DNA from: Pseudomonas sp. TH31
Lineage (GTDB): Bacteria > Pseudomonadota > Gammaproteobacteria > Pseudomonadales > Pseudomonadaceae
Direction of reading: 5' to 3'
Length of the DNA: 44,290 nt
Assembly: GCF_016650815.1 (NCBI RefSeq)
Contig: NZ_JAEKEZ010000003.1
Coordinates: forward strand, 1 to 44,290
Numbering within the stretch: position 1 is the stretch's first letter; every line of letters starts with the position of its first letter. The notes below the pieces were generated by a model, which saw only the letters and a program-made list of their open reading frames with translations, was not told the DNA's origin and ran no database searches. Made by a program: the position numbers and the translations under genes. Positions 1 through 44,290 of the stretch are shown here, one piece after another.

Positions 1-115
1 CGCCTTTCTGACGAACAAAGGTTTCAAACTGTTCTGGCCTCACACCGGTTTCAGTGTCGATAGCGATGTAGTACAGGCTGAAGACCGGCACCGATGAATT
101 CTTTTGTTGTTCCAT
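1..115 (-). CDS. 5' end of an unidentified gene, cut by the window edge
   Basis: Only the first 38 codons are inside the window. The start is an ATG at 115 (reading leftward), 12 bases after the TGA of the radical SAM gene. A run of six G between the two acts as the ribosome binding site, so this is the fourth cistron of the same operon. The visible protein begins MEQQKNSSVPVFSLYYIAID and shows no signal peptide or motif I recognise. No function can be assigned. Reading-frame continuity to the window edge and the operon-like spacing are the evidence that it is real. Confidence 0.6.
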   Translation of the reverse strand, partial: MEQQKNSSVPVFSLYYIAIDTETGVRPEQFETFVRQKG

Positions 116-127
116 CTGATGCCCCCC

Positions 128-1567
128 TCAGGCTTGCGGCGTGACGAACTGGGTGTTGATGACGGCTTCGACCAGCGTCACACCGTTCGGCGTCAGGCTG
201 ACCAAGTCTCCATCGACGGTAACCAGCGCTTTTTCAACCAGCGTCTTGAGTGTGTGGCTGATAATCGGGTTGTCGTAAAAGCTTCTGCCTTCAAAACGCT
301 GTTTGAATACGGTGTCATTCACCGGAACCAGCGTGGAAAGGGCCATTTTGAACGCGTTGACTTCGCGCTGGAGCGGCGATATGCCTCGGCTTCCTTCGAT
401 GGGCAGGCGGTCTTCATCAAGCGCTTGCTTGTATGCGTTGTAGTCAGTGATGTTGATGGCTTCGGCGCGGGTGCATTTGGAGCTGCCACCCAGGCCGATC
501 GCAACTTCCGGGTACTGTTTCTCGAGATCGGTGATCAGCCCTTTCCATTTCTCCGACTCCAGATGGTTCTGGTGGAAGTACATAGTCGGGTGTTCGCGAT
601 AACCGGGTGATAGGTACTGCTCAATCAGCTCGCGCATCTGGTACTGCTTGCCAAGACCCGGGAAGGTCATGTTGTTGATGTTGATCAGCCCTTTTCTCTG
701 CCAATGGCTTTGCCTCTCCCCGGAAACGCCGGTACGCGACTTCATGAACTCTTCCATGTGCAGCTTGGCGATGACCACGTGAGAAAGCTCAAGTTCAAGG
801 CTCTTTTCCATGTCGAATTTCACATCATCCACGCTCTGGCCGAGCATGCCGTAGATGAGGTCGACGCTGACCCAGTCGAGGCCGATTTCACGCGTGTGGC
901 GGATGGTATCCACGCACTCCTGGGCAGAGTGCATACGCCCGCAGGCCGAGATAATGCGATCATCGAACGACTGGGCACCGAAGCTGATCTTTGTAAAGCC
1001 AAGTTCCTTCAACAGTAGCAGGTAGGATTTGGTCAGTGAACCCGGCTCACCCTCGAAGCGCATGGTGGCAGCCGAGAAGTTGAAATGGTTCAGGTAAAAA
1101 CCCATCAGGCGGCGCAGTTCCGGTTCCGGCAGCAGCGACGGTGTACCGCCGAAGATGTTGAATTCGCCGACTTCGGCTTGGGCAAGACTGGGGACTTTCT
1201 GAAGCCACAGGGTGGCCTCTTTGATGTTGTAGTCCACTAGGTCCCGGAACACCACTTGTGACGAGGCGGCCTTCGGGTTCAGAATTACCGTTGGGTACTG
1301 GCAGAAATGGCAGCGGTAGCGGCAGGTCGGAATATAGGCCCACAGGTGGATCTGTTTGGCCTGTTTGATTTCGCGGTCCATGTCCTCAAAAAACGAGGGC
1401 AGCGGATAGTCAGGAACATCACCGGGAAAAACATGGCAACCGAAGGGGTCGTTGAACACATACTCCAGAAAGGCGCTGTTATCCGACCGGGCGAGAAAAT
1501 CGTATACCTGCGGCGTTGGATAGTTGGGGTCGATATCGTTTAGTGAGCCCAGAGCTTCGTTGTTCAT
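128..1567 (-). CDS. HemN-like radical SAM enzyme of unknown substrate
   Basis: 479 residues. The radical SAM cluster motif Cx3Cx2C is visible as TCRYRCHFCQYP (Cys82, Cys86, Cys89). It is followed by the SAM-binding GGTPS at about 140-144 and a C-terminal winged-helix-like HemN domain (about 395-475, with LTPNGVTLVEAV near the end). The layout matches the HemN/HemW superfamily, which includes coproporphyrinogen dehydrogenase, the heme chaperone HemW and class C radical SAM methyltransferases or cyclopropanases. The context of two glycosyltransferases argues against heme synthesis and for modification of a specialised or cell-surface product; that is inference. Its ATG overlaps the upstream glycosyltransferase stop (TGATG), implying translational coupling. 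The family call is firm, the substrate unknown. Confidence 0.85.
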   Translation of the reverse strand: MNNEALGSLNDIDPNYPTPQVYDFLARSDNSAFLEYVFNDPFGCHVFPGDVPDYPLPSFFEDMDREIKQAKQIHLWAYIPTCRYRCHFCQYPTVILNPKAASSQVVFRDLVDYNIKEATLWLQKVPSLAQAEVGEFNIFGGTPSLLPEPELRRLMGFYLNHFNFSAATMRFEGEPGSLTKSYLLLLKELGFTKISFGAQSFDDRIISACGRMHSAQECVDTIRHTREIGLDWVSVDLIYGMLGQSVDDVKFDMEKSLELELSHVVIAKLHMEEFMKSRTGVSGERQSHWQRKGLININNMTFPGLGKQYQMRELIEQYLSPGYREHPTMYFHQNHLESEKWKGLITDLEKQYPEVAIGLGGSSKCTRAEAINITDYNAYKQALDEDRLPIEGSRGISPLQREVNAFKMALSTLVPVNDTVFKQRFEGRSFYDNPIISHTLKTLVEKALVTVDGDLVSLTPNGVTLVEAVINTQFVTPQA

Positions 1568-2844
1568 CAGAATACCCCTCCGTTCGCAAAGTAGTTATGT
1601 GCTTCACCGGACTCGCGATCTTCGGCAAAGTAGTAGACAAAGCGTTGGAAATCTTCCGGTTTGACCACATCAAAGCATCCCGGCAATGGCGGGGCGAATC
1701 CAATATCCTCGCCAACAGCACGCCGCAAAGCGCTGAAGATTTCCTCGCGGAACTCAAAATAGAGGCGATAGGCCGGGGTCTTGTAGGTGTGAATCGGTTT
1801 GAAGTCGATAACCCGCGCCCCATGTTTGATTTCATGGATGCGCTGATACAAACGATCAGCCACCGGCCCGGTGAAGAACTGTCGCACCACCGGGTTTTCG
1901 AGCAACATCTGCGGATTGAGCAGCGCTGGCAACACGATGTTCTTGGGTACGAAGTCTTTGATCGAGTAATCCCAGGCTTGCTGCGATTGCCCTGGCGTGG
2001 TGTCACACAACGTCGAGGTTTGCTCATTCACGTCCGGGCGCACGTCTTTCATGGTAATGATTCCGTCCTGCCCGTAGGCGTTACCGGTGATCACCTCATC
2101 GAGGATGGTATCCACCCGACGACTGTTGATCTCAATGCGCGAATCACGGGCGTAAACCGGCTTGCCGCCCCATGCGATAACCCGAATCCCGAAGTCCCAG
2201 TCGTCGGAGAGGTGTTCCACAAAACGGCCGTTGTTCAGTTGGTAGAAGATCTCGATGCCGCCCACTTTGTCGTAGATGCCTCGCTCAACGGCAAAACCCT
2301 TGCCGTCCGGAAAGCCACCAAACAGTGAAAACGACATGTCGCGACAGCGCAGGGTCTTCTGGATCTCGTTGAACAGGTTCGGGCGTTTGCGAAAGGACGC
2401 TTCGTTGTAATAGTAATTACACGTGCCCAGGTCGCCGTTTTCCTCGACCATTTTTTCAATCAGCGTGTGCAGCCAGTAAGCATCCACGGTGCAGTCCGCA
2501 TCAGCGGAAACAATGTAGTGTTTGTTTTCGATGCCCAAACGGATGTCGCGTTTCTTTGAGCGCAAAGAGGCATAATCCATGCCGCGTTTTCTGGCAGAAG
2601 AAACGCCCTGAATGGTCTCCTGGATAACGTGAATATCCATCGATGGATTAGCAACCTTGAATTCATTGATCTTTTCTATCGAGTCATCCGTTGAGTTGTT
2701 ATCTACAAAAATCAACTCATACGTGGAATGGGTGATCAAACCTCCGTGTGTTTTTTGGTTGAACAGCGAATCCAGCACACTATCAATACGGTCACTTTCG
2801 TCATAAAGCGGTAGTACAACCGATACAAAGACAGCCTCACGCAT
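1567..2844 (-). CDS. family 2 (GT-A) glycosyltransferase
   Basis: 425 residues. The N-terminus has the GT2 pattern: SVVLPLYDESDRI at about 8-20, VDNNSTDDS at about 47-55 for nucleotide binding, and a DxD metal site in SADADC at about 113-118. A GKGFAVERGIYDKVGG-like acceptor-side segment and DDWDFGIR follow. The last ~170 residues are not recognisable to me and may be a lineage-specific extension. No membrane segment is evident, so it is probably cytoplasmic or peripheral. A strong GGAGGA ribosome binding site lies 3 bases before the ATG at 2844, and the gene starts 10 bases after the preceding glycosyltransferase. Donor and acceptor sugars cannot be read from sequence. Confidence 0.85.
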   Translation of the reverse strand: MREAVFVSVVLPLYDESDRIDSVLDSLFNQKTHGGLITHSTYELIFVDNNSTDDSIEKINEFKVANPSMDIHVIQETIQGVSSARKRGMDYASLRSKKRDIRLGIENKHYIVSADADCTVDAYWLHTLIEKMVEENGDLGTCNYYYNEASFRKRPNLFNEIQKTLRCRDMSFSLFGGFPDGKGFAVERGIYDKVGGIEIFYQLNNGRFVEHLSDDWDFGIRVIAWGGKPVYARDSRIEINSRRVDTILDEVITGNAYGQDGIITMKDVRPDVNEQTSTLCDTTPGQSQQAWDYSIKDFVPKNIVLPALLNPQMLLENPVVRQFFTGPVADRLYQRIHEIKHGARVIDFKPIHTYKTPAYRLYFEFREEIFSALRRAVGEDIGFAPPLPGCFDVVKPEDFQRFVYYFAEDRESGEAHNYFANGGVF

Positions 2845-2854
2845 AATTCCTCCT

Positions 2855-4235
2855 TTAAGAACTCAAGTCCAACATACTCATTACGTTATTAGAGAGCACC
2901 CGCTGACCAATGGAAAAGTTTCTATGTGCCACTTCACCCATCAGCGTCTTGTTGTTTAACAGCTGGTAGACGTCATCAATAAAAGCATCATCAGGCAGAC
3001 CGTCCTGCTCTGGTGAGATCTGCATAATTGGCGCTTCAAACCCGTACTGGCCGTACACCTCCAGATAATATTCATAGCGTGTGGTGATGTAGCAGCGCTG
3101 GCTGCTGATCGCTTCTCCCACGGGATTGCCATAGCTGTCATACCCCCAGGAAGTGAGAAAGGAAACCAGGTCGCAGGAGTAATACAAATCTTCAATGGTC
3201 ATCGACTTCTCCTTCGACGGCATATAGTCGTGGGACAGTGACCCGATGAATTTTATAAAGGGCTCAACCTGAAGCTCCCTCGCCAACCGATTTAATACTT
3301 CAAAGTAGGCGGGGTGTTCATCAGGATCGCCAGCGACCGCGAGGTACACTTTTCGGCCGCTACCGTTCTGGGCAAAAAGTGTGTTCAACTTATGGATCAG
3401 ATGTATATCCCTGTCCTGGCGTTTTTGCGGAATAATACGGGTCGTGCGGGCAATCAAAATATCGCTGTCGCGGATGTCCAGGCTTTCCTTGATGTTGGTG
3501 TAGGTACCTTGCCCGCTGAAGTCATAAGTGTTTTTCCTCACCTTGACTTCAACTTCGTGATTGCACCATTCCTCGAGTTTTTTTCAGGTGGTTGTTTAGG
3601 GTAACATATGTGATGTAACGGGACGGAACAGGCTTGACGGCGTGGGGGTAAGGCTCCGGACCGTATTTCATTACGGTCTTCTCACTGTTCCACATCAGGT
3701 CATGATCACGCCAGATAACGAAATGCCCCATGCCATGTCTTTTTCCGTAGGCTTCGATGGCCAGGTACAACGCTTGGGTATAAATGATATTTTCCGGAAG
3801 CGTGCCGTTTTCGACAATCACATAACGGATATTCAGTTTCTCCCATAACTGCACAATTCGACGAGCCAGCGCCTGTGACAACTCGCGAACGGCGACTAAA
3901 AGCCGTTGCTTATCTTCGGGGGAAACGGATGTCTTACTACTGATCAGAACATTGTGCGAGTGCTCGATGAAATCTACGTTGTAATTCGGCACAGCATCAA
4001 TATCTTCGATACGGACAAGGGTAAATATTTCGTTATAAATACCCCTTTCGTAGTCGTATGACTTGTTGAAGTTACCCTTGTCAACCTTGATGTCATAACC
4101 CAAATCAAGGTAAGACTTGACCTGGTTCTGCAGCAGACTTTTAGCCACCTTTACAGCTTCAACCGTAATACCAGACACCGCGACCGCGTCAAATGATATG
4201 AATATCGCTCCAGCAGGCATACTGATACCCCTCAA
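2855..4235 (-). pseudogene. GT-B (family 4-like) glycosyltransferase, frameshifted at an A7 run
   Basis: Two adjacent reading frames (4235-3549 and 3541-2855) join into one 459-residue protein if one A is removed from the seven-A run at 3578-3584 (T7 on the plus strand). The seam then reads LKKLEEWCNHEVEVKV without interruption. The C-terminal half has GT-B features: ARTTRIIPQKRQDRDI, FIKFIGSLSHDY, and the donor-site stretch SYGNPVGEAISS followed by RYEYYLEVYG. The N-terminal half carries ENGTLPENIIYTQALYLAIEAYGKRHG, plausible for an acceptor domain. An AGGGG ribosome binding site precedes the ATG at 4235, and it is the first gene of the operon. The break may be a sequencing error, phase variation or a true null. 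A -1 ribosomal slip does not rescue it. Confidence 0.7.
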
Positions 4236-4506
4236 ACCAATAGGAAGTCATTGATTATAACGTGTTCAAAATCACTAACTTTAAATTACGCCCAGACGTC
4301 GAATACTGAGTCGACGTCATCTAAACTTTAACCACTTCGCGGAAAATAATCTTTTCAAGTACGGCCGACTGCTCCGCGCATCACCCTTAATAGAGATGAT
4401 GCGAGCAGCGAGGCTCATTGCATATTTTGACTTCGACGATGTTGATTAGCGTAAATACGCCATCACGCATAAAATTTACGTGCCGAAGCAGGTCGCGAGC
4501 AGACAG
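4236..4506. promoter_or_regulatory. leader/promoter region of the glycosyltransferase operon with an inverted repeat
   Basis: No gene is supported here. A perfect 8-bp inverted repeat, GACGTCGA (4295-4302) and TCGACGTC (4311-4318), with an 8-base spacer, lies about 60 bases upstream of the glycosyltransferase ATG at 4235. It could be an operator or a leader hairpin for the minus-strand operon. A second, weaker pair (CGTAAAT ... ATTTACG) sits near 4450-4480. The stretch is AT-richer than the flanking genes. The assignment is positional inference only. Confidence 0.3.
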
Positions 4507-4650
4507 TTAGCCCGTCTTGGCCGCTCGCGTTAATACCTGATTGATTCGGTTCAGCGCTACACTGTCAGCCAGTGTGAGCTGTTCAAGATTGTTGCAGCCC
4601 CCGAGGTTGTACAGCCACTCGGTGGCGATCGTCTGATAATCGTGGCTCAT
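4507..4650 (-). CDS. small 47-residue protein, possibly a PTS EIIB-like fragment
   Basis: The frame runs from an ATG at 4650 to a TAA at 4507 and encodes MSHDYQTIATEWLYNLGGCN and 27 further residues ending TRAAKTG. Composition and codon use look bacterial rather than random. The pattern WLxxLGGxxNLxxL resembles the first helix and turn of PTS EIIB domains (LGGxxNI), but the phosphorylated Cys and the TRLR motif of that family are not present. It is therefore either a truncated remnant or an unrelated small protein. No clear ribosome binding site is seen. It stands alone between the glycosyltransferase operon and the decayed mobile region. Confidence 0.4.
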   Translation of the reverse strand: MSHDYQTIATEWLYNLGGCNNLEQLTLADSVALNRINQVLTRAAKTG

Positions 4651-4854
4651 GCTTTCTATGCTCTCGATAGTTTATTTCTGGAGAGTTGCAAAGGTAATAT
4701 TCCGTAATTAAAATACTCGTCTGTACGAGTTAAATCAACAGATCTTCAGACAAGTTTTAAATTTGTTTATTCACGGCCCTGCCAATGGCAATATTTCCGA
4801 CATCCAGAACGCAATGGCCATCTGCGCAGCAGGCAAACGGTAACTGTCAGTCGC

Positions 4855-5310
4855 TCACCCTACTGTGCCGGACGTTCGTCCTATGTGTGCCGCCCTTGGC
4901 CTATGGCTTAGCCCGGGCACTGTCTCGTATAGCCGCACGGTCACCCGGTGCAGGTGTTGTGACTGCGGGCAGCCCCCCAAGGACAACACAAACGGCGCAT
5001 TTTCCCATTGCCAGAAACTCCAGTGCCTCGCCTCGCACGACTCCAACACCGCAGACGAAAAAACGATCTGCCCCGGCGTTGACAAGCCAAAGGAAAAAAA
5101 TGTCCGTCGGGATCGACAGGCCTTGACCACCCGCCTTGATATAGGCTTCTTTGAAGGTCCAGAAGCTCATGAATGCCGACGCCTGCTCGGCGCTCGGCAG
5201 CCGTACAAGTAACGCACCTCATCGGAGGAAAAGAACCGGTCGGCCAGGTCCGCTTCGACCACCCGCTGGAGCGGGTCGTGGCGGTGTTCGGTACGGCGCA
5301 GCCGCACTTG
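4855..5310 (-). pseudogene. 4'-phosphopantetheinyl transferase (Sfp type), truncated and frameshifted
   Basis: Three frames read consecutively on the minus strand give the core of an Sfp/EntD-type phosphopantetheinyl transferase. These are EADLADRFFSSDEVRYLY, then LPSAEQASAFMSFWTFKEAY (the WxxKEAYxKA signature), then IKAGGQGLSIPTDIF continuing into SFGLSTPGQIVFSS. One base is missing near 5190 and one T is extra in the seven-T run (A7 at 5094-5100 on the plus strand). The N-terminal ~80 residues, including the first Asp motif, are absent; homology stops near 5310, just before the tandem repeat at 5321-5358. It would have activated carrier proteins but is certainly non-functional as it stands. 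Confidence 0.7.
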
Positions 5311-5320
5311 TGTTGGCGCT

Positions 5321-5358
5321 GATTGAAAACTGACCTGCCGATTGCAAATTGACCCTGG
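5321..5358. repeat. 19-bp tandem repeat resembling an IS21-type terminus remnant
   Basis: Two head-to-tail copies, GATTGAAAACTGACCTGCC (5321-5339) and GATTGCAAATTGACCCTGG (5340-5358), match at 14 of 19 positions. Direct repeats of the type GATTGAAAA(C/G)TGACC near an end are characteristic of some IS21-family elements, where they bind the transposase. No istA or istB coding sequence is present. The repeat lies exactly where homology of the phosphopantetheinyl transferase stops, which suggests an IS insertion followed by deletion. The IS family assignment is from memory and is tentative. Confidence 0.45.
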
Positions 5359-5405
5359 ACGGATTGCTGTTTTTTGCCCCAACAATAGTGGATAAGAATA
5401 TGTAA

Positions 5406-6148
5406 AACGAGCGGTTATGGGTGGTCAAGGGGTGGGACAGTCCGACGGAAGCGTCGGCGCTGAAAACTCTGCTGCGCGAGGCACGTAATGCGCAGTTGCG
5501 CCAGGGGTGAACGTGCGCAAGAAAACCGCGATCGTGCTCGAGCCGTTGCAGGCGCTGCTCGCTACCTGCGACGACGGCCTGCGTGGCATTCGTGACCGCG
5601 CCCTGCTCCTGCTGGCCTGCAGTGGTGGCGGTCGCCGCCGCTCGGAAGTGGTCGGATTACAAATCGGCGATGTGCGCCAGCTGGATGCCGACACCTGGCT
5701 GTATGCTCTCGGCGTCACCAAGACCGACACCGGCGGCGTACGCCGTGAGAAGCCGCTGCGCGGGCCGGCAGCCGCAGCGCTGGCCGCCTGACTGACGGCG
5801 GCCCCGGCCGAATCCGGCCCGCTGTTTCGACGCCTGTATAAAGGCAACACGGTGGGACGCACGGGATTGTCGGCGGACCAAGTGGCGCGCACCGTACAGC
5901 GCCGGGCGAAACTGGCCGGCCTGGAGGGCGATTGGGCCGCGCACAGCTTGAGATCGGGATTTGTCACCGAGGCCGGACGCCAGGGCGTGCCGCTCGGCGA
6001 AGTGATGGCGATGACCGAACACCGCAGCGTCACCATCGTCATGGACTACTTTCAAGCGGGCTCCCTGCTCAATAGCCGCACTACCTCGCTACTGCCTTCA
6101 CCCGAAGAACCGAAACGAAGCAAAACGGAAGTTCCTGAACAAGATTGA
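5406..6148 (+). pseudogene. tyrosine recombinase (integrase), N-terminally truncated, frameshifted and with a nonsense codon
   Basis: The reading begins without a start codon in VVKGWDSPTEASALKTLL and changes frame near 5504, where one G appears to be missing. It continues as RKKTAIVLEPLQALLATC and the Arg-I box SGGGRRRSEV. An in-frame TGA at 5789-5791 interrupts what is otherwise AALAA(W)LTAAP. The distal part restores HSLRSGFVTEAG (the HxxR box), then a His and MDYFQAG with the catalytic Tyr. So the catalytic residues are all still visible, but the gene has lost its core-binding domain and carries two further lesions. It is a remnant of a mobile element. Confidence 0.75.
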
Positions 6149-6217
6149 AATGGCATAGAGGATGTCAGGGCACAAAGGCGAAAGGGTCCCATTCTGATCG
6201 ACCAAGCCCTTGATGGT

Positions 6218-6370
6218 GTGTCGACGCCATTCGGCGCGGAGGACACCAGCCTGCTGGTCCAAGCACTGATCACATGCCTCTTCACCGACGGCGCGATCAC
6301 TACCGACGAGTTCAACCACTACTGCAAGCGGCTGCGCGACATCTGTCAGCGGCGCAAGGAGATGGCATGA
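6218..6370 (+). CDS. small protein downstream of the integrase remnant
   Basis: The frame ends at a TGA at 6368-6370 and overlaps the next small gene by ATGA. From a GTG at 6218 it encodes about 50 residues, including FGAEDTSLLVQALITCLFTD and NHYCKRLRDICQRRKEMA. The same frame is open back to the integrase stop at 6148 (GPILIDQALDG), so the true start may have been further upstream and lost. I do not recognise the family. The coding-like composition and its coupling to the next frame suggest an accessory protein of the same mobile element. The start is uncertain. Confidence 0.4.
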   Translation: MSTPFGAEDTSLLVQALITCLFTDGAITTDEFNHYCKRLRDICQRRKEMA

Positions 6371-6474
6371 GTGCGCGCACTGTCGCAGACTATCTCGGCG
6401 TAGAGCCCGTTGAAAAGATCGCACTGGACATGCTCAGGCAGTACGTGGCCGACGCGGTCGCATCTAAAATCTAA
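6367..6474 (+). CDS. 35-residue protein coupled to the preceding small gene
   Basis: It starts at the ATG overlapping the previous stop (ATGA) and encodes MSARTVADYLGVEPVEKIAL plus 15 residues ending VASKI. No motif is recognised. Four-base overlap and an AAGGAG sequence just upstream (6357-6362) support translation. It probably belongs to the decayed integrase cassette. Confidence 0.4.
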   Translation: MSARTVADYLGVEPVEKIALDMLRQYVADAVASKI

Positions 6475-6518
6475 GCGCGGGAAGACGAAATGGATGCCGA
6501 TCTGTAAAGCCCCACGTT

Positions 6519-6742
6519 GAGATAACCACCGCCCTACTCGACCTGGATCACCCTGACTCAACAGTGCATGCCGAGTCGTTAGTAGAGCGACTGGTCGTGG
6601 GCTACTTCACCGCAAGCATATAAGTGCGGAGGCGCTTCACCACTACAGCGCCTGGTTGCTCAAAGGCAGCCGTGAGCAGTTCGCGCGGATGAGTGAAAAT
6701 ATCATGTTGAGCGCCCCGAGCTACGATTTTGTTGTTTTATAA
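6519..6742 (+). pseudogene. fragment of an unidentified accessory gene, frameshifted
   Basis: Two short coding-like stretches follow each other in different frames. The first reads EITTALLDLDHPDSTVHAES and ends in a TAA at 6621-6623. The second reads ISAEALHHYSAWLLKGSREQ and ends in a TAA at 6740-6742. Reading across the break gives a sensible helical protein, so a single indel near 6615 is likely. No start codon is seen. The role is unknown; it is probably part of the same decayed cassette as the small genes upstream. Confidence 0.3.
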
Positions 6743-6860
6743 CGCCTTTCCGGATTTTTCTTTCGTATAGATGGTGAATGAACCAGACCACCAAAAGTAG
6801 ACCAGTCATGCCAAAAACGAACAGCAATAGCTCTATTGCGTGACCTTCGTGTGAAAACAT
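6702..6860 (-). CDS. small single-span membrane protein
   Basis: 52 residues from the ATG at 6860, chosen because GAGGG lies 8 bases upstream. A start at 6968 would add 36 residues with no ribosome binding site. One hydrophobic helix spans about residues 10-31 (LLLFVFGMTGLLLVVWFIHH), followed by a basic tail (ERKIRKGVIKQQNR) that would stay in the cytoplasm. The function is unknown. It runs opposite to the surrounding integrase remnants. Confidence 0.45.
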   Translation of the reverse strand: MFSHEGHAIELLLFVFGMTGLLLVVWFIHHLYERKIRKGVIKQQNRSSGRST

Positions 6861-7071
6861 TTTTCGTCCCTCGTCCTGAAGTAGCGTGACCCGAAAACGA
6901 TCACAACCGAAATTATTCGTAACAATTCGAACATTTCCAAGGGTAGTCGGAAAAACTGCAGCTGACAATCCTCCTTAGCCTCGGAACCATTGATCTAGAC
7001 ACGTCAGTCGTAAAAAAAACTTACCCATTTACCCTGACGGATGATCCATCAGTCGAAACAAGGAGACAAAA

Positions 7072-7628
7072 ATGACCACTGCGCCAGTGAAATCGCTAAT
7101 TGAGGAGCCGTTGGAAGACATCAGCGCTCACAGCTTCGTCAGCAAAAGGTGTATGGAGTGCGGCGCGTCAGGACGTGGAGGGAAGTGGCGACTCGCTTCC
7201 TTCTGGAGATGAAGGATCAAGCCTCCATTCCTATCTCGGCCACTTACATGGCGCATGTTTGACCCATTTATTGGGGAAATGCCGCTGACTCACATAGATG
7301 ACGACGCGCTCGCCCCGTACATCCAGTCGAAGCTTCACCCGACTGAGGGGAAGGCGGTCACGAACCGGACGGTGAATATCGCGCTTCAGCGGGTTATCCG
7401 GGTTTTGAATCTCTGCGCACGCAAGTGGCGGGATGAAGAGCGCCGGCCGTTACTCGATGTTGTGCCGATGATCTCTCTGCTGGACGAGAAGACGAACACA
7501 AGAACGGAAGCATCACCAGTCACTACTTGGCAGCGGAACTGGATCAGCTTATTGCGGCGGCGAACAAGGTATCAGCAACCGACTCGCGCGCACTAGCGCT
7601 GACGATCCTGAAAAGGAGGAAAGCATGA
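7072..7628 (+). pseudogene. phage-type integrase with frameshifts and a deleted catalytic domain
   Basis: The N-terminus MTTAPVKSLIEEPLEDI follows an AAGGAG site at 7060. The frame then shifts to SQLRQQKVYGVRRVRTWREV, and again at 7258 (an extra T) into DPFIGEMPLTHIDDDALAPY and NIALQRVIRVLNLCARKW, the SAM-like core-binding domain. After LLDEKTN the catalytic domain is absent. A third frame supplies only the typical C-terminal tail HYLAAELDQLIAAANKVSAT ending LKRRKA. All catalytic residues (R, HxxR, Y) are missing except whatever lies in the tail. It ends 83 bases from the tRNA-Pro fragment, its probable attachment site. Confidence 0.7.
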
Positions 7629-7676
7629 AGAAAAAGGCCAGGGCCACTCGAAAAGTCACTATGGCAGAAACAACAA

Positions 7677-7694
7677 AGCCGCTCGAAAGCGGCT
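7677..7694 (-). terminator. hairpin terminator, minus strand
   Basis: AGCCGC (7677-7682) and GCGGCT (7689-7694) form a perfect 6-bp stem with a 6-base loop. On the minus strand the stem is followed by TTGTTGTTT, giving a rho-independent terminator. It sits 16 bases beyond the CCA of the partial tRNA-Pro and was probably its native terminator, carried along with the attachment site. Confidence 0.5.
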
Positions 7695-7710
7695 AAGTCA
7701 TTGAAAAATA

Positions 7711-7755
7711 TGGTCGCGACGGAATGATTCGAACACTCGACCCCTAGCACCCCAT
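7711..7755 (-). tRNA. 3' half of tRNA-Pro(GGG), likely an att site
   Basis: Read on the minus strand, the 45 bases parse exactly as tRNA from the anticodon loop to the CCA end. They are loop ATGGGGT (anticodon GGG), stem GCTAG, variable loop GGGTC, T-stem GAGTG, T-loop TTCGAAT, T-stem CATTC, acceptor CGTCGCG, discriminator A and CCA. The 5' half of the tRNA is absent: similarity stops at the first base of the anticodon loop. That is where tyrosine integrases of genomic islands commonly cross over, so this is best read as an attL/attR copy. An integrase remnant lies on either side. It is not a functional tRNA. Confidence 0.65.
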
Positions 7756-7914
7756 CTTCTTTTTCATACTTCTTGATAGCTTCGAAAATTTTACTCTGGA
7801 TTTTTCTGAGCTAGTATTTACTTGAGCTCCAGCGGTGCTCTGCTCTACGAGAGTCCAGCAACGCCCATCAAGAGCCGACGTTTTTGTGGGGGAAAAGTAG
7901 GGGAAACCCATTTC

Positions 7915-8909
7915 ATGGCCAAAAATACCATCAAAGAACTCGAGTCGTTGACCGCCAATGATGCCGGCCGAATCCTCCGGGAGGATGGTAATCTCGCCGG
8001 TCGAATCCCAGTGCGCAAGGACGGCGTGTCGGTTAGCTTTTTCTATCGGTATCGGTGGGGCGACCAGAACAAAGAGTACTCCTGCGGGCCCTGGCCGCGC
8101 AAATCCCTGACCGACATCCGCAAGGCCCGCAACCAGGCCCGTGCGCTCATCGATGAGCAGATCAATCCCAACGAGCACAAGAAAACCGCCAAGGCACAGG
8201 TGCATGCAGCAACGAACGCAAAAGCCGAACAAGTAAAAACGACGAAGGTGCAAACGCTGGCTGTCCAGGATCTGGCCAAGGCTTGGCTGTTGGATGGTGT
8301 TGCACGAAAAGACGGCAATGCCGAGTTGCAGCGCCGTTTTAACAAGGACCTATTCCCGGCACTTGGTAAGACAGCGGTGAGCAGTGTGTCCGAACACGAT
8401 ATTCGGGCGCTGATCAACTGCGGCGCTCACCGGCAAGCCATCAGCTTTTTCGCCGACCTCACCCAGATTCACAATGGTGTTTTCCCAACAAGCAGGATGA
8501 CCAGCATGTTGACGTCAAGGTCGTGAGCAAACAGGTCGGCGATCGCCAAGCCCGGTTCAAAAACCGCAAGGCCCTTTCCAGACGGCGTCACGACGATACC
8601 TTGGTCCTTGCCGACGGCCAGAACGGTGACTGGACGCCGCATGACCTGCGCCGTACCGGCGCGACCATGATGCAGGCCTTGGGGGTCAGCCTAGACGTCA
8701 TCGATCACTGCCAAAATCATGTACTGGCCGGCTCCCGGGTGAGGCGACACTACCTGCATCACGATTATGCCGAAGAGAAGAAACGCGCCTGGAGCCTCTT
8801 GGGAGATCGGCTCAGTGCCGTGTTGTCCTCAACCTACGAGCATCCACCGACCGAGTCGATGATGTCTTTTCCGGACTACGCCGCCGCAGGATCCCTGCCG
8901 TCGTCATAA
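7915..8909 (+). pseudogene. P4-type integrase with internal deletion
   Basis: From the ATG at 7915 the protein begins MAKNTIKELESLTANDAGRI and shows the Arm-DNA-binding domain (FFYRYRWG, GPWPRKSLTDIRKARNQARA). A core-binding part follows, up to FADLTQI near 8465. The frame then breaks, and a different frame (up to 8909) supplies SKQVGDRQARFKNRKALSRR, the HxxR box WTPHDLRRTGATMM, a second His and the Tyr in HYLHHDYAEEKKRA. Roughly 100 or more residues containing the first catalytic Arg are missing, so it is an inactive remnant. It starts 160 bases from the tRNA-Pro fragment, the usual position for an island integrase. Confidence 0.75.
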
Positions 8910-9090
8910 GTCGAATTCTTATAGTGCTAAACTCCTTGTAGCTTTGTATATATCTCCGAGCGCTTGGTTCGGGTCGACTCCGACCCAACATGACCCGCAG
9001 CAATCGGCCAATAGCGGACCTAGCCCCTCCTTTCTGATTGATTGACAAGCTGAGCACCGCACGTCCCCGAAGGCGTTTCCGAACTTCGAC

Positions 9091-10482
9091 TCACTTACGC
9101 TGCAACACCGACTCACCCGCCTGTAGCGGCAGTCTCAGGTTGTCCAGCAATGCAATTCCCGCAATCACTGCCACACAAAGGAACGTCAGCTGAAAGTCGA
9201 CGGTCTCGGCGTGCTCTGTATTGCCATGGATGTTCATAGCAAGACGTAGCAGCAACGCGCCTATGGCAACCCCCATCGCCATGCTCAATTGGAAGAACAT
9301 ACTGAACAAGGTTGAAGCGTCGCTCATCTGCGCCTTGGGTATATCGGCAAACCCCAGTGTGTTGAACACGGTGAACTGCATGGATCGTGACAAACCACCA
9401 ACGAACAGAATGAACAGAATCAGCGCCCAGCTCATTCGCTCATCCAGCAACGCACACGCCGCAATCGCAAGTACGCCGAGGATGCCGTTGACCATCAGCA
9501 CCGGGCGAAATCCCCAACGCTGCATCACCCAGGTGGTGAAGGGTTTCATGGCCAGATTGCCGGCAAATACCGCCAGCACCAGCAGCCCCGCATCGAATGC
9601 AGAAAGACCGAAAGCCAGTTGAAACATCAGCGGCAAGAGAAATGGCAAGGTGCTGATGGCGATCCGAAAAATCGACCCACCACACAGGCAGACACTGAAG
9701 GTACGAATACCTGTCACACCCAGCGCCAACAATGGTTGCGCATGCCGACGCATATGTCGCCAGGCAAATACACCGAGAATCACACCGGCACCGCTGAGTA
9801 ACAGCCCCTGCAATAAATTTTCGCGACTTTGCCCCAGCATTTCTACGCCGTACAACAGTGCAGCGTTGGCAACGCCAACCAGCAGAAAGCCACTCAAATC
9901 GAATGTCCGGGAACTGACGTCGTCCTGTTTCGGAATCAAGACCAGCGCGGCAATCAAGGCCAGCATGCCCAACAGTAGATTGAGGTAGAAAATCCATGGC
10001 CAGGAAGCATGGGTGACGATGAAACCACCCACGGGAGGCCCAAGTACCGGTGCAACCAGACCGGGCCAGGTGATGAAGGATATCGCCTGCACCAGGTCTT
10101 TCTTCTCGGTGGTGCGCAGCACCGCCAGACGCCCCACCGGTACCATCATCGCCCCGCTGATACCTTGCAGCACACGCGCGGCGACAAAGGTTTGCAGGCT
10201 GTCACTCAACCCGCATATCAACGAAGACAGGCTGAACAGCACGATCGCCGAACTGAATACCAGGCGTGAACCAAAACGATCAGCCAACCAGCCGCTGATC
10301 GGGATGAACACCGCCACGGCGAGCATGTAGGCGCTCATGCCAATGTTCACATCCACCGCCGCGACGCCAAACGTCCTGGCCATGTCAGGCAACGCGGTAG
10401 CGATCACCGTAGCGTCAAGGTTCTCCATGAAGAACGTGACGGCTACCAACAGAGCAATCAATGTTGAGCGGCGTTGAGACAT
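9091..10482 (-). CDS. DHA2-type MFS exporter
   Basis: 463 residues of mostly hydrophobic helices. The DHA2 (EmrB/QacA) motif D1 is visible as NLDATVIATALPDM at about 22-35. Motif A is GWLADRFGSR (about 63-72) and motif C is PVLGPPVGG (about 145-153). Members export drugs or aromatic acids by proton antiport across the inner membrane. An AGGGATG ribosome binding site precedes the ATG. It lies 78 bases after the AroE-type dehydrogenase on the same strand, so it may be co-transcribed and export an overflow intermediate of the quinate/shikimate route; that role is inference. No partner periplasmic or outer-membrane gene is adjacent. Confidence 0.85.
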   Translation of the reverse strand: MSQRRSTLIALLVAVTFFMENLDATVIATALPDMARTFGVAAVDVNIGMSAYMLAVAVFIPISGWLADRFGSRLVFSSAIVLFSLSSLICGLSDSLQTFVAARVLQGISGAMMVPVGRLAVLRTTEKKDLVQAISFITWPGLVAPVLGPPVGGFIVTHASWPWIFYLNLLLGMLALIAALVLIPKQDDVSSRTFDLSGFLLVGVANAALLYGVEMLGQSRENLLQGLLLSGAGVILGVFAWRHMRRHAQPLLALGVTGIRTFSVCLCGGSIFRIAISTLPFLLPLMFQLAFGLSAFDAGLLVLAVFAGNLAMKPFTTWVMQRWGFRPVLMVNGILGVLAIAACALLDERMSWALILFILFVGGLSRSMQFTVFNTLGFADIPKAQMSDASTLFSMFFQLSMAMGVAIGALLLRLAMNIHGNTEHAETVDFQLTFLCVAVIAGIALLDNLRLPLQAGESVLQRK

Positions 10483-10560
10483 CGGTCATCCCTGTTCAGC
10501 TACGACATTGCTCGACACTTTACAGTCGACGAGTGGGTAAATCGCGCTATGCCATGAAAG

Positions 10561-11445
10561 TTAAAGTTGACCCACAGTGTCGAGGAAATTCTTTTCCATG
10601 CGCGCAGCGTCAGGCGTTATGCCAGTAAACAGTTCAAAACACTTCACCGACTGGAACACGTTCATTGCGCCGCCACCCAGCGTACGGCAACCCAAGGCCC
10701 GGGCGGTTCTCAACAGTTCGGTTTCAATGGGAAAGTACACCACGTCGGCAACCCACAAATCCGCGCGCAGGAACTCGATTGGCACAGGCATACCCGGAAG
10801 TTTTACCATACCGATAGGTGTGGTGTTAACAAGGCCGTCGGTGCGGCTCAGGGATCCTTCAAGATCGAGACCAAACACGGCACGGCCATCGCCGAAGCTC
10901 GTATTAAGATTATTGACCAGCGCCATGCCCCGCTCTTCCTCAATATCAAAAATGCTCAACTGCTGAACGCCCTGTTGCAGCAATCCGTAAGCCACTGCCG
11001 AACCCGCACCACCCGCGCCCATTTGCACGACGCGCTCACGCTTGACCCCTTCCAATCCCCGCTTGAAACCTTCGGCGAAGCCTAAACAATCGGTGTTGTA
11101 ACCGATGGTTTTTCCATCCTTGATGACTACCGTGTTCACTGCGCCAATACTGCGTGCTTCGTCGGACAACTCATCGAGCAGCGGCAGTACTGTCTGTTTG
11201 CACGGGAACGTAATATTAAGTCCGTTGAACCCCATGCGCTTGGCAGAATCCATCAGCGCCGGCAGTGCGCTGGCATCCAGACCCAATTGGTCCAGATCAA
11301 TCAATTTGTATAAGTAGACCAGGTTCTGCGCAGCGCCTTCGCGCATATGCAAGGTCGGGCTCATGGACGACTGAAGTGCCGCACCGATTAAACCGATCAA
11401 CACGTTCGGCGCTACTGGATGCTGGGCTGATGAGGAGGTGGTCAT
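10561..11445 (-). CDS. AroE-type quinate/shikimate dehydrogenase, probably NAD-dependent
   Basis: 294 residues, the full length of the shikimate dehydrogenase family. The substrate site shows SSMSPTLH (about 26-33), the catalytic Lys in NITFPCKQTV (Lys83) and NTDCLGF (about 117-123). The nucleotide site is GAGGAGSAV (about 143-151), followed by an acidic residue at the end of the next strand (FDIEEER, Asp167). That replaces the basic NRT motif of NADP-dependent AroE and favours NAD, as in catabolic quinate dehydrogenases. An AAGGA site lies 8 bases before the ATG. It sits between a GntR gene and an exporter on the same strand. A catabolic role in quinate/shikimate oxidation is the best reading; a second AroE lies at 41918-42738. 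Confidence 0.85.
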   Translation of the reverse strand: MTTSSSAQHPVAPNVLIGLIGAALQSSMSPTLHMREGAAQNLVYLYKLIDLDQLGLDASALPALMDSAKRMGFNGLNITFPCKQTVLPLLDELSDEARSIGAVNTVVIKDGKTIGYNTDCLGFAEGFKRGLEGVKRERVVQMGAGGAGSAVAYGLLQQGVQQLSIFDIEEERGMALVNNLNTSFGDGRAVFGLDLEGSLSRTDGLVNTTPIGMVKLPGMPVPIEFLRADLWVADVVYFPIETELLRTARALGCRTLGGGAMNVFQSVKCFELFTGITPDAARMEKNFLDTVGQL

Positions 11446-11601
11446 TGTTATTATCCTTGGGTATCAGTGGTGACGGACAGGTACATGTGTTGCTTCTTTT
11501 GCAAGCAGCCGAGCACTGCGCCCGCTAACCGCTGCAGGGGGACTATTGTTTTTTGTTTTAAGGACGCCGTAACCGCAAACGGTCGAGACGCCAGCGTTTG
11601 A

Positions 11602-12327
11602 TCACGCTTCTAGCCCGGCTTCCTGGCGATGAAGGGTGATACAAATATTTTGCGTGGTGCGTTGAATATGCTGAGCAAGCAGCGCACACGCCAGATCGGC
11701 ATTACGCTCCAGGGTGGCTGCGACAATAGCTCCGTGTTCGGAATTAACGTCCCGGTCAAAAGGATTTTTCGCCAGAAACAGTCGACGGTAGCGATCGTTG
11801 AGATCATGCAAGGTGTTGCAGTAATTAATCAGTAACGGCATGGCGCAGGCCTCGAGCAACTTGAGATGAAAATCGCGGTGCGCCAGCTCCCACTGCTCCT
11901 GCTGAGCAGAGGACATGCAATCGGTACGCTTGATGTTATGCAGCTTGTCTTCCGCCGCCCGGACCGAATCCGCCCAAGCCTGATCGCCTTTGGTGATCGA
12001 CTCTCGCAATGCGAGACCTTCGAAATGCACCCGCAGCTTTGCGATCTCCTGAAGGTTTTTCTCAGACACAGGAATAACCCGGTATCCCCGTTTGTCCTCG
12101 ATCAAAACCAAGCCTTCTGCGCCCAGTCGTGAAAGCGCCTCCCTGAGAGGACTTCGACTGATGGTGAGACCCAGCTTTTCACGCAATGCATCCAGACGCA
12201 GCTTGCTGCCCGGGGCTAATTCACCGGTCATGATCGCCAAACGCAGTCGCTTCACCAAAGAAGTTGCGTGAGTCGTGGCGCTGTCTTCCTGCGCAGACAA
12301 ACTTTCATCCATCAGCAAATGGTTCAC
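11602..12327 (-). CDS. GntR-family (FCD) regulator, paralogue 1
   Basis: 241 residues from a GTG at 12327, chosen because GGAGG lies 7 bases upstream; an ATG at 12366 has no such site. The winged-helix domain covers about residues 22-88 (SRSPLREALSRLGAEGLVLI), followed by an FCD effector domain with HRDFHLKLLEAC and QHIQRTTQNI. The DNA-binding domain is almost identical to that of the second copy at 32636-33361, so the two probably read the same operator; the effector domains differ more. Candidate operators with a TGCATGC core lie upstream at 12541 and 12699. FCD members often bind carboxylates such as quinate-pathway intermediates. Confidence 0.85.
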   Translation of the reverse strand: MNHLLMDESLSAQEDSATTHATSLVKRLRLAIMTGELAPGSKLRLDALREKLGLTISRSPLREALSRLGAEGLVLIEDKRGYRVIPVSEKNLQEIAKLRVHFEGLALRESITKGDQAWADSVRAAEDKLHNIKRTDCMSSAQQEQWELAHRDFHLKLLEACAMPLLINYCNTLHDLNDRYRRLFLAKNPFDRDVNSEHGAIVAATLERNADLACALLAQHIQRTTQNICITLHRQEAGLEA

Positions 12328-12540
12328 TGCACAAACCTCCCACCCAAAAAACTCGATTGGCGACATGCGCTGTCACTTGGTATCGACAACATTATCTGTG
12401 ATGTCCGCGCTCCGTCAGCTGCTGTTAACGCGCTGAACAACGCCTTGCGCTATTAGATCAACCGCTACTCCCTGTCTCACGCTAGTCAATATCGCTAGCA
12501 GGAGGAGATCACCGAAGCTGACCCTCACCGAAAAATCTAA

Positions 12541-12555
12541 TTTTGCATGCTAAAA
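12541..12555. promoter_or_regulatory. candidate GntR operator 1
   Basis: TTTTGCATGCTAAAA, a near-palindrome with core TGCATGC, lies in the 512-base region between the divergent GntR gene and the ACS transporter. Five AT-flanked sites of this type occur in the window, all next to genes expected to be controlled by the two GntR paralogues. FCD-type GntR proteins typically bind palindromes of the form TNGTATACNA, which this resembles. Confidence 0.5.
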
Positions 12556-12698
12556 CAGAATGCACAGCAAAAAAGTAATCTTCCTCGAAAGTTAAGTCAA
12601 GGACAAAACCCCAAAAGCCCGATGAGTAAATAAGATAAATCTGTCGAAAATAATTAGGAATAACAATGAATAAAAGACATTTAAGGCGTAAAAATCGT

Positions 12699-12716
12699 GA
12701 TTTTGCATGCAGAATC
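12699..12716. promoter_or_regulatory. candidate GntR operator 2
   Basis: GATTTTGCATGCAGAATC is an 18-bp palindrome with one mismatched pair. It ends 11 bases upstream of the -35 box of the transporter promoter (12728-12757), a position suited to either repression or activation. It shares the TGCATGC core with the sites at 12541, 27021, 27124 and 27180. Confidence 0.55.
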
Positions 12717-12727
12717 AAGATTGACGG

Positions 12728-12757
12728 TTGACATCGCAATCAAGTTCTACCTAGCCT
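12728..12757 (+). promoter_or_regulatory. sigma70-like promoter for the ACS transporter
   Basis: TTGACA (12728-12733) and TAGCCT (12752-12757) are separated by 18 bases. Transcription would begin near 12764, leaving about 75 bases of leader before the preferred start at 12840. The -35 is consensus, the -10 weak, as expected for a regulated promoter. Confidence 0.45.
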
Positions 12758-12839
12758 AAGCATCTAAATGCCGTATGCAAAATTGCTAATGCACAGTTTT
12801 CATCAAAATCCCGATAACAACAAAATGGGTCTACAAGAT

Positions 12840-14174
12840 ATGACTGAAAAATCTGGAGGGGTTGCATCAGCAACTTCGCTGGCCTACGCCCCAGCTACAA
12901 GCGCCAAGCGCAGCCGCGCCCGCTTTGTCATTCTTGCATTGCTCGCGATTGGCACCATGATCAATTATCTGGATCGAACAGTCCTCGGGATCGCTGCTCC
13001 TGAGCTCACTAAAGATCTGGGGATCTCCGCTGTCACAATGGGCTTTGTGTTCTCGGCGTTTGCCTGGACTTATGCCTTGGCGCAGATACCTGGCGGATTG
13101 TTCCTCGATCGATTCGGTAGCAAGGTCACTTACTTTCTGGCGATCGCCCTCTGGTCCGGGTTCACTTTGCTTCAGGGCTTTGCCATTGGCATCAAGACCC
13201 TGTTGCTATGCCGCTTCGGACTTGGGATCAGCGAAGCACCTTGCTTTCCAACCAACAGCCGGGTGGTCGGAATTTGGTTTCCACAACAGGAGCGTGCTCG
13301 CGCCACGGCGATCTATACCGTGGGTGAGTACTTGGGATTGGCATGCTTCGCGCCCGCCTTGTTCTGGATCATGGGCGCCTACGGCTGGCGTGCGATTTTC
13401 ATTCTGGTTGGCTTGGTCGGTATCGTCTTTGGCGTCGTTTGGTGGCGCCTTTATCGCGAACCCCACGAGTCCACCAGCGTCAATCAGGCAGAACTGGATT
13501 ACATTGCGGCGGGCGGTGGCCTGGTAAAAGCTGACGAGCAAGCGACCCCGTTCTCCTGGTCCAACGTTCGTAAATTGCTGTCCTACCGCCAAATCATCGG
13601 TGCATCCATCGGCCAGTTCGCTGGCAACACAGTTCTGGTGTTCTTCCTGACATGGTTCCCAACATACTTGGCAACTGAGCGTCACATGGGTTGGATAAAG
13701 GTCGGTTTCTTTTCAATCATGCCGTTCCTTGCAGCTGCAGCCGGGGTGATGTTCGGTGGCTGGCTCTCTGATCAGCTTTTGAAACGTACCGGATCGGCCA
13801 ACATCGCCCGTAAACTGCCGATCATTAGTGGGTTAATGATGGCCAGCACGATCATAGGGGCGAACTATGTTGAGACTGACGTACTGGTCATCTCAATTCT
13901 GTCTTTCGCCTTTTTTGGCCAAGGCATGGTAGGCCTCGGATGGACATTGATCTCCGACGTTGCGCCGAAAAAACTCATGGGGTTGACCGGCGGACTGTTT
14001 AACTTTTGCTCCAACCTGTCGGGCATCAGTACCCCGCTGATAATCGGCTTCATTATTGCATCCACGGGGTCGTTCTTTTATGCACTGTTTTACGTCGGTG
14101 CAGCCGCCTTCCTTGGCGTGATTGCCTACGCCTTCATTGTCGGCGACGTGCGGCGTATCGAGTTCAATAGCTGA
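12840..14174 (+). CDS. ACS-family MFS uptake transporter
   Basis: About 444 residues from the ATG at 12840 (MTEKSGGVAS). The frame is open from 12768, but an initiation there would fall at the predicted transcription start. No strong ribosome binding site marks any candidate. The protein has the anion:cation symporter pattern INYLDRTVLGIAAPEL in the first helix, motif A as GGLFLDRFGSK, and GISEAPCFPTNSRVVGIWFP, typical of transporters for glucarate, galactonate, hexuronates and aromatic acids. It should carry a carboxylated substrate inward across the inner membrane. The GntR operators upstream and the divergent GntR gene suggest that the substrate is an inducer of the quinate/shikimate-type pathway. 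Confidence 0.85.
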   Translation: MTEKSGGVASATSLAYAPATSAKRSRARFVILALLAIGTMINYLDRTVLGIAAPELTKDLGISAVTMGFVFSAFAWTYALAQIPGGLFLDRFGSKVTYFLAIALWSGFTLLQGFAIGIKTLLLCRFGLGISEAPCFPTNSRVVGIWFPQQERARATAIYTVGEYLGLACFAPALFWIMGAYGWRAIFILVGLVGIVFGVVWWRLYREPHESTSVNQAELDYIAAGGGLVKADEQATPFSWSNVRKLLSYRQIIGASIGQFAGNTVLVFFLTWFPTYLATERHMGWIKVGFFSIMPFLAAAAGVMFGGWLSDQLLKRTGSANIARKLPIISGLMMASTIIGANYVETDVLVISILSFAFFGQGMVGLGWTLISDVAPKKLMGLTGGLFNFCSNLSGISTPLIIGFIIASTGSFFYALFYVGAAAFLGVIAYAFIVGDVRRIEFNS

Positions 14175-14232
14175 GTCAGTTTCGTGACCATTCTCGACGC
14201 CTAAAGCAGGTGAGATGACCATGATCAAATTG

Positions 14233-14269
14233 GCGTTGCTATCCGATACTGTGTTCAGGATAGCAATGC
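14233..14269. terminator. hairpin between converging transporter and IclR genes
   Basis: GCGTTGCTATCC (14233-14244) and GGATAGCAATGC (14258-14269) pair over 12 bases with one wobble and a 13-base loop. It lies 60 bases after the transporter stop and 70 before the end of the convergent iclR-type gene, so a shared terminator is likely. There is no T-run on either side, hence the modest confidence. Confidence 0.4.
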
Positions 14270-14338
14270 CAATCTGCGCATCTGAAGAGTGAAGAGGCGG
14301 CAGGCGATTTCGACATGCCAGAGGATGCGAACCGCGCC

Positions 14339-15190
14339 TTAGTTGGCTGTCGGCAACTTAAGGGCACCCGCGGAAAAATGCAGAGTACTGGCGAGTTCTT
14401 GGGCAATTTCGCGCGCACTGGGCAACGCGCTACTCACCAGTTCGGCGGCCGACATCCGTTCAGCGTTCACCGTCAGACTGACCCCTGCTACAGGTTCGCC
14501 CGCACTATTGAGCACCGGTACGGCTACCGTGCAGAGCCCATAGGCATTCTCGCCTTCAGACACCGCATATCCTTGCTCCCGAACCAACACCAAACGATCA
14601 AGCAAGTCATCGAGGTCTGTGAGCGTTCGCTCGGAGAGTTTTACCCGTGGTGAACTATCGAGAATGGCAATCTGTTGCTCCCGAGGCAGGAACGCAAGCA
14701 TTGCCTGACCTAGCGCCGATGCATACGCCGGGATACGTTTGCCCGGGCGTCGATCGACGTGCCGAGCAAGGCCCTGCTCAACCCGCTGCATGAACACGAC
14801 GTCCGCGCCATCGAGAATCCCAACCGAGGCAGCGTCGGAAATTCGTGGCACACACTCTTGAAGCAAGGGACTCGCATGCTGGGCGACATCCTGGGTCGAG
14901 AGCACCAGGAAGCCCAGTTCCAGGCATTTAAGCGCGAGACGGAATCGTTTATTCGGCACCGCACGCAAATAGCCGAGAGCGACCAGCGTATGGATGAGTC
15001 GGTAGGCGGTGCCCCGGTCCAAGTCTGCGGCAACCGCGACTTCGCTGATGGTCATCGCGGGTTCTTCGGCGCTGAAGGCGTGCAGCACGCTGAAAGCCTT
15101 GGCCACCGAATTGACGACATTCTTCGGGTTTTCACCGGTGATCGCTGCTTCGCCTTTCGGCTGTTGTCCCTTGGTCTTGCTGTCGTCCAC
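14339..15190 (-). CDS. IclR-family regulator of the sugar-acid cluster
   Basis: 283 residues from a GTG at 15190, preferred because AAGGA lies 7 bases upstream; an earlier GTG at 15217 lacks a site. The N-terminal helix-turn-helix is VAVAADLDRGTAYRLIHTLV, after the family-typical NSVAKAFSVLHAF. The effector domain follows, with FMQRVEQG and a C-terminal GVSLTVNAERMS. IclR proteins usually bind small carboxylates or sugar acids. It is the last cistron of the 19905-14339 operon, so it probably autoregulates with it. A candidate operator lies at 19952-19972 between that operon and the divergent kinase. Confidence 0.8.
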   Translation of the reverse strand: MDDSKTKGQQPKGEAAITGENPKNVVNSVAKAFSVLHAFSAEEPAMTISEVAVAADLDRGTAYRLIHTLVALGYLRAVPNKRFRLALKCLELGFLVLSTQDVAQHASPLLQECVPRISDAASVGILDGADVVFMQRVEQGLARHVDRRPGKRIPAYASALGQAMLAFLPREQQIAILDSSPRVKLSERTLTDLDDLLDRLVLVREQGYAVSEGENAYGLCTVAVPVLNSAGEPVAGVSLTVNAERMSAAELVSSALPSAREIAQELASTLHFSAGALKLPTAN

Positions 15191-15241
15191 CGTTGATTCC
15201 TTGGAGAGGCTATTCACAGGCGGTTTTATATCTCATGACCA

Positions 15242-15994
15242 TCAGGAAGAAAACAGCCGCAGCGCTGCCATGCCGCCATCGACGGTCAACACCGAACCGA
15301 CCGTTGAGCGCGCTACGGGACTGGCCAGATAAAGAACAGCATGCGCAACCTCTTCAGCCTGGACCATATAGCCGGTGGGCTGTCGATCGTTGTAGACCTG
15401 GCGCTGCACCGCAGGATCCGGCGCCTCGGCGATCAATTTCTGGATGAGTGGTGTATCGACCGTGCCAGGACTGATGCAATTGACGCGAATGCCCTCATGT
15501 ATCAGGTCTGCGGCCATGGCTCTGGTCATCGCCTCGATTGCGCCCTTGGTCGCTGAATACAGAGCCCGCCGACGCAGACCGGTGATGGCAGTGCATGACG
15601 ACATATTGATGATCGATGCATCGCGGGATTGACGTAGGAACGGCAACGCGGCTCGTGTAGCGCGCACATAACCGAGCACGTTGATATCGAAGATACGATG
15701 CCAGTCATCCATGCTGCCATCTTCGACAGTGGCGGGAAAACTCACTCCGGCATTATTGACCAGCAAATCTATGTGGCCGTGCAAGCCGCCAAAATGCGCC
15801 AATGCCTCAGCCACTTCAAGGTCGCTGCTCACATCAACCTGATATCCATTGGCGCCGACTGGCGCATCAGCGAGTTGCTTGTCGAGAACGGCGACTACCG
15901 CGCCTCGCGCCAACAAGGCTTCACTGATCGCCTTGCCGATTCCTGCACCGCCGCCCGTGACCACGGCGATACGTCCGGAAAAATGTTCGTTCAT
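15242..15994 (-). CDS. SDR-family dehydrogenase (sugar-acid type)
   Basis: 250 residues with a complete classical short-chain dehydrogenase core: TGGGAGIG (about 13-20), NNAG (80-83), the active-site Ser region NMSSCTAITG, and Tyr146-Lys150 in YSATK, followed by ISPGTVDTP. An acidic residue after the second strand (VLDKQ) favours NAD. Relatives oxidise 2-keto-3-deoxy-fuconate, sugar acids or cyclic alcohols. Its ATG overlaps the racemase-like gene end by four bases. In this operon it could supply the first oxidation of an aldonate to a 2- or 3-oxo acid, standing in for LtnD/DenD, which are not present. That assignment is inference. Confidence 0.8.
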   Translation of the reverse strand: MNEHFSGRIAVVTGGGAGIGKAISEALLARGAVVAVLDKQLADAPVGANGYQVDVSSDLEVAEALAHFGGLHGHIDLLVNNAGVSFPATVEDGSMDDWHRIFDINVLGYVRATRAALPFLRQSRDASIINMSSCTAITGLRRRALYSATKGAIEAMTRAMAADLIHEGIRVNCISPGTVDTPLIQKLIAEAPDPAVQRQVYNDRQPTGYMVQAEEVAHAVLYLASPVARSTVGSVLTVDGGMAALRLFSS

Positions 15995-16680
15995 GACTGA
16001 CTCCCTTCGATCGAATGAGTGCGCTGCTCGTACTCGGTGATATGCCGGCCGATGTCTTCCATCAACAACGAAGGGCTGGCCAGCACCTGTACCGGCAACA
16101 GCCCGGCCAGCCGCTCACGCAGATGTGCGAGAGACGCCTGAGCAAGCATCAGCACATCGATCTTGCCGAGCAATTGAGTAACAGCTGACTCAATTAGCTG
16201 ATCGTGAATGGCCCGGTCGCCAGCCAACAACGCTTGATAGGCTTCAGGCACCGCTAGCACTTGAATGTCTATGTCGACACCCTGCTGCGCGGCGTGGGCA
16301 CACAACAACGCACTGCTCGGTTCCACGGTACTGGTCGAGGTGCACAGCAGACCAATGCGCGGACCATTGCGCACCGCTAGCGCGGCCATCGGATCATCGA
16401 TCTTCAGGATCGTTTTATTGGTCAGGGTCCGAGCAATATCGACCGATGGAGAAGTGGAGGAGCACGTTACAACAATCAGGTCGGCATCGGCCTGATCGGC
16501 CAGCAGGATCTGCTCGACGACTCGGCGATAGACCAACGCCTGAGGCGCTCTGCGCAGCAAGTCCTGCAACAAGCTTTCGTTGAGGATATGGAAACAGTCC
16601 GCGTGGGGGTAAGCCTGACGCATCTGCTCTCGAAAGTTTTCGACCAGGAAGCCGACGGTATGAATGAAGCCGATTCTCAT
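15991..16680 (-). CDS. Asp/Glu racemase superfamily protein with a single active-site Cys
   Basis: 229 residues. The superfamily pattern is seen as IGFIHTVG at the N-terminus, VVTCSSTSPS with the first catalytic Cys (Cys73), KIDDPM near 94-99 and GLLCTSTSTVEP near 110-121. The second active-site Cys of racemases is replaced: the expected position reads LAQASLAHL (Ala182). A single remaining Cys is compatible with a decarboxylase, isomerase or one-base epimerase rather than a two-base racemase. It overlaps the SDR by four bases, so the two are translationally coupled. In this cluster it might replace OtnI as the isomerase of a 2-oxo-tetronate. No ribosome binding site is evident. Confidence 0.7.
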   Translation of the reverse strand: MRIGFIHTVGFLVENFREQMRQAYPHADCFHILNESLLQDLLRRAPQALVYRRVVEQILLADQADADLIVVTCSSTSPSVDIARTLTNKTILKIDDPMAALAVRNGPRIGLLCTSTSTVEPSSALLCAHAAQQGVDIDIQVLAVPEAYQALLAGDRAIHDQLIESAVTQLLGKIDVLMLAQASLAHLRERLAGLLPVQVLASPSLLMEDIGRHITEYEQRTHSIEGSQS

Positions 16681-16707
16681 GAGGGGATGCTCGTTTCGAA
16701 AATGAGG

Positions 16708-17655
16708 TTATGCCTTGGGATCAGCCCATTGCGCTCCACGGGTATTCACATATAGCGAATACACCGACTGGCTCGCAGCCATGAACAATCGATTACCGCG
16801 AATGCCCCCGAAGCACAGATTGGCGCAACGCTCAGGCAATTGGATGCGGCCGATTCGTTCACCTTCCGGAGAAAACACCATCACCCCGTCCAATTCCGGA
16901 CTGCCCATCCCCCATCCACACCAGAGGTTGCCGTCCTCATCGCAACGCAGGCCATCCGGAATACCCGGACCGCAGTCGATAAGCACACGGTTGTTGGCTA
17001 GCGCGGCGCCATTGCTCACGACATCGAAGGCCAGGATATTGCGCGGAACGGCACGGCTCTGAACCACATACAACAGCGATTCATCCGGGGAAAACGCCAG
17101 ACCGTTAGGCGCGGCGATGTCACCACTGACAACGATCAGCTCGTTGCTCACCGGATCAAAGCGATAAAGATTGGTCGGCAGCTGCGGGGTATCACGAAAG
17201 CCTTCGTAATCGTTCAGGCCGAACGGTGGGTCGGTGAACCAGACCGTGCCGTCTGATTTCACCACCACGTCGTTCGGTGAGTTCAAGCGCTTGCCATCGA
17301 AGCTATCGGCCAGCACAGTGAGGGTGCCGTCATATTCGGTGCGGGTGACGCGGCGAGTGCCGTGCTCGCAACTGACTAGCCGCCCCTGACGATCGCGGGT
17401 ACTGCCATTCGTAAAGTTCGACGGCTTGCGAAAGACGCTGACAGCACCGGTTTCCTCTTCCCATTTCATGATGCGATTGTTGGGAATGTCACTCCAGAGC
17501 AAGTGGCGGCCGTCACCGAACCACACCGGGCCTTCGGTGAAACGCATGCCGGTGGCCAGGCGTTCGACGCCAGCCAGCACGATACGGTACTTGTCGAAAC
17601 TAGGATGCAGGCTCTGTACGGCGGCATCCGGATATGAGCTGGTCGGCTCCCACAT
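16708..17655 (-). CDS. SMP-30/gluconolactonase-type lactonase
   Basis: 315 residues of the six-bladed propeller SMP-30/LRE family. The metal-binding Glu is in RFTEGPVWFGDGRHLLWSDI, the Asn in SPNDVVVKSDGTVWFTDPPF and NGLAFSPDES, and the Asp in IPDGLRCDEDGNLW. Members hydrolyse sugar-acid lactones with a divalent metal. There is no signal peptide, so it acts in the cytoplasm. GGAG lies 8 bases before the ATG at 17655. In the operon it probably opens the 1,4- or 1,5-lactone of the sugar acid handled by the neighbouring SDR, aldolase and kinase. Confidence 0.85.
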   Translation of the reverse strand: MWEPTSSYPDAAVQSLHPSFDKYRIVLAGVERLATGMRFTEGPVWFGDGRHLLWSDIPNNRIMKWEEETGAVSVFRKPSNFTNGSTRDRQGRLVSCEHGTRRVTRTEYDGTLTVLADSFDGKRLNSPNDVVVKSDGTVWFTDPPFGLNDYEGFRDTPQLPTNLYRFDPVSNELIVVSGDIAAPNGLAFSPDESLLYVVQSRAVPRNILAFDVVSNGAALANNRVLIDCGPGIPDGLRCDEDGNLWCGWGMGSPELDGVMVFSPEGERIGRIQLPERCANLCFGGIRGNRLFMAASQSVYSLYVNTRGAQWADPKA

Positions 17656-17697
17656 ACAACGTTCTCCACGGCTTTTTGTTGGCTGGCGGGCAAATGC

Positions 17698-18462
17698 TCA
17701 GCGTTGGCTCAGACGCTGAAGCATAGACCTGGCGCCACGCATCACGATTGAGGTGTCAGTCGCCACGCCGACCACCGCGATACCCTCGGCGATGCGTCGC
17801 TCGGCCTCAGCCTCATTGAGCGTCAGGTAACCGGCTGGTTTACCAAGCGCACGCAAGCGGCGAAACGCATCGTCCACCGCGGCTTGCACTTCGGGGTGCT
17901 GGGTGTCACCCAAATGGCCAAGTGAAGCGGCGAGATCCGCGGGGCCAATGAAGATGGCATCAATACCCTCGACAGCGGCAATCTCTTCCAGGTTGGCCAG
18001 CCCTTCGACGGTTTCGATTTGCGCCAGAATGCAGATTTCATCTGCTGCGGTACGCAGATAATCGGTGTTCAGGCCATAGTCGGCCGCGCGCGAGCTACCC
18101 GACACGCCGCGCACACCGAATGGAGGATAGCGGGTGTAACTGACTGCCTCGCGGGCTTCATCGGCGGACTGGATGCACGGTAACAACAGGGTCTGCGCGC
18201 CAGCGTCGAGAATGCGTTTGATCAGGATCATCTCCGACCATGCCGGACGTACGATCGCGCTTGTGCCATGGGCGGCCATGGCTTGCAGTTGAGCAATGAT
18301 CTCCCCCATGTCGTTGGGCGAATGCTCGGTGTCCAGCATGATCCAGTCAAAGCCGCAGCCTGCCAGCAATTCCACCAAGGTGTTGCTGCCCAGGGTGGAA
18401 AACATGCCGAGTTGCTGTTGTTGCGACAATGCCTGTCTGAAGTGATTGGTTCGGGTCTTCAT
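17698..18462 (-). CDS. HpcH/HpaI-type class II pyruvate aldolase
   Basis: 254 residues of the HpcH/HpaI family. The catalytic base region is MLDTEHSPND (His47), with Arg72 in VRPAW. The metal ligands are Glu150 in QIETVEGLANL and Asp176 in FIGPADLAASLG. Such enzymes cleave 2-keto-3-deoxy sugar acids or 4-hydroxy-2-keto acids to pyruvate and an aldehyde (HpaI, GarL, RhmA). AGGAC precedes the ATG. It lies between the MHS transporter and the lactonase with gaps of 48 and 42 bases. It offers a second exit from the pathway besides the kinase/decarboxylase pair transcribed divergently. Confidence 0.85.
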   Translation of the reverse strand: MKTRTNHFRQALSQQQQLGMFSTLGSNTLVELLAGCGFDWIMLDTEHSPNDMGEIIAQLQAMAAHGTSAIVRPAWSEMILIKRILDAGAQTLLLPCIQSADEAREAVSYTRYPPFGVRGVSGSSRAADYGLNTDYLRTAADEICILAQIETVEGLANLEEIAAVEGIDAIFIGPADLAASLGHLGDTQHPEVQAAVDDAFRRLRALGKPAGYLTLNEAEAERRIAEGIAVVGVATDTSIVMRGARSMLQRLSQR

Positions 18463-18510
18463 GAAATGTCCTCAACCGCGAGTACAACCCGCGGGATATG
18501 AATAACGGAG

Positions 18511-19905
18511 TTAGATGCGTTTAGCTTTCAGAAGGAAGGCGCAGCCACTGGAAAGAACAGCGATGGCAATCATGTAGGCCACCACATAGCCGTAGCTGCC
18601 GTACTGGGTCAGCAGCATGGTGGCGATGATCGGTGATATCCCGCCACCGAGGACCGGGCCGATCTGCTGGACCAGCGACAACCCGCTGTAGCGAATGCGT
18701 GCCGGAAAGAGTTCGGAGAAATAGGCGCCCTGGGCGCCGTACACCGAACCGTGGCCCAAGGCCAAACCCATCGCCAGCGCCGCGCAGATCCAAGTGACAT
18801 CGCCCGTGTTGAGCATCATGAAGAACGGATAGGCGAGCACTGCCTGGAACAACAGGCCACCGATATACACCTTGCGTCGGCCGATGCGGTCGGACAAGGC
18901 ACCGAACAGCGGCAGCATCACGCATTCCAGTGCCGCGCCGATCAGCACGCCATTGAGGATCACCTGGCGTGGCATGCCCAGTTTGGTCATGCAATAAGTG
19001 ATCGCGAACACCGCATAGATGTTGAACAGTCCGCTCTCGGCGATCTTTGAACCGATGCCCAGCAGAATGCTGCTGTAGTGCTTGCGCACCGCTTCGACCA
19101 CTGGAGCTTCGGCGGTCTTGCCTTCAGCCTGAAGGCTACGGAACGCCGGGGTTTCAGCGAGCTGGAATCGAATGAACAGGCCGATCCCGACCAGGACGAT
19201 GCTGATCAGGAAAGGAATGCGCCAGCCCCAGGAAAGGAAGTCCGCCTCGCTCATCACGCTGGAAATACCGGCCAGCAACACAATCGGCAGCACTATGCCA
19301 GCCGGCACGCCGGCATGCACCAGTGCGCTATAGAAGCCGCGTTTTTCAGGCCGGGCATGCTCGATGACCATGACCATGCCACCACCGTATTCACCACCGA
19401 TGCCAATGCCTTGGGCCAAGCGCAAGGCTACCAGCAGAATCGGAGCAAAAATGCCAATCGAGTTGTAGGACGGTACGAGGCCGATGGCGAAGGTGCCCAA
19501 GCCCATGATCGACATGGTGATCAGCAAGGCTTTCTTGCGTCCGAACTTGTCACCGAAGTGGCCAAAGATAATCCCGCCGATCGGTCGGGCGCAGTAGCCG
19601 ACGAAGAACGTCACAAACGCCGCCAGCGAACCCACCAACGGGTCAGTGCTGGGAAAGAAGATGGTGTTGAAGACAAGCGCTGTCGCCACGGCGTAGAGGC
19701 CGAAGTCGTAGTACTCGACCATGTTGCCGAGGCAACTGGCGAACGCGACTTTGCGCATGTCGCTGTCGTTGGTAGTGACGATCCCCGCCGATGCGGAGAC
19801 GTTGGTGCTGGTGCTAACGGTATTCCTGTGGCTTGCCGCCAGGCCCGCGTCGGGCGTATTTGAGAAATCCTGCACAGTGTCGGTCCTCTTCTTGTTGTTA
19901 TCCAC
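18511..19905 (-). CDS. MHS-family MFS transporter 1
   Basis: 464 residues from a GTG at 19905 with AGGA 8 bases upstream. The metabolite:H+ symporter signature is GNMVEYYDFGLY in helix 1, with motif A GHFGDKFGRKKAL and the second copy ALSDRIGRRKVY. A long hydrophilic N-terminal tail (about 45 residues, SNTPDAGLAASHR...) precedes it. MHS carriers import organic acids such as shikimate, citrate or alpha-ketoglutarate together with protons. As first gene of the six-gene operon it probably imports the sugar acid or lactone that the operon degrades. Confidence 0.85.
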   Translation of the reverse strand: MDNNKKRTDTVQDFSNTPDAGLAASHRNTVSTSTNVSASAGIVTTNDSDMRKVAFASCLGNMVEYYDFGLYAVATALVFNTIFFPSTDPLVGSLAAFVTFFVGYCARPIGGIIFGHFGDKFGRKKALLITMSIMGLGTFAIGLVPSYNSIGIFAPILLVALRLAQGIGIGGEYGGGMVMVIEHARPEKRGFYSALVHAGVPAGIVLPIVLLAGISSVMSEADFLSWGWRIPFLISIVLVGIGLFIRFQLAETPAFRSLQAEGKTAEAPVVEAVRKHYSSILLGIGSKIAESGLFNIYAVFAITYCMTKLGMPRQVILNGVLIGAALECVMLPLFGALSDRIGRRKVYIGGLLFQAVLAYPFFMMLNTGDVTWICAALAMGLALGHGSVYGAQGAYFSELFPARIRYSGLSLVQQIGPVLGGGISPIIATMLLTQYGSYGYVVAYMIAIAVLSSGCAFLLKAKRI

Positions 19906-19951
19906 TCGTCATTCCTACAACTCAATTTTTAATTTGATCGGAATGCGAACA

Positions 19952-19972
19952 TTTGTTTCTATTCTGAACAAA
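19952..19972. promoter_or_regulatory. candidate IclR operator between divergent operons
   Basis: TTTGTTT, a 7-base spacer and GAACAAA form an inverted repeat (6 of 7 pairs) in the 151-base region between the MHS operon and the kinase gene. Its place between two divergent transcription units, one of which encodes an IclR protein, makes it a reasonable operator. No other copy is seen in the window. Confidence 0.35.
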
Positions 19973-20056
19973 AGTATTGACCGCCACTCCCAAGGTGTCA
20001 ACATGTGTATGACCCGATCGGAACCACGAACCCAAAACAACAATGAGGAACTGCTC

Positions 20057-21363
20057 ATGACTACCCTCCCCGGCCGCCCCTTGCTGGGCTGTATTGCCGA
20101 TGACTTCACGGGCGCCACGGATCTGGCCAACATGCTGGTGCGAGGAGGTATGCGCACACAGCAGAGCATCGGCATTCCTGACGCCGAGGTACTCGAGCAA
20201 CTCGATGCGGATGCCATTGTCATAGCACTCAAGTCCCGCACCGTGCCCGCAGCCGAAGCAGTGGAGGAGTCCTTGCGTGCGCTGGCCTGGCTGCGTGAAC
20301 GCGGCTGTGAACAGATTTTCTTCAAGTACTGCTCGACATTCGATTCCACCTCAGCCGGCAATATCGGCCCGGTCAGCGAGGCGTTACTGGCCGCGCTGGA
20401 CAGCGATTTCACCCTTGCCTGCCCGGCCTTTCCGGAAAATGGACGGACGGTATTTCGCGGCCACTTATTCGTTCAGGATCAGTTGCTCAGTGAATCAGGC
20501 ATGCGGCACCACCCACTGACACCAATGACCGACGCCAATCTGGTGCGCGTGCTGCAATCCCAGAGCCAGGCCGCCGTTGGCTTATTGCGGTATGACACGA
20601 TTGCCAGCGGCGTCGACTGCATTCGTGCACGCATCACTGAATTGCGTGCCGAAGGCGTCAGCCTCGCAATTGCCGATGCGTTGTCCGATGCAGACCTGGT
20701 TGTGCTCGGCGAGGCGTGCGCCGACCTACCGTTACTCACTGGCGGCTCGGGTCTCGCCCTCGGTCTACCAGCGAATTTCCGGCGTGCTGGCAAGCTGCGC
20801 GACTTGAATGCGGCCGAGGTCCCGAATGTCGAGGGTGGCGAGGTGGTACTGGCCGGTAGTGCATCCCTGGCAACCAATGCACAGGTAGCTACTTGGCTGG
20901 CTGCCGGTCGCCCCTCCCTGCGCATCGACCCTCTGGCGCTCGCGGCTGGCGAGCCAGTGGTCGAACAAGCTCTCGTGTTCGCGCGCGACAACACGCAGAC
21001 CGTACTGATCTATGCCACCAGTACGCCGGAAATCGTCCAGCAAGTGCAACTTGAGCTGGGTGTGGAGCGCGCAGGTAGCCTGGTTGAAAGAGCGCTGGGT
21101 GATATCGCCCGGGACTGGTCGAGTCCGGCGTGCGGCGCTTCGTTGTAGCCGGCGGAGAAACGTCAGGTGCGGTGGTCCAGGCATTGGGTGTGCGCCTATT
21201 GCGCATCGGCGCGCAAATTGATCCAGGCGTTCCGGCAACGATCAGCAGCGGCGAACAGTGCCTGGCACTGGCGCTCAAATCGGGCAACTTCGGTGGCCCG
21301 GACTTTTTCGACAAGGCCTTGCGTCAGTTGGCCAACGGTGTACCGACAGGAGCCATGCAATGA
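20057..21363 (+). pseudogene. OtnK-type four-carbon acid sugar kinase (DUF1537), one-base frameshift
   Basis: The start at 20057 follows AGGA by 6 bases. The N-terminal domain shows GCIADDFTGATDLANMLVRG and LKSRTVPAAEAV, the middle STFDSTSAGNIGPV, and the C-terminal nucleotide domain FVVAGGETSGAVVQALGV with SGEQCLALALKSGNFGG. The frame breaks near 21111: one G is missing from a G run (GGG at 21111-21113). Restoring it gives DIARGLVESGVRRFVVAGG and a 435-residue protein of normal length. OtnK phosphorylates 3-oxo-tetronates at C4. The gene overlaps the next by ATGA. A sequencing error is the most likely cause, because both halves are otherwise perfect. Confidence 0.75.
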
Positions 21364-21998
21364 GCAATGAAAACTGTCTGCGCGAAGAGATCTGCGATGT
21401 CGGCCGCTCGCTGCATGGCCGTGGCTACACGGTGGGCAGTGCCGGTAACATCAGCGCGCGGTTAGACGATGGCTGGCTAATCACACCTACTGATGCTTGC
21501 CTGGGGCGCCTAGAGCCGACGGCGATCGCCAAGGTCAATTTCGACGGCGAATGGGTATCCGGCGGTAAGCCGTCCAAGACCCTGGCCCTGCATCGCCAAG
21601 TGTACGACCGCAATCCAGAGGTGGGCGGCGTGGTACATACCCATTCGACACATCTGGTGGCACTGACCTTGGCCGACATCTGGGAGAAGGACACCATCTT
21701 GCCGCCGATCACGCCCTATCAGGTGATGAAAGTCGGGAAGATCCCGCTGATTAACTATGAGCGACCCGGTTCGCCGAAGGTCGCCGAACAGGTCGCCCGG
21801 TTGGCCAACAGCGTTCGCGGGGCAATGCTCGAACGCCTCGGCCCGGTGGTCTGGGAAAGCTCGGTGTCCAAGGCCTGTTACGCCTTGGAAGAGTTGGAGG
21901 AAACAGCCCGACTGTGGCTGATGACCACTCCCCGCCCTCTGCCTCTCGACCAAGAAGCATTGACCGAGCTTTATGAGGTATTCGGCGCGCGGTGGTGA
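21360..21998 (+). CDS. OtnC-like class II aldolase/decarboxylase, variant active site
   Basis: 212 residues, coupled to the kinase by an ATGA overlap. The class II aldolase fold is clear: YTVGSAGNISARL, ITPTDACLGRLEP, the metal-binding HTHSTH (His93, His95), PPITPYQVMKVGKIPLI and EELEETARLWL. OtnC converts 3-oxo-tetronate 4-phosphate to dihydroxyacetone phosphate and CO2. Two residues usually conserved differ: the Glu of PSKE is Thr (KPSKTLALH) and the His of NHGPV is Leu (ERLGPVVW). This may be a distinct subfamily with another metal geometry or substrate. It is the last gene before a good terminator. Confidence 0.75.
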   Translation: MSNENCLREEICDVGRSLHGRGYTVGSAGNISARLDDGWLITPTDACLGRLEPTAIAKVNFDGEWVSGGKPSKTLALHRQVYDRNPEVGGVVHTHSTHLVALTLADIWEKDTILPPITPYQVMKVGKIPLINYERPGSPKVAEQVARLANSVRGAMLERLGPVVWESSVSKACYALEELEETARLWLMTTPRPLPLDQEALTELYEVFGARW

Positions 21999-22010
21999 TC
22001 ATCCTGCTTT

Positions 22011-22042
22011 AGCCGATACCCGCCCTGGGTCGGCTTGCTTTT
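22011..22042 (+). terminator. rho-independent terminator of the kinase/aldolase unit
   Basis: AGCCGA-TA-CCC and GGG-TCGGCT form a 9-bp stem interrupted by a two-base bulge, with loop GCCCT, followed by TGCTTTT. It starts 12 bases after the aldolase stop. Confidence 0.6.
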
Positions 22043-22276
22043 ACGACGGCTGCTCAGCGAGAAAAATCCAGGTTTCCATTACGGAATCGGGGTTCAACGA
22101 AACGCTTTCGATGCCCTGCTCCATCAGCCATTTGGCCAAATCAGGGGTTCCGAAGGGACCTGACCGCAAATGCCGATGTACTTGCCGGCCTTGTTGCACG
22201 CGGCAATGGCGTTAGCCAGCAGCTTCTTGACCGCAGGATTACGCTCGTCGAACAGGTGAGCGATGATCCCGGAGTC
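22041..22276 (-). pseudogene. ppsA: 3' remnant of phosphoenolpyruvate synthase
   Basis: The minus strand encodes the C-terminal ~78 residues of PpsA. DSGIIAHLFDERNPAVKKLL is followed by NAIAACNKAGKYIGICGQ and, after a one-base frameshift near 22160, by PFGTPDLAKWLMEQGIESVS and LNPDSVMETWIFLAE to a TAA at 22041. Upstream of 22276 the similarity stops abruptly (LYTSATRVCW is unrelated). The piece includes the distal part of the PEP/pyruvate-binding domain but is non-functional. A fragment of a core gene here points to an old recombination or duplication event joining two accessory blocks. It is antisense to, and slightly overlaps, the terminator of the aldolase unit. Confidence 0.7.
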
Positions 22277-22356
22277 CCAACAAACCCTAGTCGCAGACGT
22301 GTATAGGGGGGACGCAACGCGCCTCATGTAATCGTTTCCTTTGAAAAACATCAGGT

Positions 22357-22381
22357 AAAAAAAGGCCTGCCGAAGCAGGCA
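22357..22381 (-). terminator. rho-independent terminator of the porin gene
   Basis: GCCTGC-CGAA-GCAGGC (22366-22381) is a perfect 6-bp hairpin with a stable tetraloop. On the minus strand it is followed by CTTTTTTT. It lies 20 bases after the porin stop. A-runs on both sides mean it could also stop plus-strand transcripts. Confidence 0.8.
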
Positions 22382-22401
22382 AAAATTTGCTGGAGGAGCA
22401 C

Positions 22402-23709
22402 TTACAGAATGGAAAGCGGATATTGAATGATCAGACGGTTCTCATCGAAGCTGTTGGTATTGCCGTAATTTCGACGCAGGGTCGAGTTACGCCAGCGCAC
22501 GCTGAGGTTTTTCAATGCACCGCTCTGAAGGACATAAGCCACCTCGGTCTCACGACCACGGTCCTCACCATCAGTGACGGCTCCGGAATGGACATTGGTG
22601 CCTTTGATAAACCGGTTCATCAAGGTCAATCCCGGAACGCCCATGGCCGCGAAATTGTAGTCGTGGCGCACCTGCCAGGAACGTTCCTTGGCACCGTCAT
22701 AGCTCCAGCCATAACTGTCGTTAGCCAAGGTCCCACCGCTTGTTCCTGCAACGCGCTGCCAGCCGGTGTCACCCGTGAGGCGCTGCAAACCTACGTAGAA
22801 AGTACTACCGCCAGTCTTGAGCGAAAACAGGCCTGAGAGCGTGCGGTTGTCCTGGTCACCGGCCAGCGCTGAACCATCCTCCTCCCCAATGAAGTAGCCA
22901 ATGTTCGCGCCCAGGGTGAGGTTGTCGTTGATCGGTTGCGAGTGCAAAAGCTGGAAATATTTCTGCTGGTACACATCTTCGAGTTGAGCGTACCAAGCCC
23001 CAACCATTGTTCGATTGTTATTGAAGCTGTACTCGCCACCGGCAAAATTGAAATGATCAGATTCGATCGTGTTTTTGCCATGCACCACGGTACCGACTCC
23101 GTTTTGCGAGAGTTTCTCCATGCTTGCATCGTTGCGCTGGCTGTTCCCACGGAACTGGCCGCCATACAGAGTGACATTGGTCAATTCCTTGGAGGTGATT
23201 TGCGCGCCCTCCAGAGTTTGAGGCAATGAACGACCATCATCGGCGCGTAAAATAGGCAGTACCGGCATCCACTCACCGACTTTCAGCTCGGTCTTCGAGA
23301 ACTTCATTTTCCCGGCTACCGCCAGTCGCCCAAAGTCATCCGCCGGCCGATTGCCGTCATGCGTCGGCAGCAGCTGCGTACCGTAGGTACCTCTTCCCCC
23401 ATCCAGCTTGACGGAGAGCATACCCAATGCGTCGACCCCAAAACCGACCACGCCAGTGGTGAAGCCAGACTTCGCATCAAGGATGAAGCTCTGCGTCCAC
23501 TCCGCTGCTTCGCCACGCTTTGTTGGCCCAGGAACAGCTTTGGAGGGGCCGTTATCGACAAAATTACGGTTCATGTAGAAATTGCGTAAGTTAAGGGTGA
23601 CCTTGGCATCGTCGACGAAGCCCTCCGCCTGGACAAAGGGCGCCAAACTTGCGGCGCCAATGGCAATGGCCAACGTATTGCGAGTCACCCGGGTCAGCTT
23701 GAGGTTCAT
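22402..23709 (-). CDS. OprD-family outer membrane porin
   Basis: 435 residues from the ATG at 23709, chosen because GGGAG lies 8 bases upstream. Residues 1-28 are a signal peptide (MNLKLTRVTRNTLAIAIGAA then SLAPFVQA), giving a mature protein starting EGFVDDAKVTLNLRNFYMNR. That start, the interior TLEGAQITSKELTNVTLYGG and the C-terminal ENRLIIQYPL are typical of OprD-family channels, 18-stranded barrels for small carboxylates (for example OpdK for vanillate, PhaK, BenF). It follows an MHS carrier on the same strand, so outer- and inner-membrane uptake of the same organic acid is likely. A strong terminator follows. Confidence 0.9.
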   Translation of the reverse strand: MNLKLTRVTRNTLAIAIGAASLAPFVQAEGFVDDAKVTLNLRNFYMNRNFVDNGPSKAVPGPTKRGEAAEWTQSFILDAKSGFTTGVVGFGVDALGMLSVKLDGGRGTYGTQLLPTHDGNRPADDFGRLAVAGKMKFSKTELKVGEWMPVLPILRADDGRSLPQTLEGAQITSKELTNVTLYGGQFRGNSQRNDASMEKLSQNGVGTVVHGKNTIESDHFNFAGGEYSFNNNRTMVGAWYAQLEDVYQQKYFQLLHSQPINDNLTLGANIGYFIGEEDGSALAGDQDNRTLSGLFSLKTGGSTFYVGLQRLTGDTGWQRVAGTSGGTLANDSYGWSYDGAKERSWQVRHDYNFAAMGVPGLTLMNRFIKGTNVHSGAVTDGEDRGRETEVAYVLQSGALKNLSVRWRNSTLRRNYGNTNSFDENRLIIQYPLSIL

Positions 23710-23826
23710 TATTATTGCTCCCAAGGAAGATCAATCGACAAAAAGGTAGTGTCGCGAAGACTTGTATAAAGGTCCCCACGTTGTGTTCTTCAAGATTTCT
23801 AATGCGCGACGCTAATTTCCATCCCA

Positions 23827-23856
23827 CTTAGCGTGGCCATCAATGACCACACTAAG
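23827..23856 (-). terminator. hairpin between the MHS transporter and the porin
   Basis: CTTAGCGTGG (23827-23836) and CCACACTAAG (23847-23856) pair over 10 bases with one mismatch and a 10-base loop, 12 bases after the transporter stop (minus strand). No T-run follows, so it may attenuate rather than end transcription into the porin gene. Confidence 0.4.
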
Positions 23857-23868
23857 CACTCACGGATA

Positions 23869-25266
23869 TCAGGCGGTTTCAACCCCACTCAACGCTCTTG
23901 AGCGAGCCTCTTCATAGCTCTGCTTGGATACTGGCCGAGCATCGACAGCCCCCAAGTCCTGCATCGGGACCCGATAAGTTTCCGGTGCACAGTAGGCGGC
24001 GAAAGCTGAGATACACGTCACACCCAAAGTGATTGAACCGATGACCAGAGGGATATTCTCAGTGCCTGGCGGGGCCGCCAGTGTGAAAACAGCGGGCAGC
24101 ATGGCGGTAAACAAGGTACCGACGTTTTGCGCGATCGCCATGGCCGAACACCGATAACGGGATGGGAACTGTTCCGGATAGAAGCTTGGGAAGATGGCGT
24201 TGTAGCCTTGGTAGACGATGCCCCACATCAGCATGGACATGAGAAACGCCATCGGCAGATTATGAATGCTGATCGCATACAGGTAACCAAACGAGAGCAA
24301 CCCGGACCCCAAAGCACCACCGATAATCATCGGTCGCCGGCCAATTTTGTCGGACAGATTACCCACGAAAGGAATAATCAAGACCGCGACGATGTTGCCG
24401 AAAACCGGAATCCACAAGTAAACGCTTTTATCAAACCCGACACCGTAGACCGGCTGCACCGCATAGACCGCACCGAACACCGTAGTGACAACTGGAATAA
24501 CGTTCATCAGTGCTATACCGACGACGATCAGCATACTTTTCCAGCTGTAACGGAAGGCCTCAGAGATAGGCGAACGGGTGATCTTGTTTTGTGCCTCGAC
24601 ATCAATAAACACCGGGGTCTCACTCACGCCACGGCGGATGAAATACCCGGCGATCAGCACACCGGCACTCATCAGGAACGGTATACGCCAGCCCCATGAG
24701 TTGAAGTCCTCAGCAGACATGAAATAGGCCAGAGGCAGGAAGACTGCGGCGGCAAGTACTTGCCCGAATTGGACGCCTTGCAAGGTGAAACTTGCAAAGT
24801 ACCCTCGTCGCCCGAATGGCGCATGCTCGAGAATCATCGAACTGGCACCCGAGATCTCCCCCGCCACTGCGAAGCCCTGCACCAGACGGAGCAACACCAG
24901 AGCGATCGGAGCCCAAATCCCGACCTGATTGTAGGTGGGCAACAAGCCAACACCCATGGTCGCGATGCCCATCAGGAACATACACAGCAACAGCACGGTT
25001 TTTCGACCGCGGGTATCGCCCCAGTGACCAAGGAAAAATGCACCGACTGGTCGCGCCAGATAACCGACACCGTACGTCGCCAGCGAGAGCGCAATGGCAA
25101 CCTTAGGATCGGTCGAGGGGAAAAACAACTGAGGAAAAATCAACGCTGCCGCTTGGGCATAGATGAAAAAATCGTAGTACTCCAATGCAGAACCAATCCA
25201 GCCGCTGGCGGCCGCTTTCTTCGATTGCGTTGTGCTATTGGGCTCTTGGACCGTGGAATTACTCAT
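23869..25266 (-). CDS. MHS-family MFS transporter 2, ShiA-like
   Basis: 465 residues from the ATG at 25266, with GGTG 7 bases upstream. Helix 1 carries SGWIGSALEYYDFFIYAQAA, motif A is GHWGDTRGRKTVL, and the repeat copy is GNLSDKIGRRPMI. The family includes the shikimate permease ShiA and dicarboxylate carriers. It is downstream of the variant dehydroquinase (82-base gap) and upstream of the porin, all on one strand. Together with the Gfo/Idh-type enzyme at the head of the operon this suggests import of quinate, shikimate or a related cyclic acid. The substrate is inference from context. Confidence 0.85.
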   Translation of the reverse strand: MSNSTVQEPNSTTQSKKAAASGWIGSALEYYDFFIYAQAAALIFPQLFFPSTDPKVAIALSLATYGVGYLARPVGAFFLGHWGDTRGRKTVLLLCMFLMGIATMGVGLLPTYNQVGIWAPIALVLLRLVQGFAVAGEISGASSMILEHAPFGRRGYFASFTLQGVQFGQVLAAAVFLPLAYFMSAEDFNSWGWRIPFLMSAGVLIAGYFIRRGVSETPVFIDVEAQNKITRSPISEAFRYSWKSMLIVVGIALMNVIPVVTTVFGAVYAVQPVYGVGFDKSVYLWIPVFGNIVAVLIIPFVGNLSDKIGRRPMIIGGALGSGLLSFGYLYAISIHNLPMAFLMSMLMWGIVYQGYNAIFPSFYPEQFPSRYRCSAMAIAQNVGTLFTAMLPAVFTLAAPPGTENIPLVIGSITLGVTCISAFAAYCAPETYRVPMQDLGAVDARPVSKQSYEEARSRALSGVETA

Positions 25267-25348
25267 TGTAATCACCGTTATTATTGTTATCGGATACAGA
25301 GTACTAGCGACCCTTCAAAGCAGTCGCCAATAAGCTATTTCGTTGATT

Positions 25349-25792
25349 TCAAGCCTTGGCTTTTGCTGCGCTTACACCTGCTCGTAAACCGAGCAAATAG
25401 CTGTCTGCACCAAAGCCACAGATTTGCCCTGTCACGATCTGGCCAAATACCGAGTGATGACGGAACTCCTCGCGGGCATGGATATTGGACATATGGATCT
25501 CGACCACTGGCACCGTAAGGATCGCCAATGCGTCACGGATGCCGTAACTGTAATGAGTCCAGGCACCTGCGTTGATAAGTACTGCATCCACACCATCGAA
25601 ATAGCCCTGGTGAATGCGCTCGCACATTTCACCCTCACTATTGGTCTGAAAACTTTCAACCGTGACGCCCAACTCTTCACCCAGCGAGCGCAAGCTGGCG
25701 TCAATTTCGTTCAAGGTGATTGTTCCGTATTGCTTCGGATCACGCTTGCCGAACATGTTGTGATTTACACCGTGGAGCATCAAGACTTTCAT
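25349..25792 (-). CDS. aroQ: type II 3-dehydroquinate dehydratase, variant loop
   Basis: 147 residues, the family's usual length. Catalytic features are present: Arg17 and Tyr22 in GKRDPKQYGT, the Asn in INAGAWTHYS, His100 in VEIHMSNIHAREEF, and Arg111 with HHS. The N-terminal signature differs from the usual GPNLNLLG and reads GVNHNMFG, keeping both Asn. The enzyme removes water from 3-dehydroquinate to give 3-dehydroshikimate, cytoplasmic. It starts 14 bases after the Gfo/Idh-type gene, so it is clearly co-transcribed. A paralogue with the same variant loop lies at 41415-41864. The catabolic context separates it from the housekeeping AroQ. Confidence 0.85.
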   Translation of the reverse strand: MKVLMLHGVNHNMFGKRDPKQYGTITLNEIDASLRSLGEELGVTVESFQTNSEGEMCERIHQGYFDGVDAVLINAGAWTHYSYGIRDALAILTVPVVEIHMSNIHAREEFRHHSVFGQIVTGQICGFGADSYLLGLRAGVSAAKAKA

Positions 25793-25805
25793 GCTTGTTC
25801 CTCAA

Positions 25806-26858
25806 TCAACTCAGATTGACTTCGATGACGCGCCCGGTCTTTGCAGCCCGGACAATGGCGTCGGTGATTTCCAGGTTAAGCAGTCCATCGCGGGCGCTGA
25901 CCAATGGCTGAGCCTCGCCCCTGACTACGGCGCCGAAATGCTCCATCTGATGCATGATCGGGTCTTGCCGGATCATGCCGACAACGCCGACTTCAAATGG
26001 CTTCCACCAAGAGCGTTCCTCAGACCGCGGATAGGTTTTCAAACGCATGGTTGGAATTGAAAGACTGCCGTCGGTCCCGGAGACCACGTAGCAGTCCTCA
26101 TCTTCGTGGGTGGGATAGGCCGTGTTTTCCTGGGAGGTTTGCTCCCAGCTACGCGGTGAGGCGGCGGTGTCGGACAACATGAATGTGCCCAACGCCCCAT
26201 TCGCGAATCGCAGGTTGATCGCAACGGTGTCTTCGACCGGGAACTCTCGAACTGCATGGGAAGCGAAAGCCTGAACGGCGACGATTTCCCCACAAAGCAT
26301 CCGCAGGTTATGCACCTCGTGAATCATGTTGAGGAGGATGGGCCCTGCCCCAACTTCTCGACGCCAAGGTGCATCCACGTAGTAGTGATCAGGTTTGACG
26401 AATAGCGCACTGCCCATCACTGAAACAAGCCGCCCCAGCACACCGCTTTTAATCACCTCGCGTGCTTTGGCCATGATCGGACTATGTGCACGGTGATGAC
26501 CGATGAGAATTCGAGCGCCCTTCTCATCAGCCATCTGCACCAGCGCACGCCCTTCTTCTACCGTCGGAGCAATCGGCTTCTCCAGAAGCATGTCCAAGCC
26601 GGCGCTCATGCACAGCTCAGCATGAGCGACGTGCAGTTGATTAGGTGTAGCGAGTACCACTGCGTCAGGACGATCTTTTTCAATCATCTCTTCCAGTGAG
26701 GCGTACAGCGCAACACCAGCCTGCGCGGCAAGCACCTGGGCTGCGGGTGACGGGTCGATGACAGCGGCGAGTTGGCATGTAGGGCTTTGCAGCAATGCCG
26801 CCATATGCGCCTGACCGATGTAGCCAGCGCCGGCTACCGCAATTCGAGTCTTGATCAT
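25806..26858 (-). CDS. Gfo/Idh/MocA-family oxidoreductase
   Basis: 350 residues from an ATG at 26858 (MIKTRIAVAGAGYIG). An upstream in-frame ATG at 26888 would place ten residues before the Rossmann strand and has no clear ribosome binding site; the chosen start has none either. The nucleotide fold shows GAGYIGQAH and VIDPS, the catalytic-domain start is EKPIA (93-97), and the active-site region is GAGPILLNMIHEVHNLR (His180, His183). Family members oxidise inositols, sugars, cyclic hydroxy-acids or, in LigC, a hydroxymuconic semialdehyde. It heads the minus-strand operon with AroQ and faces the meta-cleavage operon across three GntR-type sites. Its substrate is therefore either quinate-like or a ring-cleavage semialdehyde. 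Confidence 0.8.
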   Translation of the reverse strand: MIKTRIAVAGAGYIGQAHMAALLQSPTCQLAAVIDPSPAAQVLAAQAGVALYASLEEMIEKDRPDAVVLATPNQLHVAHAELCMSAGLDMLLEKPIAPTVEEGRALVQMADEKGARILIGHHRAHSPIMAKAREVIKSGVLGRLVSVMGSALFVKPDHYYVDAPWRREVGAGPILLNMIHEVHNLRMLCGEIVAVQAFASHAVREFPVEDTVAINLRFANGALGTFMLSDTAASPRSWEQTSQENTAYPTHEDEDCYVVSGTDGSLSIPTMRLKTYPRSEERSWWKPFEVGVVGMIRQDPIMHQMEHFGAVVRGEAQPLVSARDGLLNLEITDAIVRAAKTGRVIEVNLS

Positions 26859-27015
26859 GATGGCGAGCACTCGATGCAGAGGGCCCAAGGAAGGATGTTC
26901 ATAGCGCTACCCGTAGTTAATTGTATTTGTCGGGATTCATTCAATCGCTGCTTTGCATACAGCGCCGCGAGATGAAAGGTAAGCAGGACCAATAGACCTG
27001 TCAACGAACATTTCG

Positions 27016-27034
27016 ATTTTTGCATGCAAAAAAT
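27016..27034. promoter_or_regulatory. candidate GntR operator 3
   Basis: ATTTTTGCATGCAAAAAAT, an almost perfect palindrome centred on TGCATGCA (27021-27028). It lies 158 bases upstream of the Gfo/Idh-type start and is the site nearest to that minus-strand promoter. Confidence 0.6.
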
Positions 27035-27118
27035 AATAGACTGAATCAAAAATCTCGAAAAATCCCAATTAAATCAGCAATAAACTCGAAATATGGATCC
27101 GATTATTTTTTCTTATGA

Positions 27119-27136
27119 AATTTTGCATGCATTTTC
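27119..27136. promoter_or_regulatory. candidate GntR operator 4
   Basis: AATTTTGCATGCATTTTC, core TGCATGCA at 27124-27131. It abuts the -35 box (27137) of the meta-cleavage operon promoter, so a bound repressor would overlap polymerase. Confidence 0.55.
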
Positions 27137-27165
27137 TTGACGCTATCGAAGAGAAAGCTTAGGGT
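27137..27165 (+). promoter_or_regulatory. sigma70-like promoter of the meta-cleavage operon
   Basis: TTGACG (27137-27142), a 17-base spacer and TAGGGT (27160-27165). Transcription would begin near 27172, between operators 4 and 5. The first coding sequence begins at 27221, leaving about 50 bases of leader. Confidence 0.45.
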
Positions 27166-27175
27166 TTGATCAATC

Positions 27176-27190
27176 AATTTGCATGCAAAA
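27176..27190. promoter_or_regulatory. candidate GntR operator 5
   Basis: AATTTGCATGCAAAA, core TGCATGCA at 27180-27187, just after the predicted transcription start. With operator 4 it brackets the promoter, the classical arrangement for repression. The cores of operators 4 and 5 are 56 bases apart. Confidence 0.55.
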
Positions 27191-27220
27191 CAAACAAGAA
27201 ACCAAACAGGAACGCTTAAC

Positions 27221-27672
27221 ATGTCGAAAGCTCCCGTCGATCTCAGCGCGATTACCCGGTCGGCAGGCCTGGATCCCGCGCTTCAGAAACACTCATTGGA
27301 AACCTTCGGACCGGCCTACAGCGATCTGCTGGGTTACGTTCCGCCACGCATTCAGGCGCGTTTCGGTACAACAGGTGTGCTCGACCCCGAACTGGTCAAG
27401 CTGCAAGAAGCCATGCGCAGTCACGCAATGGATACGCCGCATCTGGATCCGAAAATGGTCCAGATCATTCTGTTCGGGATGCTGCTGATGGATGGCAACG
27501 ATGCGGCCGAAACCCATTGCCTGGCCGCTCGCCGTTGCGGCGCCAGCTGGGAAGAATTGCAAGCCACTATCAGCCTCTGTTTCCTGTTCCGGGGCTGCCA
27601 GCGGCAAACCGTGGCGCCGACCTTCTGGTCCGTGTCGCTGCTCGTGAAGAGCCAGTTGTCTACCCAACCTGA
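27221..27672 (+). pseudogene. carboxymuconolactone decarboxylase-family protein, one-base frameshift
   Basis: The start at 27221 follows AGGA by 9 bases. The protein reads through MDGNDAAETHCLAARRCGAS and WEELQATISLCFLFRG. A base is then missing at the GGGG run 27591-27594. Restored, the C-terminus becomes [20 protein letters not shown] to a TGA at 27672, about 150 residues, just before the ribosome binding site of the next gene. As written, the frame instead runs on over that gene's start. CMD-family proteins include 4-carboxymuconolactone decarboxylase and AhpD peroxidases. This one lacks the AhpD CxxC pair and has Glu97, His99 and Cys100. As first gene of a meta-cleavage operon it might decarboxylate or isomerise a carboxylated intermediate. 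Confidence 0.7.
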
Positions 27673-27683
27673 GGAGCGTAGCC

Positions 27684-28487
27684 ATGAACAATTCGAATGT
27701 GCAGGCTGCGGCTGACTTGCTTGACCAGGCAGCTCAAAGCGGTGAATGGATAACGCCTCTGCGTGATATCCAACCCGCATTTAGCATCGAAGATGCTTAT
27801 GCGATTCAACAGATCAACACTGATCGTCAGTTGGCCAAAGGGCGACGCATCGTCGGCCGAAAAATCGGCCTGACGTCGAAAGTGGTACAGAAGCAACTGG
27901 GCGTGGATCAGCCTGATTTCGGCGCCCTGTTCGATGACATGGGTTATGGCAGTGGTGAAGTGATTGCCTGGGGCTCTTTGCATCAACCCAAGGTTGAAGC
28001 AGAAATCGCCTTTGTCCTCAAAAGCAATCTGGACATGCCAAACCCTGGCTTGGTCGATGTGTTCAATGCCATCGACTACGCCTTGCCCGCGATTGAAATA
28101 GTCGGCAGCCGCATCGACAAGTGGAACATCCGCATTGTCGACACCGTCGCCGACAACGCCTCTTCGGGTGCCTACGTGTTGGGCGCCACTCCCCGGAGCG
28201 TCAAGGACATCAACCTCGACCTGTGCGGCATGGTCATGGAACGTCGTGGCGAGCCGGTCTCCACCGGGGTCGGTAAAGCCTGCCTTGGTAACCCGTTAAA
28301 CGCAGTGGTATGGCTGGCACGAAAAATGGTCGAAGTGGGCCAGCCGTTGCGCGCGGGTGATTTGGTGCTGTCTGGCGCCCTTGGGCCGATGGTCGAAGTA
28401 AAACCAGGCGATATCGTCGAGGCACGCATCAACGGTCTGGGCTCGGTCACCGCCGTGTTTGGCACTGCACAAGAGGTATCAGCATGA
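27684..28487 (+). CDS. 2-hydroxypenta-2,4-dienoate hydratase (MhpD/DmpE family)
   Basis: 267 residues. The family signature is seen as [31 protein letters not shown] (metal-binding Glu-x-Glu), [25 protein letters not shown] and [20 protein letters not shown]. The enzyme adds water to 2-hydroxypenta-2,4-dienoate to give 4-hydroxy-2-oxovalerate, with a divalent metal. It could also act as the vinylpyruvate-forming partner in complex with the next gene product, as DmpE and DmpH do. A GAGGAG ribosome binding site lies 8 bases upstream, and the stop overlaps the next start (ATGA). Confidence 0.88.
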
Positions 28488-29251
28488 GCAACATCGCAGA
28501 ATTCGCCGCGCGCCTCGACGAGGCCGCTCGCACCGCAACAGCCACCCAACAGATCGATCCCGAGTCGGTGATGAGCCTGGAACAGGCCTACCAAATCCAG
28601 GAAGCCAACATTGCTCATCGCGTCGAACGCGGGGAGAAACTGGTCGGCGTGAAGATGGGTTTTACCAGCCGCGCCAAGATGATTCAGATGGGTATCGACG
28701 ACGTGATCTGGGGCCGCCTGACCAGTGATATGCGGGTCGAGGAAGGTACAACGCTGAAACTGTCCGATTACGTCCACCCGCGGGTCGAGCCTGAAATTGC
28801 TTTCCTGCTCAAGGCCCCCTTGGCTGGCGACGTGAGTGCCAGCGAAGCGCTGGCAGCGGTCGAGGCGGTGGCCCCCGCTCTGGAGATCATTGATTCGCGT
28901 TACAAAGACTTCAAGTTCTCACTGCCTGACGTGATTGCCGACAACGCCTCGTCGTCAGGATTCGTGATCGGCAACTGGCATGCTCCTGACACTGATCTGA
29001 GCAACCTGGGCATGGTCATGAGTTTCGACGGCAAGGTTCAACACGTTGGCTCCAGTGCGGCGATTCTTGGCAATCCGGTGCGCGCACTGGTGGCGGCTGC
29101 ACGCTTGGCCGCTGAAGCAGGCATCCCGCTGCAGGCTGGCTCCATCGTCATGGCCGGCGCCGCTACCGCGGCCGAGTGGCTGCTACCGGGCACCTACGTT
29201 CGCCTGGAAATGCAGAACTTGGGTTCTATCGGTTTCCACGTTCAGGAGTAA
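28484..29251 (+). CDS. 4-oxalocrotonate decarboxylase (DmpH/PraC type)
   Basis: 255 residues of the same fold as the hydratase before it. The decarboxylase branch is suggested by [57 protein letters not shown] and [13 protein letters not shown]. The enzyme decarboxylates 2-oxohex-3-enedioate to 2-hydroxypenta-2,4-dienoate and normally forms a complex with the hydratase. The four-base overlap with the hydratase fits co-assembly. Hydratase and decarboxylase are close relatives, so the substrate split between the two genes rests on motif resemblance and gene order. Confidence 0.82.
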
Positions 29252-29254
29252 GTC

Positions 29255-29458
29255 ATGCCTATCGCCATCATCAACATCATCGAAGGCCGCAGCGACGAGA
29301 AGAAGCAGGCGTTGATCGCCAGCGTCTCCCAAGCCATCGCGCAAAGCCTGGATGCTCCGCTGGAAAGCGTTCGCGTCCTGGTTCAGGAATACCCGGACAA
29401 CCTGTGGGCCGCCGGTGGCGAAACTATCCGCGAGCGACGCAGCAAGGCGAGCCAATAG
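29255..29458 (+). CDS. 4-oxalocrotonate tautomerase
   Basis: 67 residues with the catalytic N-terminal Pro exposed after Met removal (MPIAIINIIEGRSDEKKQAL). Arg11 and Arg39 match the two substrate-binding arginines of 4-OT; Phe50 is replaced by Trp. The usual function is ketonisation of 2-hydroxymuconate to 2-oxohex-3-enedioate, the substrate of the decarboxylase encoded just upstream. It starts 3 bases after that gene. Its presence implies that the ring-cleavage product reaches the dicarboxylate level in this pathway. Confidence 0.88.
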   Translation: MPIAIINIIEGRSDEKKQALIASVSQAIAQSLDAPLESVRVLVQEYPDNLWAAGGETIRERRSKASQ

Positions 29459-29503
29459 CTACGATCCCGACGCGGCAACGCACAGCACAAGAAGGACAAT
29501 AAG

Positions 29504-30445
29504 ATGAGCAAGCCTGTAAAAGTCGCCATCATTGGTTCCGGCAACATCGGCACCGATTTGATGATCAAAATCCTGCGTCATGGCAAGCACCTGGAAATGG
29601 GTGCCATGGTGGGTATCGACCCGGCCTCCGATGGCTTGGCCCGCGCCGAGCGCATGGGCGTCGCAACTACCGCGGGGGGCATTGAAGGCTTGCTGGCGAT
29701 GGAAGGCTTCAAGGACATCAGAATCGTGTTCGACGCCACTTCCGCCGGCGCCCATGCCCACCACAATGCCTTGCTTCAACCCCACGGCATCAAGGTCATC
29801 GACCTGACGCCCGCAGCCATCGGCCCCTACGTGATTCCAGCGATCAACCTGGATTCGGAGCTCGATGCCAGCAACCTGAATATGGTCACCTGCGGCGGTC
29901 AAGCCACGATTCCGATCGTCGCTGCGATATCGCGCGTAGCCAAGGTTCACTATGGAGAAATCGTTGCCTCGATCTCCAGCAAGTCGGCAGGTCCGGGGAC
30001 TCGAGCCAATATCGACGAGTTCACCGAAACCACCACCGCCGCCATCGAGAAACTCGGTGGTGCCACCCGCGGCAAGGCGATCATTGTACTTAACCCGGCC
30101 GAGCCGCCGCTAATCATGCGCGACACTGTATTTGTGCTGTCCGAATTGGCTGATCAGGATGAAATCGAACGCTCGATTCTCGACATGGTGTCGAGCGTGC
30201 AGAGCTACGTGCCGGGTTATCGCCTCAAACAAAGCGTGCAGTTCGAAGTGATCCCGCCTGAAGCGCCGGTCAATGTCCCGGGTCTGGGCTACCTGAGCGG
30301 CCTGAAAACCTCGGTGTTCCTTGAAGTGGAAGGCGCAGCGCATTACCTGCCCGCCTACGCCGGCAACCTGGACATCATGACGTCGGCCGCCATGGCGTGT
30401 GCCGAACGCATTGCCGCCACCCGCCTGAACGCAGTCGAGGCCTGA
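29504..30445 (+). CDS. acylating acetaldehyde dehydrogenase (MhpF/DmpF)
   Basis: 313 residues, the family's standard length. The nucleotide site is [14 protein letters not shown], the catalytic Cys is Cys130 in [13 protein letters not shown], and the typical [20 protein letters not shown] and [18 protein letters not shown] are present. It converts acetaldehyde, NAD and CoA to acetyl-CoA and works as a channelled complex with the aldolase encoded 3 bases downstream. GAAGGA lies about 10 bases before the ATG. Confidence 0.93.
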
Positions 30446-30448
30446 CGC

Positions 30449-31462
30449 ATGGACATCAAGAAAAAGCTCTACATTTCCGACGTCACCCTGCGCGACGGCA
30501 GCCATGCCATCCGCCACCAGTATTCGATCAAGAATGTTCAGGACATTGCTCGCGCACTGGACAAGGCAAAAGTCGACGCCATCGAAGTCGCACACGGCGA
30601 CGGTTTGCAAGGTTCGAGCTTCAACTATGGTTTTTCAGCGCACTCGGATCTGGAATACATCGAAGCCGTTGCGGACGTCATAAGCCACGCCAAAATCACC
30701 ACGCTGCTGTTGCCCGGTATCGGTACGGTTCACGACCTCAAGGCGGCCTACAACGCTGGCGCCCGCGTCGTTCGAGTCGCCACTCACTGCACGGAAGCAG
30801 ACGTGTCCCGCCAGCATATCGAGTACGCTCGCGAACTGGGCATGGATACCGTCGGCTTCCTGATGATGAGCCATATGCTCGCACCGGAAGAACTGGCTAA
30901 ACAGGCGAAGCTGATGGAGAGCTATGGCGCCACCTGCGTGTACATGGCCGACTCTGGCGGCGCGATGAACATGCAGGACATTCGCGAGCGCTTCCGCGCG
31001 TTCAAGGCTGTGCTTAAGGCTGAAACTGAAACCGGCATGCACGCGCACCACAACCTGTCGCTGGGTGTCGCCAACTCGATCACTGCGGTGGAAGAAGGTT
31101 GTGACCGCATTGATGCCAGCCTTGCCGGTATGGGTGCCGGTGCGGGCAACGCCCCACTGGAAGTCTTTATCGCTGCAGCCGAGCGCCTCGGATGGAACCA
31201 CGGTACGGACCTCTACACCCTGATGGACGCCGCCGATGACATCGTCCGTCCCTTGCAGGATCGCCCGGTACGGGTTGATCGCGAAAGCCTGGCGCTGGGA
31301 TATGCCGGGGTCTATTCAAGCTTCCTGCGACACGCTGAAGTCGCAGCCGCCAAATACGGCCTCAAGACTGTCGATATCCTCGTTGAACTGGGCAAGCGCC
31401 GCATGGTTGGGGGGCAGGAAGACATGATCGTCGACGTGGCTCTGGACCTGCTTCGTCGTTGA
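30449..31462 (+). CDS. 4-hydroxy-2-oxovalerate aldolase (MhpE/DmpG)
   Basis: 337 residues of the DRE-TIM class. The metal/catalytic motif is [14 protein letters not shown]. Further family marks are [40 protein letters not shown] (His ligands), [17 protein letters not shown] and a C-terminal [17 protein letters not shown] region that binds the dehydrogenase. It splits 4-hydroxy-2-oxovalerate into pyruvate and acetaldehyde, passing the latter to the preceding enzyme. With it the operon ends in central metabolites. Confidence 0.93.
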
Positions 31463-31493
31463 ACTTGAACAATAAAAAAGGTGAGTTGAATCC

Positions 31494-32522
31494 ATGAACA
31501 AAACCAGCAAGTTTCATCCTGAACCTCTTTATGACGTCTCGAACCTCGGTCATGTCGAGCTCAATACGCCTGACCTGGCCGCCAGCGTGCGCTTCTTCAC
31601 TGAAGTTTACGGCCTGGATCTGGTCACTACCCAGGGCGACTCGGCTTACCTGCGAGCGTGGGGCGACCACGATCTCACCTCGCTGAAACTGACCCAGGCT
31701 CGACAAGCAGGCGCCGCGCACATTGGCTGGCGCGTCATGAGCCCGCAGGCACTGGAGCGTCGTGTCGCGGCACTGAAAGCCTACGGTGTTGAAGGAAAAT
31801 GGATTGATGGCGACGTCGGTCATGGCGCTGCCTACAGCTTTATCGCACCGAGCGGGCACCGTATGGAGGTCTATTACGAGGCCGAAAAGTATGTGCCGAC
31901 CGCGGACAAGAAGCCGTACCTGCCCAACCAGCCGCAAAAATTCAGCGGCCGCGGCGTGGCGGCTGCACGCATCGATCACATCAACATTCTGACTCAGGAT
32001 GTGGTCAAGACGCGCGAATTCGCCGACCAGACCATGGGCTTCAAATTGCGCGAGCATTTGATCCCGGGCGGCCAAGGCGAAGAAGTCGGTGCCTGGATGA
32101 GCCTGATGAACAAGGCCCATGACTTGGCCATCACCAAGGAGCCAAGCCCGACTGCCAGCGGTCGACTCCATCACTTGGCCTATGCCGTTGAAAATCGTGA
32201 AGACGTATTGCGCGCTGCAGATATCTTCATGGAGAACGACGTCCACATCGAGTTCGGCCCGGCCAAGCATTCGCGTACCCAAGGTTTCTTTCTGTACGTG
32301 TACGAACCGGGCGGCAACCGCATTGAAGTCTTCTCCGGCGGCATTCACATCTTCACTCCCGATTGGGAACCTGTGAAGTGGGGCACCGAAGTCAAAGGCC
32401 GCTCCACCGCGTGGGGCCTTGGCGTACCGGAGAGTTTCCACAAGTACGCGACACCCGATGTGCAGGTGCCAGAGGCAACCCCCGCTGCCAAGGCTGCTGC
32501 GATGGCTGCGTTGAGCGAGTGA
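31494..32522 (+). CDS. extradiol (catechol 2,3-) dioxygenase, type I
   Basis: 342 residues with two vicinal-oxygen-chelate repeats. The first (NLGHVELNTPDLAASVRFFT) is structural. The second carries the iron ligands His162 in RIDHINILTQD, His226/227 in RLHHLAYAV and Glu278 in GGNRIEVFSGG. The C-terminus TPDWEPVKWGTE resembles PheB-type catechol 2,3-dioxygenases. It opens a catechol next to the hydroxyls. Whether the real substrate is catechol, protocatechuate (2,3-cleavage) or a trihydroxybenzene cannot be read from sequence. It is the last enzyme gene of the operon and is followed by a strong hairpin. Confidence 0.87.
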   Translation: MNKTSKFHPEPLYDVSNLGHVELNTPDLAASVRFFTEVYGLDLVTTQGDSAYLRAWGDHDLTSLKLTQARQAGAAHIGWRVMSPQALERRVAALKAYGVEGKWIDGDVGHGAAYSFIAPSGHRMEVYYEAEKYVPTADKKPYLPNQPQKFSGRGVAAARIDHINILTQDVVKTREFADQTMGFKLREHLIPGGQGEEVGAWMSLMNKAHDLAITKEPSPTASGRLHHLAYAVENREDVLRAADIFMENDVHIEFGPAKHSRTQGFFLYVYEPGGNRIEVFSGGIHIFTPDWEPVKWGTEVKGRSTAWGLGVPESFHKYATPDVQVPEATPAAKAAAMAALSE

Positions 32523-32565
32523 TGTCTGAGCCTGTCGGCGAATAGCTGACAGGCCGCCAGACATC
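32521..32565. terminator. bulged hairpin overlapping the dioxygenase stop
   Basis: GATGTCTG (32521-32528) pairs with CAGACATC (32558-32565), and inside it CCTGTC (32531-32536) pairs with GACAGG (32548-32553). The outer stem starts on the second base of the dioxygenase stop codon. There is no T-run. It may protect the 3' end of the operon mRNA or reduce read-through into the regulator 70 bases further on. Confidence 0.5.
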
Positions 32566-32635
32566 GCGGATGATAGGGCGTATCGAGACGGCAATGTTTG
32601 CCGTCTCTCGAGTGATTGGGTCAGAGGCCTTTGCA

Positions 32636-33361
32636 GTGAACGAGATGTTGATGGAAGAGAACCTGCACGCGCAGGAAGACAGCGCAACTACCCATGCCAC
32701 CTCCCTGGTCAAGCGTCTGCGTATGGCGATCATGACCGGTGAGTTGGCCCCGGGTAGCAAGCTGCGCCTGGATGCACTGCGCGAAAAGCTGGGTTTGACC
32801 ATCAGTCGCAGCCCACTGCGCGAGGCCCTTTCCCGGCTGGGTGCTGAAGGCCTTGTCCTCATCGAGGACAACCGCGGCTATCGGGTTATCCCGGTTTCGG
32901 AAGCAAACCTCCAGGAGATTGCGAAGCTGCGGGTGCACTCCGAAAGCCTGGCGTTACGCGAAGCGATTAGTAAGGGCGATCAAGCCTGGCTCGACGGTGT
33001 ATGCCAGGCCGAAGCCGCCCTTCGCGAAATCAAGCGCAGCGACCAGGCCGTCGCCGGTCGCCAGGAAGCCTGGGAAAATGCTCATCGTGACTTTCATCTG
33101 AAGTTGCTTGAAGGCTGCGACATGCCGCTACTGCTCAATCATTGCAACACGCTGCACGACCTGAACGATCGTTACCGTCGCATGTTCCTTGCCAAGAACC
33201 CTTTTGACCGGGATGTGAACGGCGAACATGCGGCCATCGTTGCTGCCACCAAGGAACGTAACGCCGACCTGGCATGCGCCCTTTTGGCCCAGCATATCCA
33301 GCGCACCACGCAGAACATCTGCCGGAGTCTGGTCGCTCAAAATCTCCAGACACCTGGTTGA
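32636..33361 (+). CDS. GntR-family (FCD) regulator, paralogue 2
   Basis: 241 residues from a GTG at 32636. The start was chosen by alignment with paralogue 1, where the same VN-x-x-LM context follows a strong GGAGG site; here AGAGG lies 8 bases upstream. The wHTH domain (TSLVKRLRMAIMTGELAPGS, SRSPLREALSRLGAEGLVLI) differs from paralogue 1 at only two or three positions over about 65 residues. The FCD domain (RLEREI-type region to QHIQRTTQNICRSL) is more divergent, suggesting a shared operator but different effectors. It lies between the dioxygenase and the quiC-like gene and probably controls the operators at 27016-27190. Confidence 0.87.
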   Translation: MNEMLMEENLHAQEDSATTHATSLVKRLRMAIMTGELAPGSKLRLDALREKLGLTISRSPLREALSRLGAEGLVLIEDNRGYRVIPVSEANLQEIAKLRVHSESLALREAISKGDQAWLDGVCQAEAALREIKRSDQAVAGRQEAWENAHRDFHLKLLEGCDMPLLLNHCNTLHDLNDRYRRMFLAKNPFDRDVNGEHAAIVAATKERNADLACALLAQHIQRTTQNICRSLVAQNLQTPG

Positions 33362-33406
33362 TTCGCTCCAGAACGACCCAGCGGTAGATTCAAACACAAT
33401 AAATAA

Positions 33407-33430
33407 TACGACGCCGTCATGGCCGTCGTA
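33407..33430 (+). promoter_or_regulatory. hairpin adjoining the ribosome binding site of the quiC-like gene
   Basis: TACGACG (33407-33413) and CGTCGTA (33424-33430) form a perfect 7-bp stem. The GGAG ribosome binding site (33432-33435) begins one base after the stem and the ATG is at 33441. It could stabilise the message start or serve as an operator. No homologous site is seen elsewhere. Confidence 0.3.
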
Positions 33431-33440
33431 CGGAGACTCT

Positions 33441-34949
33441 ATGCGCCATTCAATCGCAACAATGGTTCTGTCCGGTAGCCTGCCAGAAAAAATGAAAGCC
33501 GCAGCCCATGCCGGTTTCGACGCCATTGAGTTATTCGAAAACGACCTGATTCAATGCGACCTCAGCCTTGCCGAAATACGCGAACATGCGTCGCAATTGA
33601 ACCTGAGGCTGGACATCTATCAGCCCCTGCGTGATTTCGAAGGCGTATCGGCCGCGCAGCTGGCACGCAACCTCGATCGAGCGGAATACAAATTCGACGT
33701 CATGCAAGAACTCGGCATCGACTTGATGGGGGTCTGCTCAAACGCGCAAGCCGATGCACTGGGTGATCGCCAATTGATCGCTGACCAGTTGGCTGAACTT
33801 GCACAACGTGCAGCTCGGCGGCAACTGCGAATCGGCTTCGAATCGTTGTCATGGGGCACTCACTGCAATCGCTGGAGCCATGCCTGGGAGGCGGTGCAAC
33901 GCGCCGATCAGCACAATCTCGGACTGATTCTGGACAGCTACCATACGCTTGCACTGCGCGATGACTACAGCGCCATCAGTGAAATCCCCGGTGAGCGGAT
34001 CTTCTACTTTCAGCTGTCCGATGCCCCGTTCGAAGTCGGTTCGCCTCCCCTCTATACCCGTCCATTGCGAACCCTGCCCGGCCTCGGTCAATTAGACATG
34101 GTCGGCTTTACCGATACCGTTTTACAAACCGGCTACCAAGGTCCTTTATCGCTGGAAATATTCAGCGACGAATACCGCGGCGCTCCAGCAGAGTCGACTG
34201 CACGTGGCGCCAAGGCCTCTCTCCTATGGCTAGAGGAACGTGTGCAAGAGCGGCGCCTGGCTCGCGGTGAACCCTCCTCGCCAACTCTCAAAGCACCGGA
34301 GCCTTCGCGTGAATTGTCTCCTTACTCGTTAATCAGCGAATTCCCTGAGGCGAACGAGTTGCAACATGTCCTGGATTTGATTGGACCATGGAGCACGGAG
34401 GCAGTAGCGCAGGCGGTTCCGGCCGGTGAATTGGAAACCTTCAGCACCGAATACCGCAGACGCTTCGCCATGCAGCGCCAAACACCGATCCTCAAGCACG
34501 ATCCCGAGGGTGTGATACGTGGCCGGACCCTCTTCAGCGATGTCTGCGCCATCGAGCTGGAAACCTCCATTCACGATACCACGCTGGTAGCAAACGCCAG
34601 CAAGGACCGCCGCTTTACCCGCCTGACCATTGCCGTCCCGGACCTACAGAAAGCGCTAATGGCCATTGGCGGCGACAGTCAGCCACCACTGGTTCTGTCG
34701 GCTCATTACTACGACGACCTGCGCGCCCGCTTCGCCTTGAGCGAGGATAAAACCAACAGCTTGCGCAAACTGAATGCGGCCTATGACCGGCAAGGTGATA
34801 GCGAGCTCTTACAAGCCTTCGTTCCTGTCGGTACAGATGGATTTTGCCTGCACGTGGTTGAGCGTCGACCAGGGTATCCATCCCAGTCATGGGACATGGC
34901 CAACGCTTACGTGGTGAATGCGGCGCTGAAGGCCCGCCTGTCTAAATAA
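33441..34949 (+). CDS. quiC: 3-dehydroshikimate dehydratase, two-domain QuiC type
   Basis: 502 residues from an ATG with GGAG 5 bases upstream. The N-terminal TIM barrel (1-280) has the metal ligands of bacterial QuiC1-type enzymes at the expected places: Glu134 (IGFESLSWG), Asp165 with His168 (LILDSYHTL), Gln191 (FYFQLSDAP) and Glu239 (LSLEIFSDE). It converts 3-dehydroshikimate to protocatechuate. The C-terminal part resembles half of a 4-hydroxyphenylpyruvate dioxygenase domain (YYDDLRARFAL, ELLQAFVPVG, VERRPGY), but the iron-binding Glu before the VQR-like motif is His (CLHVVERR). Known two-domain QuiC proteins are longer, about 630 residues, so this is a shortened version. Confidence 0.88.
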   Translation: MRHSIATMVLSGSLPEKMKAAAHAGFDAIELFENDLIQCDLSLAEIREHASQLNLRLDIYQPLRDFEGVSAAQLARNLDRAEYKFDVMQELGIDLMGVCSNAQADALGDRQLIADQLAELAQRAARRQLRIGFESLSWGTHCNRWSHAWEAVQRADQHNLGLILDSYHTLALRDDYSAISEIPGERIFYFQLSDAPFEVGSPPLYTRPLRTLPGLGQLDMVGFTDTVLQTGYQGPLSLEIFSDEYRGAPAESTARGAKASLLWLEERVQERRLARGEPSSPTLKAPEPSRELSPYSLISEFPEANELQHVLDLIGPWSTEAVAQAVPAGELETFSTEYRRRFAMQRQTPILKHDPEGVIRGRTLFSDVCAIELETSIHDTTLVANASKDRRFTRLTIAVPDLQKALMAIGGDSQPPLVLSAHYYDDLRARFALSEDKTNSLRKLNAAYDRQGDSELLQAFVPVGTDGFCLHVVERRPGYPSQSWDMANAYVVNAALKARLSK

Positions 34950-35036
34950 ATGCACCGCAGTCCTGACATCTGCATCCGCAGGTCTATTTAAGCGACGCCC
35001 CGAACAATTAAAACAACTGTGCAGGAGCACGGGACA

Positions 35037-36665
35037 ATGTTGACTCATTTGAAAGTCCGGACTGGCATGATCGGCGTACTGATCGCTTTTGTATTTGCTT
35101 TGCTGCTTGCCAGTCTCAATGGATTTTACGGCGCTCGAACAAGCGATGAACAAATTCGCGACCTTAACCTGCTGACGGCCATTCAGCTGGACAAGCTCAA
35201 CAATGCTGCGATTTGGGTGACGCGTGCCAGCGCTACCAGCCACAGCTCATTGCTTGATCGACTTGCGGGGCGTACCGAATCGGCTGATCAAGGCGTCGCC
35301 GCCGCCAAGGAGCGTCTGAACAACGCCCAAAAGCTGATCAGCGAAATCATACCCACACTGACCGATCCGCAATTGATTGCCGCCGGGCGCGAGCTGGAAC
35401 AAGTCTTCTCTGAATACGCAAAGGTCGTGCAGCAACAAATAAACAGCACCCGACTAGGAGACTTGGTCGAATACTCAAGGATGAACGACGGCGCCAAGAC
35501 GCTAGGTCAACGTTATGGACAAGTTCGTGATGCGCTTACCGCGCTCATCACATCTCATATCGCGCAGACCATGGCTGATTCCCGCCAACGCATCCATCAG
35601 GCGGAACTGGCCACCGGGGCTCTGTTAATTCTGACGCTTTTGCTCGCGATAGCCTGTTGGGTGTTCATTTCCAATCGGGTATTGCTGCCTTTACGCCAAG
35701 CCGGTGAGCGTTTCAATGAAATGGCTCGCGGGGACCTCAGCCAGCCGATAACAGCGGTCAGTCGCAACGAGATTGGTCAACTGTTTGCCTCGTTGGCAAA
35801 CATGCAAAAAAGCCAGCGCGATACCCTTTCCCAACTCAGTAAAACAGCAGTGCTCGTCTCTGACGCTGCGCACAACCTCAACGGCATCACTCGGGAGAGT
35901 TCGCGCGATTTGCAGCAACAACATGCAGAGCTTGAGATGGCCGTCACTGCGGTCACGGAGATGACATCAGCGGTTGAAGAGGTATCACGTAATGCGGTGT
36001 CCACTTCCGAGGCTGCAACGGCATCAAATCGTCTAGCCAATGACAGCCGTGAACAGGTTCGGCGAGTACGGACCGAGATCGATTCGATGAACACTGACGT
36101 GCAAATCACGGGCGAAGTTATCCAGCGCCTCGCGAGCCAGACCAGGGACATCGGCAAGGTGCTGGACGTCATTCGGTCCGTCTCTGAACAAACCAATCTG
36201 CTTGCTCTCAACGCTGCAATCGAAGCGGCGCGTGCGGGTGAATCAGGACGCGGATTTGCAGTAGTGGCCGACGAAGTACGCACGCTGGCCTACAGAACCC
36301 AACAATCGACACTGGAAATCGAGGAAATGGTGGGCAGCATTCAGACGAGTAGCAGTACGGCTGTTCAGTCCATTGCGAAAAACAGCGAGCGAGCGCAGCG
36401 CACCCTTGAAAGCACTCAGACAAGCGAACGCATGCTCGAGAACATATTTTCAGCAATCGCAGAGATCAATGACCGAAACCTTGTCATCGCCAGCGCGACC
36501 GAGGAACAGGCACAGGTGTCGCGCGAGGTAGATCGCAATCTGTTGAACATTCGACATCTGGCCGCCCGCTCAGGCGAAGGTGCAGTGAAAACCGAGCATT
36601 CCAGCCAGGAGTTATCGCGGCTAGCTGTCGAGATGAATGAGATTGTAGGGCGGTTCAAACTTTAG
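35037..36665 (+). CDS. methyl-accepting chemotaxis protein, four-helix-bundle type
   Basis: 542 residues from the ATG at 35037 (GGAG 9 bases upstream). TM1 is about 10-30, a helical periplasmic ligand domain of about 160 residues follows, TM2 is about 193-212, then a HAMP domain ([20 protein letters not shown]) and a signalling domain. The tip is conserved ([20 protein letters not shown], then [13 protein letters not shown]). There is no C-terminal CheR-binding pentapeptide; it ends GRFKL. PcaY_PP of P. putida has this layout and senses quinate, shikimate and protocatechuate. Location directly after quiC and before quiA suggests the same ligand class. Confidence 0.9.
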
Positions 36666-36732
36666 CCAGATCACTTTACCAGCAGAGCCAAGCCAGCCCT
36701 GCGCACAGCGGCACGCTGAGTGGACTAGGCTC

Positions 36733-36758
36733 GCTTTCACCTCCGTAAAGGTGAAAGC
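36733..36758. terminator. perfect hairpin after the chemoreceptor
   Basis: GCTTTCACCT (36733-36742) and AGGTGAAAGC (36749-36758) form an uninterrupted 10-bp stem with loop CCGTAA, 67 bases after the chemoreceptor stop. No T-run follows, so termination would be inefficient or Rho-assisted. Confidence 0.45.
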
Positions 36759-36890
36759 AAGCTTCGCCAGCTCGCACCCGAGTGTTTAGAGCCTTTCCTC
36801 TCGATTGTTACCATCTCCGCGACAGTGTTTCTCCTTTTCGGAAAATGACAATTTGTCGCAGGGCCCGTTTTTTTTGATATCGTTGCGCAA

Positions 36891-36906
36891 TTAACTAATT
36901 AGTTAA
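36891..36906. promoter_or_regulatory. 16-bp perfect palindrome upstream of quiA
   Basis: TTAACTAATTAGTTAA is fully self-complementary and lies in the 418-base region before quiA. Sites of this shape are typical operators for MarR/TetR-type dimers, although no gene of those families is in the window. A smaller palindrome, GACAATTTGTC, occurs at about 36847. Nothing else coding is seen between 36666 and 37083. Confidence 0.45.
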
Positions 36907-37083
36907 CAGCTATTTTCAGACTTCCACTGAGTACATCGTCTTGGGCCGTATTGTCAGCGACGATGCACAGACCTTGAAAAGTCCCCCCTGCGACTGTTGT
37001 CCCGGAAACAGCTCCCAAGGCTGTTGCCTTCACTACCCTTAACCCTCCCCACAAACGTTCATGCGTCAGTAGGATCATGCAAC

Positions 37084-39505
37084 ATGACTAAGTCTCGACC
37101 TTCGGCATCCGTCAGTCGTTGGCCCATCTGGGTCGTCGCCTTTGGCGTGCTGGTATTTGGATTACTCTTCGCGGCAGGTGGTGGTTACCTCGCCACGCTT
37201 GGTGGCAGCTGGTACTTCCTACTCGCCGGTTTTGGTTTGATCGTATCTGCCGTACTGCTCTTCAAGCAGCGTCTACAGGGTGCTTGGCTGTTCGCGGCGG
37301 TGATGGTGCTTACCGTGATTTGGGCGCTGGCCGATGTCGGGCTGAACTTCTGGCCACTGATCTCTCGCTTGTTCGCCTTGGGCGTGCTGAGCCTGTTGGT
37401 CGCGTTGGTCTACCCGCCCCTGCGCAAGGCCAATAGCCTGGCCAGCGGTCGCAGTGGCTACGCTCTGAGCGGTGTGCTGGCAATCGCCATGGTTGCAGGT
37501 GGAGCCGGTATGTTCGTACCCCATGACTCTGTCTCGCCGACCGGTGACGGCCCAGGCCTGACAAAGGTCGACCCTGCCAAGGCCCAGAAAAACTGGGAAC
37601 ACTACGGTAACGACGAAGGTGGCGGCCGCTTCGCCGCGCTGGACCAAATCAACCGTAGCAACGTCTCGAAGCTGGTGCCGGCATGGACCTACCACACCGG
37701 GGACATCGCGATCAGCGACGGCAATGGCGCCGAAGATCAGATGACTCCGTTGCAGGTTGGCGACAAGGTGTTCATCTGCACCCCGCACAACAACCTCATC
37801 GCCCTGGATGCCGACACCGGTAAACAGCTGTGGAAAAATGAGATAAACGCCAAGACAGGTGTTTGGCAACGTTGCCGCGGTGTCGCCTACTTCGACGCTA
37901 CCGCCGCGGTCGCCCAGCTTGCCGACGGCAGCACACCTGTCAAGCCCGTGTCGGTACCGGCCGGCGCCAATTGCCAGCGCCGTCTGCTGACCAACACCAT
38001 CGATGCGCGCCTGATCGCAGTGGACGCGGACACAGGGGAGTTCTGCCAGGGCTTCGGTAACAATGGCCAGGTTGATCTGAAAGCCGGTCTGGGCAATGTC
38101 CCTGACTCCTATTACCAGCTGTCATCGGCACCGCTGATGGCCGGGACCACCGTGGTCGTAGGCGGCCGGGTCGCCGACAACGTCCAGACCGACATGCCAG
38201 GTGGCGTGATCCGTGGTTTCGACGTCGTCACCGGCGAGATGCGCTGGGCATTCGACCCGGGAAACCCCGAAGACAAGCAGGCTCCGGCTGCCGGCAGCAC
38301 GTACGTGCGCAGCACGCCCAACAGCTGGGCACCGATGTCCTACGACCCGGCGATGAACACCGTGTTCTTGCCAATGGGCAGTTCGTCCACCGACATCTAC
38401 GGTGTGGAACGTACCGCACTGAACCACAAGTACGGCGCTTCCGTTCTTGCACTGAACGCAACCACTGGCGAAGAAAAGTGGGTCTACCAAACCGTCCACA
38501 ACGACCTGTGGGACTTCGACCTGCCCATGCAGCCAAGCCTGATCGACTTCACCAAAGCTGACGGCAGCAAGGTGCCCGCCGTTGTGATCGGCACCAAAGC
38601 CGGTCAGATCTTCGTGCTTGACCGCGCCACCGGTAAACCGCTGACCAACGTGGAAGAGGTTCCGGTCAAAGCGTCGAATATCCCGAACGAACCTTACTCG
38701 CTGACTCAGCCGAAATCGGTGGGCATGCCAGAGATCGGTGCGCAGACGCTGACCGAGTCGGACATGTGGGGGCGACGCCGTTCGATCAACTGCTCTGCCG
38801 TATCTCGTTCAAGAAAATGCGTTACGACGGGCTGTACACCGCACCAGGCACCGATATCTCGCTGAGCTTCCCGGTTCGCTGGGAGGGATGAACTGGGGCA
38901 GTATCTCGACTGACCCGGTACACGGTTTTATCTTCGTCAACGACATGCGTCTGGGCCTGTGGATTCAGATGATTCCAGCGAAGAAAGATGCCAAGGCCTC
39001 TTCCGGTGGTGAAGCACTGAACACCGGCATGGGAGCGGTACCGCTCAAAGGCACCCCGTATGCAGTGAACAAGAACCGCTTCCTGTCTGTCGCCGGTATC
39101 CCTTGCCAGGCACCACCCTTTGGCACACTGACCGCGATCGACATGAAAACCCAGAAAGTCGCGTGGCAAGTGCCGGTTGGCACCGTTCAGGACACTGGCC
39201 CAATGGGTATCAAGATGCATTTGCCTTTGCCGATCGGCATGCCGACGCTGGGTGGTACGCTCTCCACCCAGGGCGGCCTGGTGTTCATCGCCGGTACACA
39301 GGACTACTACCTGCGCGCCTTCAACTCCGCCAACGGAGAAGAGGCCTGGAAAGCCCGGCTGCCCGTGGGCAGCCAGGGTGGCCCGATGACGTTTGTGTCG
39401 CCGAAAACAGGCAAGCAGTACATTGTCATCACCGCGGGTGGTGCGCGTCAGTCGGCCGATCGCGGCGATTATGTGATCGCTTACGCGCTGCCTGATAGCA
39501 AGTAA
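37084..39505 (+). pseudogene. quiA: membrane PQQ quinate/shikimate dehydrogenase, two one-base frameshifts
   Basis: The start is an ATG at 37084 with AGGAT 9 bases upstream. Residues 1-150 form about five membrane helices (WVVAFGVLVFGLLFAAGGGY and following), then GNDEGGGRFAALDQINRSNV begins the periplasmic PQQ propeller, with VFICTPHNNLIALDADTGKQ and VYQTVHNDLWDFDLPMQPSL. The frame breaks at the G5 run 38768-38772 and again at GG 38873-38874; each lacks one G. Restored, the protein is 807 residues (MWGATPFDQLLCRISFKKMR, then FPGSLGGMNWG), the normal length. It oxidises quinate or shikimate in the periplasm and reduces ubiquinone. Sequencing error is likely. Confidence 0.8.
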
Positions 39506-39523
39506 ACCAGTAACACCTTAAAG

Positions 39524-39557
39524 CCGCTGCCGCCGTGTGAGAGTGGCAGCGGTTTTT
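39524..39557 (+). terminator. rho-independent terminator of quiA
   Basis: CCGCTGCC (39524-39531) and GGCAGCGG (39545-39552) form an 8-bp GC-rich stem followed directly by TTTTT. It begins 19 bases after the quiA stop. Confidence 0.85.
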
Positions 39558-39707
39558 GGTTGCCTGCACGCTTGGCAGCATCAATGCGCCGTGGCCGGCT
39601 GGAAAGCGACCGGACTGCTGGACTTGCTAATCAATACCTCGACAACCACGGGCACCAAAAAGCCGCCCCTACAAGTATTTAGACCCTAGCTCGGAGGGTG
39701 TGCAGGC

Positions 39708-39759
39708 GTCATCGCCAGCCAGCTGTGCTCCTGCCAGTGCACAACTGGCTGGCGATGAC
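39708..39759. repeat. REP-like long inverted repeat
   Basis: GTCATCGCCAGCCAG (39708-39722) and CTGGCTGGCGATGAC (39745-39759) are perfectly complementary over 15 bases, and TGTGC/GCACA extend pairing inside. The arms and the internal GCTCCTG resemble Pseudomonas REP sequences (GCCGGCAAGCCGGCTCCT type) in an inverted doublet. It lies in the 267-base space between two convergent genes, the usual place for such elements, and may also terminate the minus-strand operon. Confidence 0.5.
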
Positions 39760-39772
39760 AACGCGTTGGAGG

Positions 39773-40558
39773 TTAAACGAAGCTCAACTGCACGGTAGCC
39801 AGGTCGCCAAATCGCGCGACAAAGATCTGGCCCTTGTTCATTACCATCGGCAAGGTCAACGAGCCCGTGGTGATCAGGTCTCCCGGCTGCAGGTCGATAC
39901 CTCGCCGCGAGAGGTCATTGACGGTTTCCACCAGAATATCCAGCGGATCGCGATAATACTCGCCGCGAAATACCTGGATAGGGGCCCCACCATCGATGCG
40001 CGCATCGATCGGTACATTCGCCAAATGCAGTGCCTGCCATTGCTCGATCCCAGGTGCCTCTATATAAGCGCCACAGGCACCGTTGTCGGCGATCAGATCG
40101 TAGGTGGTAGCCTTGCGACCAGGCCCGTTCATGACATATCGATGGCCCGCCACCTCCAGCCCCGGATGCAGCACCAGTAGCGGCTTGAGTTCTGCCTCGC
40201 TGTAAGGCTGCTCGCGCGCGGCAACCCTGGCGGAGAAACGAAAGGCAAACTCGCATTCGATCTTGTAACCTTCGAACGGCCCCCAAGGCAGTTGCGCCGG
40301 AGTGCGGTGGTGCCGATTGGCCAACAGCCGGCCTGGGATCGGCCCATCGTGCCCCTCCATGACCTGTACCGCCGGCACTGCGGCGCCCACTTTCCAACCC
40401 ACGCAGGGCTCACCGAGGATCTCGGCCATGCGATCCTGGATCGCAAAGGCCTCGGCTCGCGAACCCGGCGCGACGTTGCTGTCGGGCAGCGTGATCGCTG
40501 TTCCTTGATTCCATGCAGTGGCCAGTGACTGGGCCAATTGTTCGAACTTCGCGTGCAT
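39773..40558 (-). CDS. MhpD-family hydratase/decarboxylase-like enzyme
   Basis: 261 residues of the fumarylacetoacetase-like hydratase fold. Marks are VGWKVGAAVPAVQVMEG, KIECEFAFRFSARV (Glu-x-Glu metal site), HPGLEVAGHRY, DLIADNGACGAYIEA and LSRRGIDLQPGDLITTGSLT. It is clearly distinct from the two MhpD-type genes at 27684 and 28484. AGGGA precedes the ATG. It is the last cistron of a minus-strand operon with AroE, AroQ and an SDR. A hydratase in a dehydroquinate-type operon has no standard role, so a hydrolytic or lyase step on a ring-opened or enol-acid intermediate is possible. Confidence 0.78.
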   Translation of the reverse strand: MHAKFEQLAQSLATAWNQGTAITLPDSNVAPGSRAEAFAIQDRMAEILGEPCVGWKVGAAVPAVQVMEGHDGPIPGRLLANRHHRTPAQLPWGPFEGYKIECEFAFRFSARVAAREQPYSEAELKPLLVLHPGLEVAGHRYVMNGPGRKATTYDLIADNGACGAYIEAPGIEQWQALHLANVPIDARIDGGAPIQVFRGEYYRDPLDILVETVNDLSRRGIDLQPGDLITTGSLTLPMVMNKGQIFVARFGDLATVQLSFV

Positions 40559-40592
40559 GTTGTTCCCTCGTTAACGCTCTCGGGCGCTGGCC

Positions 40593-41381
40593 TTAGTACA
40601 CCCCTGGGGTACCGCCGCCATCAACAGCGATAGCCGTACCCTGGATATGCCGCGCACTCTCGGAACACAGGAACACCGCCAGTGCCGCGACGTCCTCGGG
40701 CGTACCCAGACGATTGAGACCTTCGCGCTCGACCTGCGCCGCGCGCTCCTCGTCGATGGTCTTGCCGCTACCCGCCGCACGCTGCTTGAAGATCTGCTCG
40801 ACGCGACCGGTCCCGGTCAGCCCCGGCAGGATAGCGTTGACGTTGACGCCATCGCGCTTGCCCTGTCCCGAGAGGCCCTTGGTAAAGTTGTGCATGGCGG
40901 CGTTGACCGAACCACCAATCAAAAAGCCTGGATCCGGGGTACGCGCCGCGCCGCCGATAATGTTGACGACGTGCCCGCCTGTGGTCGTCAACAGCGGCCA
41001 GAACAAGCGGCAGAGGTTCACGCAGCCGAAAAACTTCAGCGCGAAGCCGTCTTGCCAGACGTCGTCTGAAAGCTCCAGAAAGGCGCCGGCACGGGTGGCG
41101 CCGGCGGAGTTCACGAGGATGTCACAACGCCCGAAGCGCGCACTGACGCCGTCGAACACAGTCCTGCAGCCAGCCCCCGTACGCAGGTCGGCGGCATAGA
41201 AATCCGGACGCAGCCCGCCACTCTTCTCGATAGTATCGGCGGCGGCTTCAAGGTTCGCCTGGCTGGAGGCGGCCAACACCGTCTGGGCTCCACGGGCGGC
41301 GAATGCCGCGGCGATGCCAAAGCCGATGCCTCGGCTACCACCAGAGATCACCACGACTTTTCCGGCAAATTCCTGAGTCAT
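40593..41381 (-). CDS. SDR-family protein without the catalytic triad
   Basis: 262 residues. The cofactor-binding half is intact: SGGSRGIG (13-20), ADLRTG, and NSAG in place of NNAG. In the active site the usual Ser-Tyr-Lys is missing: the segment reads IIGGAARTPDPGFLIGGSVN, putting Gly156 where Tyr and Asn160 where Lys are expected, and Gly at the Ser position. The C-terminal part (NAILPGLTGTGRVEQIF, IQGTAIAVDGGG) is normal. It may have lost dehydrogenase activity, or it may use another mechanism. GGGA lies 8 bases before the ATG. It is co-transcribed with the variant dehydroquinase 33 bases upstream. Confidence 0.78.
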   Translation of the reverse strand: MTQEFAGKVVVISGGSRGIGFGIAAAFAARGAQTVLAASSQANLEAAADTIEKSGGLRPDFYAADLRTGAGCRTVFDGVSARFGRCDILVNSAGATRAGAFLELSDDVWQDGFALKFFGCVNLCRLFWPLLTTTGGHVVNIIGGAARTPDPGFLIGGSVNAAMHNFTKGLSGQGKRDGVNVNAILPGLTGTGRVEQIFKQRAAGSGKTIDEERAAQVEREGLNRLGTPEDVAALAVFLCSESARHIQGTAIAVDGGGTPGVY

Positions 41382-41414
41382 TATATAAATCCCGATTGAA
41401 ATGAGAGTGGCAGC

Positions 41415-41864
41415 CTAGGCTGCCTTGAGGTCCTGGACCGCGGCGATGGCGGCACGCAGGGCGAGTAGATAACTGTTGACCCCGAAACCGCAGATCTGTC
41501 CTCGCACCACTTCGGCGAACACCGAGTGATGCCGAAACGCTTCGCGCGCATGAATGTTGGCCATGTGCAGTTCGATCACCGGCATAGTGAGAATGGCCAA
41601 TGCGTCGCGAATACCATAACTGTAGTGCGTCCAGGCGCCGGCATTGATCAACACGGCGTCGACCTTGTCGGTCAGGGCTTGATGGATGCGCTCACACATC
41701 GTCCCTTCGCAGTTGGTCTGGAAGCTGTCGACGTGGACGTCGAGTTGTTGCGCCAGGGATTGAATGCTGGCGTTGATTTCAGCGAGGGTGATGGTCCCGT
41801 AGTGGACTGGGTCGCGCTTGCCGAACATGTTGTGGTTAATACCGTGGAGCATGAGAATGTTCAA
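41415..41864 (-). CDS. aroQ: type II 3-dehydroquinate dehydratase, variant loop, second copy
   Basis: 149 residues from a TTG at 41864, chosen because the protein then aligns end to end with the copy at 25349 and AGAG lies 9 bases upstream. An upstream ATG at 41981 would overlap the preceding gene. The loop reads GINHNMFGKRDPVHYGT, catalytic His is in ELHMANIHARE, and INAGAWTHYSYGIRDALAI is identical to the first copy. It dehydrates 3-dehydroquinate. The two copies are roughly 70% identical by eye, so this is an old duplication. It is preceded by aroE-like and followed by SDR genes in one operon. Confidence 0.82.
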   Translation of the reverse strand: MNILMLHGINHNMFGKRDPVHYGTITLAEINASIQSLAQQLDVHVDSFQTNCEGTMCERIHQALTDKVDAVLINAGAWTHYSYGIRDALAILTMPVIELHMANIHAREAFRHHSVFAEVVRGQICGFGVNSYLLALRAAIAAVQDLKAA

Positions 41865-41917
41865 GGCGGTCTGCTCTTGTAATTGGATTTTTGACCTTGT
41901 AACGCAATGGCTGAAAA

Positions 41918-42738
41918 CTACTTCAGCGGCACCGTCAGCTGGCGAATCACGGCAGCGGTGTCGGGCCTTACACCTTTCCACCAGGTGAAGGCTTCGGCCG
42001 CCTGCTCGGCGAACATGCCGACGCCATCAGCCAGCTGCTTGACACCAGCATCGCGGGCAAACCGCAGAAAGAGCGTAAGACCTTTGCCATACAGCAATTC
42101 ATAGGCCAGGCAACCCTCGGCAAAGACGCTCGCGGGTACCGGTGGCAGCTCGTTGTGCAGGCTGGCGGAGGTGGCATTAACCACCACATCGAACTGCTGC
42201 CCGGCGAGGTCCTGGTAACCCACCGCGAGAACATTGCCGCGGTCGCTGACCTTGGCGACCAAATCCTGCGCCTTGGATACCGTGCGATTGCAGATCACCA
42301 ACTGCGCCGGCTTTTGCTCGAGAAACGGCAACACCGCACCACGGGCAGCGCCCCCGCCCCCAGCAACAGCACACGCTTGCCGGCCAACGGGCGATTGAGG
42401 TTGTGCACCAGGTCACGCACCAGGCCAACACCGTCGAAGTTCTCGGCGATGACACGGTCGCCTTCAAACTTCATCGCATTGACCGCACCGGCCAGGCGCG
42501 CGCGTTCGGACAGTTCAGTGGCGTAGGCAAAAGCGTCGAGTTTGAACGGGGCGGTGATGTTCAGGCCACGACCGCCGTTGGCGCGGAACGTATCGATGGT
42601 CGGAACAAACTGCCCCAGCGCGCCTTCGATGGTCGTGTAATCGATCTGCAGGCCCGTCGCTTTGGCGAACATGCCCTGGATTTGCGGGGACTTGCTGTGT
42701 GAGATCGGATTGCCGATAACGGCATAGCGCTCGCTCAT
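41918..42738 (-). pseudogene. AroE-type shikimate dehydrogenase (NADP type), one-base frameshift
   Basis: The ATG at 42738 follows GGAGA by 7 bases. The N-terminal domain shows VIGNPISHSKSPQIQGMFA, the catalytic Lys in LNITAPFK and NFDGVGLVRDL. The frame breaks in a G/C run (C5 at 42351-42355 on the plus strand, one base missing). Restored, it reads LLLGAGGAARGAVLPFLEQK, then VICNRTVSKAQDL, and ends normally at 273 residues. The NRT motif indicates NADP, unlike the copy at 10561. It could be biosynthetic-type AroE recruited to a catabolic operon, reducing or oxidising shikimate/dehydroshikimate. The lesion is probably a sequencing error. Confidence 0.75.
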
Positions 42739-42868
42739 AAAAGTTCTCCGTCAAGAATGCCAGTTGGCATCCATCACAACGAATCGTAGGATTGAGCCGT
42801 CATGCTGTAAATCCAACGTTTACGATAGACAGTATTGTTTTTTATAAATAATAAGAAGGACGCCAAAT
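42739..42868. promoter_or_regulatory. divergent promoter region between aroE-like operon and lysR
   Basis: 130 bases separate two divergent genes, the classical LysR arrangement. AATCGTAGGATT (from about 42781) and, further right, AATCC followed after six bases by TACGAT form a broken inverted repeat that could be the LysR recognition and activation sites. The assignment is positional. Confidence 0.4.
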
Positions 42869-43783
42869 ATGGCTGCTGCAGACGTGGACGAGACCAGACT
42901 GCTCAACCCCAACCTCTTGCAAGTACTCGAGTCGCTGTACGCTACGCGCAGCGTGACGCGCACCGCCGAGCAACTGGGGCAGACACAATCCACGATCAGT
43001 ATCTTGCTGGCGCGGTTACGCAAGCAATTGGACGATCCCCTGTTCGTCCGCACGCCGGAGGGCATGCAACCGACCCCGCGCATCGATGATCTGATTCCGC
43101 TGGTTCGCGAGATTCTGGATCGCCTGCGCCATATTTCCGCAGCCGAGCCACGCTTTGATCCAGCCCTCTCCCAACGTGAATTTCGTATCAGCATGACGGA
43201 TGCCAGTCACATCACCATTCTGCCCCGATTGTTTTCTCATGTTCGGTCGCTTGCGCCACTGGTGCGCCTCGAAGCAGTGCCGATCAATCCAAGCATGGTG
43301 CAGGCACTGCAGTCCGGAGAATGCGACCTGGCGATCGGGCTGCTGCCGACCCTGGAGGCCGGTTTCTACCGCCAGACACTGTACTCGCAGGATTGGCTGT
43401 GCCTGGCCAATCCGAACCATCCGCGTATAGGCCAGCGCTTCACGCTCAAGCATTACCTTGGAGAAAATCACGTGGCCATTTCCTCGGGGACAGGCGCGCA
43501 GGTCGACGAATCGCTAAGGCACCAGAGGCGTCAACGAAAGGTGGCGCTTACGCTGTCCGGCTTTCTGGGACTGGGCGGGATCCTCTCGACGACGGACCTG
43601 ATTGCGACCTTACCCAGGCACATTGGAGAGACGCTTGCACAAACCGCCGGCCTGCGCGTGCTGGAATGCCCGATCACTCTTCCGGCCGTCAGCGTCAACC
43701 AGTACTGGCACGCCCGCTATAACAACGATCCCGCGAATCGCTGGCTGAGGGGTATCTGCGCGCAGCTCTATCAGTCGATTTGA
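42869..43783 (+). CDS. LysR-family transcriptional regulator
   Basis: 304 residues with AGGA 9 bases before the ATG. The N-terminal helix-turn-helix is SVTRTAEQLGQTQSTISILL, and the following RLRKQLDDPLFVRTPEGMQP is typical of the NodD/PcpR-like branch of LysR proteins. A substrate-binding domain follows (DLAIGLLPTLEAGFYRQTLY). Such regulators usually activate the divergent operon in response to one of its metabolites, here probably a quinate/shikimate-pathway acid. It differs in family from the two GntR proteins, so the 39773-42738 operon appears to be under separate control. Confidence 0.88.
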   Translation: MAAADVDETRLLNPNLLQVLESLYATRSVTRTAEQLGQTQSTISILLARLRKQLDDPLFVRTPEGMQPTPRIDDLIPLVREILDRLRHISAAEPRFDPALSQREFRISMTDASHITILPRLFSHVRSLAPLVRLEAVPINPSMVQALQSGECDLAIGLLPTLEAGFYRQTLYSQDWLCLANPNHPRIGQRFTLKHYLGENHVAISSGTGAQVDESLRHQRRQRKVALTLSGFLGLGGILSTTDLIATLPRHIGETLAQTAGLRVLECPITLPAVSVNQYWHARYNNDPANRWLRGICAQLYQSI

Positions 43784-44022
43784 GCGGCGCAACGGCCTCC
43801 GCGTGCCAGTTCGCGTTGATACTGACAGCTGATCCTTGGCCCGGCCGCGACGTAGCTCCATGTCTAAAGTCGATCCTCGCCGAGCGGACAGTGCGTGCAA
43901 GGAACTGTGAATGCTAGCAATGACCGGGAGAGGCATCATTCCTTCTCCCAAGCGAAGCATTTTGGAATCAAGGGCAACGCGACAAAGCAAAGCACCTACC
44001 GCACGCGAGGTGTGCCAGATAC
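43784..44022. other. no gene recognised
   Basis: I see no supported coding sequence, RNA or clear terminator between the LysR stop and the transposase scrap. Short open frames on both strands lack ribosome binding sites and recognisable motifs. Confidence 0.4.
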
Positions 44023-44136
44023 TCAGACCGTTCCAGTGCCTCGGCCGCTCGTAGTTGAGCGCGCATCAGGATCGGAGAGAGAGATTTGTTGGTCCGGGCT
44101 GTCGCGCAATTGCGCCTCGACCTCTTTGGCAACCAT
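44023..44136 (-). mobile_element. fragment of an IS1182-type transposase
   Basis: The minus-strand frame encodes MVAKEVEAQLRDSPDQQISL followed by SDPDARSTTSGRGTGTV and a stop. The segment around DPDARSxxTSGRGTGxVGYNVQ is characteristic of IS1182-family DDE transposases. Here the frame breaks right after GTV and nothing further matches, so only about 37 residues survive. No inverted repeats are seen. The remaining bases to 44290 hold no recognisable gene. Confidence 0.5.
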
Positions 44137-44290
44137 GCTCGTTTTCACACAGCCTGGTTCCAAAGCGGAGCAAAACTCACGGGGCAATTCCGACCTTGGT
44201 ATCCGCTGAAGATTCCAACCAGAGCCAGTCGTTTTGTAGGGGTAAAAACGATCAAAAATAAAAAGGGGTCGCGAGAAAAAATCTCACAAC

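Follow-up and report, generated by a model that had tools for sequence, protein, structure and literature searches.

The window (the whole 44,290-nucleotide stretch of Pseudomonas sp. TH31 DNA that was analysed) was found to hold a real seven-gene operon for meta cleavage, at 27221-32522 and all on one strand, in which the gap left by the absent semialdehyde dehydrogenase or hydrolase is genuine and common to related operons. An operon of this make-up is rare, and it lies beside quinate/shikimate genes in a Pseudomonas-type genome. The reading that we tentatively favour, giving it a little under an even chance, is that protocatechuate from quinate/shikimate is decarboxylated to catechol before cleavage and that the semialdehyde is oxidised by an unlinked dehydrogenase. 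AroE or QuiA together with AroQ would lead to 3-dehydroshikimate, QuiC would convert this to protocatechuate, the carboxymuconolactone-decarboxylase-like (CMD) protein would form catechol, and the extradiol dioxygenase (EDO) would open catechol to 2-hydroxymuconic semialdehyde. An enzyme encoded elsewhere, likely an aldehyde dehydrogenase, would yield 2-hydroxymuconate, from which 4-oxalocrotonate tautomerase (4-OT), the DmpH-like decarboxylase, the hydratase, the aldolase and acetaldehyde dehydrogenase would produce pyruvate and acetyl-CoA.

The operon, its neighbours and its recurrence

Family matches confirmed all six genes that the first-pass annotation had listed (dioxygenase, 4-OT, decarboxylase, hydratase, aldolase and acetaldehyde dehydrogenase); the list had omitted the first gene of the interval, which encodes the CMD-like protein. 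The lower steps (4-OT and DmpH, E, F and G) are all represented: 4-OT, the aldolase and acetaldehyde dehydrogenase score over the cut-offs of their family models, whereas the hydratase and decarboxylase are best matches that fall under the equivalog cut-offs (Table 1). The presence of 4-OT and the DmpH-like gene implies 2-hydroxymuconate as an intermediate. That quinate/shikimate genes flank the operon on both sides was likewise borne out by family matches, and the QuiC barrel looks intact in alignment.

Table 1. Features of the operon and its surroundings, with family scores in bits.
Feature	Position	Strand	Evidence
AroE/quinate-shikimate dehydrogenase paralogue	10561..11445	-	NF009201 424.7 > 235
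Metabolite/H+ symporter, ShiA-like MFS transporter	23869..25275	-	TIGR00883 343.7 (cut-off 443.45); PRK09952 shikimate transporter 247.5 (cut-off 538)
Type II 3-dehydroquinate dehydratase AroQ1	25349..25792	-	TIGR01088 176.5 > 169.85
Gfo/Idh/MocA oxidoreductase, divergent from operon; candidate quinate/shikimate or (weak) semialdehyde dehydrogenase	25806..26888	-	PmdC distant, 49.1
Three TTTGCATGCAWWW sites, predicted GntR operators of operon	27019..27190 (27019, 27122, 27178)		
CMD-like protein, predicted hydroxybenzoate (protocatechuate) decarboxylase	27221..27688	+	Frame shifted near 27591
2-Hydroxypenta-2,4-dienoate hydratase (MhpD/DmpE-like)	27684..28487	+	NF008461 347.8 (cut-off 350); TIGR03220 286.4 (cut-off 408.8)
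4-Oxalocrotonate decarboxylase-like (DmpH-like)	28484..29251	+	TIGR03218 226, best family (cut-off 350.55)
4-OT	29255..29458	+	TIGR00013 75.4 > 56.9
Acetaldehyde dehydrogenase (acylating)	29504..30445	+	TIGR03215 472 > 282.25
4-Hydroxy-2-oxovalerate aldolase	30449..31462	+	TIGR03217 594 > 286
Type I EDO, Arg at XylE Leu248 position	31494..32522	+	TIGR03211 catechol_2_3 327.6 > 320.2
GntR-family regulator (FCD type)	32570..33361	+	GntR gene after EDO also in L002, L003, L004, L076
QuiC-like, 3-dehydroshikimate dehydratase domain; diverged C-terminal part	33441..34949	+	NF042435 378.8 over N-terminal domain (cut-off 1200 for whole)
QuiA-type PQQ membrane quinate/shikimate dehydrogenase, two ORFs	36997..39505	+	TIGR03074 712.5 (36997-38865), 289.7 (38888-39505)
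Second type II 3-dehydroquinate dehydratase AroQ2	41415..41981	-	TIGR01088 177.9 > 169.85

Besides P. mandelii (L002), three Halomonadaceae (L003, L004 and L076) carry the whole operon in identical order, and in the Halomonadaceae it is followed by GntR-QuiC-AroQ-AroE; the link to quinate/shikimate genes recurs with the whole operon in both groups. AroQ and ShiA lie near CMD-EDO in Streptomyces, with AroE as well in L005. The CMD gene immediately precedes EDO in Thermus (L058, L060 and L062), Streptomyces, Nocardioides, Embleya, L007 and L056, and its neighbour in L077 is an unrelated class III dioxygenase. Genes for enzymes that form protocatechuate occur at several of these loci (PobA in L060, T. 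oshimai and L077; a QuiC-like gene in T. oshimai). As separate observations, the CMD of a Hydrogenophaga locus (L059) adjoins IS1071 and is followed by an alpha/beta hydrolase, the stretch having no annotated EDO, and L057 has an EDO and no CMD match.

Throughout the 7.2-Mb genome the strict motif TTTGCATGCAWWW is confined to three places, all of them ahead of the operon (5 matches when both strands are counted, against 1 for a reversed-pattern control), and TTGCATGCA also precedes the CMD gene in L002, L003, L004 and L076. We infer that the GntR protein binds the TTTGCATGCAWWW sites. A relaxed 10-base motif with one mismatch gave 5 matches in the window against 2.76 expected, which is not significant (17 of 100 shuffles reached 5).

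The missing semialdehyde dehydrogenase

In agreement with the first-pass annotation, ten queries, including XylG, XylF and the Thermus and G1084 dehydrogenases, matched no DmpC- or DmpD-type homologue in the window at E ≤ 0.01, and the same homology search found no PraB-type dehydrogenase there. In control loci, the dehydrogenase queries matched 5/5 and the hydrolase queries 3/5. Homologues of either kind were absent from all five operons of the window type, whereas an aldehyde dehydrogenase gene was present in all six other CMD loci having at least three lower-pathway genes. This argues against the unlinked-dehydrogenase route; the five operons are probably of one origin, however, so that the absence counts as about one event. 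Five of the six dehydrogenases are of the Thermus HpaE/DmpC-like kind (that of L058 by annotation and layout only), and the one from Embleya (L052) scores just 257.7 bits to TIGR03216. The count leaves aside L077, which has a true DmpC and, of the lower genes, the DmpH-like one alone; L005, L006 and L011, with a DmpH-like gene only and no dehydrogenase match; and L007 and L056, with neither.

The same absence would be accounted for if no semialdehyde were formed. In a route that we consider unlikely, though the strongest of the rivals, the CMD protein would convert gallate to pyrogallol and the EDO would cleave pyrogallol directly to 2-hydroxymuconate, in which case the pathway could do without a dehydrogenase; the source of gallate would be either galloyl esters of quinate or 3-dehydroshikimate that an AroE- or Gfo/Idh-type enzyme dehydrogenates. 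The first-pass annotation had likewise offered, as one of two options, a trihydroxybenzene whose cleavage leads straight to 2-hydroxymuconate. The mass balance closes, the five operons keep their 4-OT and DmpH-like genes, a DmpH-like gene adjoins CMD/EDO in Streptomyces and Embleya too, and the cleavage of pyrogallol to 2-hydroxymuconate is named as an engineering idea in an excerpt of PMC12455638. Moreover, a protocatechuate 3,4-dioxygenase subunit scored over its cut-off in 5/5 genomes carrying the whole operon, which indicates that protocatechuate has another outlet; the search for pcaGH in the present genome that the first-pass annotation had proposed recovered pcaH (359.8 bits against a cut-off of 296.4). 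On the other hand, QuiC yields protocatechuate, not gallate, the Halomonadaceae loci show no obvious enzyme for making gallate, and the Embleya cluster, one of the actinobacterial loci of the EDO clade with Arg at the Leu248 position, includes an aldehyde dehydrogenase.

For the favoured route through catechol, the dehydrogenase would have to be encoded elsewhere in the genome. A DmpC homologue outside the window, which the first-pass annotation had held would count against a new route, is lacking in so far as none scores over the family cut-off (best, 459.5 against 693.25), but the genome has 37 aldehyde-dehydrogenase-like matches, some of them fragments, and TIGR03216 serves as a loose test, since the Thermus enzymes, at about 549, also fall below 693. 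Ten of the genome's aldehyde dehydrogenases were named by family. For six, the score exceeds the cut-off of a different function (betaine aldehyde for one, ExaC for two, aminobutyraldehyde for two and succinate semialdehyde for one), and no second strict operator site marking a co-regulated dehydrogenase was found elsewhere in the genome; both results argue against an unlinked enzyme. The other four (two StyD-like, one PuuC-like and one BADH-like) reach no such cut-off and could be the source of the missing oxidation.

It is very improbable, in our estimate, that the missing dehydrogenase is the Gfo/Idh/MocA oxidoreductase, acting on a hemiacetal form as LigC and PmdC do. LigC has a family link to Gfo/Idh-type oxidoreductases, the gene is divergent across the operator region, and PmdC turns up among the structure matches as a distant relative. 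The PmdC match ranks 36 of 44, however, below many sugar and inositol dehydrogenases, and no homologue was found in L003, L004 or L076 at E ≤ 1e-8. A role as quinate/shikimate dehydrogenase fits better, because the gene is in line with AroQ1 and the ShiA-like gene.

The ring substrate and the order of decarboxylation and cleavage

The metal and catalytic residues of the EDO are conserved, and its passing the catechol 2,3-dioxygenase cut-off, which is a family match and not a measure of activity, supports catechol as its substrate; structure 9wgj is its best sequence match. The Arg at the XylE Leu248 position was found in 9/9 members of its clade and in 0/15 other aligned dioxygenases. Plain catechol leaves this residue unexplained, which argues against the catechol route, and together with the altered CMD motifs it is in line with pyrogallol; the clade, however, takes in actinobacterial loci whose CMDs carry the MYP motif, which goes against pyrogallol. 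In one locus survey with L052 added, CMD was present with 8/8 EDOs at least 54% identical to that of the window and with 0/36 at 48% identity or less. A rule that the former predicts CMD fails for Thermus, where EDOs about 45-49% identical are accompanied by CMD.

The CMD-like protein scores 22.1 bits to Pfam CMD, just below the cut-off of 23, and a CMD-fold model was obtained; as read in the window, with its last residues out of frame, the protein matched no NCBIfam family, PcaC included, at E ≤ 0.001. Compared with P. mandelii, a G run near 27591 lacks one base, and the protein can be aligned with the intact homologue P0002 for residues 1-127 of 150 only. The breaks in CMD and QuiA fall in G or C runs, and sequencing error is therefore possible. 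CMD was found in 5/398 genomes of a Bacillota search, with only two strong matches, and in 0/9 genomes from Bacillota EDO loci, a search run without a positive control.

According to an excerpt of PMC10815724, a 4-carboxymuconolactone decarboxylase of Thermus oshimai JL-2 converts protocatechuate to catechol. We infer that this enzyme is the CMD gene adjoining EDO in T. oshimai, which was found in one place on plasmid pTHEOS01 in a search of that plasmid. Such a relative points to decarboxylation before ring cleavage, so that decarboxylation probably comes first, unlike in the Paenibacillus pra route. The same-order recurrence of the operon, the position of CMD upstream of EDO and the nearby PobA and QuiC-like genes lend further support to the favoured reading. 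Against the catechol route, the window-type CMD, which is 48% identical to the Thermus CMD, differs from it around the MYP and DAA..H motifs, and the copy in the window is frameshifted. An early idea of CMD as a deformylase was reduced by the Thermus report to a minor rival.

That idea belongs to a pra-like order, which we regard as rather improbable, though less so than the Gfo/Idh proposal. Here the EDO would open protocatechuate to 5-carboxy-2-hydroxymuconate-6-semialdehyde and CMD would act on the product, either decarboxylating it or hydrolytically removing its formyl group as formate, the latter of which would give 2-hydroxymuconate without NAD. The Arg at the Leu248 position offers a possible binding partner for a carboxylate, formyl loss balances exactly, the 46 CMDs compared share many invariant Arg residues, and L077 has the order HpaD-type dioxygenase, CMD, DmpC, DmpH-like. 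Against this, the Arg pair that homoprotocatechuate 2,3-dioxygenase has is presumably missing from the EDO, and the CMD fold is not known to include a C-C hydrolase. The first-pass annotation had proposed 2,3-cleavage of protocatechuate with unrelated proteins in place of PraB and PraH; an unrelated protein, CMD, is indeed there, but its Thermus relative is reported in the excerpt of PMC10815724 to act on protocatechuate itself, before cleavage.

Comparison with known systems

No quinate-linked meta route was found in a literature search of CC-licensed papers, seen in part. If the favoured reading through catechol is true, CMD-family protocatechuate decarboxylase would extend from one thermophile to a mesophilic quinate/shikimate locus of Pseudomonas and Halomonas. 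A direct pyrogallol route, if true, would let meta cleavage proceed without the reactive semialdehyde and could help in converting lignin and tannin. A recurring meta operon without a local dehydrogenase is, in either case, a natural experiment on the true ring substrate.

The operon resembles the dmp/xyl operon (pWW0) in its EDO, 4-OT, DmpH, aldolase and acetaldehyde dehydrogenase; unlike that operon, it has no XylG or XylF homologues, and has CMD, a GntR regulator and quinate/shikimate neighbours. The lignoaromatic cluster of T. oshimai JL-2, reportedly the subject of Chakraborty et al. 2021 (AEM 87:e01589-20, as cited in PMC10815724), likewise combines CMD and EDO, there with CMD immediately upstream of an EDO annotated as catechol 2,3-dioxygenase, whereas the two genes stand at opposite ends of the seven-gene set in the window. 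It shares a nearby QuiC-like gene, a tautomerase, an aldolase and acetaldehyde dehydrogenase, and has PobA nearby and a FAH-family hydratase/decarboxylase. It differs in its regulator, which is IclR, in carrying Thr, not Arg, at the Leu248 position, and in having an aldehyde dehydrogenase of its own, of the HpaE/DmpC-like kind (549.2 bits to TIGR03216).

The pra pathway of Paenibacillus sp. JJ-1b, as given in excerpts of PMC12455638 and PMC6362003, has the same lower pathway and protocatechuate entry, but there PraB is a dehydrogenase. PraH had been considered as a CMD homologue and was set aside: by description it is related to OpaD/NbaD-type decarboxylases, and the excerpt of PMC6362003 puts its identity to OpaD at 28% and that between OpaD and NbaD, an ACMS decarboxylase, at 30%.

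Operon, surroundings and predicted operator sites

Family searches of the window, which is the start of contig C3 in a 7.2-Mb genome, identified a seven-gene operon on one strand, as listed in the table. The first-pass annotation had named six of these genes, all of which are present; missing from its list was the first gene, encoding a carboxymuconolactone-decarboxylase-like protein (CMD). The last gene, encoding a type I extradiol dioxygenase (EDO), is followed by a GntR regulator gene, a QuiC-like gene, and then chemoreceptor and QuiA genes. On the other flank, genes for a Gfo/Idh oxidoreductase, AroQ, a ShiA-like transporter and a porin are all directed away from the operon. The minus-strand set in the table, with AroQ2 and AroE2, is a possible second quinate/shikimate branch.

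Coordinates of features in the window and in related loci
Record	Position	Strand	Feature
Window	27221-32522	same strand	CMD-like, hydratase, DmpH-like decarboxylase, 4-OT, acylating acetaldehyde dehydrogenase, 4-hydroxy-2-oxovalerate aldolase, EDO
Window	14339-19905		Further catabolic set: IclR regulator, SDR, Asp/Glu-racemase-family, SMP-30 lactonase-family, HpaI-type aldolase, ShiA-like transporter
Window	19721-21998		Four-carbon acid sugar genes OtnK/OtnC, adjoining quinate genes
Window	19721-21148		OtnK, partial family match
Window	39773-41381	minus	Distant FAH-type hydratase/decarboxylase and SDR, beside AroQ2, AroE2
Window	42295-42738		AroE2, partial family match
Window	27591, 38768, 38873		Frame breaks, CMD and QuiA
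L007	2758-5911		HpaB-type hydroxylase near CMD and EDO
L083	5911-9764		HpaB-type hydroxylase near CMD and EDO
L084	9560-15953		HpaB-type hydroxylase near CMD and EDO
L059 (Hydrogenophaga sp. BPS33 plasmid)	12001-13217		Thermus-kind CMD abutting IS1071, then alpha/beta hydrolase, not dioxygenase
L061	5630-10296		Second T. oshimai EDO cluster: GntR, DUF6282, PIG-L, CHA-type aldolase

The window was 94.6% identical to P. mandelii strain 29 over 13.8 kb, and relative to P. mandelii the CMD and QuiA frames are broken by differences in G/C run length. Together with the partial matches of AroE2 and OtnK to their family models, these breaks suggest indel errors in the assembly or decay of the island.

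The strict predicted operator TTTGCATGCAWWW was found at three sites and at no other place in the whole genome, all three within 200 bases ahead of the operon. The sequence TTGCATGCA is also present ahead of CMD in P. mandelii (L002) and three Halomonadaceae (L003, L004 and L076), and additionally near position 5391 in L003 and L004, at the starts of genes that look like those of a TRAP transporter. The relaxed operator motif alone had no significance in the window; it was significant in L003 (3 found versus 0.59 expected, with 1 of 100 shuffles reaching 3).

Related loci and the missing dehydrogenase

The full seven-gene set, with order kept, was found in L002, in L003 and L004 (both Billgrantia), and in L076, and in the latter three it is directly followed by GntR, QuiC, AroQ and AroE. 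In the Streptomyces loci L005 and L006, CMD and EDO are accompanied by a DmpH-like gene, AroQ, a ShiA-like gene and a QuiC-like barrel, and in L005 also by AroE. On Thermus plasmids, CMD-EDO comes with IclR, lower-pathway genes and an aldehyde dehydrogenase (HpaE/DmpC-like where scanned), as well as PobA in L060 and T. oshimai; the T. oshimai plasmid also has a QuiC-like gene with this cluster. In L077, CMD and a DmpH-like gene lie close to a dioxygenase of class III (HpaD_Fe is its best family, below cut-off) and to two genes above cut-off, DmpC (876.3 bits) and PobA (671.6 bits). Loci L083 and L084 combine CMD, EDO, an HpaB-type hydroxylase and lower-pathway genes with a Thermus-like dehydrogenase (62.7% identity over 474 residues in L083; 60.1% over 188, at the stretch end, in L084). 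The HpaB-type hydroxylases of L007, L083 and L084 suggest a different entry substrate in those lineages.

Among 298 genomes of the window's genus, the EDO was detected in one, the window's own (E<=1e-60), and among 396 from the Streptomyces phylum in three, the centre genome being one of them (E<=1e-100). A CMD search of 398 genomes from the phylum to which the window belongs gave three, again counting its own (E<=1e-25). The locus is a rare, accessory one.

The absence of DmpC- and DmpD-type genes from the window, as first annotated, was borne out by homology search (in control loci, the dehydrogenase queries matched in 5/5 and the hydrolase queries in 3/5). When CMD loci holding three or more lower-pathway genes were compared, an aldehyde dehydrogenase gene was present in all six whose CMD is of another type (L058, L060, T. 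oshimai, L083, L084 and the Embleya locus L052), five of the six being of the Thermus kind, but in none of the five window-kind operons (window, L002, L003, L004 and L076); because these five probably have one common origin, the contrast counts as about one event. L005, L006 and L011 fall outside that set; each carries a DmpH-like gene, and none gave a dehydrogenase match.

The genome check for dmpC proposed in the first-pass annotation found nothing above the DmpC family cut-off (TIGR03216, 693.25 bits). The highest score, 459.5 bits, came from a betaine-aldehyde dehydrogenase, which exceeds the cut-off of its own family; pWW0 XylG scored 838.4 bits on the same DmpC model. Eight further records, one of them a plasmid, carry the CMD-EDO pair, and none had a match above the TIGR03216 cut-off (best 495.8). 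Searching the genome with the Thermus cluster dehydrogenase gave matches of 37-42% identity (ten at E<=1e-90). Ten aldehyde dehydrogenases were scanned from 37 own-genome matches, some of them fragments. Six of the ten exceeded a cut-off for some other function; the remaining four did not. The companion check for pcaGH did find pcaH, adjoined by a weaker match that is probably pcaG; PcaH was above cut-off in five of the eight other pair carriers (one a plasmid record).

Ring substrate and comparison with known systems

Our preferred but tentative reading is that QuiC would supply protocatechuate, which would be decarboxylated to catechol; the catechol ring would be opened to 2-hydroxymuconic semialdehyde, an unlinked enzyme would oxidise the semialdehyde, and the five lower enzymes of the operon would complete degradation. 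The chemical formulae, as computed, balance for the proposed routes. 2-Hydroxymuconate absorbs at about 295 nm. For the semialdehyde the wavelength is 375 nm, a value also given in PMC6362003.

In the alignment, the window EDO is conserved at the metal ligands and at the positions matching XylE His199, His246 and Tyr255. At the position of Leu248, which we take to line the substrate pocket of XylE, Arg was found in 9/9 members of a clade with support 1.0 (window, L002, three Halomonadaceae, two Streptomyces, Embleya and Nocardioides), and Ile, Val, Thr or Leu in 15/15 other aligned sequences, a set of our own choosing. A carboxylate-bearing substrate, or one with an additional hydroxyl, would suit this Arg better than catechol itself would, and this is the chief ground for retaining two rivals. 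A direct route from gallate through pyrogallol, which we consider unlikely, would make the dehydrogenase gap disappear, but it requires a source of gallate and leaves QuiC without explanation. Cleavage of protocatechuate at the 2,3 position, followed by action of CMD on the product, would account for the Arg, and also for the gap if CMD takes off the formyl group as formate; we regard it as improbable. At the His199 position, Tyr was observed in the L061 EDO and likewise in those of L009, L010, L012 and L057.

The combination of CMD, EDO and a full lower pathway without a local dehydrogenase, in a quinate/shikimate locus of Pseudomonas and Halomonadaceae, was not found in the CC-licensed literature searched; the components of the operon are of already known kinds.
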